A DNA stretch of 64,000 bases from Rarobacter incanus (GCF_006715765.1 NZ_VFNV01000001.1:2418001-2482000), one strand, 5' to 3'; positions 1 through 64,000 are shown, counted from the first letter of the stretch. Made by a program: numbers and translations. The notes: a model not told the origin generated them from the sequence alone.

Positions 1-2604
1 CGCGGTGTCGGTCGTGACACCTTGCGCACGGAAGGCGGTGACTGCGTAGCCGAGATCGACGCTCTTGGAGACATACGAGGCTGGCAGGACGATCCTGCCG
101 CCGAACCTTCGCCCACGCCTCCGTATGGCGATAGTCCCGTCGTCGCCGACGGCGGTGATGGTCCAAACGTCGCCGTTGCGTACCCAGTCTCGCCCGTTCG
201 CGGTGCGGAGCCTTCGGTCGTTGTCGCGGGTGATGATCGTGTCTCCGATCCCGGCGGCGGTGCCGTCGCGCAGTTCGACCTCGCGGTCGGGGTTCAGCGT
301 CTTGTTGTGGATCAGGTCGGCGCGGGCGCGTCGGTTGAGGGCGGTCACGTCTTCGTGGGTCTCGGCGATCAGCACCGATATGTGCCCCTGGTCGCGGTCG
401 GCGCGCCAGGCGTTGTAGGCGGCATCGGTCATGGTCTCGGCGTCGCCACCGGTGATGCGCTGATGGGCGAGGTAGGAGTCGATGGCATCGGCGCGTCCGT
501 GGCGCAGCTCGAGTGATGCGGTCTTCTCCCAAGCGTGGGTGAACCGGTGAACGTCGACCAGTTCCGGGGTGTCGTCCCGGTCGTTAGCGATCATCGCGAA
601 CGCACCGCCGGCGTCCACGGATTGCAGCTGGGCATAGTCACCGACCAGCAGCACCTTCGCGCCAGCCTCCTGGGCGAGGTGGGTGATGCGGTCCAGCGAC
701 AGGGTGCCCGCCAGGGAGGCTTCGTCGATGATGACGAGCTGCCCCGCTGCGAACGTAGTGCCGTGCAGGAGATGGTTCTGCCACCACTTCGCCGTGTTCT
801 CGGTCGCGATCCCGAGATCGTCGGCGAGCACCTGCGCGGCCACCGCCGACGGCGCGAGGCCAACGACGGAACCGGGGCCGTGCTCGGCTTCCCAGGCGCG
901 GCGAAGTGCGTTCATGGCCGTGGTCTTGCCAGCTCCGGCGGGACCGACGAGGACATCGAGCATCCGACCCGACACCGCGATCCGGGTCAAGGCATCTGCT
1001 TGGTCATCGCCGAGCATCCGACCGTCCGCGTCGGGCCTGCCCGTGATCTTCTCGACCGTGGCAAGCGTCACCGTCGGCCCGCCGAGGTTGGCTGCTCGTT
1101 CGAGGAGTCTGTCCTCGGCCGCGAGCTGGGACTCGGAGGTGAACGCGGTCGAGCTCTTCGGCCGGAACACCGAGCTGCCGTCGGGGCGACGGAACACGAC
1201 CGGCGAGGCCGCGAGCTCAGGCGGTGTCAGGCGGAGCGAGACGAGCTCGGCGGCGTCGGCGACCATCGCGACGATAGCTTCCCGGTCCTGCATGGTGGCG
1301 AACCGCCAGCCCATCGTCTGCCGGGATGCTTCGGCCATGAGATTCCACCGTCGCCAGGTCGAACGCTTTTCACCGACGACTTCGACGACTGAACGTCCCA
1401 GCTCGCCGATCACGTCGAGCGGCACATCATCCGCCCGCAGCAGGAGCGGCTTGTCGTTGTCGGTCATCCCGCGTGCCCACGACGTCGCGTCCTGGCCCAG
1501 GGTCTTGCTGGCTCGCGTTCGCCACTCGGCGGTCAGCTCAGCAAGGGATCGGACCTGCTTCTCGGGGCGGGTCGCGAGTGTGGCTTGGGCTCGCAGTTTG
1601 AGGATCGTCGCGTTCGATGGTTGGCGTCCGTGCTGGGCAACGTACTCGTCGATGAGCCGGTTCTTCTCCGCGTCGATGTGGCGGGCGCGGGCGGAGAACT
1701 CCGCGACCAGTTCCTCCGGCACGCCGGTGATCGCCCACGCTGGGTTCCGGTCGCGGCCCATCTCGCGCGCCTCCCAGGAGACGCCGAAGGTGCGGGTCAT
1801 GTGGTCAGCGAACACGGCTTCGTGTAGTTCGGAGAGCGCGACGACGGCGGCGTGCATCGGTCTGCCGTCAAGCGAGCGCCACTTCCCGTCGAGGACGGTC
1901 TTGGCCTTGTTGCTGATGACGACGTGCGTGTGGAGGTGGGGGTCGCTGGCGCGGGAGTCGAAGTGATCGAACGCGGTCGCGATGAGCCCGGTGACCTCGA
2001 CGTGTGCAACCGCGCCGTCCCCGGCGGTTGCGCCCGTGCGGGTGGCTGCAACCTCACGTTCCATGAACGCAACTACCTCCGCAACTGCGCGATGATGCGC
2101 CTCGGCGATCAGTGCCTGCACTCCGGCATCGGCGAGCGCCCACAACACGCTCGCGGACTTCGGAATCGAGAAGGTGAAGTCGAAGCCCGCCACAGCACGC
2201 CGCTTGCTCCGGGCGCTCTCCTCGGCAACGATCTGCGCTACGGCCTCGCCCTTGGCGCCAGGCGTCATCGTCGGGTCGAGGTCGGCGATCCGCGCCTCGA
2301 TCCGCTCGTCCTGGCTCTTGTAGGTCGGAAAGGCACGACCGAGCGGCTCGTCGGTAATCGGATCATGGCCAGTCCCCATCAGGAGCTGGAGCTGGTGCTC
2401 CGATACTCGGTCACCCACCTGAATCTCGCCCTTGCCGAGGGCCACTACGCCCGCGCCGAGCCAACGACCAGGCGGGGTGCCTTCCTCCATGTAGTAGCGC
2501 GTGAGTGGCGTGGAAAGTGGCCTGTTCCCGTCGGCTGCCGCAACCGTCTTGAGCAGGTACTTGTAGCCGTCACCCGCCGACATCACGCGCATCGAAACTG
2601 TCAT
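1..2604 (-). CDS. traA: MobF/TraA-type conjugative relaxase-helicase (cut by left edge)
   Basis: This is the nicking-unwinding enzyme of conjugative transfer: it cuts oriT, stays bound to the DNA 5' end and unwinds the transferred strand. The frame is open from the ATG at 2604 to the window edge (868 codons visible, C-terminus missing). The N-terminus has the TrwC-relaxase pattern, including the three-histidine metal motif in DPHLHTHVV (near residue 225). The C-terminal half has a RecD-like helicase with Walker A GPAGAGKTT near residue 565 and VLLVGDYAQLQSV near 660. A GGAGG-type ribosome binding site precedes the ATG. It is transcribed away from the methyltransferase gene; the spacer between them is a natural place for oriT. 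Truncation at the window edge is an artefact of the window, not a mutation. Confidence 0.9.
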   Translation of the reverse strand, partial: MTVSMRVMSAGDGYKYLLKTVAAADGNRPLSTPLTRYYMEEGTPPGRWLGAGVVALGKGEIQVGDRVSEHQLQLLMGTGHDPITDEPLGRAFPTYKSQDERIEARIADLDPTMTPGAKGEAVAQIVAEESARSKRRAVAGFDFTFSIPKSASVLWALADAGVQALIAEAHHRAVAEVVAFMEREVAATRTGATAGDGAVAHVEVTGLIATAFDHFDSRASDPHLHTHVVISNKAKTVLDGKWRSLDGRPMHAAVVALSELHEAVFADHMTRTFGVSWEAREMGRDRNPAWAITGVPEELVAEFSARARHIDAEKNRLIDEYVAQHGRQPSNATILKLRAQATLATRPEKQVRSLAELTAEWRTRASKTLGQDATSWARGMTDNDKPLLLRADDVPLDVIGELGRSVVEVVGEKRSTWRRWNLMAEASRQTMGWRFATMQDREAIVAMVADAAELVSLRLTPPELAASPVVFRRPDGSSVFRPKSSTAFTSESQLAAEDRLLERAANLGGPTVTLATVEKITGRPDADGRMLGDDQADALTRIAVSGRMLDVLVGPAGAGKTTAMNALRRAWEAEHGPGSVVGLAPSAVAAQVLADDLGIATENTAKWWQNHLLHGTTFAAGQLVIIDEASLAGTLSLDRITHLAQEAGAKVLLVGDYAQLQSVDAGGAFAMIANDRDDTPELVDVHRFTHAWEKTASLELRHGRADAIDSYLAHQRITGGDAETMTDAAYNAWRADRDQGHISVLIAETHEDVTALNRRARADLIHNKTLNPDREVELRDGTAAGIGDTIITRDNDRRLRTANGRDWVRNGDVWTITAVGDDGTIAIRRRGRRFGGRIVLPASYVSKSVDLGYAVTAFRAQGVTTDTA

Positions 2605-2873
2605 GCTCGCCTCCGCTCCTGCCGAGCAGGTGAGCACCCTCACCCGGTGATCTCGGCCGCGGGAATGCTCACTCAACCTCGATCTGCAAGACGCGTGTGA
2701 CCTCGGGCGGCGGTCGGAGCTGAGGCCGGAGATGGAGGCCTCGGGTGACGGCAAGCGGGGTGCGCAGTTGAGCGGCTGGCGCGTGTCGGAGTCGTGCACC
2801 TGACAGGTGACCAGCTCGGCATCAACTTCGTGACGAGGCGATGCCGGGGACGACCGTCACCGGAGCAGACTTC
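2605..2873. other. Relaxase/methyltransferase intergenic region, candidate oriT
   Basis: This gap separates the divergently transcribed relaxase and methyltransferase genes. It holds a GGTGAG/CTCACC inverted repeat near 2629-2644 and a CACCTG-a-CAGGTG palindrome at 2797-2809. The latter shares its half-site with the CACCTG word found ahead of several transfer genes. MobF relaxases often act on an oriT near their gene, so this is a candidate. No nic site can be recognised by eye. Confidence 0.3.
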
Positions 2874-3991
2874 ATGCACGACCTCGACGCCAGCGGCGAC
2901 TCAGAACTCAAGATCGGATCGCTCTTCAGCGGCTACGGCGGACTCGACCTCGCCGTCGAGCACGTCTTCAACGCCAAGACCGTGTGGTTCTCCGAACTCA
3001 ACGAGCCCGTCGCCCGTGTCTTCTCCCGCCACTGGCCCGTGGCGCCGAACCTCGGTGACATTACGGCCATCGACTGGAGCCAGGTCGAGCCCGTGGACAT
3101 CCTCATCGGCGGGTTCCCGTGCCTCAAGACGTTTCCACCGTCGGCAAGCGCGCCGGCCTCGCGCCTGGCACGCGCTCGGGTCTGTGGGCGCACATGGCCG
3201 CGGCCATCGACGTGCTCCAGCCAGAATGGGTCGTCATCGAGAACGTCCGCGGGCTGCTGTCCTCACCCGCGACACGGCCACCCGCAGAAGGAAACGACCA
3301 TGAACGACGCAACCCAGGCGATGCAACCCCCGACGGCGCAACCCTTCGCGGCATGGAACCCGACCCGTGGCACCTGGGAGACAACGCAACTCGACCTCTA
3401 CGGGCTCTCGGCGCCGTTCTCGGCGATCTGGCCGACCTGCGGCTGGATGCGCGATGGATCGGCCTACCGGCTTCCCTTGTCGGCGCTCCTCACCAACGCT
3501 TCCGCATCTTCGCGCTCGCCCGGCGCACTGTTCCGCACCCCTCTCGCAACCGACTCATCACGCGGCGGGGAAACCCTCGACCAAGTGCGAGCACGACGCG
3601 GGACGATCGCGCTGTCGCACCAGATCATCGACTTCGCGCTCCACGGACCGAGTGGCTCACCCAACAGGAGAGCCGAATCGGAGACGCTGTGGTCCCTGAT
3701 CGACGGACTGTTCAGCGCTGGGCACGCTACGCCGAGGCTATCGCCCGCTGGGAACACATCACCGGACGCCCCGCGCCAGCGCCAGCCCTCCTGAACGACG
3801 CCGACGGCCCCCGCCCGGCACCGGTATTCGTTGAATGGCTCATGGGCCTGCCGACTGATTGGGTCGCGGATAGCGACGAACTGACGCAGAACCAGCAGAT
3901 CACCGCGCTCGGCAACGGCGTGCTACCTCTTCAAGCCTGCGCGGCGCTCAGGTGTGTGCGTGGTGACCGGGTGAGCCTACTTGCCACGTAA
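2874..3991 (+). pseudogene. C5 cytosine DNA methyltransferase, frameshifted at the PCQ motif
   Basis: The N-terminal part encodes methyltransferase motif I (GSLFSGYGGLDLA) and runs to GGFPC of motif IV, where the frame shifts. The rest continues in another frame (entered near 3119) with QDVSTVGKR, ENVRGLL (motif VI), GAPHQRFRIFALA (motif VIII) and ITALGNGVLPLQA (motif X), ending at 3991. Removing two bases (CT) near 3121-3125 restores PCQDVS exactly, so a 2-bp insertion splits the catalytic loop right after the nucleophilic cysteine. The start at 2874 is preferred over 2841 because GGAG lies 8 bases upstream. Such orphan methyltransferases on conjugative elements usually protect against host restriction. 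As it stands the enzyme should be dead unless frameshifting occurs. Confidence 0.8.
3300..3794 (+). CDS. Phage/ICE-type hypothetical protein overlapping the methyltransferase in another frame
   Basis: A 164-residue frame lies wholly inside the methyltransferase C-terminal region but in a different frame. It has its own ATG and a well-spaced AAGGA (3288-3292, 7 bases upstream). It contains the pattern WNPTRGTW, QLDLYGLSAPFSAIWPT, GWMRDGSAY and LFRTPLATDSSRGG. This resembles proteins, or methyltransferase C-terminal extensions, that I know from actinobacterial phages and plasmids (sequences of the W...T...MRSG..YxLP...TPxAxD type). Function is unknown. Because of the 2-bp insertion upstream, it is now in frame with the methyltransferase N-terminus, so an uninterrupted 2874-3794 fusion frame exists. 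Its reality as a gene is inferred from motif resemblance and the ribosome binding site. Confidence 0.5.
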   Translation: MNDATQAMQPPTAQPFAAWNPTRGTWETTQLDLYGLSAPFSAIWPTCGWMRDGSAYRLPLSALLTNASASSRSPGALFRTPLATDSSRGGETLDQVRARRGTIALSHQIIDFALHGPSGSPNRRAESETLWSLIDGLFSAGHATPRLSPAGNTSPDAPRQRQPS

Positions 3992-4003
3992 GTCGATTCC
4001 GCT

Positions 4004-6079
4004 CTATGGCGCAACTGGGCCTACGTCCCCCTGCCAGTCTCGAAGCACGGTGTCGACGTGATCTGGAAGGGTCGCGAGCCTTTGGGCATCGCTCCAGATG
4101 TCAATGAACTTCGGATCGTCACTCTTCGGCGGGTTCTGAACATCGCGGACGCGAACAGCAACGGGCACCCCGGTGCTGACACCAGTGACGAGAGCGTGTT
4201 GTTGCGCGAGGCTTGGCAGCTGTTCAAGTAGCGCGCGGGAACTAAGAGCTGTTGCGTGACGGAGCAACCGCTGGTCGGCCTCGTGGGTGAGCCTGTGCGC
4301 GATGACGGTCCCGCATTGGGCAACGACGGTTTCACTGAGTTCGCTCGGACGCTGACTTGCGAGCAGAAGTGAGAGCCCAAACTTGCGGCCTTCCTTCGCG
4401 ATGCGTTCGAAGATGGCCGCTGAGCGATTCGCCCCACCGGTGGAATCTAGCCGGGACGGTATGAAGCGGTGTGCTTCTTCGAGCACCAACATGACCGGGT
4501 GCTCAGCACGCGGATGGCTCCGAACTGCGAAGTCAAAGAGGATTCGACCCAATAGCGCGGTGACGTTCTCCAGGACGTCGTTAGCGACGAGACTGAGGTC
4601 GAAGATTGTCACAGACGGACCATCGCCATGTGTGGCGCTCTGCGCACGATGGTGGGACGTTGCAGGCCAGTCGGAAGCCGCGTTGTCGTTTGTTGGGTCG
4701 ACGCCCAGGAGCGCCTTGAGATAAGTTCCGAGGGGGTCGTCGTGCTTTTCGACCCGCGTTATGAAGTCGTAGCGACCATCGGCGAGTAGCCGACTCAGGC
4801 GCATCTGTAGTGTCGCGACGTAGCCAGCGATCTTGCTGTCATTCGCCTGCTCCATCTGAATTCGGTTTGGGAGGAAAAAGTCGCACAGCTCCTGGAGCGA
4901 GTAGTACACAGGCGCGTCGAAGTCAGGCGCTGCTTGAGCGCTACCCATGCCGAGCGCGCCGAAAGCAGCCGAGATCTCTTTCCGGATGGCGACAAACATC
5001 CTCGCAAGGATGTCGCGTTGAGGTGCTGTTAGTGGCGTCCACTGGACATTCGACACGGAGGCCTGAGGCGTACCAGCATCGAGAATCACCTTTATCTGCG
5101 ACCATTGCGCAGAACACAAACTTGCTTGACCAAGCTGGCCATTGACCGGGTTGGCCATACCGTCGAGCTGGGCGAAGGTCGTATCTGAGCCACTCTTGGT
5201 GTTACTGAAGGCTCCTTCGATGATCCCCATAGAACTGAGCAGGTTCTGCAGACGGAGCAAGTCCAAATTCGTTGAGGCTCCAGCTACTCGCGCATCAGCT
5301 ATGGACCGCTGGAGCACGGGAGCTTGAACGCCTTCGCTGGCCTTGAGGAGGCTCATGTGCTCCTCGTTGTTCATGAACCAGTGCGGTAGGAAGAGTGCGG
5401 AGTCCGTCCCCGGCTTGGGGCCGAGCACCAGCGGCCGAGTCTTCTTGCCCCGTGGCGTAGAAGACGCGAAGGACTGTGCGTACTCTCCGTTGATATCGAA
5501 GATGACGATATGCCCATTGGGGATTCCGTGATCCAATAGCCTATCAATGATGGCGGCGACAGTGCAGGACTTGCCGGAGCCCGTGGAGCCGACAACAGCA
5601 CAGTGATGACCGAGGAGCAGGTTGGCATCAAGGTGAACAGCCTGCTCAGCGGCCACCGCCGAAGTGCCAATACGAAGCGACGGGGCGCCCTTGGGGAGAA
5701 AGATGTTCTTCACTTCGCCAGGCGTGGCTGCCTGCACTGGCGCGTGAAGCGGAGGGTATCCAGTCAGCCCAGACTTGAAGCAGTGGTTCTCGAACCGGCC
5801 TACCACCGTCGCTTCAAGTTCATAGGCTGCCGTGTCGTCCTGGCTGAGGAGAGGTGCCTTTACCTTTTGGTCGTCTCTCCCGCTGATGTAGACGCCGCTG
5901 ACGATGCCAACAACGCGATGCGCGCCAGCAGGTACCGTTATGTAGGAGTTCACCACACCGACGGTCTGGAGACCGTCAGGACCCACCTTCGTGAAGCCCT
6001 TCGATCCAACGTCCAGCGCGACTCGGATCGTCGTGCTGCGGACATCGATTACACGTCCGATAATGCCGGTCTCAGTCAT
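4004..6079 (-). CDS. herA: HerA-type DNA translocase/ATPase of a SIR2-HerA defence pair
   Basis: The 691-residue protein has the HerA/FtsK-fold ATPase layout. Walker A (GSTGSGKSCT) is near residues 163-172, followed by IVIFDINGEYAQSF; Walker B (MLVLEEAHRFIPSR) and the sensor region LLLASQRPSELS lie in the last third. HerA forms hexameric rings that pump DNA; in SIR2-HerA systems it assembles with the SIR2 protein and controls NAD+ depletion and DNA degradation during phage infection (family knowledge). Its ATG at 6079 lies inside the last codons of the SIR2 gene (8-bp overlap), indicating coupled translation and a physical partnership. It is the last gene of the island and converges with the methyltransferase. 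Confidence 0.9.
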   Translation of the reverse strand: MTETGIIGRVIDVRSTTIRVALDVGSKGFTKVGPDGLQTVGVVNSYITVPAGAHRVVGIVSGVYISGRDDQKVKAPLLSQDDTAAYELEATVVGRFENHCFKSGLTGYPPLHAPVQAATPGEVKNIFLPKGAPSLRIGTSAVAAEQAVHLDANLLLGHHCAVVGSTGSGKSCTVAAIIDRLLDHGIPNGHIVIFDINGEYAQSFASSTPRGKKTRPLVLGPKPGTDSALFLPHWFMNNEEHMSLLKASEGVQAPVLQRSIADARVAGASTNLDLLRLQNLLSSMGIIEGAFSNTKSGSDTTFAQLDGMANPVNGQLGQASLCSAQWSQIKVILDAGTPQASVSNVQWTPLTAPQRDILARMFVAIRKEISAAFGALGMGSAQAAPDFDAPVYYSLQELCDFFLPNRIQMEQANDSKIAGYVATLQMRLSRLLADGRYDFITRVEKHDDPLGTYLKALLGVDPTNDNAASDWPATSHHRAQSATHGDGPSVTIFDLSLVANDVLENVTALLGRILFDFAVRSHPRAEHPVMLVLEEAHRFIPSRLDSTGGANRSAAIFERIAKEGRKFGLSLLLASQRPSELSETVVAQCGTVIAHRLTHEADQRLLRHATALSSRALLEQLPSLAQQHALVTGVSTGVPVAVRVRDVQNPPKSDDPKFIDIWSDAQRLATLPDHVDTVLRDWQGDVGPVAP

Positions 6080-7469
6080 TGGACTTCACTCCCGAGGCTG
6101 GCAAGTTGCCGTCACGCGCAGCTTGCTCAAGCGCCTCGATCAGTACTGTAACGGCCGTGGGTGTATCGCCCAACTGGGATGATCCCGGTAGGAGGCGGGA
6201 AAGCTCCGTGAACTTGCCGTACTCGCCAGTGAGTACGGAAATGCGGGAGTCACTGGAGGTAGCGAGGGCAGCGATTGCCGTTTTCTTCGGCGTAACGTCG
6301 AGATCGCTGAGGTGCTGCTGGAGAGAGTCCGACGTTAGCGAGGAGATGTCTGCGTCTTCAAGCACCGCGAAGGGATCAGCCACCAGGACATTGAGAGCGG
6401 AGTTCGTGGCAAGGCTGCGGAGAAGTAGACGGTTGATGTGCGGGTCGGCGAATCCGTAGCCAACGACGATTACTGCGGTGTCTTCCTGCTGTACAGCATC
6501 ACCCAGTAGCCGAAGGAGGTCTGAGTACGGGTATGCGAGGGTGTCACCCTCCTTCGCTGAAGTCGGGTAGATCAACACCAGCTGGTCGTCTTCGGGGAAG
6601 GCGTTGCTGTGTCTCACCTCTAGTGACTCAAGTCCGGTCAACCGATCCTTGTCGCTGGACGATCGCCAGTTGAGACTGCCGTGGACCTTATGCAGATAGA
6701 TGGCCCCCTCAGCGCGCGCCAGCACCGATTGCGTCGTCGTTTCGACTCGGTGGAAGTCAAGTCCGTAGAACGCGAGGTTGAGGCGACGGTCGACCGTCCC
6801 GCTGAAGCCGTCGATGTACGGATATCCGAGTTGATCGAGGGCGCTCTCAATGACCAGGTCGTAGTTCGTGGTGAAGACTTGTGGCCTTGGCAGATTGACG
6901 CGACGACTACGGATGATTCGGGAGAGGAACGTCCGGTGCGCAAGCAGTGGGTCGGAATCGAACGGTGCGTCCAACGGCTTGCCGGGTTTCGGCAGACGGC
7001 ATGCTTCGGCGAGCGCCCGGTTGATCTGTTGTCGCAAGGCATCGACCTGCTTCTTCGGGTAGGACTTGGCGTCCGCCCCCGAACCGAGCGTCACCGAGTC
7101 CTGGCCAGCTTGCGTCGCAAGCGATGCGGCAAGCTGGAGTCCGTTCAGGAGCTTTTCTAGATCACCGCTGTCGGTGGGATTGATCGTGGCAAGGAGCGAT
7201 TGGTGTTCCTCCGTTGGTTCACCGCCAGCCTCCCTGATGAGCCCAAGTACCTGCTCATTGGACAGGTCTCGCGTCTTTGGAGAGCCCAAGTGGAACGACG
7301 CGCCAGAGCCAAGAAGGACGACGAGGTTCTTCACTTGCAACAGCGAACCCAGATGTTCCCGGACCAATTTCGGCTCGGATGTCGTGATGATCTCTTTCAG
7401 CGTGCCACCGATGACGAGGAGGCCCTTGGCGTCATCCTCCGACTCCGTTGTGGTGTTCGTTGTTGTCAT
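6072..7469 (-). CDS. SIR2-family NADase effector
   Basis: The 465-residue protein carries the SIR2/Rossmann signature: GSGAS at residues 54-58, TTNYD at 200-204, the putative catalytic histidine in HKVHGSLNW (260-268) and GYGFADPHIN (337-346). Defence SIR2 proteins hydrolyse NAD+ to stop growth of infected cells, rather than deacylating proteins. The start codon overlaps the brxL stop by 4 bp and its own end overlaps herA by 8 bp, so it is translationally coupled on both sides. All SIR2 core residues I can recognise are present. That it works with HerA is inferred from adjacency and known systems; any direct link with BREX proteins is not shown by sequence. Confidence 0.9.
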   Translation of the reverse strand: MTTTNTTTESEDDAKGLLVIGGTLKEIITTSEPKLVREHLGSLLQVKNLVVLLGSGASFHLGSPKTRDLSNEQVLGLIREAGGEPTEEHQSLLATINPTDSGDLEKLLNGLQLAASLATQAGQDSVTLGSGADAKSYPKKQVDALRQQINRALAEACRLPKPGKPLDAPFDSDPLLAHRTFLSRIIRSRRVNLPRPQVFTTNYDLVIESALDQLGYPYIDGFSGTVDRRLNLAFYGLDFHRVETTTQSVLARAEGAIYLHKVHGSLNWRSSSDKDRLTGLESLEVRHSNAFPEDDQLVLIYPTSAKEGDTLAYPYSDLLRLLGDAVQQEDTAVIVVGYGFADPHINRLLLRSLATNSALNVLVADPFAVLEDADISSLTSDSLQQHLSDLDVTPKKTAIAALATSSDSRISVLTGEYGKFTELSRLLPGSSQLGDTPTAVTVLIEALEQAARDGNLPASGVKSND

Positions 7470-9592
7470 CGGGCCCCCTCTTGCTCGTTGATGTAGGTGA
7501 TGCCGAACGCGAAGACCTGACGGAACTCCTGGCGGCGGGAGCCGAGGTCGAACTGGCTACCGGAACCCTTCTGGAAGATGTCGAGGCCGCGTCCGAGGAG
7601 GAGCTTCCAACCGTGGTCGGTGCGGATCGACCGGTCGTGGATCGTTTCGTCCCAGGTGACGGTGAACTGGATGCCGACGGTGGCGGCGCTGTCCTGGATG
7701 TCCTTGAGCATGAGGAGGTGCTGCTGGGCGTACTCGCCGCGGTCTTCCTTGGTCACCAGCGTCACTGCAATCTCGTCGGCGGGATTCTTGGCCGCTGCCA
7801 GCAGAGCCAGCAGATCGACGAGGTTGCGCCCCTGGTGCGGGAGCCGGATGTAGGGGTCAACGATGGTGATGTCTGTGGCACCGCGCAGATAGGGCATGAG
7901 CAGCGTCTCGTATGAGACTCCACGCTGGTTCTCCTGGAACTCGCGGTGCCCTTCGAACAGTGGCGCGGCTACCTCAGTCACGGACGGAACTGCAACAGCG
8001 GCCTCTTCTTGCGCGGGCTCCGACTCCGCCGACGGCTCTGCCTCGTGGTCGGTCTCGGGACGGCGCGCCTGGTAGTAGTCGGGGTACTCGTCCTCTTCCA
8101 GCGTGGTGACACTGCGCCAGGTGCCGGTCTTGTCGGAGTAGCCGAAGTTGACGGCGGCCATCGTGGTGTCAATCCGAAGAATCTGGTCCTTGACACGCTT
8201 GCGTCCTTCGACGGCGAAGCGCAGCAGTTCCTCGATCTCTTCTTGCGTGGCCTCGCCGCCTGGGTAGATGAGCTTCATCAGGCCGGAGAAGGTCTTGTGG
8301 ATGCCGTCGCGGTCTCGTGTGGAGATGTCCGAGCCGAGCGTGAAGTGCTGCTGGTAGCGGTCGGAGTAGTCGGTGTTGCGCATGGATCGCAGCACTTCGG
8401 CGATGTAGTCGACGACGAAGCCGAAGCCGGAGGAGAACATCTCGCTGCGGATCGTGTCTACCTCCCAGCCGGGGATGTAGAAGTGGAGCCGGTCGAGGTA
8501 GGCGGAGTCGTGGTATGCCTCGGGTAGCTCGTCGAACAGGTCTGAGTGCTTGAGCATGTAGGGCACGTTGTGGGAGGTGTTGCCCACGAACACCATCGAC
8601 GCTTCGGCTCCGAGGGTCTCGACGCCACGGGAGAACGACTTGTTCGCCATGTAGTTCTTCATGATGTCGACGAGCGCCTTATCGGTGCGCTTCTTCTTGC
8701 CGGCGAACTCGTCGAAGGCGACGACGTCCCAGTAGCCGACCAGGCCGATGCGGCCATTGGCGTTGTTGACGAATAGCTTCGGGACGGTGACTTCGCCACC
8801 GGAGATCAGCATGCCGTGGGGCGAGAACTCGGAGTAGATGTGTGACTTGCCGGTGCCCTTCGGCCCCAGCTCAATCAAGTTGTAGTTCCGTTCGACGAAC
8901 GGGATGAGACGCACGAGTTGCAGCAGCTTGGCACGCCGTCCGAACATCTCAGGGTTGAACCCGATGGACTGGATCAGCAGGTCGATCCACTCCTCAGTGT
9001 TGAACCCCTTCCGTGATGCGAGGTAGCCCTCGTAGTCGAAGCTCGACATCTGGATGGGCTTCAAGCTCCCCAGAATCCAGGGCACGACGCGGGCGTCGTC
9101 GCTATGGAAGTACTCGATGTCGCAGATGCACCACACGCCGCCGACCAGCAACTTGGGGTTCGCCTTCACTGTTGCAGGTTCGACGATCACGCCGCTGAGC
9201 CCGAGGTTGGCGAACGAGGCCTGGTACACGTCCTGCTTGTCGTTCAGGGTCACGGTGACCTTGTCGATGATCCGGTGGCGGCCCTTCTCGCGGATGGTGG
9301 ACTTCACCAGTTCTGACTCGTTGCGGTGCACGTAGTGGTCGGCGAGAATCTTGCGCACCGCGTCAATACCGGCCTGGATTGTTGCTTCGTCGTCGGAGGC
9401 GGCGTACTGGCCGAGCAGGTACTCCAGCACGTAGGAGGGGACGATCGCGTTGCCCTTGACGGCCTTCACGAGGTCTTTGCGGACGACGGAGCCGCCGAAC
9501 AGCAGGTTGATCTTGTAGTCAAGATCGCTCTGCTGTGGTGTAGCTGACTCGGCGTTGCGTTCCTCGCCGGAGTGGCTCTCGGTGTCCGTCAT
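7466..9592 (-). CDS. brxL: BrxL, AAA+ BREX protein with C-terminal MIT_C domain
   Basis: The start at 9592 (MTDTES) gives 708 residues, has AGAGGAAG upstream and lies 15 bases after the pglZ stop; an upstream in-frame start (9673) would overlap pglZ by 67 bp. Residues 25-470 are the BrxL core with Walker A GPKGTGKS at 243-250 and Walker B-like DVVAFDEFAG near 285. Residues 470-555 are an acidic, proline/alanine-rich linker. Residues 559-708 match the MIT_C (MITD1 C-terminal, phospholipase-D-like) pattern: DPYIRLPHQ, TIHDRSIRTDHGW, GRGLDIFQ and FDLG. Classical type 1 BrxL instead ends in a Lon-like domain. BrxL is a DNA-binding AAA+ ring needed for phage restriction in BREX (family knowledge). 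What MIT_C adds is unknown; DNA-end or membrane engagement are guesses. Confidence 0.9.
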   Translation of the reverse strand: MTDTESHSGEERNAESATPQQSDLDYKINLLFGGSVVRKDLVKAVKGNAIVPSYVLEYLLGQYAASDDEATIQAGIDAVRKILADHYVHRNESELVKSTIREKGRHRIIDKVTVTLNDKQDVYQASFANLGLSGVIVEPATVKANPKLLVGGVWCICDIEYFHSDDARVVPWILGSLKPIQMSSFDYEGYLASRKGFNTEEWIDLLIQSIGFNPEMFGRRAKLLQLVRLIPFVERNYNLIELGPKGTGKSHIYSEFSPHGMLISGGEVTVPKLFVNNANGRIGLVGYWDVVAFDEFAGKKKRTDKALVDIMKNYMANKSFSRGVETLGAEASMVFVGNTSHNVPYMLKHSDLFDELPEAYHDSAYLDRLHFYIPGWEVDTIRSEMFSSGFGFVVDYIAEVLRSMRNTDYSDRYQQHFTLGSDISTRDRDGIHKTFSGLMKLIYPGGEATQEEIEELLRFAVEGRKRVKDQILRIDTTMAAVNFGYSDKTGTWRSVTTLEEDEYPDYYQARRPETDHEAEPSAESEPAQEEAAVAVPSVTEVAAPLFEGHREFQENQRGVSYETLLMPYLRGATDITIVDPYIRLPHQGRNLVDLLALLAAAKNPADEIAVTLVTKEDRGEYAQQHLLMLKDIQDSAATVGIQFTVTWDETIHDRSIRTDHGWKLLLGRGLDIFQKGSGSQFDLGSRRQEFRQVFAFGITYINEQEGAR

Positions 9593-9606
9593 GGCTACTG
9601 CTTCCT

Positions 9607-12102
9607 CTAGAAATCGAAGTCCGATGTGAATGAGCGCTTGAGCAGGTACTGAGCCCGCTGGTAGACGCGCCACTGGGCGGTGTTGGGTATCTGCTCTTCG
9701 AGCCGGAACTCGACCGTGCGGTTATTGAACTCGTTGGCGTCCTGGCTGAGGAGCATCCGTGCACTCTGGTAGCGGTCGCGCTTGTCCTCGGAGGGCTGGT
9801 CGAAGAGCAGCTTGGGCTGATTCGAGATCAGCGTCTCGCCTACGTAGAGGCCAGCCCGTAGCGTGCGGGCCTGGACCTTCTCGCCAACCGGCTCGGACTG
9901 GAAGAGCTTCACGACGAGCTGGCCGGTGGTGATCTTGTCCGTTTCGGGCAGCACCTCGACGTTGACGGGCCGAGTGTCGCTCTTGCGCTTCTTGTTGACG
10001 GTGAGCACCGGCACGACGATCTCCTGGAGCGCGGCGCCGCCGTGGACGAAGCGGGAGCCCGCCCCCGGCAGCTTGAGTCGATGGATCGACTTGGGAATCT
10101 GCACCTCAAGGTCGCTGCTTAGCCCGAGCTGTTCAGGCTCGAACTTCCGGAACGCGGGATCATCCTTGAGTCCTCGCCCGAGCACGTATCGGCGGTTCGT
10201 CACGACGAGCTCGTCGCCCTGCGGCTTGGTCGAGAGGTAGGAGGCATCGGCGAGCGCGGTGTCCTGGTAGAGGAAGCCGTGGTCAGCGGTCACCAGGATG
10301 TTCGTGGCGTTCGCGTTCGTCAGTCGCTTGATGAGGTCGACCAGTTCGCGCAACGCGTCATTGGCGGCCTCGAACACCTGACGTTCGGTGCGGGCCTTGT
10401 CGCCTGCGGCGTCAATCCGGTCGTGGTACACGTACAGCACCTGGTGCGCGCCGTAGAGTTCGCGCAGCTCGCCGCGCGGCATCGCGAGAACGTCCTCGGC
10501 CTGGATCGCGAACCCGTCCACCGAGGCCAGTACCTTGTTGCGGTTCGCCGTCCCGTCGGAACGCTGGCCGTCGACGAGCACCGGGTCACCATCGTGCGAG
10601 TGCGCCAGCATCTTGTGCGGAAGCAAGGCGGCCATGCCGAGTTGGGTGTAGCTCGGTAGCACACCGAGCATCGCGTCAAGCTCCGCGTCGAAGCGGTCTT
10701 CCTGACGGATACGTGAACCTAGTTCGTCGGCGACCTCGTAACGCAGCGCATCGGAGATGATGACCACGGCCTTCCGGTTGCCCTTCCTGATGACGGGCTC
10801 GACGTGATCGACGAAGAACCTTGTCTGCGGGCGCAGTGCAACCGATCGCCAGTCAGTCACGGCATCAACTTGCTGCTGCCAGGCGTTGCCGAGCTCGTAG
10901 AGGTATCGGTTCGCGTAGTGCTTCTCCACCTCGACCCGGAGCGCTTCGAGCGGGCCTGCGTACTCGGTTGTGCGGGCGGCAAAGTGGAACTGTCGGTAGA
11001 GCTGGTCGATGCGGAACCAGTGCTTGCGGTATCGGTCGAGTCCGTCATCGAGCGACGCGATCTCGAATCTCGCCATTGCGAGATCGCTCAGCAGGTCGGA
11101 AGCAGCGGAGAGCGCCGCGTAGAGTTCCCGGTACCCATCGACCCAGATGCTGCTCTGTCGGGCGCGGATCGTCTCGGACACCTCGCGTGCGCTCATGGTC
11201 CGCTCGACGATTGCATGCGCCAGCACGCTGATGATCTTGCGCTCCACGTCCTCAAAGAGATCGTTGCCCACTAGTTCGGCCAGCTCGGCATCCTCGATGC
11301 TGCTGGCGTAGTTGAGGCTTTCTGCTGTGCGCCGAGCCAGGGTGGCGAGGGCATCGGCGCTGCGCCGGTCGTTGCGTAGGCTCGCGAAGTCGAGCTGGAT
11401 ATTGCGCAGAGCTCCGGGTGTGTCCGACGCGAACCCGTTGATTGCCTGCCGGAACATCCACAGCACGAAGTCCTCGACGCTGGGCTCGCTTGCTTCGTAG
11501 TCGTAAATCTTGGCAACGCCGGACCAGTGGAAGCTGTCGAGCCCCTGCTCGGCCAGCGCGTCGTACTTGGTGCGCGCGCCACGCGCGTTCTCGATCAGCA
11601 ATGCGCGCGTGAGCTCCAGCATGCTGTGCTCGCGCTGACCAAGCACCACGGCTGACATCTTCGCCCGCAACCTGTCGGCGTCATCGTCAGTCGTGAGCAG
11701 GGCCTTGAGACTCTGGACTCTCTTGGCGGCACGGAAGAACTTCTCGTGCTCCCGCACCACACCGTCGATCCCGCTACCGCTGAGACCGAGGTCCTGGCTC
11801 ACAAGCGCGGTCCGGTCAGCGGTGAAGACTCCGTAGGCAAGCTCAAGATCGAGCAGCCAGTTGCCAGTACCCGGAGGCACCGGGGCGCCTCGGTAGAGGA
11901 GAAACTTGCCCACGGGCTCGTCGTGGAGGACGCGGTTCTTCACCGCGTACTCGTTGTTCTCGACCCGCACGGTGGTCACGCCGAGGAGATCAAGCGCGTC
12001 AAGGTCGGCGGCATACTCGCCGTCGACGTCGTGCCAGAAGACCAGGCGCTGTGACTCGAACCTCTGCTCCAGGTGAGGCAGGACGGCACTGAGCGAACTC
12101 AT
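9607..12102 (-). CDS. pglZ: BREX protein PglZ (alkaline-phosphatase superfamily)
   Basis: The 831-residue protein is the size of type 1 PglZ. The alkaline-phosphatase-like core shows VVIISDALRYEVADELG near residue 449 and the metal-binding TADHGFLY near residue 606. A long helical N-terminal region is typical of the family. PglZ is essential for BREX function and for methylation by PglX, though its substrate is uncertain in general. The ATG overlaps the stop of the AlbA_2-like gene (ATGA), so translation is coupled. Nothing looks broken. Confidence 0.93.
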   Translation of the reverse strand: MSSLSAVLPHLEQRFESQRLVFWHDVDGEYAADLDALDLLGVTTVRVENNEYAVKNRVLHDEPVGKFLLYRGAPVPPGTGNWLLDLELAYGVFTADRTALVSQDLGLSGSGIDGVVREHEKFFRAAKRVQSLKALLTTDDDADRLRAKMSAVVLGQREHSMLELTRALLIENARGARTKYDALAEQGLDSFHWSGVAKIYDYEASEPSVEDFVLWMFRQAINGFASDTPGALRNIQLDFASLRNDRRSADALATLARRTAESLNYASSIEDAELAELVGNDLFEDVERKIISVLAHAIVERTMSAREVSETIRARQSSIWVDGYRELYAALSAASDLLSDLAMARFEIASLDDGLDRYRKHWFRIDQLYRQFHFAARTTEYAGPLEALRVEVEKHYANRYLYELGNAWQQQVDAVTDWRSVALRPQTRFFVDHVEPVIRKGNRKAVVIISDALRYEVADELGSRIRQEDRFDAELDAMLGVLPSYTQLGMAALLPHKMLAHSHDGDPVLVDGQRSDGTANRNKVLASVDGFAIQAEDVLAMPRGELRELYGAHQVLYVYHDRIDAAGDKARTERQVFEAANDALRELVDLIKRLTNANATNILVTADHGFLYQDTALADASYLSTKPQGDELVVTNRRYVLGRGLKDDPAFRKFEPEQLGLSSDLEVQIPKSIHRLKLPGAGSRFVHGGAALQEIVVPVLTVNKKRKSDTRPVNVEVLPETDKITTGQLVVKLFQSEPVGEKVQARTLRAGLYVGETLISNQPKLLFDQPSEDKRDRYQSARMLLSQDANEFNNRTVEFRLEEQIPNTAQWRVYQRAQYLLKRSFTSDFDF

Positions 12103-13580
12103 TCGGCGTCCTCCTGCCCAGCTAGCGCGACGAGACCGAGCTCCGTGATCCGATAGCGCTGGTCTCGACTCGTGGGCTTGTCAGGGAGTGTGCGCTCCAG
12201 CAGCCCTGACTCAAGGAGCGGCTCGATGTGTCGACGGAACGCGCGAGTCTGGTTCGTGATGCCCAGCGCCGCCATGAGATCCGCGCGGCTCGCTGGATCA
12301 ACTCGGACCTGACGAAGAACTACAACCTCGGTCGACGAGAGGCTGGCTACCGGCCGACTTGGCGCCTCATCTTGGTGCCTTAGTGCCTGATCTTGGTGCT
12401 TCGCATCGGCACCAAGACCCGCGTCCGGTGCATGGGACGGCACGTAGATCGTGAACCGAAGCCGATCCATGACCTCTTCAACGCGCGGCTCAGGCAGCCC
12501 AGCCTCAGCGATCTGGTCATAGACGCGCTGGACACCGGTGCCCCACTGCTCCATGATCCCGGCCTCACGGAAGATGCGCGCGAGCGAGGGATTCCGCAGC
12601 CGAGAAGCGCGTCGCATCGACTCCACCGTCATCCCCGGCAGGAGCAAGCCAGGGCTGTCGACCTGGATTCGGTCGTCGTAGAACCCGACCCGGATGGGCG
12701 TCCCGCGTTCGGCATAGCTGGCATGCACCAGAGCGTTGACGACGACCTCGCGGATCGCCTCGACCGGGATCGAGTACGAATCACGTCGGCGCACTTCACC
12801 GAACACCGCCGACTTGTAGGCGTGCTTGAGGAGGAACTCCATGACCCGATCCACGGCAAGCGGCATCGGGCCGTGAATCTCGGTCTGATCGAAGATGTCG
12901 GTCCCACTGGGACCCCGCAACCGGCCGCACTGGACCCACGCGGACGGCAGAAATCGGGCGGGGTCGGGGCACGCGGCAAGAAGGCCCGCATACGTCGGGA
13001 CGATCTCCTCTCCCTGCTTGACTGCGAGCCCGAGCGCGACGAGATCATCGACATCGGTACTGCGCCCGCGCAGCTCCGACAGCGCCTTCAGATCGAGATC
13101 ATCCAGCGAGGCTCGTGGCTCAGGCAGGTCTTCGAACGCGACACCACGCGCGCTGCGCTCAAGTTCTGCCACCAGCGCAGGGTCGGCTTGCCGCGTCGTC
13201 GATCCTAGTCGAACATACACGCCGTGCTCGGGGCCTTGATCGGTCATGAAGTGCGGACGTCGGGTGCTCAAGGGCACGTCCACCACGAGGATTGTCGCCT
13301 CGCCAATGGTCACGAGGTCGATGGCCGGCACCAGCTGCGGCGAGATGCGATCCGCGATCAGACTGGTGATACGTTCTTCCTCCGTGAGGGGGTCGGCCAC
13401 GCCGACGACCGTGCCGTCGTCGTCGACTCCGATGACCAGGCGGCCACCTGCGGAGTTTGCGAAGGCGACAATCGTGCGCAACGGCTTCGTCGGTGACGAC
13501 AGGTCACGCTTGAACTCCAGGGTCTTCCCTTCAAGCGCCTGGAGGCGGCCGTTGGCATCAAGTTTCCCGAGCTGCTCCAT
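12099..13580 (-). CDS. AlbA_2/Schlafen-type DNA-binding protein with GHKL-like ATPase domain (BREX accessory)
   Basis: The 493-residue protein starts with an AlbA_2/Schlafen-like fold: LEFKRDLSS near residue 22, AFANSAGGRLVIGVDDDG near 40-57, and YVRLGSTTRQAD. The middle resembles the HATPase_c_4 domain of COG2865 proteins (IREVVVNALVHASYAERG, DRIQVDSPGLLLPGMT, WGTGVQRV). The end is a winged-helix region (VDPASRADLMAALGITNQT). Proteins of this type are often annotated as RecG-like or transcriptional regulators. Genes of this family are known inserts in BREX islands, but their role is not established; nucleic-acid sensing or regulation is plausible. It lies 3 bp downstream of the membrane protein gene and is fused by ATGA to pglZ, so it belongs to the operon rather than being a passenger. 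Confidence 0.8.
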   Translation of the reverse strand: MEQLGKLDANGRLQALEGKTLEFKRDLSSPTKPLRTIVAFANSAGGRLVIGVDDDGTVVGVADPLTEEERITSLIADRISPQLVPAIDLVTIGEATILVVDVPLSTRRPHFMTDQGPEHGVYVRLGSTTRQADPALVAELERSARGVAFEDLPEPRASLDDLDLKALSELRGRSTDVDDLVALGLAVKQGEEIVPTYAGLLAACPDPARFLPSAWVQCGRLRGPSGTDIFDQTEIHGPMPLAVDRVMEFLLKHAYKSAVFGEVRRRDSYSIPVEAIREVVVNALVHASYAERGTPIRVGFYDDRIQVDSPGLLLPGMTVESMRRASRLRNPSLARIFREAGIMEQWGTGVQRVYDQIAEAGLPEPRVEEVMDRLRFTIYVPSHAPDAGLGADAKHQDQALRHQDEAPSRPVASLSSTEVVVLRQVRVDPASRADLMAALGITNQTRAFRRHIEPLLESGLLERTLPDKPTSRDQRYRITELGLVALAGQEDAE

Positions 13581-13583
13581 TCG

Positions 13584-14381
13584 TCATCGCCTCCCTGTCC
13601 ATCGCGCTCGACTACGCCGCGCTCTCATGGTTGGCTTACGTCGCGCTCCTCGAACGCTCACCGACTCGCTAAGGCCTTCTAGGCGCGAGTCGACTCTCTC
13701 GACGGCTGCGGCAATCTTCCGTTGCGCTTCGGTCTGCCATTTGAGCTGATTCCAGTTCTTGTTGTCGTAGTCGTCATCCGCGAGTGCGTCTGCCCATTGA
13801 CCGAGGTCGAGAACCATCTGTTCGTCCTCGCCGAATGGCTCGCCGCGTGGGTCACGGTAACGTGCGACAACGGTGTACCGCTTGGGCATCAAGTCGTCCG
13901 ACCAATAGTCTGAGGCGCGGCCCACGGAGTAGCGCACCGTGCGACCTGGTGCGAGGAACGGGATCACACCGTTGACCAAGTTCCGTTCGATCGCCTGCCC
14001 ATGCCGCTCGTCGAGCGCTTGCGGCTTCGGGTCCCAGGTCAGCTCTACGTTGTGAGCCGGCGCTTGTCCGATGTTCCGTACCTCAATGAGCAGAAGGATC
14101 GACTTGAAGGCAAAGTCAACGACAACGTAGGGACGAGTCAGTTCCCGCTGAGCTTGCTGGTGAGCGGCTAGCTGGGCGAGCGCGACGGATGCAGCGACGG
14201 CAGCGATGAGAAACGTGAAGAAGGTCCAGATGGCTTGCCAATCTGATCCATCCGGCCATGGCCAACGGAGAAGCTTGCCAGCGAGCCAGGTGACAACGAA
14301 GAGGATCGCGACTGTCGCCAATCCCCAGGCAGCGCTCTTGCGCTGGGACCACGGGCGTCCTTGCTGAGGATCGTTACTCAC
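13584..14381 (-). CDS. Membrane protein of the BREX operon, function unknown
   Basis: The 265-residue protein has two hydrophobic helices near the N-terminus (about residues 17-36 and 48-68, AAWGLATVAILFVVTWLAG and FLIAAVAASVALAQLAAH). A cytoplasmic or outward beta-rich domain follows (PYVVVDFAFKSILLLIEVRNIG...), then a charged helical C-terminus with many Arg/Lys. I recognise no enzyme motif. The start codon lies inside the last codons of pglX (8-bp overlap), so it is translationally coupled to the methyltransferase. Membrane anchors occur in several defence systems as effectors or sensors. Here that is only a possibility. Confidence 0.75.
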   Translation of the reverse strand: MSNDPQQGRPWSQRKSAAWGLATVAILFVVTWLAGKLLRWPWPDGSDWQAIWTFFTFLIAAVAASVALAQLAAHQQAQRELTRPYVVVDFAFKSILLLIEVRNIGQAPAHNVELTWDPKPQALDERHGQAIERNLVNGVIPFLAPGRTVRYSVGRASDYWSDDLMPKRYTVVARYRDPRGEPFGEDEQMVLDLGQWADALADDDYDNKNWNQLKWQTEAQRKIAAAVERVDSRLEGLSESVSVRGARRKPTMRARRSRARWTGRR

Positions 14382-17300
14382 GATTGGCCTCCAAGCCTGC
14401 GATCTTCTTGAGGGCCGGGTAGAACTTCGGATAGTTGGCCTTCACCCCATCATCGAGGTCGATGGCGACCTGCTGAGACGCCAGCGGGTAGAGCACGTCA
14501 TGCTCGTACTCGCTGAGTTCCACCAGCACCTTGCGGAGCCGCTCGGCTTCCTTCAGTGCCGCTGCCTTCTCGCGAGGTGTACCGTCCCCGGCTGCGAGAC
14601 GCTCCTGATGCTGGAGGTTCGCCTCCAGCTTCGACTCGAACTCGCGCAGGTACTCGTTCAGCACCGTTGAGACCGTGGACGGCGTGTAGCGGTGCATGTA
14701 GATCAGCGCGTTGAACGATCCTTTCGGGCTGGAGAACAGCCAGTAGATCGGGCGCTTCTTGTAGCGCTTCACATGGTCGTCGTAGAACCTCGACCGCCCG
14801 GCACGGGTAACGAAGTACTCCCTCAGATTCTTGACCCCAAGCGACTCCTCAACGAACCGGAGATTGTCCTCGAAGTGCTGCTCTCCGAAAGCCGCTCGCA
14901 GGAACTGGCGAAGACGCGCCACGATGTCGTCCTCGAACCAGTCGCCATCGACGATCGGGAGAACGTTGTCTGCATCGGGAGCGAAGGTCGGCGCCGACAC
15001 CTTCGCGATGTAGTCCTGAAGCGTTGCCCCCTGGTCGGCGAGGATCAAGCCTGGCTTGTCGAGGCTGTATCGACCGAACATGCAGCCGACTGCATAGGAC
15101 ACAAGCTCAGAGATGGAGTCTAGATTCTCTAGCTCCAGATACTCTTCGATCTTCTTGCCAGGGCCGTAGCGAAACTCAACGTTTCGTGCCAACGACACAC
15201 GATGGAGGGCCACATCGACATCCACTTCGTGCTCAAGTCCGTAGGCTTCAGCGGTCGTCCGGTTGTTCTCACTCTCGCGGGCCTGCTGAGAAGACGCGAA
15301 CGTGGCCCAATGCGCTGAGACTGCGGCCGCGCGATCACCGAGATCGATTTCGGCTGGTTTGCCCTGATCTATGCGCAGACTCGAACCAACGAAATTCCAT
15401 GATGTCTCGAACGAGTCCCAGTCCATCCTTGCCGCACTGATCATCTGTTCGACCGTCGCGCGCGGCGCTCCTGCGCAAACTGGCAAGCCAGCCATCTCAT
15501 CCACGTTGTAGTTCAAGGTCGGAGAGGTGGCCTTCAGTAGCGATAGCGCGACAATTGAATTTGCGAATCCAATAACGTCTGCACTTATCTCCTCTGACTC
15601 TATGAAGAGTCCTCTTGATGCGTTGTCGAAGGCAAACCCTACGGGGTACATGCGGAACGCTGGGTCTCCCGAACTCACCGCAGTCATGCCGATGTGCTTT
15701 CGGAAAAAGTACTCGGTGTTCTGGGGACGTGCGCTGGGGTTCTTGCGAACCGAGTTACCATTGGACTCCCAGTCCAGTACGAACTCCTGATTTCCGTACC
15801 ATTTGCGGAAGTCTCCACCTTTGTCGTATGGAATCCAACGGGCACTGCGCTCAGCCAACTGCGCTGCCGACTCGCAGTTGGTAGCCAGTCGGTTGCCGCT
15901 GACTTCCCACCATCTCCGCAGGTAACGATTAACATCACCAGTTTGGAGTCCTACCTTCGGTTCGGCGATAGTTCGAAGAGGTTTCCCCACCGTGAATGCG
16001 TTTCGCATGGCACTGGAAAGCCAGTAGGCGAATGGATGCCCTGGAACCTTTGCAAAGTCACCGGGGTTGACACGGTGCATGTGCCGCTCCATGCCATCAG
16101 TCGTTCCGCTAGGCTCCGCCTTCCTTCTTCGATCCGCCTGTATGATCTCAAGCGCCTTAGGTCCTTGAACATTCGGGCCAATGAAGTCAGACAGCCGCAC
16201 GAAGGCTGCGGATACGTCCCGATGGCCACGCTGTGCCACGTACGCACAGATCGGCACTGTCGCTCCATCAAAGCCCGAATACTCCAACTGAATTAGCGAC
16301 ATGACTGTTTCTCGCTCGACCAGACGCTTCCGTATGGGCAGATAGGAGCCGATGAACATCCAAACGAATGGGGTCATAAGCCCCACAAGCCCACCGGCGA
16401 CCGCTGCGTCAAGGCATCGGTGAATAAACATCGCGAACAAGTCGGACTTCGAGTCCGCATACTCCAACTTGGCAAATGCGGCGAGGGCTGGGTCCATATT
16501 TTTCGACCCCATGTAGGGCGGGTTCGCCACGACCACGGCATAGCGGGGTGTGAGGAACTCGGCCTGCCGCAAAGCGCGCCTAGCCCGCTGGATGATGTTA
16601 TCGAAGATCAAGTCGCCCTTGTCGTCAAGCGTCGACACATGTTGGGCAAGTCGGAGGCTCAGGTCTGGATCGGGGTCGATGAGGGCACCGAGCAAATCAG
16701 CTCTAGCGAACTGGTTCCAGAACGCTTGCTCTGCGTGCTTGTCGCCGCCTCTGGTGACGAGGGAGTCCAAGTCGTCGGGACTAAACGCAATCGGACCAAT
16801 GACGCAGATGTTCGGCTCGACCCGCCTGCTGAGGAACGTGCGCTGCCTCGCACGAGCCTTCATTGTGAGCGCGAAGGCTGCCAGTGCGCCTGCGCGCGGG
16901 TCGATCTCGGTGCCGTAGATGTTGTGGGTAAGGATCAGTTCGGGAATCTCGGAGGGTGCGTAGCCTTCTTCTTCGTAGATCGCGTAGAGCAGGTCGAAGG
17001 CGTAGGTGAGCATGTGGCCGGAGCCGCAGGCAGGGTCGATGATCTTCAGTTCCTCGGGGCTGCTGATCGTGAGGAAGTCTGTCTCCTCATCAAGAGGGGC
17101 GACGTAGTAGTCCATCTGCTCGATGAGCCGAGAGGACGGATGGTTGAGCATCCAGAGGCGGCCGAGGGAGTTCTCGACGAGATAACGAACGATCCAGTGT
17201 GGGGTGAAGAGCTGGGTCGCGGCGGGAATCTCAGCGGTGCCTGCCTTCTTGCCTTTCTTAAATCCGGCGAAGACTTCGTCTTTCCGCTCAGCGATGTAGA

Positions 17301-17931
17301 ACTGGTAGAGCCAGCCGATGACCTCAACGTCGCGGCAGACCTCTGCTGTGAGCGTCGATGCGGCCTTGCTGAGGATGGAGTCCGCGGCGAGAAGGTTCGC
17401 GGGGATCAGGAGTTCGGTGTAGTCGCCCTCGCGCTCGAACATGAACGGCATCGAGCGGTTCCAGTAGCGGCAGTACTCAGCGAGTAGCAGGGTGTAGGCC
17501 TCACCCTGGGCGTCTGTACTGGGGCGGGTTCCGTCGAGGAGTCCAGTGATGGCATCGAGGGTGCGCTTGTTGCTGACAACAGCGGGGTCGATGCTGCCAC
17601 GCTTGGCATCTGCGAGTATCTCTGGCTGCCCGGTCTGCTGGCCGTGGGCTGGCGAGACCACGCCAACACCGGTGTAGCCGTTGGCGTCCATGAAGCGGAG
17701 GGCGATGATGCGGTTGAACCAGGTGTAGGCGACCTTGTCGGCCACAGCATCCTTGCCCTTGGCTCCGCCGCCGGCGGCCGCGATGTCGCGTTCGAGCATG
17801 GTCACGGCGCGCTGGTTCTCGACTCGCTCCGGCGATGCTGGTGCGAGCACGGCGGTCAGGCGGGCGCTGACCTGAGTGATGAGCTCGCGTCTGGCCCACG
17901 TGCCGAAGCTCTTCAGCGGTGAGGTTTCCAT
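14374..17931 (-). CDS. pglX: BREX adenine-specific DNA methyltransferase PglX
   Basis: The 1185-residue protein matches the length and order of type 1 PglX. Motif I DPACGSGHM is near residue 298 and the N6-adenine motif NPPYMGS near 470. A long C-terminal target-recognition and helical region follows (KRPIYWLFSSPKGSFNALIYMHRY). PglX methylates an asymmetric site on host DNA, marking self; unmodified phage DNA is blocked. It follows brxC after a 12-bp gap and overlaps the membrane protein gene. No frameshift or missing motif is visible. Its target sequence cannot be read from the protein by eye. Confidence 0.95.
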   Translation of the reverse strand: METSPLKSFGTWARRELITQVSARLTAVLAPASPERVENQRAVTMLERDIAAAGGGAKGKDAVADKVAYTWFNRIIALRFMDANGYTGVGVVSPAHGQQTGQPEILADAKRGSIDPAVVSNKRTLDAITGLLDGTRPSTDAQGEAYTLLLAEYCRYWNRSMPFMFEREGDYTELLIPANLLAADSILSKAASTLTAEVCRDVEVIGWLYQFYIAERKDEVFAGFKKGKKAGTAEIPAATQLFTPHWIVRYLVENSLGRLWMLNHPSSRLIEQMDYYVAPLDEETDFLTISSPEELKIIDPACGSGHMLTYAFDLLYAIYEEEGYAPSEIPELILTHNIYGTEIDPRAGALAAFALTMKARARQRTFLSRRVEPNICVIGPIAFSPDDLDSLVTRGGDKHAEQAFWNQFARADLLGALIDPDPDLSLRLAQHVSTLDDKGDLIFDNIIQRARRALRQAEFLTPRYAVVVANPPYMGSKNMDPALAAFAKLEYADSKSDLFAMFIHRCLDAAVAGGLVGLMTPFVWMFIGSYLPIRKRLVERETVMSLIQLEYSGFDGATVPICAYVAQRGHRDVSAAFVRLSDFIGPNVQGPKALEIIQADRRRKAEPSGTTDGMERHMHRVNPGDFAKVPGHPFAYWLSSAMRNAFTVGKPLRTIAEPKVGLQTGDVNRYLRRWWEVSGNRLATNCESAAQLAERSARWIPYDKGGDFRKWYGNQEFVLDWESNGNSVRKNPSARPQNTEYFFRKHIGMTAVSSGDPAFRMYPVGFAFDNASRGLFIESEEISADVIGFANSIVALSLLKATSPTLNYNVDEMAGLPVCAGAPRATVEQMISAARMDWDSFETSWNFVGSSLRIDQGKPAEIDLGDRAAAVSAHWATFASSQQARESENNRTTAEAYGLEHEVDVDVALHRVSLARNVEFRYGPGKKIEEYLELENLDSISELVSYAVGCMFGRYSLDKPGLILADQGATLQDYIAKVSAPTFAPDADNVLPIVDGDWFEDDIVARLRQFLRAAFGEQHFEDNLRFVEESLGVKNLREYFVTRAGRSRFYDDHVKRYKKRPIYWLFSSPKGSFNALIYMHRYTPSTVSTVLNEYLREFESKLEANLQHQERLAAGDGTPREKAAALKEAERLRKVLVELSEYEHDVLYPLASQQVAIDLDDGVKANYPKFYPALKKIAGLEANRE

Positions 17932-17943
17932 GCGTTTCGTCTC

Positions 17944-20900
17944 CTACAGCGCGATGCGCTTATCGTCGTTGAGGGCCTGGACCAGTGCGGTGCGCAGCGC
18001 ATCAAGGTAGCGATCGACGTCCTCCTCGGTTTCCAGCACGCCGCTTATGCCGGTGGCGCTGATGCTCTTGACTGAGACCGTCTGCTTCTTGATCTGTGCC
18101 GGGGCGTGCTCATCGCCTCCGTTCGCATCGTTGCTGCGAGGAGAGGCTGCGAGCTGATCGAGGATGGCCGGGTAGGTGCGTTCCTCGAAGGTGTTCGCGA
18201 TCTCCCGGACGACGGCAATCTGGTTCTCCCGATCGATCCGGTCAAGGATCGCGCTGACCTTCTGAGTCACGCTGTGCTGCGCTCCGTCGGTTGCTTCGAG
18301 ATAGATCGTGCTGGTCTGAAGCGGTGCCCATCGGGAGTCGATCTCCAGGAGTGCTCCGTCGCGGTTTGCGACGAGCGCCTCGTCGATGCGGGCTTGGAGT
18401 TCGACGGTGGCGGCCTTGAGCTTCGTCATCCGGTTGCCGCGGAAGGCCTGCGGGTCGGCGAGGAGCTGCGCCACATCCTGGCTGCTGCCGGAGGGCAGGT
18501 AGTTCAGGTTGCTCGCGTTGCTGGCGAGCAGCTCGGTTGCCTCGTCGTAAATCTTGCGCTGGGCACCGCCGAGGAATGCCTGGATCGGGTCGATGAGGTC
18601 GCTCTTCGCATCGAGCAGATCGTCGGCGATTGCGAAGTCGGTCAGGTACCAGTCGTCGGGCTTGCCAACGACGGACTCCAGTAGAGCAATCGGCGCATCG
18701 AGCTGAGTCACGAATGGGTATTTCGAACCGCTGACTCGCGCCTTGAGTTCCTCGCACTTTGCCCGAAGGCGTTCGCTGGTGTGCCGGGCAAGTTCGAGCG
18801 GGTCTTTCGGCACGGCAGGTTCGTCGAAGAAGTCCGTGCAGAACGCGCGCAGTGCCGCAATCTTGCGCTGGTCGAAGGTCTTCTGCGGAGCGACGACGGC
18901 GTGGGAGTGCTTCTGCGTGTTGCGCAGTGCGGAAGCGACTTCGCTGCGCTTGAGGATGTTCGAGTCGACAGTGAGGGTGATCTTCGAGGTGCCGACGAGC
19001 CAGGCTGTGACGCACTCGATGGAGGCCAGGTCCCAGCCGTAGGGCTTGGCCTGGAAGTGTTCGATGATCTTCTTGACGGTCACCTGCTCGCCGAGCCGAT
19101 CACGCTGCAACAGGTACGACAGCACCTCGTCTGCCGGTGCTGCGAGCGCATGGATCGAGGCGTCGTCGATCATCCCGGACTGGTCGGGGTTCGCGAACCC
19201 GGCAACTTGCTGCTCGGAGTAGGTCCGCCCGTCAAGGAGGCTCAGCTGGGTGTAGGTCCGGGCAATGAGGTCTTGGAACCCGTCAGTGATCCGCGTGACC
19301 GCATCCTGTGACGCCACACTGAGGTCCGCAGCATTGATCACGAGATCGGCACGTCCCACGGCCCGTCGGATGCGCTCGACAAGTTCCTTCTCCCGCTGAG
19401 CGTTCTGAGTCGCCTTGGCGCGCAGAATCTGCTCCTCGACCGGAGACAGCGAGCTGGTCTGCTTGCGTTTGGTGTACTTCTCGGTCTTGATCAGCAGCCG
19501 CAGGTCGGCCAAAACACGGTCGTCGGGAGCGAGGATCACACGGAGCTCGTCCTTGCCTGCCGAGTGCATCCGAATCTCTTCCGGACCGTACGGGTATTCG
19601 GGAGTGATGAAGTGCAGTGAGAGTTCGCGCTGCTGGCCGAATGCCTGGTCGTCGAGCTTGTACCCGAACGGGAAGTCCTGCCCGTTCTTGGTGTAGCGGA
19701 GCTTGGAGGTCTTGACGACATCGCCGGACAGAATCTTGTTCAGCCGGGTGGAGACCTCGGAGGAGTCAATCTCGACGTTCTTGATCTCTTCCTCGATCAC
19801 CTGCTCTTCGTTGGTCAGGTACTCGTAGACGTTGCCGTTGCGCTGCACGTAGGTCTGCGTCTCCAGCAGCGTCAGCGCTTCCTGAACCTGCTTGGACAAC
19901 GCGGGCAGATCGAGCCCGAATCGGTCGTAGACCAGCACAGTCAGGTTGCGCGGGGTGGCCTGGAAGCTCTCCACGTACTTCACCAGGAAGAGCGCCTTGA
20001 GTAGCCGCACCGCGAGCATGGTGACCAGTGAGCCGCTGTCGGGGAGGTCACGCTCGGCGCGGTCGATCGAGCGCTGTGCTGCGGACTTCAACGACGCGCG
20101 GATGCCGGCGAACATCGCGTCAAAGGTTGCCAGTGACCCGATCTCGACATCGCCGATGTCCTTGGCGACCTGCTGGACGACGCCGAGCATGGAGCGTTCT
20201 CCGACGGAGCTGTTGCGGCCCTCGAACACGTTGTGGTCGGAGATGCCCTCGATCGCGGCCTGGAACAGCGGGAATTGATAGCTCACGAACGGGTAGGTGC
20301 CGACGAAGTGGGCTTCGTCGGTGAAGTTTCGGTAGGTCTTGGCGCCATCAACGAAGTCGAACAGGGTCTTGAAGTTCGCTGACTCCTGCGCGTAGACCGC
20401 TTCGAGCACCTGCGTGCCCTTGTCGTTCTTCTCCAGCAGGCGCTTGCGGATGACCTCTTCTACGTCGGCGGAGGTGAGTTTCACGCGGGTCTTGAACCGC
20501 GCCTGAATCTTCGAGAAGTCGTAGCCCTGCTGCTTGGTGCGGTCGCCGACCACCTTGTCCATGTCCTCTTGCGAGGTCACGAACACCCAGGCCCGTCCGC
20601 CGCACTTCGTGTTGAGGGACTCTGCGATCGTCTGAAGGTTCAGCATCAGATGGGTGTTGGAGCCGATGAACTGCCCGACCTCATCGACGAAGAAGTTGAG
20701 CCGGTAGCCGGCAGGCTGCTTGTTCAGCCAGGCGCGCACCTCGTCGGCGAAGTCCTCGATCGACACCGAGTAGGTGTCCTGATAGGTCTTCAGGATGTCG
20801 GGCGCGGTCGTCGCGTCCAACCCGGTGATCTGTGCGTATGCCTCGTTGACCTGGCGTCGCACAGTGGGGAGCCCGAAGCTCGGCCGGCGCTCTACCCAGT

Positions 20901-21474
20901 CCCGGCCCGACACCTCAAGGAAGGCGTCTTTGAACGCGTCGAGCTGGCCCTCGTCGTCGAGTTGCCGCTCGAACCGCGCGATGTGACCCTGGTCGCCGTA
21001 GTAGCCGCGGGACTCGTCGAATACCTTCACGAACACGCGTAGTAGGGCGTCGGTCTGATCCTTGCTGATCAGGGTCGCCTTCTGGTCGATGTTGAACAGG
21101 AGGCTCTTCGCCGGGATGCGGTCAGCCTTGTGGAGCAGCGGCGGCAAGAACGCATCCGTCGCCTTGGCGCGGAAGCTCTCCGAGACACGCTCGCGAGGGA
21201 AGTTGTCACCCTCCACGTCGCCGAGGAGGTGTGCGAGCATCTTCAAGAGGTGCGATTTACCGGAGCCGAAGAAGCCCGAAATCCACACGCCGTTCGCGTT
21301 GGTGTAATCCGTGTACGCCTCAAGCAGCAACTCCAGCCCCTTGGCGGCCTCGTTGGTCAGGACGTACTCGTCGACCTCGGTGCCCAGGTGCGCAACGTCG
21401 TCGGCCTTGATGACGCCCTCGATGGGCCGCTGGACGTCCTTGGCGAAAATCTCGGTGAGCTGCATAACGGTCAC
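17944..21474 (-). CDS. brxC: BREX P-loop protein BrxC
   Basis: The 1176-residue protein has Walker A GFFGSGKSH at residues 67-75 near the N-terminus, a Walker B-like LNFFVDEVGQFIG near residue 260, and a long helical C-terminal part, as in type 1 BrxC/PglY-type ATPases. It is one of the core proteins needed for both methylation and restriction and binds other BREX subunits. The start overlaps the brxB stop by 4 bp. Length and motif spacing look intact. Confidence 0.93.
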   Translation of the reverse strand: MTVMQLTEIFAKDVQRPIEGVIKADDVAHLGTEVDEYVLTNEAAKGLELLLEAYTDYTNANGVWISGFFGSGKSHLLKMLAHLLGDVEGDNFPRERVSESFRAKATDAFLPPLLHKADRIPAKSLLFNIDQKATLISKDQTDALLRVFVKVFDESRGYYGDQGHIARFERQLDDEGQLDAFKDAFLEVSGRDWVERRPSFGLPTVRRQVNEAYAQITGLDATTAPDILKTYQDTYSVSIEDFADEVRAWLNKQPAGYRLNFFVDEVGQFIGSNTHLMLNLQTIAESLNTKCGGRAWVFVTSQEDMDKVVGDRTKQQGYDFSKIQARFKTRVKLTSADVEEVIRKRLLEKNDKGTQVLEAVYAQESANFKTLFDFVDGAKTYRNFTDEAHFVGTYPFVSYQFPLFQAAIEGISDHNVFEGRNSSVGERSMLGVVQQVAKDIGDVEIGSLATFDAMFAGIRASLKSAAQRSIDRAERDLPDSGSLVTMLAVRLLKALFLVKYVESFQATPRNLTVLVYDRFGLDLPALSKQVQEALTLLETQTYVQRNGNVYEYLTNEEQVIEEEIKNVEIDSSEVSTRLNKILSGDVVKTSKLRYTKNGQDFPFGYKLDDQAFGQQRELSLHFITPEYPYGPEEIRMHSAGKDELRVILAPDDRVLADLRLLIKTEKYTKRKQTSSLSPVEEQILRAKATQNAQREKELVERIRRAVGRADLVINAADLSVASQDAVTRITDGFQDLIARTYTQLSLLDGRTYSEQQVAGFANPDQSGMIDDASIHALAAPADEVLSYLLQRDRLGEQVTVKKIIEHFQAKPYGWDLASIECVTAWLVGTSKITLTVDSNILKRSEVASALRNTQKHSHAVVAPQKTFDQRKIAALRAFCTDFFDEPAVPKDPLELARHTSERLRAKCEELKARVSGSKYPFVTQLDAPIALLESVVGKPDDWYLTDFAIADDLLDAKSDLIDPIQAFLGGAQRKIYDEATELLASNASNLNYLPSGSSQDVAQLLADPQAFRGNRMTKLKAATVELQARIDEALVANRDGALLEIDSRWAPLQTSTIYLEATDGAQHSVTQKVSAILDRIDRENQIAVVREIANTFEERTYPAILDQLAASPRSNDANGGDEHAPAQIKKQTVSVKSISATGISGVLETEEDVDRYLDALRTALVQALNDDKRIAL

Positions 21475-22070
21475 GGTTCCTGTTCCAGAATGTTCTTGGC
21501 GCGGTAGTACTGGTCGTCCTTCAACCTGCCGAACAGCACCAGCGATGAGCCGAGCGTGTCGGACTGCTCGTAGCGGCCGGGGAAGAACATGAGCATCGGC
21601 CGGCCCACCACAACGCTCTGCAAGTTGTTGAGCACGTTGTGAGACCGGATGTAGGGGAAGACCTCGCCGATCCCGGTCAGGAACACGATGTCGAACTCGC
21701 CGTCTGCGAGCCGCTCTCGGATCGCGGGAGCCAGGTGCTGCTGCGGGTTGAGCATCGACTGCAGCATCTCCGTGAACTCGGCCTTGTCCAATTCGGGCTC
21801 GACCTCAAGCACTTCATCCCAGTCGCCGCGCTGCTTGAGGACGTCGACCGACAGGTCGTAGAGGTTGATCTCGCGTACCTCGATGCCCTTGCCGGCCAGG
21901 CGGTTCTTGACGCGCTTCTTGGCCTTCGCCACATCAAGCGCGTGCTCCGGCTCGTAGGGGTAGATGAAGAACGGGACCTCGTTGGACAAGCCCTCCATCT
22001 TCAGGAAGCGCTCGCCACTGAGCACCGCGAACAGATGCTCCTCCTGGCGCGAAAGTTCATGGGGCGTCAC
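21471..22070 (-). CDS. brxB: BREX protein BrxB (DUF1788)
   Basis: The 199-residue protein matches the DUF1788 family by size and patterns: IYPYEPEHALDVAKAKKRVKNRLA in the first half, IVFLTGIGEVFPYIRSHNVLNNLQ and MLMFFPGRYEQSDTLGSSLVLFGRL near the end. It is a small core subunit of BREX thought to bridge other components. Both ends overlap neighbours (brxA and brxC) by 4 bp. Confidence 0.92.
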   Translation of the reverse strand: MTPHELSRQEEHLFAVLSGERFLKMEGLSNEVPFFIYPYEPEHALDVAKAKKRVKNRLAGKGIEVREINLYDLSVDVLKQRGDWDEVLEVEPELDKAEFTEMLQSMLNPQQHLAPAIRERLADGEFDIVFLTGIGEVFPYIRSHNVLNNLQSVVVGRPMLMFFPGRYEQSDTLGSSLVLFGRLKDDQYYRAKNILEQEP

Positions 22071-22687
22071 AACGAGACCTCCTTGATGTCGCGGGCCGGG
22101 AGGTAGCGGAGGTCACTTGGTAGCTGAACGTCGAGTGCGTCCCGGACACGCTCTGACAGGGCCGCGTTGACGATCTCGCTGCCTGCAAGCAGTCCAGCCT
22201 CGGTCAGCATGCGGAACACGGTCGACCGGAGCTTCTGCAACGTCGAGTCCTTCACCTCTACGAGCTCGGGGTGCCACAGCGCCTTCCCACGAACGAAACT
22301 GTCGAAGTCGTCGTATCCCAAGGTGGGAGTGAGTAGGAGGAAGCGCTCGCGTACTACCTCTTCCGCGAAGTCGCCGATGAGCGCGTAGCGACGGCATGCG
22401 GCGACCCACATCAGGTGACCGCGTTCGCTGGGGCTGGCGTCTCGCAGCAACTCCAGCTCCGGGTCCGTGAGCACCGCCAATCGCTGCGCGACCTCGCGCG
22501 CCAACCGGAATCCGGACGAGGCGGTTCGAGCCTGGAGCAAGTTCTTTGAACGGAGCCGGTCTCGAACCAGACCCCAGTCACGAACTTCCAAGAAGAGCGG
22601 CGCGGCGATCACCGCCTCCCGAGTCAGGAGGGCACCACTGGTGAAGGACAGGGCGTATCGGTCCTGTCCCTGAGACGTGATGCTCAT
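22067..22687 (-). CDS. brxA: BREX protein BrxA (DUF1819)
   Basis: The 206-residue all-helical protein belongs to DUF1819 (patterns SFTSGALLTREAVIAAPLF, FLLLTPTLGYDDF and LRYLPARDIKEV). It is the first core gene of the operon. BrxA from other species is a small DNA-binding protein that supports BREX defence. A strong GAAGGAGG lies upstream of the ATG at 22687. It overlaps brxB by 4 bp. A possible promoter lies in the 89-bp gap behind the HTH gene. Confidence 0.92.
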   Translation of the reverse strand: MSITSQGQDRYALSFTSGALLTREAVIAAPLFLEVRDWGLVRDRLRSKNLLQARTASSGFRLAREVAQRLAVLTDPELELLRDASPSERGHLMWVAACRRYALIGDFAEEVVRERFLLLTPTLGYDDFDSFVRGKALWHPELVEVKDSTLQKLRSTVFRMLTEAGLLAGSEIVNAALSERVRDALDVQLPSDLRYLPARDIKEVSL

Positions 22688-22720
22688 CTGGTGCCTCCTT
22701 CTGGTTTTGGGCAGTGGATC

Positions 22721-22750
22721 AGGATATGGGGTGCCACCGACAAAGTGTCA
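22721..22750 (-). promoter_or_regulatory. Candidate promoter of the brxA operon
   Basis: Read on the minus strand, TGACAC (22745-22750) and TATCCT (22721-22726) are separated by 18 bases, about 35 bases before the brxA start codon. The match to the vegetative consensus is moderate. It lies directly behind the HTH gene, which could regulate it. Confidence 0.35.
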
Positions 22751-22776
22751 GCGGCGGCTCGAAGTGAGCGACGCGC

Positions 22777-22977
22777 TCACCCTGGCGGGGAGGGTTCGGA
22801 GGCGGCGGCAGCGCCGCCTCGTCGCACCCAGTCGTCGATCTCGCTGGCTTGGAACTTCCAGAGGCGTCCGACCTTGTGGGCGGGCATGGCCTTCTCGGCG
22901 ATCCAGGTGTAGACGGTGTCTTTGGTAACCCCGAGGTGGGCGGCGATGTCGTCAGCGGACAGCCACGGCTCAGCCAC
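22777..22977 (-). CDS. Small excisionase/AlpA-type helix-turn-helix protein
   Basis: The 66-residue protein starts with GTG and contains a MerR-like HTH_17 domain: LSADDIAAHLGVTKDTVYTWIAEK, with the KVGRLWKFQASEIDDWV wing. Such proteins act as excisionases or as small transcription regulators. It is the first gene of the BREX strand and stands 89 bp ahead of brxA. I recall similar proteins next to BREX and restriction loci in actinobacteria, which favours a regulator of the defence operon. An excision factor for the ICE is the alternative. Confidence 0.75.
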   Translation of the reverse strand: MAEPWLSADDIAAHLGVTKDTVYTWIAEKAMPAHKVGRLWKFQASEIDDWVRRGGAAAASEPSPPG

Positions 22978-23113
22978 GTTGGTCCTCCCTCGCTCAATGG
23001 CCCAGGCAGGCCAACACCCACGATGATACCTGCGGAGGTACGGCTTGAGTTGGGTTTCTCCGGGCGTGGCCGAACGAGACAGGTTTCGAGAGTGGCCGCT
23101 GCGTGCGCGCCGA

Positions 23114-24250
23114 TCAGCGTGGGATGCGCACCTTGAGCCAGGCGGTCACTGCGTTCTGCCACCAGTCGGGGTCAGCATTCCAACAGAGGGTGTAGCCGGC
23201 GTCGAAGGTCTCCAGTTCGACGAGCTCCGGGCGGGCGTCTCGGAGTGCTTGTGAGAGCCGGATCGGCACGGAGTCGTCTCGGGTGCCGTGGAGGATCAGG
23301 GTCGGCGTGTTGAGCTCTACGGCTCGGGATGTCCAGTCGAAGGAGCGAAGTGGGATGCGGCCCGGCAAGCCGACGGTGCGAGCCAGCGGGGCGAGGGTGA
23401 GCCACGGGATCGCGAGGTGCCCGGCTGCTGCGGGCAGTCCGCTTTGGACGCAGTTGGCCTTGATGACCTCGGCCCAGTTGAGGACTGGTGAGTCGAGGAC
23501 GAGCGCGGCAATCAGCCCCTCGTGTCGAGGCCGGTCGGCCAGCTGAAGGGCGATCGCGGCACCCATTGACTAGCCGAAGAGCACGATCTGCTGGGCTCCC
23601 CGTCGGACGGCGTATCCGATGGCCTCGTCAACGTCGCCAGTCTCGGTGTGCCCGAGGGTAGTTCGGCCGGTGCCGACAGGTGGCCCTTCTGCGGTGTTGC
23701 GGTAGCTGACGACCAGGGAGGTGTAGCCGAGTTCGGTTGCGGCGCGGACGCCGCGGAGGGTGCCGGCACGGGTGCTGCCGAGGCCGTGGATGTGGATCGC
23801 CCAGGTCGAGGGGTCGCCGTCGATGCGCCAGGCCGGGCACGGCCCTGCGGGGGTAGTGATGCTGATGTCGCGTGCGTGGAGTCCGGCGTCGGCTGGGCTT
23901 GCGTAGTAGATGCCGCTCCAGGAGGCACGGTCGCCGACCTTCGGAGTGAGGCCAGGTGTGGTTCCTGTGATCCTGCGCGCGACGCGAGTAGGTCCGCGAT
24001 CGACGATCTCTGCGGAGAGCTGTGCCCAGCCGCCGTGATCGAACCAGAGGTTGTAGATGCCGTCGGCGGTGGTCTGGCCGGTGCGGTCGAGCACGATCAG
24101 GTGGGCGTCTTCGTCGTGCTCGATCCCTTGGATCGTGAGGTCGAACTTCCGTGGACCGACTGGCGCGGTCAGCTGCCGGGCGATCATCCACCCGAGACCA
24201 GAGACGGCTGCTGTCGCGATCCCTGCTCCGACGGTGAGGTGGCCGATCAT
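23114..24250 (-). pseudogene. Alpha/beta hydrolase with amber stop in the nucleophile elbow
   Basis: One reading frame of 379 codons is interrupted only by TAG at 23570-23572. Upstream: N-terminal hydrophobic segment, HIHGLGSTRAGTL (oxyanion-type HG) and QQIVLFG. Downstream: SMGAAIALQLA, LILHGTRDDSVP (acid) and a late region where the catalytic His would be expected. The stop replaces the X of the G-X-S-X-G elbow (G-stop-S-M-G); TGG (Trp) to TAG is a single change. The protein would be a membrane-anchored serine hydrolase. Its start overlaps the MAB_1171c-like gene by 4 bp, so it was the last gene of the XRE-ImmA operon. Unless amber codons are read through, it is inactive. Confidence 0.8.
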
Positions 24251-25254
24251 CGGGCACCGTCCTCTTCGTCTACGCGTGGCGGAGCGACGGCTGTTCGGTC
24301 GTGTCCGAGGAGGTGGCTCTCGGCGCGTTCGAGCAGTGTGCGTTCGGTTCGGCTGGTGCGGAACGTGATGCGGGGGTCGATCATCGCGTCACGGATTTCG
24401 ACGATCTCTCGGTGCAGTCGTCCTTCGGGGTCTTCCGTGCGCGCGGCGGGCGGGTCTGCTTGGCTCAGACCGGGCCGCAGATGCGTCGCTCGGTTCCAGA
24501 GTGACTCCAGCTGTGCCGCGAGGGCGGATGTGCGCTTGTCGCGCAGGTAGTGCTGGGCGCGGCGGACGGCGGGTTGTGCAGCGAATCCGGCGCAGAGGAA
24601 CAGGAACGTCAGGAGCGACAGTGGCCCGTAGGCGGGTTGTACGGCGTGCATGAGGTCGAGCCGGCCGGTGACGTGGGCGATGTCCATGACGATCACGGCG
24701 AGGCAGAGTGCGACGCCAAAGGCTGACCCGAGCGTCAGCAGTGCTGCGGGCAGGCGTTGGATGCCGGTGCTGTGCCGGTATCGCCGTGCGGCGAGAGTCA
24801 GCATCGTGGCGATGACGATGCCGCCGTAGCTGAAGTTGATGATCGAGTACGCGGCAGTGGCGGGTTGAGCGCCGAGATCGCTCATGAACTGCGTGGTCGT
24901 CGGGCCGCGGTCGATGAACAGGAACGTGATGGTGATCGAGAGGAGCGAGATCACGAGCATGGGGACGCTGACGGCGGCGCGGACGAGCCCAGGCCGGTAC
25001 TCGCCGGACTTCATGACGCCACGTCCGAGGAAGAAGAGTCCGGTCATCAGCAGGGCGTCCGCGAGTAGGGTCGCGAGGCTCGTGCGGCCGAGGAGCGGAT
25101 CGACGACTGTATAGATGCCATCGACGCCCAGCGTCATCGCGATGGCGATGGCGAGTGCGGCGTAGGTGATGTTTCTGTCGGTGCGTTTGCGACGGAAGAT
25201 GAGCAGGCTCGCCACGAGCGCCCACATGAGCGTCGCGACGAGCGTCTGGATCAT
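24247..25254 (-). CDS. MAB_1171c-like multi-pass membrane protein
   Basis: The 335-residue protein has about seven hydrophobic helices in its first 230 residues (LVATLMWALVASLLIF, ITYAALAIAIAMTLGV, LADALLMTGLFFLG, and so on). A soluble C-terminal part follows (LESLWNRATHLRP, LHREIVEIRDAMIDPR, RTLLERAESHLLG) that resembles the DUF6545-type tail of MAB_1171c family proteins. The family is called a putative transporter, but evidence for transport is thin and a sensor role is equally possible. It overlaps the ImmA/IrrE gene upstream and the hydrolase downstream by 4 bp each, so the three work together or are at least co-translated. Confidence 0.7.
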   Translation of the reverse strand: MIQTLVATLMWALVASLLIFRRKRTDRNITYAALAIAIAMTLGVDGIYTVVDPLLGRTSLATLLADALLMTGLFFLGRGVMKSGEYRPGLVRAAVSVPMLVISLLSITITFLFIDRGPTTTQFMSDLGAQPATAAYSIINFSYGGIVIATMLTLAARRYRHSTGIQRLPAALLTLGSAFGVALCLAVIVMDIAHVTGRLDLMHAVQPAYGPLSLLTFLFLCAGFAAQPAVRRAQHYLRDKRTSALAAQLESLWNRATHLRPGLSQADPPAARTEDPEGRLHREIVEIRDAMIDPRITFRTSRTERTLLERAESHLLGHDRTAVAPPRVDEEDGAR

Positions 25255-25715
25255 CCGAAGACCTCCGAGTAGGCCGATTCGGCGAACATCGCCCCTCGGA
25301 TGCCTGCGGCGAGCCGGTCGGCGAGGGACTCGGCGGCGATCTCGGTCTCGCTGTCGAGGTCTTGCCGAGAGAGCAGGCGTCCTCGGGTGTAAGGCGGGAT
25401 GTTGGGCAGCAGCGCCTCGCCGACGGTGCAGTCATCGCCGTCGCAGTGGCCGAGGATCATGTGGGCCAGCTCGTGGAGGACGAACTGCTGGCGGTGGAGT
25501 GCGGAGTCGCTGCGGGCGTGGATCACGATGTCTTCGGCGTCGGCGACGAACCAGAGCGCGCAGAGGCCGTCGTGGGTGTCGAGGTCTGCGAGCTCGACGA
25601 TGCGCAGCCTGCGGTGCCGCCGGTCCTGGACGGTGTGGCGGAGGTCGTCGAGGGTGAAGGTGTTGCCGAGCTGAAGGCCCGCGACGGCCGCCGATACGGT
25701 CTGTTCGATGTTCAC
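25251..25715 (-). CDS. ImmA/IrrE-type metallopeptidase
   Basis: The 154-residue protein carries the zinc motif HELAHMILGH (near residue 80), typical of ImmA/IrrE peptidases, and shows no fused HTH. In ICEBs1, ImmA cleaves the repressor ImmR and releases the element from repression. Here the XRE gene lies 61 bp upstream on the same strand, so that protein is the likely substrate. It is followed with a 4-bp overlap by the MAB_1171c-like membrane protein. Role in induction of the ICE is inferred. Confidence 0.82.
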   Translation of the reverse strand: MNIEQTVSAAVAGLQLGNTFTLDDLRHTVQDRRHRRLRIVELADLDTHDGLCALWFVADAEDIVIHARSDSALHRQQFVLHELAHMILGHCDGDDCTVGEALLPNIPPYTRGRLLSRQDLDSETEIAAESLADRLAAGIRGAMFAESAYSEVFG

Positions 25716-25776
25716 GGTTCGCCCCTTCTCAGTGGGGAGCAGGGACCGGTGGCGGCTCCGTGTCGCGCGGTACCGG

Positions 25777-26208
25777 TCAGTGCTCAGGCATGTGTGTCAT
25801 TTCCTCGTCCAGGAACTTGGTGATGGCGTGGAGGGCTTTCGGCGAGATGTCGCCGAGGGTGCGGGCTGCGTAGGACTTCACCTTCGCGGCACGCATGGAC
25901 CGAACCAGATCGAGCTGCGCGGAGACCTTCTCGGGGGTAGCGGCACCGTCCTCGCCGAGCAGGAAGGCGGCGTCCACGTCGAAGAACGCGGCGAGCCCCT
26001 CGAAGACGGCGGGGTCTTGGACGTAGCGGTGGCCGTTGACCATGTACGTCCAGCGCGACCGCGACAGGCTGGTGCCTCGTTCTTGGAGGTAGTCGGCGAT
26101 CTGCGAGTAGGTCGGTTCGGTGCCGGACTCGGCGACGGCGACGTCCATCAGGAGCCGTAGACGTTTGGCGAGGTCTTCGGCCGCAGCCTGGCTCTCGTCT
26201 TCGGTCAT
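25777..26208 (-). CDS. XRE-family regulator (ImmR-like)
   Basis: With the start at 26208 (MTEDES) the protein has 143 residues; GGGAAGGGGG lies upstream at a good distance, and the longer version starting at 26259 has no better signal. It contains a helix-turn-helix region (TYSQIADYLQERGTSLSRSRWTYMVNG) and AVFEGLAAFFDVDAAFLLG, as in XRE proteins of actinobacterial elements. The C-terminal half is helical. Four TTGnGCATGCnCAA boxes lie between its start and the divergent ArdC-like gene, so it probably represses both directions, and ImmA downstream could remove it. Confidence 0.82.
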   Translation of the reverse strand: MTEDESQAAAEDLAKRLRLLMDVAVAESGTEPTYSQIADYLQERGTSLSRSRWTYMVNGHRYVQDPAVFEGLAAFFDVDAAFLLGEDGAATPEKVSAQLDLVRSMRAAKVKSYAARTLGDISPKALHAITKFLDEEMTHMPEH

Positions 26209-26270
26209 AGTGGCTGACCCCCTTCCCTTCGCGACGGGCAAGGCATCGATGTGATCCACCCGGAGGGTGG

Positions 26271-26375
26271 TTGTGCATGCTCAACCGTACTCGTTGAGCA
26301 TGCACAAATCAAGGCTTGCGCATGCTCAACGATGGATGTTAGAACAGGACTCCGGGACATTTTGAGCATGCTCAA
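26271..26375. promoter_or_regulatory. Array of four TTGnGCATGCnCAA operators
   Basis: Four 14-bp palindromic boxes occur at 26271-26284, 26294-26307, 26316-26329 and 26362-26375. Boxes 1 and 2 form a perfect 15-bp inverted repeat (26271-26285 and 26293-26307). Centre-to-centre distances are 23, 22 and 46 bp, close to multiples of two helical turns, so dimers would line up on one DNA face. The rest of the 26209-26520 gap holds the regulator's ribosome binding site and the leader of the ArdC-like gene. Confidence 0.8.
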
Positions 26376-26520
26376 TGCTCGGTTCCGGTCTCGGCTCGGG
26401 CTGCCTCAAGGAGGTGAACGATGTCCAGCTCACGGTCCGGGCGCGGGTGTTCGCGCCTACCTGCCAGGTGTACCGCCGCGCGCAACCTTGGCGCGGCCCG
26501 CCGAAGAGGAGGCAGGAGCA

Positions 26521-27599
26521 TGGCATCGAACGAGGACCCCCGCGCGGTGCGAGAGGCGAAGCTCGACGAGCTGCACGAGAAGCTGACTGGCGCGGTCGAG
26601 TCGCTGGTCTCGGGCGACGACTGGCGCCAAGCGCTGGCCTTCGCGGCACGGTTCCGGTCGCGGTCGTTCAACAACACGATGCTGATCTGGGTGCAGCACG
26701 AGGCGGCGTTCGAGACCGGCCGGGTGCCCGAGCCTTTCCCGACTCTGGTTGCCGGGTACCGGCAGTGGCAGGGCCTCGGTCGGCAGGTGATGAAGGGTCA
26801 GCCGGGCTACATGATCTTCGCGCCCGTGACGGGCCGGTTCGCCTCGTCCAATCCTGCCGATCCGAACTCCTGGCGTCGTTTGGGGCCGCGAGAGAAGCAC
26901 AAGGTCAACGAGGTCGTGCGCTGGCGGATGGTCGGAGCGCGCCCAGCCTACGTGTGGGATGCCTCGCAGACCGACGGTGAACCGCTGCCAGTGCCGCCCG
27001 CTCCGACGCTGCTGGAAGGCGAAGCACCTTCGGGGTTGTGGGAGGGGCTGGCCGGGCAGATTCACGGCGCGGGGTTCGAGGTGCTGCGGGTCCCGCACGA
27101 GGGGATCATCTCCGGCGCGAACGGCATGACCGACTACGAGGCGCGCACGGTCGCGGTGCGGGAGAACATGGACCCTGCCGCGCAGGTCAAGACCCTCGCA
27201 CACGAGCTGGCGCACGTGCTGATGCACGATCCCGACGACGAGGAAGCGCGGCAGCATCGCGGCATCCGCGAGGTCGAAGCCGAGTCCGTCGCGCTGATGA
27301 TCGGTGCCGCGCACGGCATGGACACCGCCGGGTACACGATCCCGTACGTCTCGACCTGGGCCGCCCGCGTGGACGGCCAAGAGCCCGTCCAGGTGGTGCA
27401 GGCCACCGGCGAGCGGGTGCGGAAGACCGCGCTGGCGATCCTCGACCAGCTCGACACGCTCCAGGTCGGCGACGGCACCCCGCCCGGCCTCGAACGCGAC
27501 ACCCCCAGTCCGCGAACTTCCCGTGCGGCTGCGCATGGGGTGGAGGCGGATCGTCCGCGTGTTGCGCCGGTGCCAGCGCTGGCAGGGCGAGGGCTGTGA
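26521..27599 (+). CDS. ArdC-like protein: ssDNA-binding N-domain and zinc metallopeptidase
   Basis: The 359-residue protein has an N-terminal ArdC-like region (WRQALAFAARFRSRSFNNTMLIWVQH, GYRQWQGLGRQVMKGQPGYMIFAP) and a C-terminal metallopeptidase domain with HELAHVLMHD near residue 226 and a downstream glutamate (EVEAESVALMI). ArdC proteins bind single-stranded DNA and protect incoming plasmid DNA from restriction. An in-frame ATG at 26421 has a near-perfect AAGGAGGTG, but it would add 33 Arg/Ser-rich residues unlike family members. The ATG at 26521 also has GAGGAGG and fits the family. It is the first gene of the plus-strand ICE block and probably the first gene needed after transfer. Its stop overlaps the Prim-Pol start. 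Confidence 0.82.
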
Positions 27600-28531
27600 T
27601 GCCTGAAGCATTCGATGTCCTGGCGGCGCTCATCCGTGTGGATCGCGAGCCAAGCCTGGCGTTCGCGGCGGGCGCCCTCGCGGCGGCCCGCGTGCCCGTG
27701 TTCCCGTGTCTGGTCGAGGGGAAGCGTCCGCTCACCCGTCGTGGGTTCCTCGATGCGAGCAGCGACCCGGAACAGGTCGCGGCGTGGTGGTCGCGCACAC
27801 CGGACGCGAACATCGGCATCCCGACGGGCGCTGCATCGGGCGTTGTCGTCGCCGATGTCGATGTCCATGGCCCCCACGATGGCCGCGCGGCATTCGAGCG
27901 CGCCTCCGAGGCGGGGCTCGTCGATGGAGCGGGTCTGCTGGTGCGCACACCCACCGGTGGCGCGCACGTGTACTTCCCGGCGACACAAGGCAGGGAGCAG
28001 CGGTCGTGGCAGGCAGCTGACGTGGGCGTCGATTTCCGGGGCGACGGCGGCTACATCATCGCTCCGCCTTCCCAGCGAATCATCGACGGTCATGTGAAGC
28101 GCTACGAGGTCGCCGATATCGCCGCGCACTCGGTCGGGACGGTGGACGCGGCCCGGCTGCGGGACTTTCTCGACCCGCGCCCCGTCGCCCCGTCGCGCGC
28201 CAGCAGCGGCTCGATGGATGTGGATGCTGAGCGGTTGGCGGCTTGGGTCGCGGGGCGGGGTGAGGGTGAGCGGAACCGGGGCCTGTTCTGGGCCGCTTGC
28301 CGCCTTGCCGAGAATGGCGTCTCGGCCACGGACGCGCTCGATGCGCTGGGTTCTGCGGCACACTCGGCGGGTCTGGGTGATCGCGAGATCACCACGACCG
28401 TGCGCTCCGCCTACCGAGCCACCCAGCCCGCATCGGAGGCCACGTCCGATAGCCGGAGCCAGAGCGCGGGTCGCTGGTTCGGCCGCGCGGCGAGCCCACC
28501 CTCCGCAGCCTTGGGGAGGGCCGGGCTGTGA
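27599..28531 (+). CDS. Bifunctional DNA primase/polymerase (Prim-Pol)
   Basis: The true start is ATG 27599 (TGATG overlap with the ArdC-like stop), giving 310 residues. The Prim-Pol domain shows VFPCLVEGKRPLTRRGF, WWSRTPDANIGIPTG, VVVADVDVHG (catalytic acidic pair), RTPTGGAHVYF and VDFRGDGGYIIAPPS. A helical C-terminal part follows (GERNRGLFWAACRLAENG). It could prime lagging-strand synthesis of the transferred strand or replication of the excised circle. No helicase domain is fused. The end overlaps the next gene by 4 bp. Confidence 0.88.
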   Translation: MPEAFDVLAALIRVDREPSLAFAAGALAAARVPVFPCLVEGKRPLTRRGFLDASSDPEQVAAWWSRTPDANIGIPTGAASGVVVADVDVHGPHDGRAAFERASEAGLVDGAGLLVRTPTGGAHVYFPATQGREQRSWQAADVGVDFRGDGGYIIAPPSQRIIDGHVKRYEVADIAAHSVGTVDAARLRDFLDPRPVAPSRASSGSMDVDAERLAAWVAGRGEGERNRGLFWAACRLAENGVSATDALDALGSAAHSAGLGDREITTTVRSAYRATQPASEATSDSRSQSAGRWFGRAASPPSAALGRAGL

Positions 28532-29190
28532 TGCGTGAATCGGAAGGGCGGCGCTGGGCCGCCATGACAGCGGCCGCGGGGACGGTGTTCATCGCCGCCG
28601 GCGCGTTCTGGCTGTCGTTCACGTCGCTGGCCGACCTGGCCGCTCGCTCCGGGATCGGGGCGGGGCAGGCGTGGGCGTGGCCACTGATTGTGGACGGCAT
28701 CATCGTGGTCGCCACGGTCGCCGTCGTCGCCCTCGCCGGGCAACGCTCGGCCTGGTACCCGTGGGCGCTGCTGGTCGGCGGCGCGCTCGTCTCGGTGACA
28801 GCGAACGCCATTCACGCTGTCGTCGCCGCAGACGCCGACGTGCCACGGATGCTCGCGGCCTCGGTCGCCGCGGTGCCGCCCGTCGTGCTGCTCGCCATCA
28901 CGCACCTGACCGTGATCCTCACCCGCACCACCGACCCGGCCACCGCACTTGCCGCCGCTGCGGAGTCGATGCCTGCGCTGCCGCCTGGCGAGACGGAGGT
29001 CACCCGTCGCGAGGACGGTGTGGCGGATCGGCGGGCGTTGGGGTGGGAGCTGCGCGAGGCGGGCTGGTCGAACAAGCGGATCGCCCGCGAACTCGGGGTG
29101 CATCCCTCGACGGTGGGCCGCTGGTTCGCCGTCGCGCACCTCACTGACACCACCGACACCGCCGACGAGCGGGAGGAGACGACCCGATGA
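28528..29190 (+). CDS. DUF2637-type membrane protein with C-terminal HTH
   Basis: The 220-residue protein has four hydrophobic helices in the first 125 residues (AAAGTVFIAAGAFWLSF, WPLIVDGIIVVATVAVVAL, ALLVGGALVSVTANAIHAVV, VAAVPPVVLLAITHLTVIL), as in DUF2637/Spd-type proteins of actinobacterial plasmids. It ends with a helix-turn-helix (REAGWSNKRIARELGVHPSTVGRWF). The combination suggests a membrane-attached DNA-binding protein. Related proteins are linked to plasmid spread between hyphae in streptomycetes, but the role here is not known. Both ends overlap neighbours. Confidence 0.78.
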   Translation: MMRESEGRRWAAMTAAAGTVFIAAGAFWLSFTSLADLAARSGIGAGQAWAWPLIVDGIIVVATVAVVALAGQRSAWYPWALLVGGALVSVTANAIHAVVAADADVPRMLAASVAAVPPVVLLAITHLTVILTRTTDPATALAAAAESMPALPPGETEVTRREDGVADRRALGWELREAGWSNKRIARELGVHPSTVGRWFAVAHLTDTTDTADEREETTR

Positions 29191-29591
29191 ACACCACTGA
29201 GAACCCACAGCACAACGACCCCGCCAGGTCCGATCCGGCACGGCTGGTGCCCGAGGAGCGGCGGGAGCGCCCCGAGCCCGTCGAGGCGACGAGCACGCCG
29301 GAGGCGGTGCGGGCCGCGCAGCTCGCCCGCGACGACAAGCAGCACGCGCTCGTTCGCGGGCGCGGCGTGGAGTGGGTGCGCCCCACCGACCTGATCGCCC
29401 GCCACTCGGCGCACGCGGCCGGCCGTGGCCTCGACTTCCAGGCCGAGCTCGCACGCCGCACCCGCACCCCGCTCGGGGCCGGCGTTCGTCGTCTCGGGGA
29501 TCGTGCCCGTCGGTTGCCTCCGATTTCGGCGTTCGGGCGCAGCACCGCACCTGCCTCGCAGGTGTCCCGCTCTGGGGTCTCGATGAGTTGA
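29187..29591 (+). CDS. Small hypothetical ICE protein
   Basis: The 134-residue protein is rich in Arg, Glu and Ala, with no membrane segment or enzyme motif that I recognise. Patterns such as VRAAQLARDDKQHALVRGRGVEWVRPTDLIARHSA may form a helical DNA-contacting surface. Its start overlaps the DUF2637 gene by 4 bp, so it belongs to the same transcript. A CACCTGC/GCAGGTG inverted repeat lies near its 3' end (29548-29564). Confidence 0.6.
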   Translation: MNTTENPQHNDPARSDPARLVPEERRERPEPVEATSTPEAVRAAQLARDDKQHALVRGRGVEWVRPTDLIARHSAHAAGRGLDFQAELARRTRTPLGAGVRRLGDRARRLPPISAFGRSTAPASQVSRSGVSMS

Positions 29592-29684
29592 CGGCGGTGA
29601 GAGGTCATGGCTGCGACGGCATCGGCATGCAGGACGCGCTCGTGGGAGCGAGTGCGCACCTGCCTGCCAGGAGGTGCCGACACC

Positions 29685-30572
29685 ATGACCACACCAACCA
29701 GCACCAACACCGAGCCGACGGCCCACGGGGCTGAGGACTTCACCACTGGCGAGGGCCTGCGTGCCCTGCTCAATCGCCTCGCCGAGGGCGGCGAGGACGC
29801 CTGGGTTCACGACCCGGTGGCCCGCGACCTGATGGAGTTCGCCGCCGACAAGTACCGCGCTCTCGCGAGGAAGCACAAGCTCGACACCTGGGAAGCGGTC
29901 ACGGCGGCGTTCGACGCGATGCAGTACCGCTCGACCCGCGAGGCCAACGATCCGTGGGCGATCATCACCCACGCCGTGCGGATCACCTGCGTCTACGAGG
30001 AACGCGCCCAAGGGCTGCTCTGCTCGGTGCACCAGGCCCGCCGCGCCCACGTCTCGGCTTTCCACGACCCCGAACGATTCTCTGAACGCGACACCGCGCT
30101 GGCCGACTACCATCCCGCGTTCCACACCACCGACCTTCGTCCCAGCGACCTCGAACCGGAGCCGCGCGACGGACTCGGGTCAGCGCAGGCGTGCATGTCC
30201 GCTGGATCGGCGGCCGAGGACGCCATCGCGATGCTGTGCCTGCTCGACTGGCCCGCCGACACGGCAAGGGCCGCTGTCGAGCACGTCTGCGGAGCGTTGA
30301 TGAAGGCCGGCACACGCCAGTCCGCCTACGAGACGCTGCGCCGCGATCGGCACGCGCGGGCACTGCTCGACCTTCCGCGCCGCTCATGGGCCGCGTTACT
30401 GAAGGCACTGCTCGGGAACCCGCACCCGGCCTACGTGGCCACCAGTAGTGGTCGCGGTGTCCTGCTCCGGCTCCTCTTGGGCGAGACCCTTGATCTGCTG
30501 CTTCGCGACGAGGACCTGATCCTCGCGCTCGCGCTCGCCGCTCCGAACGGTGGAGGCGGTGAGCCCTCGTGA
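29685..30572 (+). CDS. Hypothetical ICE protein of about 295 residues
   Basis: The start at 29685 (MTTPTSTNTEP) is chosen because GGAGGTG lies 9 bases upstream and the sequence before it (from 29607) is low-quality coding. No catalytic motif is recognised. The protein is mainly helical and soluble, with WVHDPVARDLMEFAADKYRALARKHKLDTWEAV near the N-terminus and an Ala/Leu-rich C-terminus. It is coupled to parB by a 4-bp overlap. Conserved position between the DUF2637 protein and ParB suggests a maintenance role, which is inference. Confidence 0.65.
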   Translation: MTTPTSTNTEPTAHGAEDFTTGEGLRALLNRLAEGGEDAWVHDPVARDLMEFAADKYRALARKHKLDTWEAVTAAFDAMQYRSTREANDPWAIITHAVRITCVYEERAQGLLCSVHQARRAHVSAFHDPERFSERDTALADYHPAFHTTDLRPSDLEPEPRDGLGSAQACMSAGSAAEDAIAMLCLLDWPADTARAAVEHVCGALMKAGTRQSAYETLRRDRHARALLDLPRRSWAALLKALLGNPHPAYVATSSGRGVLLRLLLGETLDLLLRDEDLILALALAAPNGGGGEPS

Positions 30573-31576
30573 CCGAGCCACAGATCGGCAGCATCCAGCT
30601 CGACCGCACCGTCGATTCGATCGTCGTCGGAACACGGCACCGCGCCGACCTCGGCGACATCGAGACACTCGCCGCGTCCATCAAGCGCGACGGACTGCTG
30701 CAGCCGCTCACGATCACCATCGACGGCGTGCTGGTGTGCGGGGCGCGACGGCTGGCCGCGATCAAGAAGCTCGGCTGGCGCACCGTCAACGTCTGGGTGC
30801 GCAGCGGCCTGTCCGACCGGCTCGGGCAGCTCCTCGCCGAGCAGGACGACAACATGCTGCACAAGCCCTACACCCAGCTCGAAGCCGCCGGCCTCTACCG
30901 GGAACTCAAGCAGGTCATGGCCGAAGACGCCGCCCGCCGCAAGAGCGCTACCCAGTTCAGCAGCGAGAACCAGCCAGGAAACGACGGTGGTGCAAACTTT
31001 GCACCACCGTCTAACGGGCCACTCGGGAAGAGCCGTGAACAGGCGGCGGCGATGATCCCCGGCGGTGCCTCGCATACGACGTTGGAGAAGATCGGGTACC
31101 TCGAAGACATCGCCAACAACCCCACCCAACCCGAGACCTTGCGCGCCGAGGCCGCCGCCGGGCTGGAACGGATCGAGGCCGGAGAGCCGGTGCATCCCAT
31201 CTACCAGGCGATCCGCGACGCCGACACCACCGAACGGGAGCGGCGCGAGGCCGAACTGCACGCCCGCGCCGAAGCAGCCGTAGCCCGCGCAAAGGCGATC
31301 AAGAAGGGCAAGCGAACCCCACCCCGCCCGCTGCCGCTCGTCACCGGTGACGGGCAACCCGTCCGCTACCCGTTGCGCGCGTTCGTGCAGACCTGGGGCG
31401 AGCTGACGAACTGGTGGACCCACTACGACGCCGACACCCTCGCCGGTGAACTGACCGACGAGCAGTTCGAGAACTTCCTCGCCACCACCGACGGCACCCT
31501 CCGATTCGCCGACGCCCTCCGAGCCGCACGCGAAGGCACGACGGCGACGGAGCGGCCACGCCTCCGCGCGCTCTGA
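30569..31576 (+). CDS. parB: ParB/Spo0J-type nuclease-domain protein
   Basis: The 335-residue protein starts with GTG overlapping the previous stop. The ParB N-domain is clear: RHRADLGDIETLAASIKRDGLLQPLTI and GVLVCGARRLAAIKKLGW (the GxRR box). A helix-turn-helix-like part (SREQAAAMIPGGASHTTLEKIGYL) and a charged helical C-terminus follow. No ParA gene is visible in the window. It may act in partition of the excised circle or as a regulator. A perfect 29-bp palindrome lies inside the gene at 30983-31011. Confidence 0.8.
   Translation: MTEPQIGSIQLDRTVDSIVVGTRHRADLGDIETLAASIKRDGLLQPLTITIDGVLVCGARRLAAIKKLGWRTVNVWVRSGLSDRLGQLLAEQDDNMLHKPYTQLEAAGLYRELKQVMAEDAARRKSATQFSSENQPGNDGGANFAPPSNGPLGKSREQAAAMIPGGASHTTLEKIGYLEDIANNPTQPETLRAEAAAGLERIEAGEPVHPIYQAIRDADTTERERREAELHARAEAAVARAKAIKKGKRTPPRPLPLVTGDGQPVRYPLRAFVQTWGELTNWWTHYDADTLAGELTDEQFENFLATTDGTLRFADALRAAREGTTATERPRLRAL
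30983..31011. repeat. Perfect 29-bp palindrome inside parB
   Basis: Two 14-base arms (30983-30996 and 30998-31011; arm GACGGTGGTGCAAA) are exact inverted copies around a single C at 30997. It could be a binding site for ParB or another regulator, or an RNA hairpin. It is in the coding sequence, so codon constraint alone would not produce it. Confidence 0.8.
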
Positions 31577-31612
31577 CCACAGGCACAGGTGCCGGGTGCG
31601 CACCTGCTCGGC

Positions 31613-32305
31613 ATGAGCCCTGCAGCCACTGACACCCGGAACCGCCGCCGACTCGTCGCCCTCATCGCCGCCGGCATCGTCCTGCTGCTCCTGGCCAGCG
31701 TCGGCGTCTACGGACTCCTCACCGGCCCGCGCAGCAACACCAGCCCCCAGCAAGACCCGGAGCCTGGCCCGACCACGACGGCACCGCCGACCGCCGCACC
31801 GAGCACGCCTCGGCCGCCGCAGGTTCCAGCGGATCCACGTTCGACCAACCCAGAGACGTTCGCGCAGGGCGTCGCGTCAACGCTGTTCGCCTGGGACACC
31901 GCCTCGGGGCTGTGGCCGCTGGACTACACCTCGGCGATCCTCACGGTCGGTGACCCCAGCGGAGACGAGCAAGCAGGGCTGGCCTCCGACGTCGCGACGT
32001 ACCTGCCGACCCGCGACGCCTGGATCGAGCTACGGCAGTACACCACCCGCCAGCACCTCACCATCGACACCGCGTACATCCCCGACGCCTGGGCCGAGGC
32101 CGTAGCGCAGGCCCAACCAGGGCAGCTCGCGGCAGGCACGACGGCCGTCACGATCGAGGGCACACGGCACCGTGCCGGGGTCTGGAACGGGCAGCAGGTG
32201 AACAGCGAGAATCCGGTCGCGTTCACCGTGTTCGTCGTCTGCGCACCGACCTACCCGACCTGCCATCTGCTGCGGCTGTCGCAGCTCGACAACCCTCTGC
32301 GTTGA
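31613..32305 (+). CDS. VirB8/TcpC-like transfer protein, single membrane anchor
   Basis: The 230-residue protein has one N-terminal membrane helix (LVALIAAGIVLLLLASVGVYGLL), a Pro/Thr-rich linker and a C-terminal domain (FAQGVASTLFAWDT, TYLPTRDAWIELRQY, TAVTIEGTRHRAGVW) compatible with the NTF2-like fold of VirB8/TcpC proteins. The topology and position ahead of the cell-wall hydrolase support a bitopic scaffold of the mating channel. The ATG has no convincing ribosome binding site; a GCGCACCTG word stands 6 bases upstream (31598-31606), so a leaderless transcript or unusual initiation is possible. Confidence 0.65.
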   Translation: MSPAATDTRNRRRLVALIAAGIVLLLLASVGVYGLLTGPRSNTSPQQDPEPGPTTTAPPTAAPSTPRPPQVPADPRSTNPETFAQGVASTLFAWDTASGLWPLDYTSAILTVGDPSGDEQAGLASDVATYLPTRDAWIELRQYTTRQHLTIDTAYIPDAWAEAVAQAQPGQLAAGTTAVTIEGTRHRAGVWNGQQVNSENPVAFTVFVVCAPTYPTCHLLRLSQLDNPLR

Positions 32306-32318
32306 AGGGGTTGGTGTC

Positions 32319-33935
32319 GTGTTCCGCAAAGCCGCCATCGCAGCCCTGGCGCTGCTGTTCTTCGTCCCCGCCGCCACGCTCCTCGGGATCGGGGTGCTGA
32401 TGAACCCCGCCGCCGCCTACTGCGCCACCCCTGCCGGGACGGTTAACCTCGGCCCGATCCCGGACTCGCTCACCGTGACCACCGCGAACGGCGAGACCTT
32501 CACCCTGAACCGTCAACAGCTCACGCACGCGGCCACGATCATCACGGTCGGCAACGGCATCACCGACGTGGGCCGGCCGGGAATCAAGATCGCGCTGATG
32601 GCCGCGCTCACCGAGTCCACGCTGCGGATGCTCACCAACACCGACGCCTACCCGGAGTCGGAGAACTATCCGAACGACGGCAACGGCGGCGACCACGACT
32701 CACTCGGTCTGTTCCAGATGCGCCCCCAATCCGGGTGGGGCTCGGTCGCAGAGTTGATGGACCCGAACTATCAGGCGCGGGCGTTCTTCGGCGGGCCGAC
32801 AGGACCGAACTACCCCTCACCGCGCGGCCTGCTCGACATCCCCGGCTGGCAACAGATGGACCCCGGCGAGGCCGCCCAAGCCGTCGAGGTCTCCGCCTAC
32901 CCCGACCGCTACCGCAACTACGCGTCCGTCGCCGACAGCGTCCTCGCCGCCCTCACCAGAGGAGGCAGTCCCGCTGGCGGCGCGGGTGGCCCTGCGGTCT
33001 CGTCGTCGCGTGTGGTGTTCCCGCTGCCCGAGGGCACCTGGGTGCTGACCTCGCCGTTCGGGATGCGGGTGCACCCGATCACGGGCGAACGGAAGATGCA
33101 CACCGGCACCGACTTCGCAGCGCCCGATGGCACGCCGATCCTCGCCGCCGCTGACGGCACCGTGACCGTCGCGGAGTTCTCCGGCGGGTACGGCGGCCTC
33201 ATCGTCATCGGGCACACCATCGACGGCCAGACCGTCGTTACCGCCTACGCGCACATGTGGCAGAGCGGCATCCACGTCCACGCCGGAGACCGCGTGACAG
33301 CGGGGCAGCACATCGGCGATGTCGGCTCCTCGGGCATGAGCACCGGAGCACATCTGCACTTCGAGGTCCGCCCCGGCGGCACAGGCGGCGACGCCATTGA
33401 CGCCGCTGCCTGGCTCAACCAGCACGGAGCCGCGAACCTCCCCACCGCGACCAGCGGATCACCAGCCGTCTGCAACACCGCCGGGACGCCCGGGGCACCT
33501 GGCGGCGTTGATGGAGACCCCGACCGACTCGTCGACGATCCCACCAGCAACGGGCAAATCACCGCCCGAATGCTGCACCTCTACCAACAGACCCTCGCCG
33601 CGTTCCCCAACACCGGCTGGGGCTGCTACTCACCCCGCCCCGGCACGAAGTCAGAGCATCCCCTCGGACGCGCCTGCGACATCACCTTCGGCAACCAGAT
33701 CGGCCAACGCCCCAACCCCGCGCAACTCGAAGCCGGCTGGCGAGTCACGAACTGGATGAAAGACAACGCCGACGTACTCGGCGTCCAGTACCTCATCTGG
33801 CAAGGCCAAATCTGGTCCCTCGCCCGCGACGCCGACGGCTGGCGACCCTACAACGGCGGCGGCATGCACGACCCCGCCTCCATCACCGGCGGCCACTACG
33901 ACCACCTCCACGTCACAGTCAAGGCAGTTGCGTGA
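32319..33935 (+). CDS. Peptidoglycan hydrolase with lytic-transglycosylase-like, M23 and third C-terminal domain
   Basis: The 538-residue exported protein begins with a signal/anchor helix (AIAALALLFFVPAATLLGIGVLM). Residues about 60-215 resemble a lysozyme-like transglycosylase (AALTESTLRML, SLGLFQMRP). Residues about 235-360 are an M23 endopeptidase with all metal ligands visible: GMRVHPITGERKMHTGTDFA, AYAHM and GAHLHFEV. Residues about 405-538 (SEHPLGRACDITFG, GGHYDHLHVTV) look like a third peptidase-type domain with conserved His/Asp. It opens the cell wall for the mating channel, as VirB1-like hydrolases do. The stop overlaps the next ATG. Confidence 0.88.
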   Translation: MFRKAAIAALALLFFVPAATLLGIGVLMNPAAAYCATPAGTVNLGPIPDSLTVTTANGETFTLNRQQLTHAATIITVGNGITDVGRPGIKIALMAALTESTLRMLTNTDAYPESENYPNDGNGGDHDSLGLFQMRPQSGWGSVAELMDPNYQARAFFGGPTGPNYPSPRGLLDIPGWQQMDPGEAAQAVEVSAYPDRYRNYASVADSVLAALTRGGSPAGGAGGPAVSSSRVVFPLPEGTWVLTSPFGMRVHPITGERKMHTGTDFAAPDGTPILAAADGTVTVAEFSGGYGGLIVIGHTIDGQTVVTAYAHMWQSGIHVHAGDRVTAGQHIGDVGSSGMSTGAHLHFEVRPGGTGGDAIDAAAWLNQHGAANLPTATSGSPAVCNTAGTPGAPGGVDGDPDRLVDDPTSNGQITARMLHLYQQTLAAFPNTGWGCYSPRPGTKSEHPLGRACDITFGNQIGQRPNPAQLEAGWRVTNWMKDNADVLGVQYLIWQGQIWSLARDADGWRPYNGGGMHDPASITGGHYDHLHVTVKAVA

Positions 33936-34201
33936 TGGGCGTGTTCCCCGACTTCGACGGCCTCGGCGGCATCGGAGACCTTCGCGCCATCGTCGGCGCG
34001 CTCCTGACCTTCGTCCTCATCGTCGCCGTCCTCATGCTGATCGTCTCGGCGATCGTATGGGCCATCGCGACCGCGCACGGCAACTACGCCACCGCCAGCA
34101 AAGGCCGAACCGGAGCCCTCGTCTCCCTCGGCGCCGCAGTCCTCGCCGGAGGCGGCGTCGCTTGGATGAACTGGCTCCTCACAGTCGGGTCGAGTCTGTA
34201 G
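33935..34201 (+). CDS. Pilin-like DUF6112-type small membrane protein, copy 1
   Basis: The 88-residue protein has two membrane helices (IVGALLTFVLIVAVLMLIVSAIVWAI and LGAAVLAGGGVAWMNWLL) joined by a short polar loop (ATAHGNYATASKGRTG). This topology is that of VirB2-type pilins and DUF6112 proteins of actinobacterial elements. It is clearly related to the protein at 35248-35568. ATG at 33935 overlaps the stop of the hydrolase gene. A minus-strand gene separates the two copies. Confidence 0.7.
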   Translation: MGVFPDFDGLGGIGDLRAIVGALLTFVLIVAVLMLIVSAIVWAIATAHGNYATASKGRTGALVSLGAAVLAGGGVAWMNWLLTVGSSL

Positions 34202-34215
34202 CTGAAGGGCTGTGC

Positions 34216-35082
34216 TTACTCGCCCGGCTGGTCTTCGTCGGCGCTTGAGGGCTCGCACCGATCGAGCAGTCGCGCGAGATAGCTGTAGGCGGCGAGGCGT
34301 TCCATCGCTTCTTGCTCTGACAGCTCAGTGCGCGTATGCGTCGTCACGTTGCGGACCGTCAGGTTCAGGCCGGTGGCCAGCAAATTGAGTGCCTTCGCGA
34401 GCGGTTCGAGACCGCCGCGCATGCTCTTCACCGTCTTGTCGTCCAACGCTCCTCGCCAGGTGAGTTTCGGTTTGCCTGGTTCCGGCGCGCCGGGTGAGAG
34501 CGTCTGCTGCCAGAAGACCGTGTCATCGACATCGTTCCGGCCGAGCCGTTCCTTCCAGTGGACTGTGAGGCCTTCGGCTGCCTCGCGGACTGCCACTCGG
34601 TACTGGTGCGTAGTCCAGTGTGCGGAAGCGCCGGACCAGACCACAGGGTGGAACTGCGCGGGGGCGAAGGTCGGCAAGTCAGAGTCGGTGCGGGACTCTG
34701 CGTCCACGATCATCGCGTCCAGTCTGCCCTTGACGTTGGCGGTCGTCGTGCGGATGTCCCGAGGTGCAATCGGAGCCTTTGGTGCAGACATGAACGACCA
34801 GTTGGAGATCGGGTCTATCGCTCCGATGCCCGCGATCGCAATGTAGGCGCCAGTTACCGAAACGGCGCTCGCTGCCACGCCGGCAGCCTCCGCGACCGCG
34901 AGTTCGAGACGTTGAACCTCGTTCTGATCCTGGCCTTCCTTCGTCCAGACGGTCGGAAAGAGGCCGCGTGCGGACATGTGGTCCGATTCGACCTGCGTGC
35001 TCATCCACGCGTTGAACGCCTCCTCGAACTTCTCGACGGCAGTGCGTAGTCGCTGGAGGTAGTCCACCCCGTACTGACTCAT
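34216..35082 (-). CDS. TIGR02391/Ymh-type protein, antisense cargo
   Basis: The 288-residue soluble protein ends with a region (DKTVKSMRGGLEPLAKALNLLATGLNLTVRN, ELSEQEAMERLAAYSYLARLLDRCE) that matches the TIGR02391 (Ymh) pattern. The N-terminal half has VERFEEAF-type helices and no recognised motif. Ymh proteins of unknown biochemistry recur next to defence genes. It is transcribed against the transfer operon and splits two tandem pilin-like paralogues, which shows later insertion. It starts 166 bp before the second copy's GTG, leaving a divergent promoter region. Anti-phage function is an inference. Confidence 0.68.
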   Translation of the reverse strand: MSQYGVDYLQRLRTAVEKFEEAFNAWMSTQVESDHMSARGLFPTVWTKEGQDQNEVQRLELAVAEAAGVAASAVSVTGAYIAIAGIGAIDPISNWSFMSAPKAPIAPRDIRTTTANVKGRLDAMIVDAESRTDSDLPTFAPAQFHPVVWSGASAHWTTHQYRVAVREAAEGLTVHWKERLGRNDVDDTVFWQQTLSPGAPEPGKPKLTWRGALDDKTVKSMRGGLEPLAKALNLLATGLNLTVRNVTTHTRTELSEQEAMERLAAYSYLARLLDRCEPSSADEDQPGE

Positions 35083-35247
35083 GTTCCTTGCACCTCTCGA
35101 TCCCGCGATCCCGTGCGGACGAGCGACGCCCGGACTCCTTCAAGGCTAGGGGCGGCCACTGACAAGGGCGGGAGGACGGGCGCACCTGTCGCGTGTACCC
35201 CGTCTGCGAGTTCGTGGGCGGGCCGCCCGTCGCCAAGGAGACCTACC

Positions 35248-35568
35248 GTGTTCGATCTGCTCGCCAATGTCATGTCCGCGCCGCTGCTGGTGCCGATGGA
35301 CATCAACATCGACCCAAACACCAACGGGCTGCCGGGGATCAACCAGCTGCGCACCATCGTCGGCGCGGTGATGACGATCGGCCTGATCCTCAGCGTCCTC
35401 GCGTTGATCGTCTCCGCGATCGTGTGGGGCTTCGGCGCCAACAGCAGCAACCCGCACCTCGCTTCGCGGGGAAAGATCGGCGTGCTTGTCTCGTGCGGCG
35501 CTGCGGTGATCTGCGGCGCGTCGGTGACGCTCATCAACTTCTTCTGGAACGTCGGCCAGCAGGTCTGA
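35248..35568 (+). CDS. Pilin-like DUF6112-type small membrane protein, copy 2
   Basis: The GTG start at 35248 has AAGGAG 7 bases upstream, giving 106 residues; longer in-frame starts would run into the divergent promoter area. Two membrane helices (QLRTIVGAVMTIGLILSVLALIVSAIVWGFG and IGVLVSCGAAVICGASVTLINFFW) align with the protein at 33935-34201, including the RGKIGVLVS / KGRTGALVS loop. Likely a VirB2-like pilin or channel subunit. Confidence 0.72.
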   Translation: MFDLLANVMSAPLLVPMDINIDPNTNGLPGINQLRTIVGAVMTIGLILSVLALIVSAIVWGFGANSSNPHLASRGKIGVLVSCGAAVICGASVTLINFFWNVGQQV

Positions 35569-35598
35569 CCCGCGCGTCGTCGAGAGCTGGAGTTCGAG

Positions 35599-36978
35599 AT
35601 GGGCGTGTGCGACGTTCCCGTGATCTCGTCGGTGTGCGATGCCGTCGGCGAAGGGGCCGCTTCCTTGGTTGCGGCCCCGTTTGACTGGCTCGCCCAGGCG
35701 ATGGGTGCCGCCGCCGGGTGGCTGTTCGAGGCGGTCTGGTCGGTGTTCGACACCACCACGCTGGTGGATGTCACCAAACCCGGCTACGTCAGCGTGTACA
35801 ACCTGCTGTTCGGCATCGCGGTCTTCGTGATGCTGATCTTCTTCTGCCTCCAACTCATCACCGGGCTGATCCGCCGAGACCCCACCGCGCTCACCCGCGC
35901 CGGACTGGGGCTGGCGAAATCCGTCCTCGGCTCGTTCGTGGTCATCACGCTCACGGCGCTGCTGCTGGAAGTCGTCGATCAGCTGTGCATCGGGATCGTG
36001 CAGGCCGCCGGGGAGACCACCGAGTCGATGGGCGACAAGATCGCCCTCCTCGCAGCGGGACTGGTCGGCATCAACATCGCCGCCCCCGGTGTCGGGGCGA
36101 TCATCACCATCTTCATGGCCGGCCTCGCGATCACCGCCGCAGCCATCGTGTGGCTCTCCCTGCTCGTCCGCAAAGCGCTGCTACTGGTCGCAGTGGTGTT
36201 CGCGCCGCTCGCGTTCAGCGGAGCATCCTGGGACGCCAGCCGGGGATGGATCGGGAAGTGGGCAATGTTCGTCGTCGCCCTGGTCTGCTCCAAGCTCGTC
36301 CTCGTCGTGATGTTCCTCGTCGCCGTCACCCAGGTGTCCGCACCCATCGACGCCGATCTGGCGTCAATCAGTGATCCCATCGCGGGGATCGTGCTGATGG
36401 CGATGGCGGCGTTCGCGCCGTATCTGACCTACAAGTTCATCGCGTTCGCCGGGTTCGACATGTACCACGCGATCGGCTCCGAACAGGACGCCAAGAGCGC
36501 CCTCAACCGACCGATCCCGGTCCCGTCCAAGCCGCAAGGCGGCGCAGACCCGAAGAAGGTACTCGACGGCAGCAGTGGCGGCGGCAACACGGGCGGAAGC
36601 ACTGGTGGCGGGAGCAGTGCGCCGCCACCGCCGAAGACCCCGGCACCTATACCCGCCGCGAGCAGCGGAAGCGCGGCAGGCGGAGGAGGTGCCGCAGCCG
36701 GCGGTGGCGGAGCAGCCGCAGCCGGTCCCGTGGCCGCGGGCGTGGTGATCGGAGCGAGAGTCGCTAAAGGTGCCGCCACCGCCGGACCCAAGGCCGGGAC
36801 GGCGCTGGGAACCCAAGGCGAGCACACCGCAGACGCAGCCGCGCAGACACCACCACCGCCCGCAACGCCAGCGGCGGCACCGCCGTCGAGTCCCGCGCCG
36901 CGCCCGCCGAGCACTGACCCGTCACCGCCGCCACCGAAACAGTCCCCGCCGCCCGCGCCACGCCCACCGAAGGAGTAG
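35599..36978 (+). CDS. VirB6/TrbL-like multi-pass transfer protein
   Basis: The 459-residue protein has about six membrane helices between residues 70 and 290 (LLFGIAVFVMLIFFCLQLI, SVLGSFVVITLTALLLEVV, ALLAAGLVGINIAAPGVGAIITIFMAGLA, LLLVAVVFAPLAFSG, FVVALVCSKLVLVVMFLVAV) and the TrbL/VirB6-like pattern LLVRKALLLVAVVFAPLAFSG. The last 150 residues are low-complexity Gly/Ala/Pro-rich and probably cytoplasmic. It forms the inner-membrane part of the mating channel. ATG at 35599 is preceded by a GAGCTGGAG stretch. Confidence 0.82.
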   Translation: MGVCDVPVISSVCDAVGEGAASLVAAPFDWLAQAMGAAAGWLFEAVWSVFDTTTLVDVTKPGYVSVYNLLFGIAVFVMLIFFCLQLITGLIRRDPTALTRAGLGLAKSVLGSFVVITLTALLLEVVDQLCIGIVQAAGETTESMGDKIALLAAGLVGINIAAPGVGAIITIFMAGLAITAAAIVWLSLLVRKALLLVAVVFAPLAFSGASWDASRGWIGKWAMFVVALVCSKLVLVVMFLVAVTQVSAPIDADLASISDPIAGIVLMAMAAFAPYLTYKFIAFAGFDMYHAIGSEQDAKSALNRPIPVPSKPQGGADPKKVLDGSSGGGNTGGSTGGGSSAPPPPKTPAPIPAASSGSAAGGGGAAAGGGGAAAAGPVAAGVVIGARVAKGAATAGPKAGTALGTQGEHTADAAAQTPPPPATPAAAPPSSPAPRPPSTDPSPPPPKQSPPPAPRPPKE

Positions 36979-36981
36979 ACG

Positions 36982-38451
36982 ATGAGCGTCACGAACAACG
37001 ACCGGCAGACCGCGGGCGAGCTGGTGCCGGTGAAGTTCTCCCGACTCACCCGACGCGGTGTCCTCCTCGGCCTGTCGCTGACCCAGCTCATCACCCTCGC
37101 CATCGGCGGAGCCACCCTCATCGGCGCGTTCTACGCCGGAGGCGGGATGCTGCTCGCCTACACCGCACCGATCTGGCTACTCGCCGCCGCACTGACCTGG
37201 ATACCCATCGCGGGCCGACCGATCGTGGAATGGCTGCCCATCGCCTGCTGGTGGCTGTGGCGCACCACCGGCGGGCAACTGCTGTACCGTCGCCGGATCG
37301 TCGTCCCGCGCCCCGTCGGCACGCTCGCGCTGCCTGGGGACATGGCGCGGTTGCGCGAGTACACCGATCCCGAGACCAGCGCGGGGATGATCCACGACCC
37401 GCACGCCGCCACTCTCACGGTGGTGTGCGAGGTCACGCATCCCGCGTTCGTGCTCCTCGATCCCGGCGAGCAGGAACGCCGTGTCGCGTCCTGGGGCCGT
37501 GTCCTCGCCACCGTGTGCCGCTCCGGGCGCATCGCGACCCTGCAAGTCCTCGAACGCACCCTCCCAGACTCCGGAACCGGCCTGGCCGAATGGTGGGCCA
37601 CGCACGGCACACCCGATGGATCGTGGGCGTCCGACACCTACGCCGAACTCATCGAGCGTGCTGGTCCCGCTGGTGAGCGCCATGCCACCACGCTCTCTCT
37701 CAGCCTCGACATGAGAGCCAGCGCCCGGCAGATCAGAACCGCCGGCGGAGGGATACGCGGAGCCGCCGCCGTCCTGCGGCAAGAGATGAACACCCTCGTC
37801 GCCGCCCTCCGCTCCGCCGACCTGTCACCCTCGGGATGGCTCACCCCAGGGCAGATCGCGGTCATGCTGCGCTCGGCCTACGACCCGGCGATCGCCGCGA
37901 CCCTGGAACGTCACGGTCGCCTCGGCCAGTCGCTCGCGACGGCTGGACCGGTCGCAGTCACCGAGACCTGGGGTCGTACGCGCACCGACTCCGCTCACCA
38001 TGCGGTGCTCTGGGTCAGCGAGTGGCCGCGGTCGCTGGTCTATCCAGGGTTCCTGTCACCGGTACTGCTGTCCACCGGCATCCAGCGCTCGTTCTCACTG
38101 ATCTGCACCCCGATGCGCTCCGACCAAGCCGCCCGTGACATCCGCAAGAAGAAGGTCGAGCACATCTCCGACCATGCCCAGCGCGCGAAGATCGGCCAGA
38201 TCGAGGACGCCTCGCAGACTGCCGAGTACCACGACGTGCTCCAGCAAGAAGCCGACCTCACCGCCGGGCACGGCATCCTGCGCTACACCGGCCTGATCGC
38301 CGTCTCCGCCCCCACTGTGGAAGAACTCGACGCCGCCGTCGCCGCCATCGAGCAAGCCGCGATCCAAGCGTCTTGCGAGACCCGCCTCCTTGTCGGCCAG
38401 CAAGCCGCAGCGTTCACTGCCGCCGCACTGCCACTCTGCCGGCGGGTATGA
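36982..38451 (+). CDS. SCO6880/PrgI-like transfer protein
   Basis: The 489-residue protein starts with two membrane helices (residues about 30-75), similar to PrgI domains, followed by a large cytoplasmic domain (ARLREYTDPETSAGMIHDPHAATLTVVCEV, SWGRVLATVCRSGRIATLQVLERTLPDSG, WPRSLVYPGFLSPVLL, EAEYHDVLQQEADLTAGHGILRYTGLI-like stretch). The pattern is that of SCO6880 family proteins, which resemble the N-terminal half of VirB4. The ATPase half is encoded separately at 40618-42123, so the two could form a split VirB4. The start is 3 bp after the VirB6-like stop. An antisense gene begins to overlap its context right after its stop. Confidence 0.8.
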   Translation: MSVTNNDRQTAGELVPVKFSRLTRRGVLLGLSLTQLITLAIGGATLIGAFYAGGGMLLAYTAPIWLLAAALTWIPIAGRPIVEWLPIACWWLWRTTGGQLLYRRRIVVPRPVGTLALPGDMARLREYTDPETSAGMIHDPHAATLTVVCEVTHPAFVLLDPGEQERRVASWGRVLATVCRSGRIATLQVLERTLPDSGTGLAEWWATHGTPDGSWASDTYAELIERAGPAGERHATTLSLSLDMRASARQIRTAGGGIRGAAAVLRQEMNTLVAALRSADLSPSGWLTPGQIAVMLRSAYDPAIAATLERHGRLGQSLATAGPVAVTETWGRTRTDSAHHAVLWVSEWPRSLVYPGFLSPVLLSTGIQRSFSLICTPMRSDQAARDIRKKKVEHISDHAQRAKIGQIEDASQTAEYHDVLQQEADLTAGHGILRYTGLIAVSAPTVEELDAAVAAIEQAAIQASCETRLLVGQQAAAFTAAALPLCRRV

Positions 38452-38461
38452 CTTCAAGCTT

Positions 38462-39679
38462 TCAGGCGTCTCCGCCGGAGGAGCCCTTCGAGTCACCGCT
38501 CTTGAGCACAGCACCAACTACGAGGGTTCCGATGCCGAGAGCACCCACAACAACTTTCGGGCCAGCTTCCGCTGCCGCGTTTCGCAGTTGCTGCGGGTCT
38601 CGCACCGCATCTCTCCAACGGGTGCTGGTCAATGCCTCCCGGTTTGATTCAATCGCAAACGGAGTGTGGAAGTCATCGATTGAGTCGCTGACGGTGTTGA
38701 TCGAGTTGATCACTTTGCGTGCGGCACGAGCGTGCAGCACGACATTCTCGCGTGCGACGCCACCGGCCTGATCGAGGCGTGTCATCAGTTGCCCTGTCTT
38801 CAGGACGATTTTGCCGCGCCGCTCTCGGAGCGCCGCATCGAGTCCAAGTCGATGCCCATCTAGCGAGCCTGGCGCTGTATCGAAGACATGATCCAACTCC
38901 AGAACCGCATACTCGTTCTGCAACTGAAAGCATCGTGCAAGTACAGCAAGCCAGACACTGACCTCGGTCTCAATGTCCTGGGTTGCCTTCGCGAGGGCAC
39001 CTATCCCGGACTGGTCGCTGGCCTTGTCGGCGAGGGCTTCCAGAGCACGCAACGCATCGGCTTGGACTTCGGCGATTGTTCCTACCTCGGTCTTGACCTT
39101 GTCCCAAGCGGTCTCGCGATCGCCGCCATGTTCACGTATCGCCATCGCTTCGTCGATCACGAAACTGACTCGATCCATCTTGGCGAGGACCTCGTCACGT
39201 TGTCTGCGACGCACGTCATCAAGCTTCCCGTCGATGGAGACGAGGAGTTGCTTCAGCTCTTGTGCCTCTTGTTGTCTCGCGAGTTGAGCCATTACTCCGG
39301 CAGCACCAGAGAGCACAACAGGGTTCGTGAGAAGGGATGCTGGACCATCCTCGATCTGAATGCACTTGCTGATGGAGCCGGGATCACCAAGCATGGCGTG
39401 ACTGATGCCCTTGGTCTTCGTGGGCATCAGGCCGAACTCCTTGACGTGCTCAGCAGACTCCTTAGTGAGTCTCACATACCGGCCAGCGTTCTCGGCGATG
39501 TTGGACACCGCTTCCGCGACCTTCGATCCCGTATCAAGAGCAGCTCCGAGCCGGTCGAGGCGAAGCTCACGAGAGAGTGACGACAGCCCGACTGAGTCGA
39601 GGAAGCGCTGGACGGCCGATGGGTCGCCGATGACGGCCAGCCCCTCGCCGTCATGGATCAACTCGATCTCATCAGCCAC
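38462..39679 (-). CDS. Unrecognised antisense cargo protein with C-terminal hydrophobic helix
   Basis: The start is set to GTG 39679 (VADEIELIHDGEG), with GAGGAGG upstream; the longer open frame upstream merely mirrors the neighbouring plus-strand gene. The 405-residue protein has a globular N-domain (LIHDGEGLAVIGDPSAVQRFLDSVGL), long helical regions in the middle (LARQQEAQELKQLLVSIDGKLDDVRRRQRDEVL; probably coiled coil) and a C-terminal membrane helix (VVVGALGIGTLVVGAVL) with a Gly/Ser tail. I recognise no family. It is inserted antisense in the transfer operon, 10 bp after the SCO6880-like gene. A tail-anchored protein of this build in cargo position may be a defence or toxin gene, but no activity can be read from it. 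Confidence 0.72.
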   Translation of the reverse strand: MADEIELIHDGEGLAVIGDPSAVQRFLDSVGLSSLSRELRLDRLGAALDTGSKVAEAVSNIAENAGRYVRLTKESAEHVKEFGLMPTKTKGISHAMLGDPGSISKCIQIEDGPASLLTNPVVLSGAAGVMAQLARQQEAQELKQLLVSIDGKLDDVRRRQRDEVLAKMDRVSFVIDEAMAIREHGGDRETAWDKVKTEVGTIAEVQADALRALEALADKASDQSGIGALAKATQDIETEVSVWLAVLARCFQLQNEYAVLELDHVFDTAPGSLDGHRLGLDAALRERRGKIVLKTGQLMTRLDQAGGVARENVVLHARAARKVINSINTVSDSIDDFHTPFAIESNREALTSTRWRDAVRDPQQLRNAAAEAGPKVVVGALGIGTLVVGAVLKSGDSKGSSGGDA

Positions 39680-39790
39680 CTGCCGCGTCCTCCTCTGTCC
39701 GCTTCCTGACTCAAGAGTATTAGTCACCGCCGACAGCCGGGTGGGAGTTCTGCGCACCTTCATGACACACGACGTGCCAGGAGGTCCATG

Positions 39791-40621
39791 ATGCCCACGT
39801 TCTTCGATCCGACTGCCGACGCTGCGGAGGCGTCCGAGGCTCTGCGGGGGTTGGCTCATGCGAGCCGAGGCCTCGATCAGCCCGCCGAGATGTATGGGGT
39901 GATCGGTGACCTTTCGTCGGGGATGCGGTCGCTGCGGCAGGTACTCGATCAGATCGCCGATGTTCACGAGCGCAAGGTTGCGCACGCGTTCAACGACGAC
40001 GGGAACCACGAGGCCGGGGTGCGGGACGCGCTGGCCGCTGCGGAGGAGTTGCGCCAGGCAGCGAACCTCGTCGACCGGGCCTACGACCGGCTCGCCGACG
40101 GTTTCATCGCGGCCGGCAAGATCGCCTGGCACCCCGACCCCGCGGTCGAGGAGGCCGCGCCGTCCAGGTGGGTCAACGTGGTGTTCTTCCAGGGCGATGA
40201 GGCCGACAGGCCGTTGCGCATCCTCGGCGAGCTGGGACATGTCGATGCGGTGGACTACCTCGCACAGTGGGACTATGGCGACGAAACCACCCAGGCGGCG
40301 CTGGAGAACGGGTACGTCTACGACGAGCCCGGCGAGGGCACCAACGACCAGGTGGCGATCTCCGGCGACTACGCGCTGGTCGTCAACCTGCACATCGGGT
40401 ACGTCTCCCTGCTGCGCCGCTACACCGAACCCGACACCGAGGCACAGGAAGCGGCACAGACCGGGCCACCCCCGATGCGGGACGGCCCGGAGCTGCTGGT
40501 GTCCTACTCATCGCCGGGCGCTCCGAAGCGGACCGACCTTCCGGCCCCGAAGTCGGATGGGTCGTGGTTCGAGCCGGCGAAGATCGCTGCGGTGAAGCAG
40601 GCCCGGGGGCTGGGGCTGTGA
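39791..40621 (+). CDS. Conserved hypothetical transfer-operon protein
   Basis: The second of two adjacent ATGs (39791) is best spaced to GGAGG; ATG 39788 is the alternative. The 276-residue protein is soluble. The N-terminal half is helical (ALRGLAHASRGLDQPAEMYGVIGDLSSGMRSLRQVLDQIADVHERK). The centre has WVNVVFFQGDEADR, YLAQWDYGDETTQAALENGYVYDEP and ALVVNLHIGYVSLLRRY, a pattern I know from proteins coded between SCO6880-like and VirB4-like genes in actinobacterial elements. No function is established. The stop overlaps the GTG of the next gene. Confidence 0.68.
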   Translation: MPTFFDPTADAAEASEALRGLAHASRGLDQPAEMYGVIGDLSSGMRSLRQVLDQIADVHERKVAHAFNDDGNHEAGVRDALAAAEELRQAANLVDRAYDRLADGFIAAGKIAWHPDPAVEEAAPSRWVNVVFFQGDEADRPLRILGELGHVDAVDYLAQWDYGDETTQAALENGYVYDEPGEGTNDQVAISGDYALVVNLHIGYVSLLRRYTEPDTEAQEAAQTGPPPMRDGPELLVSYSSPGAPKRTDLPAPKSDGSWFEPAKIAAVKQARGLGL

Positions 40622-42123
40622 CCCAGGATCGGGAACGGCTGCACACCGCCGTTCTGGTGGCACCGTCGAAGGAACGGCGGAAGCTCCGCAAGCAGCGCCG
40701 TCGGGCAGAAGCCCGCTTGCATGCCGAGCAGCGGAAGGATGCGCTCGCTGCCGCGAAGGTCAAGGCCGAGCAGGAGCGGGCTGAGCGGCGCGCCACGATC
40801 TACCTCCCGAAAGCCGGTGAGACAGGTGCCGCGCGGTTGCGGACGCCAGGTCGGTTCCATCTGACGCGCCATCAGGACACCTCGGCGACCTTGGCGGGTG
40901 CGTATCCGTTCGTCGCCGAGGGTGGCCTCGGTGCCGATGGTGTGTTCGTGGGGCAGGACCTCTACTCGGGCGGGAGCTTCGTCTACGACCCGTGGGTGCT
41001 GTACGCGCGCGGCATCATCACCGCACCGAACGTGGTGCTGGCCGGGATCGTCGGCTCTGGGAAGTCGAGCCTCGCCAAGTCCCTCTACACGCGGTCGTTG
41101 CCGTTCGGTCGGCGCGTGTACGTTCCCGGCGATCCGAAGGGCGAGCACACCGCGGTCGCCAACGCCGTCGGCGGACGCGCGATCGTGCTCGGCCACGGAC
41201 TCAACACCCGCCTGAACCCGCTCGACGAGGGCCACCGACCCGACGGGCTGTCGGATGAGCAGTGGACCAACACGGTCGCGGCGCGGCGTCGTGACCTGAT
41301 CGGTGCGCTCGCCGAGACCGTGCTCGCACGAGGGCTCTCGCCGTTGGAGCACACCGCGATCGACATCGCCCTGACCCAGACGGTGCGGGAGAACGACGTG
41401 CCGATCCTGCCGATGGTCGTCGAACGCATCCTTGCCCCCAGTGCGGATACCGACGGCAGGCTGGCAGAGGACGGCCGGCTGGTCGGTCACGCGCTGCGCC
41501 GTCTCGTGGCCGGTGATCTGGCTGGGCTGTTCGATGGGCCGTCCACGGTCAGGTTCGATCCGTCGTTGCCGATGATCTCTCTCGACCTGTCCCGTGTCAC
41601 GGAGAACTCGACGCTGATCTCGGTGTTGATGACGTGCTCGTCGGCGTGGATGGAGTCCGCGTTGCTCGACCCGAACGGTGGGCAGCGGTGGGTGATCTAC
41701 GACGAAGCCTGGCGGCTCATGTCTCACCCGGCGTTGCTGCGGCGGATGGACGCGCACTGGCGACTCGCCCGGCACTACGGGATCGCGAACATGCTGATCT
41801 TCCACAAGCTCACCGACCTCGACAATGTGGGCGACCAAGGCTCGGCGATGCGGTCGCTGGCCAACTCCTTGTTGGCGAACGCGGAGACGCGGATCGTGTA
41901 CCGGCAGGAGTCCGATCAACTCGGCCCGACGGCGACCGCGCTCGGCCTGACCGGGACTGAGCAGCAGCTCTTGCCGAACCTCGGCGTCGGCCAAGGCCTA
42001 TGGCGGATCAAGGCCAGGAGCTTCGTTACCCAGCATCAGCTGCACCCGGCCGAGCTGGCCTTGTTCGACACGAGCAGCCGCGCGGCGGGAATTCCCCGCA
42101 AGTTCAAGAATCCTGAAGCCTGA
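40618..42123 (+). CDS. VirB4/TraC-like conjugation ATPase
   Basis: GTG 40618 overlaps the previous stop (GTGA) and gives 501 residues. Walker A LAGIVGSGKSSLA is near residues 140-152. VIYDEAWRLMSHPALLRRMDAHWRLARHYGIANMLIFHKLTDLDNVG in the last third carries Walker B and the VirB4-type sensor region. It powers assembly or substrate transport of the mating channel. The N-terminal half of a full VirB4 is missing and is probably provided by the SCO6880-like protein. A perfect stem-loop follows it. Confidence 0.87.
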   Translation: MTQDRERLHTAVLVAPSKERRKLRKQRRRAEARLHAEQRKDALAAAKVKAEQERAERRATIYLPKAGETGAARLRTPGRFHLTRHQDTSATLAGAYPFVAEGGLGADGVFVGQDLYSGGSFVYDPWVLYARGIITAPNVVLAGIVGSGKSSLAKSLYTRSLPFGRRVYVPGDPKGEHTAVANAVGGRAIVLGHGLNTRLNPLDEGHRPDGLSDEQWTNTVAARRRDLIGALAETVLARGLSPLEHTAIDIALTQTVRENDVPILPMVVERILAPSADTDGRLAEDGRLVGHALRRLVAGDLAGLFDGPSTVRFDPSLPMISLDLSRVTENSTLISVLMTCSSAWMESALLDPNGGQRWVIYDEAWRLMSHPALLRRMDAHWRLARHYGIANMLIFHKLTDLDNVGDQGSAMRSLANSLLANAETRIVYRQESDQLGPTATALGLTGTEQQLLPNLGVGQGLWRIKARSFVTQHQLHPAELALFDTSSRAAGIPRKFKNPEA

Positions 42124-42162
42124 TTCGCCGGAAGATGCGGGTCGAGGGGCTCTGTGCGGGGT

Positions 42163-42199
42163 GGTGAGGTCGCATCTTCACGGAAGATGCGACCTCACC
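42163..42199. terminator. Perfect 17-bp stem-loop between convergent genes
   Basis: Arms 42163-42179 and 42183-42199 are exact inverted copies (arm GGTGAGGTCGCATCTTC) around a 3-base loop. It lies between the stop of the VirB4-like gene and the stop of the metal ATPase, so it can terminate both. There is no T-run, as is usual in high-GC Gram-positives. The word GGAAGATGCG occurs again at 42129-42138, so a recombination-site origin is an alternative. Confidence 0.65.
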
Positions 42200-42252
42200 C
42201 TGTTCTGCCGGTGCTCGGATGTGGTGGTGGAGCGCGGTGGGCGGCTCTGTGT

Positions 42253-44148
42253 CTAGCGTTTCCCGCGTGCGGCGCGGAGCCCGTTGAGGATCACCAGGAC
42301 CTCGGCGATCTCGTGCACGAGGACCACGGCGGCGAGTCCGAGGATGCCGAAGAGGGCGAGCGGGAGCAGTGCGGTGATGATCAGCAGCGAGAGGATGATG
42401 TTCTGGTTGATGATGCGCCTGCCGCGGCGGGCGTGGGCGAACGCGCGTGGGAGCAACCGCAAGTCGTGGCCGGTGAAGGCGACGTCGGCGGATTCGATCG
42501 CGGCGTCCGAGCCGGTCGCTCCCATGGCGATCCCGATGTCCGCGGCGGCCAGGGCCGGGGCGTCGTTGATGCCGTCGCCGATCATCGCGACCGAGCCGGT
42601 CCTGCCGAGTTCGGAGATCGCGGCGGATTTGTCCTCGGGGCGCAGCTCGGCGCGCACGTCCTCGATCCCGGCCTGCGCGGCCAGCGCGTGGGCGGTGCGG
42701 GTGTTGTCGCCGGTGAGCATGGTCACCCCGACGCCCTGAGCTGTGAGGGTGCGCACGACCTCGGGGACCTCGGGGCGCAGCTCGTCGCGAACCCCAATCG
42801 CGGCGACCGGCACGCCGTCGCGGTGCACGACAACGACCGTCATGCCTTGCTCCTCCAGGTCCGAGACCTGGTCGCGGAGCGTCCCGGGGTCGAGCCAGCG
42901 AGGGCTGCCGACGGTGATCTTCGTGCCGTTGAGATGGCCTTCGATGCCGTGCCCGGCCTGCTCGGTTACGTCCTCGGCCGCGGGTGCTTCTGGTGCTGCG
43001 GCGGTGATCGCTGCGGCCAGCGGGTGGGTGCTGTGCTGTTCCAGGGCCGCCGCCCAGTGAAGTGCCTGTGCTTCCGTCACGCCGTCCGCTGTGAGCACGG
43101 CCGTGACTGTCGGTTCGTTGCGGGTGAGCGTGCCGGTCTTGTCCACGGCGATGTGGTGGATGGTGCCGAAGCGTTCGAAGACGGCGCCGGATTTGATGAT
43201 CACGCCGAACCGGCTGGCCGAGCCGATCGCGGCGACGACCGTGAGCGGCACGGAGATCGCCAGCGCGCATGGCGACGCGGCGACGAGCACGACGAGGGCG
43301 CGGGTGATCCACAGTTCCGGATCGCCGAGCAGCGAGCCGATGAGTGCGACGAGGGCGGCGAGCACGAGCACGCCGGGCACCAGCGGGCGGGCGATCCGGT
43401 CCGCGAGACGGGCACGGTGGCCTTTCTCTGCCTGCGCCTGCTCGACGAGCTCGACGATCGTGGTGAGGGAGTTGTCGGTGCCTGCCGCGGTCGTCTCGAT
43501 CTCCAAGGCTCCGGCGGCGTTGATCGCCCCGGCCGACACCGTGTCGCCGGGCTCGACTTCGACCGGGATCGACTCTCCGGTGATCGCCGAGGTGTCCAGG
43601 CTGGAGCGCCCGGACCGGACGATCCCGTCGGTCGCGATCCGTTCACCGGGGCGGACGAGCATGAGTTGCCCGACGGTGAGGTCTTTCGCCGGGATCTCGA
43701 CCGAGGCGCCGTTACTGCGGACGGTCGCGGTCTCCGGGACGAGTTTGAGTAGCGCCCGCAGTCCGCCGCGGGCACGGTCCATCGCCTTGTCCTCCAGTGC
43801 CTCGGCGATCGAGTAGAGGAACGCCAGCGCGGCGGCCTCCTCGACGTAGCCGAGGATCACCGCGCCGACGGCGCTGATCGTCATCAGCAGGCCGATGCCG
43901 AGCTTGCGCTTCGTGACGAGGTTCCGGATCGCGCCGGGCGTGAACGTCGATGCGCCCAGCAGCAGGCCGATCCAGAACGCCACCACAGCCGCGATCTCTG
44001 CCCCGGCCCACTCCAGGACCAGTCCGGTGCCGAACGCGACGCCGGAGAAGACGGGCACCATGATCCCGCGGTCTCGCCACCACGGGCGCTCTACTTCCTC
44101 GGTTTCCGGGGTGGTGGTCGGCTCGTCGCAGCCGCACGCGGCGCTCAC
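42253..44148 (-). CDS. P1B-type heavy-metal-exporting ATPase
   Basis: The GTG start at 44148 overlaps the regulator stop (GTGA) and gives 631 residues; the longer frame from 44196 would overlap the regulator gene without need. The phosphorylation motif DKTGTLT is near residue 336, HPLAAAI and GDGINDAPALAAADIGIAMG follow. The membrane metal site reads SPCAL (near residue 291) rather than CPC, and the last helix has HEIAEVLV; SPC and HE-type motifs are found in P1B-4 pumps (Co2+/Fe2+/Zn2+/Cd2+). There is no N-terminal HMA domain, only a Cys-rich start (ACGCDE). It is coupled to a CmtR-like regulator, which argues for Cd2+/Pb2+ or related ions as inducers. Confidence 0.88.
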   Translation of the reverse strand: MSAACGCDEPTTTPETEEVERPWWRDRGIMVPVFSGVAFGTGLVLEWAGAEIAAVVAFWIGLLLGASTFTPGAIRNLVTKRKLGIGLLMTISAVGAVILGYVEEAAALAFLYSIAEALEDKAMDRARGGLRALLKLVPETATVRSNGASVEIPAKDLTVGQLMLVRPGERIATDGIVRSGRSSLDTSAITGESIPVEVEPGDTVSAGAINAAGALEIETTAAGTDNSLTTIVELVEQAQAEKGHRARLADRIARPLVPGVLVLAALVALIGSLLGDPELWITRALVVLVAASPCALAISVPLTVVAAIGSASRFGVIIKSGAVFERFGTIHHIAVDKTGTLTRNEPTVTAVLTADGVTEAQALHWAAALEQHSTHPLAAAITAAAPEAPAAEDVTEQAGHGIEGHLNGTKITVGSPRWLDPGTLRDQVSDLEEQGMTVVVVHRDGVPVAAIGVRDELRPEVPEVVRTLTAQGVGVTMLTGDNTRTAHALAAQAGIEDVRAELRPEDKSAAISELGRTGSVAMIGDGINDAPALAAADIGIAMGATGSDAAIESADVAFTGHDLRLLPRAFAHARRGRRIINQNIILSLLIITALLPLALFGILGLAAVVLVHEIAEVLVILNGLRAARGKR

Positions 44149-44498
44149 GCGCCCGCCCCGAAGCATCCCGGCACGGTGCAGGCCGAGTCCAGGCACGGGG
44201 CGCTCTCATCGACGGCCAACGTCACGTCGATGAGCGCTGTCAGCGCCGCGGTCAGGTGCGGGTCCGCGATCTCGTAGCGCGTCTGCCGGCCCTCGGGCTC
44301 GGCGACCACGATGCCGCAGTCGCGCAGACACGTCAGATGGTTCGAGACGTTCGAGCGGGTCAGTTCCAGCCCGCGTGAGAGCACCGCCGGGTAGCTCGGG
44401 CCGTCCAGCAGGGTCATCAGGATCCGGGAGCGCGTCGGGTCCGCCATCGCCCGGCCGAGCCGGTTCATGACGTCGAGACGCGAAGTAATAGTCAGCAT
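44145..44498 (-). CDS. cmtR: ArsR-family metal sensor, CmtR-like
   Basis: The 117-residue winged-helix protein shows ADPTRSRILMTLLDG, LTRSNVSNHLTCLRDCG and a Cys-rich tail (APCLDSACTVPGC). The two cysteines in the recognition helix (CLRDCG) match C57 and C61 of mycobacterial CmtR, which senses Cd2+/Pb2+ together with a C-terminal cysteine; here the tail has three. It should repress itself and the ATPase and release DNA on metal binding. The ATG at 44498 has no ribosome binding site, and a TATAGT -10 sits 6 bases upstream, so the message is probably leaderless. Its stop overlaps the ATPase start. Confidence 0.88.
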   Translation of the reverse strand: MLTITSRLDVMNRLGRAMADPTRSRILMTLLDGPSYPAVLSRGLELTRSNVSNHLTCLRDCGIVVAEPEGRQTRYEIADPHLTAALTALIDVTLAVDESAPCLDSACTVPGCFGAGA

Positions 44499-44534
44499 GC
44501 ACTGACTATACACTGGATGCTGACTCGTTGTCGA
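44488..44534 (-). promoter_or_regulatory. cmtR promoter (leaderless) with overlapping operator
   Basis: On the minus strand, TCGACA (44529-44534) and TATAGT (44505-44510) are 18 bases apart, and the ATG follows the -10 by 6 bases. An inverted repeat ATAGTCAG-N6-CTGACTAT (44488-44509) covers the -10, the start site and the start codon, a position suited to autorepression by CmtR. The -35 lies in the 3' end spacer of the recombinase-like gene. Confidence 0.7.
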
Positions 44535-46302
44535 TCTCTCCCGTGTGTGTCGGGGCGCGTTCGCCTGGGGTGGGTGGTTCGAGGATCGTGGCCGAGTAGC
44601 GCAGCGCGGTCTCGATGCCGATGCCGAAGAGGTCGCAGACGCGTCTGACGTCGCCGCCGGTCTGTTCGACCTCGTAGAGAATCCGGTCGGTGCGCAGCGC
44701 CTGGGCAGTGACACCGGCTTTCTTCCAGGGGAAGTTCCGGCTGGGCGGTGAGAGACGGGGCGCGGTCTGGATGGTGACGAGCAGGTAGGGATTCTTCGTT
44801 TCCGGCCAGCGTTTGGCTCGGTGGTCGAGCCAGGCAGTGAGGCGGACGCGGACCGGCTTCGCGAGCGGGATGGACCGGCCATCGGGCATCCGCAGTCGCC
44901 CGTCGATGATGTCGGTGAGCTGGACGTGCTGGACCTGCTGTGTGGTCAGGGCGTGGAAGGCGATGAGTGAGACGGCCAGCGCGATCGCGGGGTCGGGGTT
45001 GGTGAGGGCGTCGCGGATCGCGGTGGGTTCCATCGGCAGCGGCATGTTGCGCTTGGGGCCGCGCAGCGGGATCGCTTTCGTCGGGTCGAGGAAGACCAGT
45101 TTGCGGCCGCGCAGGATCGTGAACAGGGTGCGGAAGCCGAGCATCATGGTGTGACGGCGCGAGGGATCGTCGGGGAGCATGGCGAGGATGTCCTCGGTGC
45201 TGATGCCGACGAGGCTGGTGCGCCCGTCTTCGACCCAGCGGGTGATCGCGGGGAGGATGCCATACATCTGACCCTTGACCGTCATCGTGTCGCGGGGCTG
45301 GCGGCGCGGCGGGGTCTTGGAGCCGTCGACCATGATGTCGCGCCAGAGCTCAAGCTGCGATCGCATCGGCTCGGGAAGGGCCTGGGTCTTGCGTGCGAAG
45401 AGCTTGGTGAAGGACGGCACCCTATCGTCGATGAGGAGACCTGCGTCTTCGAGGACTTCGATGGTGGAGCGGATGTTGCCATCGTCGTCGTAGGAGCGCA
45501 TCGCGAGGATGTCGGAGGCGCGGAAGCGCAGATTCGCGCCGGGGAACACGAGCTGCAGGACTTTCAGGGTGCGCCGGACCTGGTTGGTCTGTCGCTTGCT
45601 CCATGCGTACTCGCCGGCTCGGGCGTAGAGGAAGTGATCAGTGCGGGAGGTGATGTCGCGCAGCCGGATCTCGTTGGAGCACTGCCGGAGCAGCTCGGGG
45701 TCAGGGTCAATGTGGAACAGCACCGGCTGGTAGCTGGCCGCCACTGGCGGTGGCGTGTTGATGACGCGGATCGCTTCGCTGACACTCATCGCCATCGGCA
45801 GGTGGAGTTCCGCGGGCCTACGAGAGTCGTTCATTGAGGCGAGGAAGAGCTGCTGGCCGTAGGTGCGGGCCGCGTCGAGGTCGAGCGGCTGTCCGGGCGT
45901 CTGGTGGTAGCGGGCGGTTTCCAGGCACAACCGGCAGTAGCCTTGCTCGCCAAGGGTGACCTGCCGGTGACAGGAGACGCATTCGCCCTGCGGGTAGTGC
46001 GTAAACCACCAACGGCACTTCCAGCAGCGCCAGTTGCGCCCACGGTAGACGCCCCAGGCAAGGCAGTCGCGGCAGGAGCCGACGTAGCCGGGGCTGCCCG
46101 GGTGACAGTTGGCGCAGAGCCCCTGGGTGTAATACTCGCTCGAACCGCACTTGCTGCAGGGCGGCGGGGTGAACGGGCCACCGGGGATGCAGTCATAGCA
46201 GAAGTCGATGCGGGGTGTGAGCCACGCGGCCGGCTTGACCCCGCAGCCCGTGCAGGGCAGCGGCGGACTCAGAGGCCCGTTCGGGCCGCGTGCGGGGCTC
46301 AT
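44506..46302 (-). CDS. TnpB-like protein: zinc-ribbon array fused to degenerate tyrosine-recombinase domain
   Basis: The first 130 of 598 residues hold seven or more CxxC pairs (CTGCG, CYDC, CSKCG, CANC, CRDC, CWKC, CVSC, CRLC), i.e. several zinc ribbons. The C-terminal 200 residues follow a tyrosine-recombinase layout (AFHALTTQQVQHVQLTDI; LRTDRILYEVEQTGGDVRRVCDLFGIGIETALRYS). The usual catalytic Arg (replaced in TTQQV) and the HxxR box are altered, while a Tyr in the expected place (ALRYS) remains. It resembles Tn554 TnpB in size and position. It is probably a partner subunit of the intact recombinase rather than an independent enzyme. Its start overlaps the XRE stop (ATGA). Confidence 0.68.
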   Translation of the reverse strand: MSPARGPNGPLSPPLPCTGCGVKPAAWLTPRIDFCYDCIPGGPFTPPPCSKCGSSEYYTQGLCANCHPGSPGYVGSCRDCLAWGVYRGRNWRCWKCRWWFTHYPQGECVSCHRQVTLGEQGYCRLCLETARYHQTPGQPLDLDAARTYGQQLFLASMNDSRRPAELHLPMAMSVSEAIRVINTPPPVAASYQPVLFHIDPDPELLRQCSNEIRLRDITSRTDHFLYARAGEYAWSKRQTNQVRRTLKVLQLVFPGANLRFRASDILAMRSYDDDGNIRSTIEVLEDAGLLIDDRVPSFTKLFARKTQALPEPMRSQLELWRDIMVDGSKTPPRRQPRDTMTVKGQMYGILPAITRWVEDGRTSLVGISTEDILAMLPDDPSRRHTMMLGFRTLFTILRGRKLVFLDPTKAIPLRGPKRNMPLPMEPTAIRDALTNPDPAIALAVSLIAFHALTTQQVQHVQLTDIIDGRLRMPDGRSIPLAKPVRVRLTAWLDHRAKRWPETKNPYLLVTIQTAPRLSPPSRNFPWKKAGVTAQALRTDRILYEVEQTGGDVRRVCDLFGIGIETALRYSATILEPPTPGERAPTHTGEIDNESASSV

Positions 46303-46625
46303 AACGGCGGGGCGGGCCGGTCGTGCTTCGGACCGAACCGGGGCGTCACGATGTTCGAGTTCCCGTTGGCTTCCTGCTGCTTGGACCCCGGCTTACGGGC
46401 TTGGACCTTCTCCGGCTCGGGCACCAGCAAGTCAGTCGGCTTGCAGGCGAGGACATGGCAGATGACGTCGAGGTCGTCCAGCCGGATCGTCGTCGGGGTG
46501 CCCGTCCACAGCCCGGACATCTTGCCCTGGCTGATCTCTAGCCCGGCTTCGGCGAGCATCCGCCGCAGTTCCGCCGACTTCCAGATGCCACGCTCGGCGG
46601 CCTGGACTCGCAGGTTCCATTTCAT
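46299..46625 (-). CDS. Small XRE-type HTH protein of the recombinase module
   Basis: The start at 46625 (MKWNLRVQAAERG) overlaps the recombinase stop (ATGA) and gives 108 residues. A Cro/C1-type HTH is visible (SAELRRMLAEAGLEISQGKMSGLW, IRLDDLDVICHVLACKPTDLLV). The basic C-terminal tail has no motif. Position and size match TnpC of Tn554-type elements, which helps orientation or frequency of transposition; here it may also regulate the module. The longer open frame up to 47009 only mirrors the recombinase gene. Confidence 0.72.
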   Translation of the reverse strand: MKWNLRVQAAERGIWKSAELRRMLAEAGLEISQGKMSGLWTGTPTTIRLDDLDVICHVLACKPTDLLVPEPEKVQARKPGSKQQEANGNSNIVTPRFGPKHDRPAPPL

Positions 46626-47710
46626 CGCGTGGTCATCCCTTCGAATCGATCTTCCAGCCGTTGGTTCGCCTGCATCCACGAGTCCTCGACGTGCTCGCCC
46701 GGGACGTGGATGTACTGCGTCGTGGTCGAGAGCCATTGGTGCCCCAGCAGCTCTTGCAGAGCTTTCAGATCCATGCCCGCCAGATACAGCGATGACGCGC
46801 AATAGTGGCGGAGCACATGCGGCGTCATCCGTCCTCCGGCCCAGGCGGGCAAGAATCGCTCGGTCGCTCGGGTCAGTCCTCGCCGGAGCACATCGTCGCT
46901 GGCCCGCCACGAACGGCCGAGCTCGTGGTCGAACCGCTCGGACGGGATCATCGGGGCATCTGGGTTGTCCCAGTCGGGGCCGAACCGGTGCCGTACATCG
47001 CCGAGCCACCAGTCGATGAGCTGGTCCGCGCCGTTGATCGCGGGCACCAGACGTTGCTTGGACCCGCGTCCGCGTGAGCCTTTCCCGAACCGGACATGCA
47101 ACTTGCCCAGCGCCCCGAGATCAGGTCGCCAGTCACGGATGTCGAGTTTCGTGCTCTCGGTGATGCGCACCCCGACCCGTCGCCAGAGTGATGCGGCGAA
47201 GTAGTTCCTCGCGGCCGGCAGATAGCGTCGCTCGTCTTGGAGCGAGGCCGCCCACCCGCCGAAGAGCCGATCGATCTCCACATCCGAGGGCGGCACACGG
47301 ACCTTGCCCAGCGATGCGCCGGACTGTCGGTTGTGCTCGTCGACGGGCTGCTCGATCACCCACTCGGTCAGCGCGTTGATGTCGCCCTGATAGCGGGCAA
47401 TGGCGAAGTCGTAGAATTGCGCGATCGCTCCCGCCTTGCTCGCTCGGGTCGTGACCGCCAGCCCCGCCCGTCGCAGCCCGGCCAGGAACGCATCGGCGTC
47501 GGAGGGCCTCGCCTGCCACAGCGGGGCGTCGAGGTGACGCAAGAACTCGAACACGACCGCCCTGGACTGCGCGATATAGCCGTCGCTGAGCCCGGCAGCG
47601 GCCATCGCGAGCGCGTACTGGTCGATGATCTCCTGCTCGAAGTCGGCAGCATCTTCCTCAGACCGCCAACCCCTGGCGGTTCCGATGCTCCGCACCGCGG
47701 CGAGCTTCAT
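46622..47710 (-). CDS. Tyrosine recombinase (TnpA-like)
   Basis: The 362-residue protein has an N-terminal SAM-like core-binding part and a complete catalytic set: Arg in VGVRITESTKLDI, HVLRHYCASS (HxxR), LLGHQW (His) and TTQYIHV (Tyr nucleophile). It heads a three-gene unit with 4-bp overlaps. It is not placed at the tRNA junction, so it probably moves the inner module (metal resistance) rather than the ICE, whose integrase is the serine recombinase. Direct repeats that may be arm sites lie just upstream. Confidence 0.87.
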   Translation of the reverse strand: MKLAAVRSIGTARGWRSEEDAADFEQEIIDQYALAMAAAGLSDGYIAQSRAVVFEFLRHLDAPLWQARPSDADAFLAGLRRAGLAVTTRASKAGAIAQFYDFAIARYQGDINALTEWVIEQPVDEHNRQSGASLGKVRVPPSDVEIDRLFGGWAASLQDERRYLPAARNYFAASLWRRVGVRITESTKLDIRDWRPDLGALGKLHVRFGKGSRGRGSKQRLVPAINGADQLIDWWLGDVRHRFGPDWDNPDAPMIPSERFDHELGRSWRASDDVLRRGLTRATERFLPAWAGGRMTPHVLRHYCASSLYLAGMDLKALQELLGHQWLSTTTQYIHVPGEHVEDSWMQANQRLEDRFEGMTTR

Positions 47711-47722
47711 CGCTCCGCAGCT

Positions 47723-47784
47723 TCAGGAATCGTGACCATGCATCAAAAATACCGCAAAAGTGTCAGGAATCATGATGGTTCATC
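47723..47784. repeat. Direct repeat upstream of the tyrosine recombinase
   Basis: TCAGGAATC-n-TGA is found at 47723-47731 and again at 47763-47771, each followed after 11 or so bases by CATC, with a 40-bp period in an A-rich stretch that is unusual for this GC-rich region. Possible recombinase arm-binding sites or end of the inner element. Confidence 0.45.
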
Positions 47785-47886
47785 GGGATTCTCGACAGGC
47801 GGCGAGGCCGTTGCAGGGGCGGGCCAAGCGCACCTGAGAGGCATGAACCTCAGTCAGGAAGACGCGGGTCTAGAGATAGGCCACCG

Positions 47887-48438
47887 ATGAACCTCACCAG
47901 CCCGCGCCGATCCCACCCCGATGACGACGACGGAATGGCTCCGGTTGAGCTGCCGCATGTCCTCGTGATCGTCGCTCCCAACGGGACACTGACCGCGACC
48001 GTCGATGGAACACCTATCCCAGCACCCGGCGAGACCGCGTGGACGCGGACGACATTCGGGCCGCTCATGGACGCGATCACCAAGGACCGTGCCGTCGCGG
48101 TCCGGGTGGAGGTGCGTGAGTGCGACGGGAGCGTCTTCACTGACATCATCCGCCCCCGCACACCCCGACGCGCAGTGACGCTGCCGGAGAAGCCGGTGCC
48201 GGAGACGCGGCGGAGCCGTCACGCACGCCGGGTGCCGCGTTTGATGGAGGTCACCGCCGACGGATTCGTCCCCGGTGAGGATGTCGCCGTCGCGACAATC
48301 GTGTCCCACACCGACGCGACCGGAACCGGTGAGGCACGCGCGCTCATCGACCTCGACACCCTGCCCGATGCTGCGGGGCAGGAAGTGATTCTGCTCGGGC
48401 GTATCTCGGGCACGTTCACGGTGCGGCGGCTGACATGA
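47887..48438 (+). CDS. Hypothetical ICE protein ahead of the coupling protein
   Basis: The 183-residue soluble protein has two similar beta-rich halves (VELPHVLVIVAPNGTLTATVDGTPIPAPGETAW; RVPRLMEVTADGFVPGEDVAVATIVSHTDATGTG). No family is recognised. It overlaps the VirD4-like gene by 4 bp and so belongs to the transfer operon. The ATG at 47887 has weak ribosome binding signals. An upstream ATG at 47843 directly behind a GCGCACCTG word (47828-47836) is in another frame (44 bases upstream) and not usable for this protein. Confidence 0.6.
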   Translation: MNLTSPRRSHPDDDDGMAPVELPHVLVIVAPNGTLTATVDGTPIPAPGETAWTRTTFGPLMDAITKDRAVAVRVEVRECDGSVFTDIIRPRTPRRAVTLPEKPVPETRRSRHARRVPRLMEVTADGFVPGEDVAVATIVSHTDATGTGEARALIDLDTLPDAAGQEVILLGRISGTFTVRRLT

Positions 48439-50207
48439 ACCAGCGACAAACAGGGGGCATGGGCGACGAACTCACCAACGCCGCCCTCATCGGACTGATC
48501 GGCATGTTCGGCATCGCCCTCATCCTGCGCGCAGCCGGCAGCGTCACCGCGTTCCTCACCGGCCTGCCGCAGCCGGACGCCGGCCCGGCTGCGGGCCTCG
48601 GGGTGCTGTTCAACCCCGCCGACCCCGCGACCGCGCTCAGTGCCGAGGGCCTCAACCCGGTCCTGTACTGGCTCGTCAGCGCTGTCATGCTCGGCGGGCT
48701 CGCCGCCTTCGCGGTGTGGCTGTGGATCGTGCTGCGCCACCACACCAGGAAGACCGAGACCGACCCGCACCGCCTCGCCGGGATCGCCACCAGCCAGGAA
48801 GTGAAGACGGCCGCGTCGGCGAAGGCACTGCTACACCGCGCCGGGACGTTGCGGCCGTCGCTGGAATCCCCAACGCCGGAGGATGTCGGCTACCTCCTCG
48901 GAGCCAGCCGCGGAACGAAGGTATGGGCATCGGTCGAGGACTCGATCCTCCTGATCGGGCCACCCCGCTCCGGCAAAGGCCTCCATGTCGTCATCAACGC
49001 GATCCTCGACGCACCCGGCGCGGTCGTCACCACCAGCACCCGGCCCGACAACCTCACCGCCACCCTCCGCGCCCGCCGCCGTCGCGGGCCAGTCGCGGTG
49101 TTCGACCCGCAACGCCTGGCCGACGGCATCCCTGCCGGGCTGCGCTGGTCACCCGTGCGCGGCTGCCACGACCCACTCACCGCGATGATCCGCGCCAACG
49201 GCCTCGCCGCCGCCACCGGACTCTCCGCTGGTGGGGTCGAGTCCGGAGGCTTCTGGGAAGGCAAGACCCGCACCGCGCTTCAGAGCTTGCTGCACGCCGC
49301 AGCCCTCGACGGCAGACCACCCGCCGAACTGTTCAGATGGACCCTCGACCCCTCGGCTGCCTCCGAAGCGGTCGCGATCCTCAACTCCCACCCGAACGCG
49401 GCGATGGGCTGGGACGACTCCCTGGCCGCGATGATCGACGCCGACCCCAAAACCCGCGACAGCATCTGGCAAGGCGTCTCCCTCGCCCTCTCCGCCCTTG
49501 CTGACCCGCGCGTACTCGATGCCGTCTCACCCGGACCCGACGAGCAGTTCGACCCCGAGACCTTCCTCACCGAGCAGGGCACCCTCTACCTGCTCGCCAC
49601 CGGCGCCGGTGCGGGTGCATCGGCGTCGCTGGTTGCGGCGTTCGTGGAAGACCTGATCGAGACAGCGCGCAGGCTCGCCGCACGCTCGCCCGGTGCTCGG
49701 CTCGATCCGCCGCTGCTGCTCGCGCTCGACGAGATTGGGAACCTCGCGCCCCTGCCGTCGCTCCCGACGCTCATGGCCGAAGGCGGCGGCACCGGGATCA
49801 CGACCATGCCCGTGTTGCAGTCGCTCGCCCAAGCCCGCGACCGGTGGAGCGAGCACCAGGCCGGCGCGATCTGGGACGCCAGCATCGTCAAGATCATCCT
49901 CGGCGGTGCCTCCAACAGCCGCGACCTCCAAGACCTCTCCACCCTCATCGGCGAACGCGACGAATACACCGACAGTGTGACCCTCGGCGACCGCGGCACC
50001 CGCTCCAACCAACGCTCCATCCGCCGCGTGCCGATCCTGCCGCCCGACCGCATCCGCACGCTGCCGTTCGGCACCGGCATCACCATGCTCCGCTCCGCAC
50101 CACCCATCCTCACCGACCTGCGGGCCTGGCCATCCCGGCCGGATGCCGCGCAGCTCCGTAGCGACCGCGCCGAACTCGAAGCACTCCTGCGCCGCCCCGC
50201 ACCCTGA
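48435..50207 (+). CDS. VirD4/TraG-type coupling protein
   Basis: The 590-residue protein has two N-terminal membrane helices (LIGLIGMFGIALILRAAGSVTAFL, VLYWLVSAVMLGGLAAFAVWLWIVL). Walker A LLIGPPRSGKGLH is near residues 174-186, and Walker B LLLALDEIGNLAPLPSLPTLMAEGGGTGI near 430. It brings the relaxase-DNA complex to the mating channel. Upstream overlap with the hypothetical gene; 79 bp separate it from the SSB gene. Confidence 0.9.
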   Translation: MNQRQTGGMGDELTNAALIGLIGMFGIALILRAAGSVTAFLTGLPQPDAGPAAGLGVLFNPADPATALSAEGLNPVLYWLVSAVMLGGLAAFAVWLWIVLRHHTRKTETDPHRLAGIATSQEVKTAASAKALLHRAGTLRPSLESPTPEDVGYLLGASRGTKVWASVEDSILLIGPPRSGKGLHVVINAILDAPGAVVTTSTRPDNLTATLRARRRRGPVAVFDPQRLADGIPAGLRWSPVRGCHDPLTAMIRANGLAAATGLSAGGVESGGFWEGKTRTALQSLLHAAALDGRPPAELFRWTLDPSAASEAVAILNSHPNAAMGWDDSLAAMIDADPKTRDSIWQGVSLALSALADPRVLDAVSPGPDEQFDPETFLTEQGTLYLLATGAGAGASASLVAAFVEDLIETARRLAARSPGARLDPPLLLALDEIGNLAPLPSLPTLMAEGGGTGITTMPVLQSLAQARDRWSEHQAGAIWDASIVKIILGGASNSRDLQDLSTLIGERDEYTDSVTLGDRGTRSNQRSIRRVPILPPDRIRTLPFGTGITMLRSAPPILTDLRAWPSRPDAAQLRSDRAELEALLRRPAP

Positions 50208-50286
50208 CGGCTCTGGGTGCCGGGGCGCACCTGCCTCTCACAGCGATCACATGCAGCGGGTCGCCCGAGTTCAGGAGGACGCCATC

Positions 50287-50727
50287 ATGGCCATTCGCAC
50301 CCATCAGTCCATCTCCGGTTTCGTTGCTTCGGACCCGCAGCTCAGTCAGACCGAGCGTGGCGACGCACGCCTCTACTTGAAGGTCGGGATCGAGCACTAC
50401 CGCAAGGAACCCGACAACACCTTCACGCAGTTGGAGACGACCTTCCACGACCTCATCGCGTATCGCGGTGCCGCCGAGCAAGGGGCGGAGCGTCTGGCCA
50501 AGGGCGACAACATCATTGCCGACGGCCGGGTGCGCGAATATTCGTACGAGCGAAACGGCCAGCGGTACGAAGGCGAGGAGTTCATCGCGACACGCATCGG
50601 TCACGACCTCGCCCGCACGCGCTACGAGGTGGATCGCACCGAGCGGTCAGCGTCCGGGCGCGACTCAGCCGCCTTCGCTGCACCTCAGCAGACTGCGGCA
50701 CCGAGCGCGACCGCAATCGGGATGTGA
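50287..50727 (+). CDS. ssb: ICE-encoded single-stranded-DNA-binding protein
   Basis: ATG 50287 has AGGAGG upstream and gives 146 residues. The OB-fold pattern is visible (SISGFVASDPQLSQTERGDARLYLKVG, FHDLIAYRGAAEQGAERLAKGDNIIADGRVREY, YEGEEFIATRIGHDLART). The C-terminus lacks the acidic DxPF tip of housekeeping SSB. It covers the incoming strand after conjugation. A chromosomal SSB-like gene is present at 57652-58209, so the cell has at least two. Confidence 0.83.
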   Translation: MAIRTHQSISGFVASDPQLSQTERGDARLYLKVGIEHYRKEPDNTFTQLETTFHDLIAYRGAAEQGAERLAKGDNIIADGRVREYSYERNGQRYEGEEFIATRIGHDLARTRYEVDRTERSASGRDSAAFAAPQQTAAPSATAIGM

Positions 50728-50737
50728 GCAGGCCATC

Positions 50738-51298
50738 ATGACCGATCAGTTCCCTGAGCATGACGACATGCCACCCGAGCCGGTCTTGGCGTCACCCCGG
50801 TTCGACACACCTGAGCCGCCGCACCCGGTCAACTGGAACCTCCTCACCGCGAACGATCTGGAAGCAGAACTGCTCGAACTGAATCGCTGGGTTGACTGGC
50901 TGCGGCGCACGTACGGTCTTCCAGCCAGCGTCGTGCCGCCGTACTGGCACCGCCACCCCGAACTCCTGTGGGAGCTGTCCGCGCTGCACCTTCACTGGCT
51001 GTGCGCCTACGACCCCGACCAGAACGGCTCCGCGCCCGTCGGCTGGCACCGCGACTTCGCCGATGCCCGCGGCAGGCTTCGCGATTGGGTGGCCGCCTGC
51101 GGAACGCGCCTCGACCGTGACCGGCCGACACGTCAGACGAGCTGGCCGGGCGAAGACCCCGCTCAACCCATCGAGGACTCGCCGATCACCGACCGTGACG
51201 AGGACTTCGTCCGGTTCGTCCTGGACGAGGTCGCGGCGCGTCAAGATGCAGAGGACGCCTTCTTTGCCGCCGCCGTCCCGGAGACGGGTGAGGTGTGA
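50738..51298 (+). CDS. Hypothetical ICE protein (DUF4913-like build)
   Basis: The 186-residue acidic soluble protein follows the SSB gene after 10 bp. Its central block (WVDWLRRTYGLPASVVPPYWHRHPELLWELSALHLHWLCAYDPDQNGSAPVGWHRDFADARGRLRDWV in pieces) resembles proteins of the DUF4913 type found on actinobacterial plasmids. No enzyme motif is visible. The GTG/ATG choice is simple: ATG 50738 is close to the SSB stop. Confidence 0.65.
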   Translation: MTDQFPEHDDMPPEPVLASPRFDTPEPPHPVNWNLLTANDLEAELLELNRWVDWLRRTYGLPASVVPPYWHRHPELLWELSALHLHWLCAYDPDQNGSAPVGWHRDFADARGRLRDWVAACGTRLDRDRPTRQTSWPGEDPAQPIEDSPITDRDEDFVRFVLDEVAARQDAEDAFFAAAVPETGEV

Positions 51299-51301
51299 GT
51301 C

Positions 51302-51508
51302 ATGGCTCGTCGCTACGCACGGAAGACCGGGCAGCGCCAGCAGAGCGAGCGCGAGCTGACGATCCGCGCCGACTTCCACGATCCGCCCGACCTGGACAAG
51401 CTCAGTGAGCTGCTGATTCGTATGGCGCTCCAGCAGTCGGGCTCGTGCCGTTCGGGAGATGCGACTCGACCGAAGCGCTCCCGTGCTTCGGCGGGCTCGT
51501 CGTCGTAG
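51302..51508 (+). CDS. Small hypothetical basic protein
   Basis: The 68-residue protein follows the previous gene after 3 bp. It is basic at both ends, with one helix in the middle (LDKLSELLIRMALQQSG). Nothing specific can be said about function. Tight spacing supports that it is translated with its neighbour. Confidence 0.55.
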   Translation: MARRYARKTGQRQQSERELTIRADFHDPPDLDKLSELLIRMALQQSGSCRSGDATRPKRSRASAGSSS

Positions 51509-51515
51509 AATGAAC

Positions 51516-51638
51516 ACATCCGCCGCGGATGGCGGATGTTGTGGTCCTAGCGCTTCGCCATCACGGCGAGGCAAAGCAAACGTGGCCGACTCGGCCTAGT
51601 CCTACAGCCTTCGGGCTCTTCTCACGATCAACATCCGC
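51516..51638 (+). ncRNA. Structured leader ahead of the serine recombinase, possible switch
   Basis: The 176-bp gap 51509-51684 has several nested complementary segments. ACATCCGCC (51516-51524) pairs with GGCGGATGT (51531-51539). The same right arm, GCGGATGTTG (51532-51541), also pairs perfectly with CAACATCCGC (51629-51638), so the two pairings exclude each other. Inside lie CTTCGCC/GGCGAGG, GGCC/GGCC and an AGCC-UUCG-GGCT hairpin (51606-51617). The layout is that of an attenuator or regulatory RNA; no known class is recognised. Confidence 0.5.
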
Positions 51639-51684
51639 TCACACGAGTCCGCGTCGGCAGGACCAGTGACTGTGGAGAAGAGCC

Positions 51685-53421
51685 ATGACAATCATCGACG
51701 CGGACCGCACCGCGATAGACGGCCTCGTAGCGCCAACGCCATTCCCCGGATCGTTCGCCGTTTCGTACCTGCGGGTGTCCACGAAGGAGCAGGCGGAGAA
51801 GGGCGGTCAAGCGGAAGGCTTCTCGATCCCAGCGCAGCGCGAGGCGAACCAGCGCAAGGCCGAGCAGCTCGGCGCAACGATCATCGAGGAGTTCGTCGAC
51901 GCGGGCGAATCCGCACGCAAGGCCGATCGGCCCGAACTGATGCGGATGATCCAGTACGTCGCCAAGCACAAGACGAACTACTGCATCGTCCACAAGGTCG
52001 ACCGGCTCGCCCGCAACCGTGCCGACGACGTGACCATCCACCTCGCGCTCAAGGACGCCGGAGTCACGCTGGTATCGGCCACGGAGAACATCGACGAGAC
52101 CCCATCGGGGATGCTGCTGCACGGCATCATGTCCTCGATTGCCGAGTTCTACTCCCGCAACCTCGCCACCGAGGTTGTCAAGGGCCTGTCGCAGAAGGCC
52201 GCGCAAGGCGGCACCGTGACGAAGGCACCCATCGGCTACCGCAACGTCGGCGTGCGCGACGAGTTCGGGCGCGAGGTACGCACCGTCGAGATCGACGACG
52301 AACGGGCGCGGCTGATCAGGTGGGCCTTCCAGGTGTTCGCCTCCGGCGACTGGACCACGAGCCAACTCCATCAGGAGTTGGTGGCGCGTGGGCTGACCAC
52401 TGCCGCGACACCGCGGCGACCTTCTCGGCCAATCGGCAAGTCATCGGTACACCGGATGTTGATGAACCCGTACTACAAGGGCAGCGTGCGCTACCAGGGC
52501 GTCACCTATGCCGGAGCACACGAGGCGATCGTCCCGAACGAGGTGTGGGACCAGGTGCAGACCGTGCTCGGCACGCACCGATCCGCAGCGGATGCAACGC
52601 AGGTGCACGAGCACTACTTGAAGGGCACGGTGTTCTGTGGACAGTGCGGCTCGCGGCTGATCGTGTGTAACGCGAAGAGCAGCCAGGGCACGATCTACCC
52701 CTACTTCGTGTGTGCGAGCCGGCATGGCGGCAGGGGCGATTGCACGCGACAGGCGATGCTGATCGAGCAGGTGGAACTACTCATCGAGCGCTTCTACGCC
52801 AAGGTGCAGATCGACCCGGAAACGATCGAGGCGGTCTCGGCGATGATCCATGCCCGGTTCGACGAAATGATGGCCGAAGGAGCCGCCGAACTCGCCGACC
52901 TCGCGTCCCGGAGAACACAACTCGGAGGCGAGCAGCAGAAGCTGCTCCAGGCTCACTACGCCGGGGCGATCCCGCTCGACCTGCTCAAGAAGGAGCAGGA
53001 TCGGATCACCGCGTCGCTGGAGACCATCGAGCACCGGATCACCGCGCACCACGGCCACTACGCCGACGCGAGAGCGAACCTCGACGACTCACTGAAACTG
53101 CTGTCCAACGCCGCCGACATCTACGAGCACGCCGACGATGCAAACCGTCGGCTCCTCAACCAGGCGCTGTTCAAGACGATCTACATCGACGAGGACAACG
53201 ACGTGCGCGTCGGCTACCGCAACCCGTACGACGGGCTGAGCATCCCCGGCCTCCATGCCGACGCACTGAGTTGGGCCGCGGAGGCAAAGAAGATGGGCCA
53301 GGCTGAACCCTCGACCAAGGGTGGCCCCTTGGTCGAAAGTTCAAACCTGACCCGTTTGGGGTGGCTGACGGGACTCGAACCCGCGACCCCCGCGACCACA
53401 ACGCGGTGCTCTACCAACTGA
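51685..53421 (+). CDS. Large serine recombinase (ICE integrase)
   Basis: The 578-residue protein has a serine-resolvase catalytic domain: VSYLRVSTKEQ (catalytic Ser in the YLRVS motif), HKVDRLARNRADD and IASSIAEFYSRNLA-like helix. A recombinase domain follows (APIGYRNVG, SVHRMLMNPYYKG), then a zinc ribbon with FCGQCGSRLIV and CASRHGGRGDC, and a coiled-coil region (ELADLASRRTQLGGEQQKLLQ). Its last residues (GLEPATPATTTRCSTN) are read from the tRNA-His gene and arise by integration. It inserts and, with a directionality factor, excises the ICE. Confidence 0.9.
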   Translation: MTIIDADRTAIDGLVAPTPFPGSFAVSYLRVSTKEQAEKGGQAEGFSIPAQREANQRKAEQLGATIIEEFVDAGESARKADRPELMRMIQYVAKHKTNYCIVHKVDRLARNRADDVTIHLALKDAGVTLVSATENIDETPSGMLLHGIMSSIAEFYSRNLATEVVKGLSQKAAQGGTVTKAPIGYRNVGVRDEFGREVRTVEIDDERARLIRWAFQVFASGDWTTSQLHQELVARGLTTAATPRRPSRPIGKSSVHRMLMNPYYKGSVRYQGVTYAGAHEAIVPNEVWDQVQTVLGTHRSAADATQVHEHYLKGTVFCGQCGSRLIVCNAKSSQGTIYPYFVCASRHGGRGDCTRQAMLIEQVELLIERFYAKVQIDPETIEAVSAMIHARFDEMMAEGAAELADLASRRTQLGGEQQKLLQAHYAGAIPLDLLKKEQDRITASLETIEHRITAHHGHYADARANLDDSLKLLSNAADIYEHADDANRRLLNQALFKTIYIDEDNDVRVGYRNPYDGLSIPGLHADALSWAAEAKKMGQAEPSTKGGPLVESSNLTRLGWLTGLEPATPATTTRCSTN

Positions 53422-53433
53422 GCTACAGCCACC
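53357..53433 (-). tRNA. tRNA-His (GTG anticodon), ICE attachment site
   Basis: The cloverleaf reads from 53433 to 53360 with acceptor arms GTGGCTG/CAGCCAC, the additional 5' G (-1) and C73 characteristic of tRNA-His, anticodon loop TTGTGGT and encoded CCA (53359-53357). The serine recombinase frame ends inside it at 53421. Its 3' end points toward the ICE, so integration regenerates the tRNA 3' end. Confidence 0.95.
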
Positions 53434-53437
53434 ATGC

Positions 53438-53470
53438 CCCCGCAAGCGGGGACGACGCCCCTTACGGGGC
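53438..53470. terminator. Two tandem hairpins between orn and tRNA-His
   Basis: CCCCG-caag-CGGGG (53438-53451) and GCCCC-ttac-GGGGC (53457-53470) lie between the orn stop and the tRNA. They may end the orn transcript or serve in tRNA processing. Confidence 0.45.
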
Positions 53471-53529
53471 CGCAGACGATTCTAACCGCAAAACGTTCAA
53501 ACGCCCAATCGCCGCCTTTTCGGCCGCAC

Positions 53530-54189
53530 TTACCGCAATGACTTGGTCTTTGGTGCGGTGATAGTGCCGGAATATGACCCGGATGCAATGGCCGCGGCGA
53601 TCGCGCGCGCGGTCACGGTGTCGGGGCCATCGCCTTGCGGGAACAGCGCGGCGCGGTAGTAGCGCAACTCGTCGATGCTCTCGAGAATGTCGGCCAGGGC
53701 GCGGTGCCCGCCGTGCTTGTCGGGGGAAGCGAAATACACCCGCGGGTACCAGCGGCGCGCCAACTCCTTGATCGAGGAAACGTCGATGATCCGGTAGTGC
53801 AGGTATTCGGTCAGCTCCGGAAGGTCGCGCTCCAGGAACATCCTGTCCGTTCCCACCGAATTACCGGCCAGGGGCGCCTTGCCCGCATCGGGCACCCACT
53901 TCTTGACGTAGTCGAGAACCAGCTTTTGGGCCTCTTCCAGGTTCACCCCGGCCGCCAACTCATCGATCAACGCGGACTTGGTGTGCATGTCGCGCACAAA
54001 GTCGCCCATGTTGTCGATGGCCTCCTGCGGGGGCTTGATGACAACGTCGATTCCCTTGTCCAGGGGAGTCAGGTCGGGCTCGGTGACCACAACGGCCACC
54101 TCGATCAGTGCGTCCTTGGCCAGGTCCAGCCCGGTCATTTCGCAGTCGATCCAAACAATTCTGCCCGCAGGGCCTTGATTCGTAGACAC
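53530..54189 (-). CDS. orn: Oligoribonuclease
   Basis: The 219-residue DEDDh exonuclease has IVWIDCEMTGLD (first acidic pair), the NMGDFVRDMHTKSALID block, GNSVGTDRMFLERDLPEL and HRALADILESI with the catalytic His-Asp. It degrades two- to five-nucleotide RNAs, including pGpG, at the end of RNA turnover. It is slightly longer than the E. coli protein (181 residues), with an extra C-terminal tail. It is downstream of map on the same strand after 19 bp. Confidence 0.95.
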   Translation of the reverse strand: MSTNQGPAGRIVWIDCEMTGLDLAKDALIEVAVVVTEPDLTPLDKGIDVVIKPPQEAIDNMGDFVRDMHTKSALIDELAAGVNLEEAQKLVLDYVKKWVPDAGKAPLAGNSVGTDRMFLERDLPELTEYLHYRIIDVSSIKELARRWYPRVYFASPDKHGGHRALADILESIDELRYYRAALFPQGDGPDTVTARAIAAAIASGSYSGTITAPKTKSLR

Positions 54190-54208
54190 GTCTTCTACCT
54201 TATCGCCA

Positions 54209-54977
54209 TCACACCTGGGTCAAGATGACCGGGCCGTCAGACGTGACCGCGATCGTGTGCTCGAAGTGCGCGGCGCGCCCCCCGCGCAGTGAACGGATGG
54301 TCCAACCGTCGTCGTCGTACCCGTAGGCGCTGTTGCCGCCGGCAATGAACATCGGCTCGATCGCGATGGTCAGGCCGGGCGCCAAACGCATTCCCTTGCC
54401 GCGTCGCCCCTGGTTGGGCACGAACGGATCCATGTGCATTTCCCGCCCGATCCCGTGCCCGCCATGATCCTCAAGGTTCCCGAACTTCCCCTTGCGCGCA
54501 ACGCGGTCAACCGCATAACCAATGTCGCCGATGTGCGCGCCGGGAACCGCGGCCGCAATGCCGTCCATGAGGGCCTGCTCGGTTGCATCCAGCAACGCCT
54601 GATCCGCGGCAGACGCCTTGCCGATAACGAAACTCAAAGCCGCATCCGACGCCCACCCGTTCAGGACCGCCCCGAAATCCAGCGAAACCAGGTCGCCCTC
54701 CTGCAGGACCTGATCGGTGGGGACCCCGTGCACGATCGCGTCATTGACCGATGCGCACACCACGCCCGGGAACGGGGACGGCGCCCACGACGGGTGGTAC
54801 CCCAAGAACGGGGAGGTGGCACCGGCGGCGTCAAGGACCTTCTTGCCGACACTGTCCAGGTCCAGCAGCGAAACGCCCGGCGCGGCCGCGGCCTTCATCT
54901 GCTGCAACGCCTGCGCCACGACCCGGCCGGTTTCACGCATCTGTTCTATTTCTTGGGAATTCTTCAACTCAACCATG
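54209..54977 (-). CDS. map: Type I methionine aminopeptidase
   Basis: ATG 54977 (MVELKNSQEIEQM) gives 255 residues and matches family length; the open frame goes further upstream without support. Metal ligands are seen in SLDFGAVLNGWASDAA (two Asp), GHGIGREMHMDPFVPN (His), TIAIEPMF (Glu) and the final Glu in EHTIAV. It removes the initiator methionine from new proteins. No upstream secY/adk operon is visible, so this may be a second map copy. Confidence 0.95.
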
Positions 54978-55198
54978 GTCCGTACCCTACTCGCGTTCGC
55001 GCCCAAGTGAGAATGATCATCGACTTGTGGATAACTATTGGCAACCCCGTAAACGCAGGCCCGCAAGCAGGTTCCGCACCGCAGACCTTCCAGCAGGGAA
55101 TGAAACGCCCCCGCTACAGTGTTGAATACAGCGAACAGATCAAGGGCGCCAGCCGCGCCGCAGCCAGTGGCGCGATGCGCCGCACGTTAGGGGAACAT

Positions 55199-55570
55199 AT
55201 GTCTACGGTGGAAATCACCAAGGAGAACTTCTCGGACACCATCGCGCAGAACGACATCGTGCTGGTTGATTTCTGGGCGGAGTGGTGTGGTCCGTGCCGC
55301 CAATTCGGGCCCGTCTTCGAGGCCTCCTCGAAAAAGCATGAGGACATCGTCTTCGGCAAGCTCGACACCGAAGCGCAGCAGGAACTGGCCGCCGCCGCGG
55401 GCATCACTTCCATCCCCACGATCATGGCGTTCCGAGAGGGAGTGCTGGTGTTTTCGCAGCCGGGGGCGCTGCGCGCACCGCAACTTGAGGAGGTCATCTC
55501 TGCCGTCAAGGACCTCAACATGGAAGAAGTGCACGCCTCCATCGCCGCAGAGAAGGCGCAAACCAACTAA
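55199..55570 (+). CDS. trxA: Thioredoxin
   Basis: ATG 55199 (MSTVEITKENF) gives 123 residues with the WCGPC active site (Cys30, Cys33), FGKLDTEAQQELAAAAGI and the cis-Pro TSIPTIMAF. Cytosolic thiol-disulfide reductase. GGGGAAC precedes the start. The C-terminus (VHASIAAEKAQTN) is a little longer than in E. coli thioredoxin. Transcribed divergently from map. Confidence 0.94.
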   Translation: MSTVEITKENFSDTIAQNDIVLVDFWAEWCGPCRQFGPVFEASSKKHEDIVFGKLDTEAQQELAAAAGITSIPTIMAFREGVLVFSQPGALRAPQLEEVISAVKDLNMEEVHASIAAEKAQTN

Positions 55571-55723
55571 TTCGGTAGGCTTGATCGGACCCGATCGCGC
55601 GGCATTATTACCGACGAGGCCCGCCCCACCGGGGCCACGCCGGCCGCTGCGCGGCCGCGGCGGTAAGGTGCGGTCCTTGAGGTCAGCGCCGCCGATGGCA
55701 GACCATTCACGGAAGGGAATGTG

Positions 55724-56140
55724 ATGGCGAACCAGACGCCAGTTCGAAACACGCGCCAGCGGGCAGCCGTGAGGGCAGGCCTGGATCATGAACCGCGCTT
55801 CATATCGGCCCAAGATCTGCACATGAAGCTGCGCAACGCCGGCGAATCCGTTGGGCTCGCCACCGTCTACAGGGTGCTAGCCGAGCTGGTGAAGGCCGGT
55901 GACGCAGACTCGATTCACACCGAAGACGGAACTCAGCTGTTTCGCGCGTGCGCGGATGCGGAAGGGCATCACCACCACCTGATTTGCGTCGACTGCGGAG
56001 CGACCGTCGAAATTGACCCCCCGGTTGAGGCGTGGGTGGATGCCGTGTGCGCGAAGAACGGTTTCACGCCCATTCGCCACGTGCTGGACGTCTTTGGCAG
56101 GTGCGCAACGTGCAGCTCCGGCCGCTGGGACGCTGACTAG
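55724..56140 (+). CDS. Fur-family regulator, Zur-like
   Basis: The ATG at 55724 follows GGAAGGGAAT; GTG at 55721 is an equal option. The 138-residue protein has a winged helix (ISAQDLHMKLRNAGESVGLATVYRVLAELVKAGDAD), the HHHHLICVDCG metal box and two CxxC pairs (CVDCG and CATCSSG). The double CxxC for structural zinc and the short C-terminus fit Zur more than Fur. Its 3' end overlaps the convergent hydrolase gene by 4 bp. Target genes are not nearby. Confidence 0.87.
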   Translation: MANQTPVRNTRQRAAVRAGLDHEPRFISAQDLHMKLRNAGESVGLATVYRVLAELVKAGDADSIHTEDGTQLFRACADAEGHHHHLICVDCGATVEIDPPVEAWVDAVCAKNGFTPIRHVLDVFGRCATCSSGRWDAD

Positions 56141-57195
56141 AACGGCAGTTTGAAGGCGCGGCGGGCCCCGGGCTCGGGGCGCGCCGCCACGCCTGAGAAC
56201 CAGTCCTCCATCCGCCGGTAGGCGTCGGCGCGCGCCTTGCGGCGGGACAAGAAAACGTCATGGATCGCGCCGCTGATCCGGTTGACCGTCACCGTTTGGC
56301 CGAGCTTGAGAGCGGCCTTGGCGATCTCGTCCACCACCAAAACCGTGTCGCAGCGGGTCAGCTGATCGCTCCAGCGCGTGGGCGGCGCGAACTTCTCGGA
56401 GAGCAAAACGCAAATCGGCACCTTTATGTCCAAACCCGCCTGCACGGTCGCGTGTCCCACAAGGATCGCCTTGAGCCACGCCGCGCGCACGGCCGTGGTG
56501 TGCTCGGGCCGCCACGCCTCGTTGATCACCATGGGCTGTGCCGGGTCCGCGCACGCCCGCTGGGCGCGCGCGTAGAAACCGAAATCAATGTTCGGGGCCG
56601 CGTTGTGGGGAGTCAAGGATGCTTGCAAATTCACGATCGGGGCTATGGCGGTTCGCACGGTAGCGCTGAGCTGGAATTCCAGCCACGGCGAGTTGAGGAT
56701 CAGCGCGCTCGCGGCGCCGGGGTGGCGCGCCACCCACAGCGACCAGATCAGTCCGCCCGTCGAATGGCCCATGGGGATGAGGCGGCGCGGCTTGGTGCCC
56801 GGGGGTAGGTCTTGCTTGATGACCGTGAGAGCGGCCTCGATGTCCTCGTCATACTCGGTCAGGTCCGTGATGAAGCCCGCCGTTTGCCCCGGGCGTAGGC
56901 TACGCCCATATTTGCGCAGGTCGAGTGCGAAGAAGCGGGCGCCGCGGTCCGTGAAGAAACGGGCCAGTTGCGTTTGGAAAAAGTAGTCCGACCAGCCGTG
57001 GATGTAGAGGATGTCCACGTCATCGAGCGGGCGGGCGACCGGGCGCAGGTGTCGAAGCTGCGGGGCAGACGGGAGGCTGCGGACCAAGGTGGCGACGACG
57101 GGTCCCTCGTCATCGCTCCGTAAATCGAGGGTCAGCGCCTCGAAACCCGGTCCCAAAATGTCCGGCGACCACCCGTTAGCCTGTGCGGTGTCCAT
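56137..57195 (-). CDS. Alpha/beta hydrolase (serine aminopeptidase S33 / monoacylglycerol-lipase type)
   Basis: The 352-residue protein has the nucleophile elbow GHSTG (MGHSTGGLIWSLW), the oxyanion strand YIHGWSDYF, and a late histidine in SGAIHDVFLSR. Similarity in layout to S33 hydrolases and lysophospholipases suggests cleavage of a lipid ester, but the substrate cannot be told. No signal peptide. It is monocistronic and convergent with the Zur-like gene. Confidence 0.88.
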   Translation of the reverse strand: MDTAQANGWSPDILGPGFEALTLDLRSDDEGPVVATLVRSLPSAPQLRHLRPVARPLDDVDILYIHGWSDYFFQTQLARFFTDRGARFFALDLRKYGRSLRPGQTAGFITDLTEYDEDIEAALTVIKQDLPPGTKPRRLIPMGHSTGGLIWSLWVARHPGAASALILNSPWLEFQLSATVRTAIAPIVNLQASLTPHNAAPNIDFGFYARAQRACADPAQPMVINEAWRPEHTTAVRAAWLKAILVGHATVQAGLDIKVPICVLLSEKFAPPTRWSDQLTRCDTVLVVDEIAKAALKLGQTVTVNRISGAIHDVFLSRRKARADAYRRMEDWFSGVAARPEPGARRAFKLPF

Positions 57196-57420
57196 GCCTT
57201 TAGTGTTGCAGAAGCCGGCCGTTGGCAGCCAGACATTACCTCAAGGCCCCGCGATCCGCGGTTGCCGACCAGCGACCGCTGCGCCTATCGATCCTTATGG
57301 GGTGCGAAAAGCAGTCGGTGACGCGTTTGGAGGTAATCACGTCGCGCACGTGGCTTCCCATCGGCAACTATTGCGGCACCGGGTAAGCCTGCTTGGGGCC
57401 GAAGGTGTTGCGATTACAAG

Positions 57421-57493
<73 letters not shown>

Positions 57494-57651
57494 ACCCACG
57501 ATCTTACTAAGTCCTGAGCCGGCAGTGCACCGCGCGTCCACGCCGAAGAAGTTATCCACATTCGCTCGGTGACGCCGCACCCAGCAGGGCGGCGGGCCCA
57601 CCATCGTGTCGAGCGCATTTCGGCGCCGAACAATCGATGGAGGTATGTGGC

Positions 57652-58209
57652 ATGGCAAAGCAGCAATCCTTGGTGACGCTTCACGTGTGGGCGGCAACCA
57701 ATCCCGAAGTTTTCACTACTCCAAGCGGCCGCGACAAGGTGACGTTCCGCATCGCGGATTCGGTCAGGAGCCGGTCGCCGGAGACGGGCGTGTGGGGCGA
57801 TTCAAAAACCACGTGGTACACGGTTACCGCCTGGGGCGACCTGGGGGCGAACATCGCCGAGTCGGTGCGCAAGGGCGACCCGCTCATCGTGGTCGGGCAT
57901 CCGTGGGTGGACCATTACATCAAACGCGATGGTAATCCCGGTGTCACCGCTCGAATCGAGGCCGTCGCGGTCGGACTCGATTTACGCTACGGGACCAGCA
58001 GATTCGCGCGGGTTCGGCGCGCCGCATCGAGTGATGAGGTTATGGACGAGGCCGCCGCAATCGCCCAAACCAATGCGGAATTCAACGAGTTGACCAGTGA
58101 ACTCGCAGATGTCGATCCGCTCACCGGCGAACTGCGTGACGATGCCGGGGCATTGACGGATGGCAGCGAAATCGGCGGTGATTCGCAGGAGGAAACCGTC
58201 ATGGCCTAG
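57652..58209 (+). CDS. Single-stranded-DNA-binding protein (chromosomal paralogue)
   Basis: ATG 57652 has GGAGG 8 bases upstream; the 185-residue protein has an OB fold (LVTLHVWAATNPEVFTTPSGRDKVTFRIADSV, TTWYTVTAWGDLGANIAESVRKGDPLIVVGHPWV). A long acidic C-terminus (LADVDPLTGELRDDAGALTDG) follows, without the canonical DDIPF tip. It is probably an auxiliary SSB of the kind found in actinobacteria, rather than the replication SSB next to rpsF/rpsR. It stands ahead of ettA after a 223-bp gap. Confidence 0.87.
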   Translation: MAKQQSLVTLHVWAATNPEVFTTPSGRDKVTFRIADSVRSRSPETGVWGDSKTTWYTVTAWGDLGANIAESVRKGDPLIVVGHPWVDHYIKRDGNPGVTARIEAVAVGLDLRYGTSRFARVRRAASSDEVMDEAAAIAQTNAEFNELTSELADVDPLTGELRDDAGALTDGSEIGGDSQEETVMA

Positions 58210-58432
58210 CGGCCACACGCGTTCGATGGGGTGGTGTGGGGCGCGGGCGCGCTGCGCGCAATTATCGCAGCGCGCCCGCGCCGCCCCCGCCCGCGCTAAC
58301 TGCGTACAATGGGAGGCTGAGCCCGCCGGCGGATGCATGCGCGTCCGAGGCAACGTGCAGGAGCGGGCAAAGATACCCCGGCAACGGTTGTGACGCTCCA
58401 ACCGGCACGCATGACTACGAACGGAAAACTGA
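58210..58432 (+). other. ettA upstream region
   Basis: This 223-bp gap holds a GC-rich block with inverted GCGCGC/GCGCGC words (58245-58290), a TACAAT -10-like hexamer near 58306-58311 without a good -35, and a G/C-rich leader of about 115 bases with GGCAAC repeated. No known riboswitch class can be assigned. Confidence 0.35.
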
Positions 58433-60115
58433 GTGGCTGAGTTCATTTATTCGATGTACAAGGCGCGCAAGGCGCACGGCGACAAGGTCATCTTGGATGA
58501 TGTGTCGCTGAACTTCCTGCCCGGCGCGAAGATTGGTGTCGTTGGCCCGAACGGTGCGGGTAAGTCCACGATCCTGAAGATTATGGCGGGGCTGGACACG
58601 CCCTCGAACGGTGAGGCCCGCCTCTCGCCCGGCTTCACCGTGGGGATCTTGCAACAGGAGCCCCCGCTCAACGACGACAAGACGGTGCTTGGCAACGTCG
58701 AAGAGGGCGTCGCGGAGATCAAGGCAAAGGTCGACCGCTACAACGAGATTTCCGCGCTCATGGCGGACCCCGACGCGGACTTCGACGCGCTGCTGGCCGA
58801 AATGGGCGTGCTGCAAGAAGAAATCGACGCGGCCAACGCCTGGGACCTGGACAGCCAACTCGAGCAGGCAATGGACGCGCTGCGGTGCCCGCCGCCCGAG
58901 GCGGATGTGAAGGTGCTGTCCGGGGGTGAACGTCGCCGGGTCGCGCTGTGTAAGTTGCTGCTGGAAAAGCCTGACCTGCTGCTGCTCGACGAGCCCACGA
59001 ACCACCTGGACGCAGAAAGCGTGCTGTGGTTGGAGCAACACCTGGCAACCTACCCCGGCGCCGTCCTGGCGGTTACCCACGACCGTTACTTCCTGGACCA
59101 CGTCGCGGAGTGGATCTGTGAGGTCGACCGCGGGCGCCTGTACCCGTATGAGGGCAACTACTCGACGTACCTCGAAAAGAAGCGCGCCCGTCTCGAAGTG
59201 CAGGGCAAAAAGGACGCGAAGCTGGCCAAGCGTCTCGCCGAAGAGCTTGACTGGGTGCGCCAGAGCGCCAAGGGACGCCAGGCCAAGTCGAAGGCGCGCT
59301 TGCAACGCTACGAGGAGATGGCGGCCGAGGCGGAGCGCACACGCAAACTCGACTTCGAAGAGATCCAGATTCCGGCCGGTCCGCGCCTGGGCAACGTCGT
59401 CTTGGAAGCAACCGATCTAGAAAAGGGTTTCGGTGACCGCAAGCTCATCGATCACCTCAGCTTTACGCTCCCGCGCAACGGCATCGTGGGCGTGATTGGC
59501 CCCAACGGTGTGGGTAAGACGACGCTGTTCAAGACGATCGTGGGTTTGGAACCGCTGGACGCCGGAACGCTGAAGGTCGGGGAAACGGTCAAAATCTCCT
59601 ACGTGGACCAGTCGCGCGGCGGCATCGACCCCAAGAAGACCCTGTGGGAGGTTGTCTCCGACGGCTTGGACTTCATCAAGGTTGGTAATGTCGAAATCCC
59701 ATCGCGCGCCTACGTTGCGTCGTTCGGGTTCAAGGGCCCGGACCAGCAAAAGCCCGCGGGAGTGCTCTCGGGTGGGGAGCGCAACCGCCTCAACCTGGCG
59801 CTCACGCTCAAGCAGGGCGGCAACCTGTTGCTGCTCGACGAGCCGACCAACGACCTGGACGTCGAGACGCTCGGCTCGCTGGAAAACGCGTTGCTGGAGT
59901 TCCCCGGCTGCGCCGTCGTCGTCAGCCACGACCGGTGGTTCCTGGACAGGGTCGCAACCCACATCCTCGCCTACGAAGGAACGGAAGAGAACCCGTCGAA
60001 TTGGTACTGGTTCGAAGGTAACTTCGCCTCGTATGAAGAGAACAAGGTAGAGCGGCTCGGCGCGGACGCGGCGCGTCCTCACCGCGTCACGTACCGCAAG
60101 CTCACGCGGGACTAA
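58433..60115 (+). CDS. ettA: EttA, ABC-F translation factor
   Basis: The 560-residue protein starts with GTG and has two ABC domains: first GPNGAGKST (about 35-43), LSGGERRRVALC and LLLLDEPTNHLDAES; second GPNGVGKTT, LSGGERNRLNLAL and LLLLDEPTNDLDVET. The linker between them has the basic, helical tRNA-interaction motif. Length equals E. coli EttA (555). It binds the ribosomal E site and gates the first peptide bond according to ADP/ATP ratio. A strong terminator follows. Confidence 0.95.
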   Translation: MAEFIYSMYKARKAHGDKVILDDVSLNFLPGAKIGVVGPNGAGKSTILKIMAGLDTPSNGEARLSPGFTVGILQQEPPLNDDKTVLGNVEEGVAEIKAKVDRYNEISALMADPDADFDALLAEMGVLQEEIDAANAWDLDSQLEQAMDALRCPPPEADVKVLSGGERRRVALCKLLLEKPDLLLLDEPTNHLDAESVLWLEQHLATYPGAVLAVTHDRYFLDHVAEWICEVDRGRLYPYEGNYSTYLEKKRARLEVQGKKDAKLAKRLAEELDWVRQSAKGRQAKSKARLQRYEEMAAEAERTRKLDFEEIQIPAGPRLGNVVLEATDLEKGFGDRKLIDHLSFTLPRNGIVGVIGPNGVGKTTLFKTIVGLEPLDAGTLKVGETVKISYVDQSRGGIDPKKTLWEVVSDGLDFIKVGNVEIPSRAYVASFGFKGPDQQKPAGVLSGGERNRLNLALTLKQGGNLLLLDEPTNDLDVETLGSLENALLEFPGCAVVVSHDRWFLDRVATHILAYEGTEENPSNWYWFEGNFASYEENKVERLGADAARPHRVTYRKLTRD

Positions 60116-60125
60116 TTACACCGAC

Positions 60126-60161
60126 AAGCGGCCAGGCACCCACTCGGGTGCCTGGCCGCTT
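60126..60161. terminator. ettA terminator
   Basis: A perfect 16-bp stem (60126-60141 and 60146-60161) with loop ACTC starts 10 bases after the ettA stop. No T-run. Confidence 0.85.
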
Positions 60162-60193
60162 CACTGGCATCATCAAGGGATCAGATAACAGCC

Positions 60194-60634
60194 ATGCCTA
60201 CCGTCACCGTAGAGATACCGATCCGTTGGGGCGACCTTGACCCATACGGGCACGTCAACAACGTTGCCATGTTCTCGTTGTTAGAAGAGGCGCGCATTGC
60301 GGTGTTCTGGCACGGGAAGGCCGGCAGTCCCGTACGCATCGGTGCGGGGGTGGCAGGTGACACGGCGACGCTGGTCGCCGCGCACCACATCGAATACCTG
60401 CGGCCCTTGCTGCACAGCGATAAGCCCGCTAGCGTCACGCTCTGGGTCTCGAAGATCGGCGGCGCGAGCTTCGACATCGACTACCTGGTCAGCGACGGCG
60501 AACAGATCTGCACGCGGGCGCGCACAACCCTGGTGCTGGCGGACCCGGCAACCAACAAACCGCGCCGCATGACCAAAGACGAGCAGCGCGAGTTGCGACG
60601 GCTCAGCGACGAGCCGCTCCAGTTCCGGCGCTAG
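60194..60634 (+). CDS. Acyl-CoA thioesterase, 4-hydroxybenzoyl-CoA-thioesterase-like hotdog
   Basis: The 146-residue protein has the hotdog active-site pattern RWGDLDPYGHVNNVAMFSLLEEARI with the catalytic Asp, and HHIEYLRPLL and FDIDYLVSDGEQICTRARTTLVL strands. It cleaves acyl-CoA or acyl-ACP thioesters of unknown chain. It sits convergent to another thioesterase gene (tesB) with a small repeat between them. Confidence 0.88.
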   Translation: MPTVTVEIPIRWGDLDPYGHVNNVAMFSLLEEARIAVFWHGKAGSPVRIGAGVAGDTATLVAAHHIEYLRPLLHSDKPASVTLWVSKIGGASFDIDYLVSDGEQICTRARTTLVLADPATNKPRRMTKDEQRELRRLSDEPLQFRR

Positions 60635-60647
60635 TCGTCGGTGGCGG

Positions 60648-60707
60648 CCCCACCATCGCGCCGCGCGCCTAACCTCCGACCCCACCATCGCGCCGCGCGG
60701 ATAACCG
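60648..60707. repeat. 32-bp tandem repeat between two thioesterase genes
   Basis: CCCCACCATCGCGCCGCGCG occurs at 60648-60667 and 60680-60699, each within a 32-bp unit, followed by a third partial start (CCCCAC). The repeats lie in the gap between the stops of the two convergent genes. Confidence 0.8.
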
Positions 60708-60734
60708 CCGACCCCACGGCCACTACCGGCGTCG

Positions 60735-61670
60735 CTATCGGGGAACCCGGATCATGCCCTCCTGCGACAGCGTGGCTACATGCGTCCCGTCGGCAGCGAA
60801 AACCCGTGCGGTCGAAAGCCCGCGCGAACCACCAGCGGAAACCGCCGAGATGTCGAACAGCAACCATTCGTCGATCCGCACATCGCGGTGCCACCACATC
60901 GCGTGGTCGATGCTCGCGACATTCAGACCGGGTGTGAGCCAGCACAGGCCCGCGCCGCGCAGCACTGGTTCCAATACCAACTGGTCGCAGGCATAGGCCA
61001 AAGCGGCGCGATGCATCAGCTGACTCACGTCGGCCGGCCCCTTCGCGCGCAGCCACACGCGCTGGCGCGGCGTGCGCTGCGGGTCCGGGCGCAGGAAAAG
61101 GGGCTGTTCGACGTGGCGGATATCGAAGGGAGAATCGGTGCCCCAGAATGCCGCAGCGGGGTGATCAATGCCCGCCAGGTGATCGGTGGCCGACGGCAGC
61201 GATTCCGGATCGGGTGCGTCCGGCATTGTCGCCGCCAGCTCGATCCCGGGCTGGTCCAGTTGGAAGGACGTAATCATCGAAAGGATCGGTTCGCCGTCTT
61301 GGTAGGCGTGGGTGCGGCGCGCCGAGAACGACTTCCCGTCCCGCAGGACCTCGACGCCGAAACGCAGCGGCGTCTCAATCGAACCGGCCCGCATGAAGTA
61401 CCCGTGCAGGGAGTGCGGCAGGCGCTCGCTGCCCACGGTTGCCCCGGCCGCCAGCAACGATTGCGCCAAGACCTGCCCGCCATAGACACGCCCCGTCGGC
61501 TGGTGCAAGGAGGTCCCGCCGAACACATCGGAGTCGGCGTGGCGCCCATCGCGGGCCAGCGATGGCGCCAGCGTCAGCACCTTCCACATCTGTTCCAAAG
61601 GCGCCACCTTGGAACCAGCAACCCCGCCGGCAGCTTCGAGAGGACCAGAATCGCTACCAGGCACGGACAT
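60735..61670 (-). CDS. tesB: Acyl-CoA thioesterase II
   Basis: ATG 61670 has GGAGG 7 bases upstream and gives 311 residues; the longer frame from 61841 overlaps the globin gene far more. Double-hotdog patterns: DVFGGTSLHQPTGRVYGGQVLAQSLLAAG, LHSLHGYFMRAGS, ALAYACDQLVLEPVL (catalytic Asp), SIDHAMWWHRDVRIDEWLL and GGSRGLSTARVF...ATLSQEGMIR (catalytic Thr and Gln). Hydrolyses medium- to long-chain acyl-CoA. Its first 17 bp overlap the globin gene end, so both are co-transcribed. Confidence 0.93.
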   Translation of the reverse strand: MSVPGSDSGPLEAAGGVAGSKVAPLEQMWKVLTLAPSLARDGRHADSDVFGGTSLHQPTGRVYGGQVLAQSLLAAGATVGSERLPHSLHGYFMRAGSIETPLRFGVEVLRDGKSFSARRTHAYQDGEPILSMITSFQLDQPGIELAATMPDAPDPESLPSATDHLAGIDHPAAAFWGTDSPFDIRHVEQPLFLRPDPQRTPRQRVWLRAKGPADVSQLMHRAALAYACDQLVLEPVLRGAGLCWLTPGLNVASIDHAMWWHRDVRIDEWLLFDISAVSAGGSRGLSTARVFAADGTHVATLSQEGMIRVPR

Positions 61671-62103
61671 CTGTGACACCTCCAGGGATCCGGCGGACCG
61701 AATCGTCGAATGAATTAAGCAGTGAATGGGCCGCGCGCTCCATGTAATCCCACAGCACCGTCCGATCGGCCACCGACAGATCGGCCGCGTCGACCGCAGC
61801 GCGCATGTGGGTAAGCCAACGGTCGCGGGCGTCCTCGTCAATTCGATACGGGCTGTGCCGCATGCGCAACCGCGGGTGCCCGCGTTCCTGGGAATACGTC
61901 CCGGGCCCGCCCCAGTACTGCGTTAGGAACATCGTGAGGCGCCGCGCTGCGGGCTCCAGATCAGCTTCCGGATACATGGGACGCAGGACGGGATCAGCGC
62001 TGACGCCTTCGTAGAACTTTCGCACCAATTCTTCGAAGAAGGGCGCGCCCCCGACTTTCTCGAAAAAGGTGGGAGGATCGGTTGGCGCCGCGGTGTTACT
62101 CAT
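61654..62103 (-). CDS. glbO: Truncated haemoglobin, group II (trHbO-like)
   Basis: ATG 62103 (MSNTAAPTDPPTFF) gives 149 residues. The 2-on-2 globin pattern is clear: FFEKVGGAPFFEELVRKFYEGVSADPVLRPMYPE, LTMFLTQYWGGPGTYSQERGHPRLRMRHSPY (proximal His) and WLTHMRAAVD. Similar proteins in mycobacteria bind O2 and NO and are membrane-associated. Overlaps tesB by 17 bp. Confidence 0.92.
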   Translation of the reverse strand: MSNTAAPTDPPTFFEKVGGAPFFEELVRKFYEGVSADPVLRPMYPEADLEPAARRLTMFLTQYWGGPGTYSQERGHPRLRMRHSPYRIDEDARDRWLTHMRAAVDAADLSVADRTVLWDYMERAAHSLLNSFDDSVRRIPGGVTDVRAW

Positions 62104-62210
62104 CGCTCCATTATCGCCGATCGGCCGCGCTTTAGCCCGAGAACCCCACAGGCCCCGGTGCAAACAACACCCGCCGACGAGCGCCCCGCCCCCCGCACGG
62201 CTTCCGCCCC

Positions 62211-63218
62211 TTACGAAAGCAACCCCTTGGGGACGTCCGGGGCGAGCGGGATGGAACGTTTTTCTATTTCGCCGCGCACGGCGTCGCGCAGGGCCGCGGT
62301 CACATCCGCCATCCGGTTCGAATCCGTGCGCACCGAAACACGCACGGTGAGTGATTGCGAGGTCATCGCCTCGATACCGCCCACGGTGGGTTCACCCTGG
62401 AGGCTATCCGCCAGGACCTCGTCGTGCCGGATCCTGTCGGCCGCAGCTAGTAGTGCATCGTGCAGCTGGCCCATGTCGCAGTCGAACGCCACCCGCACGG
62501 GAACCGATGCGCGCGACCATCCCTGCGTCTGGTTGCCGACCTTCAGGATTTCGCCGTTGCGCAGCGTCCACATGACGCCGTCGGCGTCGCGAATGCGCGT
62601 CACCCGCAACGCGACCGATTCAACCGTGCCGGTCACATCGCCGATATACACGGTGTCGCCGACGCCGAACTGGTCTTCTAGCAGCAAGAAAATTCCGGAC
62701 AGGAAGTCCTTGACGAGCGTCTGGGCCCCGAAACCAAGGGCCACGCCCGCGATGCCGGCGGACGCGACCAGCGGCGCGATGTTGACCCCGATCCGGTCCA
62801 AAATCATCAGCGTCGCGATCGTCACGACGGTCAGCGTGGCGGCAGAACGCAATACCGTCGCCACCGTGCGGGCGCGCTGTTCGCGCCTGGGATTGTTGAA
62901 CATCTCGGGGCGCACCAGTGCGTCCGGCAGCTCTCGTCGCGCCAGCGCCTCGGCTTTCCGCGTCCCGCGGATGATACGTTCGGTGGTCGTCTTGATGAGG
63001 CGACGCAGCAGCGCAAGTGTGATGATCGACACAACGAGGATCGTTACGATGTGTGCGGGCACGCCCCAGAACCAGGCCCAAAAGCTCTCTACCCAAGCGG
63101 GGGACTGCGCGACACTCCACACCTGCGCTGCCGATTTTCCGTTGGTTTGCAAAGATTCTGGGGGTGCGGAAGCTAAGGTGTGGACATATATCGGTGTGTC
63201 TGCGCTCAAGGAGACCAT
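62211..63218 (-). CDS. mscS: MscS-type mechanosensitive ion channel
   Basis: With the start at 63218 the protein has 335 residues; ATG 63260 (MATHPGSD) is an equal alternative, since AGGAG lies only one base from 63218. Three hydrophobic regions (HIVTILVVSIITLALLRRL, LRSAATLTVVTIATLMILDRIG, LVASAGIAGVALGFGAQTLVKDFLSGIFLLLEDQFGVGD) give the pore helix with Gly/Ala ridges. A beta domain (VYIGDVTGTVESVALRVTRIRD) and C-terminal alpha-beta domain follow. Releases osmolytes on hypo-osmotic shock. Divergent from malQ. Confidence 0.92.
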   Translation of the reverse strand: MVSLSADTPIYVHTLASAPPESLQTNGKSAAQVWSVAQSPAWVESFWAWFWGVPAHIVTILVVSIITLALLRRLIKTTTERIIRGTRKAEALARRELPDALVRPEMFNNPRREQRARTVATVLRSAATLTVVTIATLMILDRIGVNIAPLVASAGIAGVALGFGAQTLVKDFLSGIFLLLEDQFGVGDTVYIGDVTGTVESVALRVTRIRDADGVMWTLRNGEILKVGNQTQGWSRASVPVRVAFDCDMGQLHDALLAAADRIRHDEVLADSLQGEPTVGGIEAMTSQSLTVRVSVRTDSNRMADVTAALRDAVRGEIEKRSIPLAPDVPKGLLS

Positions 63219-63348
63219 GCTCCTAAGGCTATCGGCATCGCTGCCCGGGTGCGTAGCCATGGAACGCGGGGTCGCTTGGGGCGGTGCGCGGCCGCAGATA
63301 TCTGGCAAAATTCGTGCTGTGGAGCCTTTCAACGCACCTGCCGAAACC

Positions 63349-64000
63349 ATGTCCGCCCCGCCCAGCGAGCGGCTGACGCACCTGGCCTCGCTATACGGGA
63401 TCCAAGACCGTCACCAGGGGCATTCGGGCTCAATAGAACGGGTGGGTGCCGGAACCCTCGTCGCCATCCTGGCGGCGATGGGAGTCAAGGCTGACACGCC
63501 GGCCGCCGTCGAGCACGCAATCGCCCAGGCGCAACTGCGCGCGTGGAATGCAATGATCGCGCCGACGACAGTCGTGCGGGAGGGCGAACCGAAGGACGTG
63601 TGGGTCCATGTGGCGCACGGCGCGCCCGCCCACCTTCACCTGGAAATCGAAGAAACCGGGGACAAGGTATTTCCGGTGCAACTCGATCGCTGGGTTGACC
63701 CCGTGGAGTTGTCCGGAACGCTCACCGGGAGGGCAACGTTTCAGATCCCCGCCGACCTGCCCGTCGGCTACCACACGATGGTTGCGCAGTCCGGCGACGT
63801 GATCAGCACCGGCACGTTGATCGTCGTCCCGCAGCGTGTCCCAGAACCGCCCACGCGGATGTGGGGCGTCATGGCGCAGCTGTATTCGATCCATTCGGCC
63901 CAGTCGTGGGGGGTGGGCGACTTCGCTGATCTTGGTGATCTTTGCCATCTCATGGCTCGCCGGCTCGGCGCCGATTTTGCGCTGATCAACCCGGTTCACG
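63349..64000 (+). CDS. malQ: 4-alpha-glucanotransferase (cut by right edge)
   Basis: The frame is open from ATG 63349 (or GTG 63319) to the window edge, 217 codons visible. The N-terminal domain (LTHLASLYGIQDRHQGHSGSIERVGAGTLVAILAAMGV, PADLPVGYHTMVAQSG) and the start of the GH77 barrel (MWGVMAQLYSIHSAQSWGVGDFADLGDLCHLM) match actinobacterial MalQ with its beta-sandwich extension. Amylomaltase for maltodextrin and glycogen use. The catalytic acids lie beyond the window. Confidence 0.93.
   Translation, partial: MSAPPSERLTHLASLYGIQDRHQGHSGSIERVGAGTLVAILAAMGVKADTPAAVEHAIAQAQLRAWNAMIAPTTVVREGEPKDVWVHVAHGAPAHLHLEIEETGDKVFPVQLDRWVDPVELSGTLTGRATFQIPADLPVGYHTMVAQSGDVISTGTLIVVPQRVPEPPTRMWGVMAQLYSIHSAQSWGVGDFADLGDLCHLMARRLGADFALINPVH

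Follow-up and report, generated by a model that had tools for sequence, protein, structure and literature searches.

A four-gene XRE–ImmA–membrane protein–hydrolase module as a possible extracellular-signal switch in an actinobacterial ICE

Introduction

How actinobacterial ICEs of the kind considered here decide to transfer is, to our knowledge, poorly understood. The question is raised by a locus of Rarobacter incanus (positions 23114–26375 of the 64,000-nucleotide stretch NZ_VFNV01000001.1:2418001–2482000, hereafter the window), in which genes for an XRE regulator and an ImmA/IrrE-type protease are followed by those for a seven-helix membrane protein (7TM) and a membrane-anchored hydrolase. 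In other ICEs, ImmA-type proteases inactivate XRE repressors, and accessory proteins raise their activity (PMC6540685, PMC10233336). Here, we ask whether the module could be such a switch, and what part its two membrane-associated products might play in it.

Results

Gene content of the module

The four genes lie on the minus strand and run from 26208 down to 23114 in the order XRE, ImmA/M78, 7TM and alpha/beta hydrolase. The original prediction of this gene set, with the last three genes overlapping by 4 bp, was confirmed in the window sequence: ImmA overlaps 7TM and 7TM overlaps the hydrolase by 4 bp each, while a gap of about 60 bp separates XRE from ImmA. The overlaps are kept in 72 (ImmA/7TM) and 59 (7TM/hydrolase) of 74 relatives, and dN/dS values of 0.075, 0.27, 0.27 and 0.29 by a simple NG86 estimate indicate purifying selection on each of the four.

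The XRE gene (25777–26208, minus strand) encodes a predicted repressor of 143 aa when read from the ATG at 26208; a GTG at 26259 is an alternative start. Over the HTH and the C-terminal helices the protein is related to EspR (profile against PDB 3r1f, residues 8–122, E = 7e-4), a match that denotes homology only and says nothing on function. Identity among 39 relatives is 65–98%, and the C-terminal helices are strongly conserved as well. The adjoining gene (25251–25715, minus strand) encodes a COG2856/M78 metallopeptidase of the ImmA/IrrE type, a predicted anti-repressor of 154 aa with a GTG start, and the pairing of the two genes is conserved in relatives. The protein scores 15.8 bits against the Pfam Peptidase_M78 (PF06114) cut-off of 22, and a PDB search returned no convincing match. 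The HExxH motif is present as HELAH, and the metal-site residues (HExxH and the downstream acidic residues, including E) are invariant in the sequences of all relatives.

The third gene (24247–25254, minus strand) encodes the 7TM protein, a predicted sensor of 335 aa. It scores just over the cut-off of the NCBIfam family MAB_1171c (NF042915; 103.3 bits versus 100) and has a DUF6545-like tail (PF20182; 23.7 bits versus a gathering cut-off of 24.4, E = 7e-5). The loop charges alternate as for a protein with the N-terminus out, seven helices and the C-terminus in, and the tail, which is predicted to be cytosolic, carries an invariant VEIRDAMID motif. An AlphaFold2 model of moderate confidence (pLDDT 80, pTM 0.72) is an all-helical bundle. 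Its fold matches were weak (E > 0.01) and mainly to seven-helix receptors, and no useful match came from searching the PDB with the profile of the 7TM protein. Databases name the MAB_1171c family, and with it the 7TM protein, a putative transporter, a function that the protein may indeed have; in M. abscessus, where MAB_1171c was treated as a transporter, its knockout led to less biofilm (PMC8707978).

The last gene (23114–24250, minus strand) is a single frame for a membrane-anchored alpha/beta hydrolase, interrupted by a lone TAG (23570–23572) directly before the nucleophile Ser. In addition, Tyr (at approximately 23192–23194) replaces the catalytic His, which is present in 69 of 69 relatives at that position. 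The hydrolase had been predicted to be broken, as it is, and the second lesion favours a real loss of activity over a single sequencing error. Since the frame stops before the Ser and the His is Tyr, the window copy lacks the Ser-Asp-His triad and is a pseudogene of its family. The gene is intact in almost all relatives, which have both an invariant triad (S227, D324 and H352) and the alpha/beta hydrolase fold. When an intact relative was modeled, an N-terminal helix and a beta-rich part were seen along with an esterase-like alpha/beta hydrolase, the closest fold being that of the Pyrococcus Pf2001 esterase, followed at lower rank by acylpeptide hydrolases and monoglyceride lipase. The N-terminal charges are ambiguous as to the orientation in the membrane and the side on which the active site lies. 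Full-length chromosomal relatives, usually in single copy, were found in 197 of 376 genomes of the order (including L128, L129, L130 and L132). With such a copy in about half of these genomes, the hydrolase may be a recruited housekeeping enzyme and need not be signalling. Within the window's own family, no chromosomal relative was listed, the ICE copy aside.

Conservation in other actinobacteria

A single scan of a genome collection with the 7TM protein yielded 80 loci at 49–87% identity, in hosts that included Microbacterium, Arthrobacter, Cryobacterium, Leucobacter, Agromyces and Brevibacterium. The complete set of four was present in 74 of the 80, in the same order as in the window; the loci without the full set were mostly explained by contig ends, insertions or frameshifts. 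Several of the 80 are near-identical (e.g., L026–L032), and the number of independent events is therefore smaller. Because this search had started from the 7TM protein, a second one was run with an XRE profile in the 376 genomes of the order. Of its 20 matches, 14 had a 7TM relative within about 2 kb and six had no 7TM nearby. Far from being unlinked elsewhere, the four families are thus linked in actinobacterial elements, as the original prediction implied, both in the 74 loci and in permuted copies on plasmids and chromosomes.

The permuted copies have the order ImmA–7TM–hydrolase–XRE on conjugative plasmids (MPF_T) of Arthrobacter and Paenarthrobacter, on a Citricoccus plasmid typed as non-mobilizable and in a further genome (L134), and the order ImmA–7TM–XRE–hydrolase in two others (L131 and L133). 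In L131 (2285–6387), the module is followed by a second XRE paralogue. That the four genes recur together in three different orders and in several contexts is the strongest indication that they form a functional unit. One of the XRE matches without a nearby 7TM, in genome G445, belongs to an ICE remnant (L125:4732–6227) that has lost 7TM by a deletion, so that ImmA now runs into the end of the hydrolase; the remnant retains one copy of the operator described below, and BREX genes lie beyond it. More distant XRE–ImmA–7TM loci are without this hydrolase, and ImmA and 7TM are still adjacent in them. In 13 of these loci (L088, L090, L092–L094, L096, L099, L101, L103, L109, L110, L112 and L113), a PAP2-like membrane protein of 200 aa is clustered with the core.

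The control region

Four perfect copies of TTGNGCATGCNCAA, starting at 26271, 26294, 26316 and 26362 and mostly spaced by 22–23 bp, lie between XRE and a divergent ArdC gene; the sequence is absent elsewhere in the 64 kb window. The operator-like palindromes are TTGTGCATGCTCAA (26271–26284), TTGAGCATGCACAA (26294–26307), TTGCGCATGCTCAA (26316–26329) and TTGAGCATGCTCAA (26362–26375), the end of the fourth being the right end of the locus as first delimited. Where the region was available, at least four sites were present in 67 of 75 relatives (four in 65 and five in 2) and three in 6. Up to 2 mismatches were allowed, and the background frequency was 0.009 per 250 nt. The spacing in relatives is mostly 43–47, 22–23 and 22–23, and in an alignment of the control region the operator-like sites are the main conserved blocks. 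Together, the gene set kept in 74 loci, the low dN/dS and the exact array of four palindromes show that the module is real beyond chance.

The sites coincide with two inferred promoters. That of the XRE operon (26284–26312, minus strand) would consist of a −35 element TTGATT (26307–26312), a 17 bp spacer containing the second palindrome and a −10 element TACGGT (26284–26289), which is TATATT or TAGATT in relatives. That of the transfer operon (26316–26345, plus strand) would have the −35 element TTGCGC beneath the third palindrome, an 18 bp spacer and an extended −10 element, TGTTAGAAC, which is conserved in relatives. A consensus promoter scan flagged neither, so that both are placed by their conservation footprint only. 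In the plasmid versions, a palindrome search found neither an operator of the TTGNGCATGCNCAA type nor a clear alternative array.

Genomic context

Support for placing the window in an ICE comes from a TraG-type coupling protein and from a serine integrase gene that overlaps tRNA-His at its end. The integrase end inside tRNA-His (window 51685–53432) probably marks the boundary of the element; no second att-like copy was found for the tRNA-His region. Genes for a P-type ATPase and a tyrosine recombinase also lie inside the ICE (window 42253–47710), perhaps as a nested insertion. The divergent transfer operon opens with an ArdC-like protein (26520–27599, plus strand; ArdcN 31.5 bits and M78 33 bits, both over cut-off) and continues with a Prim-Pol-like gene (27597–28531, plus strand, start approximate), identified through a relative (L021:3780–4784) that is Prim-Pol, and with a ParB-like gene and onward. 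Transfer-operon genes occupy the divergent side in 73 of 80 loci: ArdC is kept at the same place in 62 and a divergent Prim-Pol is present in 72, standing first where ArdC is missing. The module, with its four operator-like sites and divergent transfer genes, is located at the control point of the transfer operon, which ties it to the ICE more strongly than the original prediction did.

On the other side of the module, a small excisionase/AlpA-type HTH gene (mad1-like; 22777–22977, minus strand) is the only gene before a BREX cluster on the same strand (window 4004–22687). The cluster comprises brxA, brxB, brxC, pglX, pglZ and brxL; an AAA_4-like gene lies within it, and brxL is followed by a SIR2-HerA pair. 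In L012 (Enemella), BrxA/B/C (8562–13002) are 98–100% identical to window 17944–22687, compared to 77% for the 7TM protein, which indicates that defence cargo moves between elements independently. In L008, L021, L024, L036 and L064, the hydrolase is followed by an HmaA-like helicase, an HKD+Snf2 protein, and type IIG/II and type I restriction proteins. The site downstream of the hydrolase is a defence hotspot. About half of the relatives have the mad1-like HTH gene after the hydrolase despite their differing cargo; it could be a cargo regulator or mark an insertion site.

Discussion

Our preferred reading, to which we assign a probability of roughly one half, is that the module is an ImmR/ImmA-type ICE switch in which ImmA is gated by a 7TM receptor and the hydrolase tunes the receptor's ligand. 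The EspR-like XRE would bind the four palindromes and repress both its own operon and the divergent transfer operon, a step strongly implied by their conservation and very likely correct. ImmA would serve as the dedicated anti-repressor protease of XRE, which family precedent and linkage make likely. We consider it somewhat probable that the 7TM protein (N-out/C-in) senses a signal and, by way of its conserved cytosolic tail, permits ImmA to cleave XRE; it would then take the place of the accessory factor, and its gene overlaps that of ImmA. Loss of XRE would derepress the transfer operon, from ArdC, Prim-Pol and ParB-like onward, and the switch itself. Finally, the membrane-anchored serine hydrolase might make or remove the ligand, for which a lipophilic molecule of the ester or acyl type is the likeliest candidate, although we put this step at slightly below even odds. 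A lipid-like signal is made somewhat more likely by the PAP2-like neighbor in the distant loci, which is a lipid-type enzyme by family. If so, the dead hydrolase of the window copy would mean that the signal setting is altered or that another enzyme is used.

The sequence establishes the parts, their linkage, the operators and the lesions, while cleavage of XRE, sensing and the ligand are inferred. The parts fit sensing and relay: a 7TM protein of receptor-like topology with an invariant cytosolic motif, an ImmA, and an XRE facing four operators. Against the switch reading count the putative-transporter name, the weak fold matches, the chromosomal hydrolases, the PAP2 loci, the lack of this operator in the plasmid versions and the six XRE matches with no 7TM nearby. 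A rival explanation is a plain ImmR/ImmA switch that responds to DNA damage or intracellular cues, with 7TM and the hydrolase co-transcribed for transport, envelope modification or entry exclusion rather than for gating ImmA. No membrane partner takes part in the DNA-damage response of ICEBs1 and TnSmu1 (PMC6540685, PMC10233336), the chromosomal relatives of the hydrolase look like housekeeping enzymes, and the M. abscessus study took MAB_1171c, whose knockout lowered biofilm, for a transporter (PMC8707978). However, ImmA–7TM is the most tightly kept pair of the module, overlapping in 72 of 74 loci and adjacent both in the distant hydrolase-less loci and in all of the permuted copies. So close an association with ImmA would be surprising for a loose passenger, and we regard this explanation as unlikely.

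Two other functions were considered for the module. COG2856–Xre pairs have been predicted to be toxin–antitoxin systems (PMC2701414), so that ImmA or the hydrolase might be toxic and XRE the antitoxin of an addiction module. However, the same survey excluded pairs of Xre and a membrane protein from the toxin–antitoxin systems (PMC2701414), the TnSmu1 study saw no evidence for such a function in the immRA pair, and the operators in the window face the transfer operon, all of which leave an addiction module improbable. Alternatively, since a single HTH gene separates the module from BREX, which begins there on the same strand, the module could regulate BREX and not the ICE. Most relatives carry other cargo (Hma-like, restriction-modification and others) while keeping the operators and the transfer operon. 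With variable cargo past the hydrolase and a constant switch with its operators, control of BREX was rejected as very improbable.

Returning to the receptor-gated switch, its presence beside the operators in a conserved form suggests that the timing of the element's movement is set by a signal from outside, possibly a lipid-like one. The module is widespread on elements carrying defence systems, and conjugative plasmids have related versions of it. Gating of ImmA by the 7TM protein would, if it occurs, provide a clear example of an ImmA-type anti-repressor under the control of an integral membrane receptor, and a function for the uncharacterised MAB_1171c/DUF6545 family; ImmA protease activation would then become a question tractable with four genes and a reporter. 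More tentatively, the 7TM receptor and a ligand-processing hydrolase could form a small-molecule (possibly lipid) system of communication or recipient sensing that controls conjugation on ICEs and plasmids, a counterpart to RapI/PhrI with a non-peptide signal, in which the broken hydrolase would be a natural signal-setting mutant. We offer this as a speculation that may well prove wrong.

No published description of the four-gene module was found in the open-licence literature, searched for the triad, DUF6545 and MAB_1171c. The chromosomal MAB_1171c (NF042915) loci share the XRE–ImmA–7TM core; they are uncharacterised, and in place of this hydrolase their next gene usually encodes a PAP2-like membrane protein. 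In IrrE/DdrO of Deinococcus, a COG2856 protease likewise inactivates an XRE repressor, but it controls a chromosomal damage regulon and is activated by zinc and redox signals without a membrane partner (PMC7907104). BlaR1/BlaI and MecR1/MecI are alike in outline, in that membrane sensing leads to proteolytic loss of the repressor (PMC9834060). BlaR1 combines sensor and protease in one protein, whereas the module is predicted to have separate genes, of unrelated families, for the sensor and a soluble protease. The closest likeness is to ImmR/ImmA of ICEBs1 and TnSmu1, where an XRE repressor and an adjacent ImmA-type metalloprotease head the ICE transfer operon, with derepression by cleavage as predicted here. 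No RapI/PhrI-type gene was identified among the annotated neighbors of the module. By analogy, the module is probably a variant of ImmR/ImmA, distinguished by its EspR-like XRE, by the 7TM protein and membrane-anchored hydrolase kept with the pair, and by its divergent operator of four palindromes.
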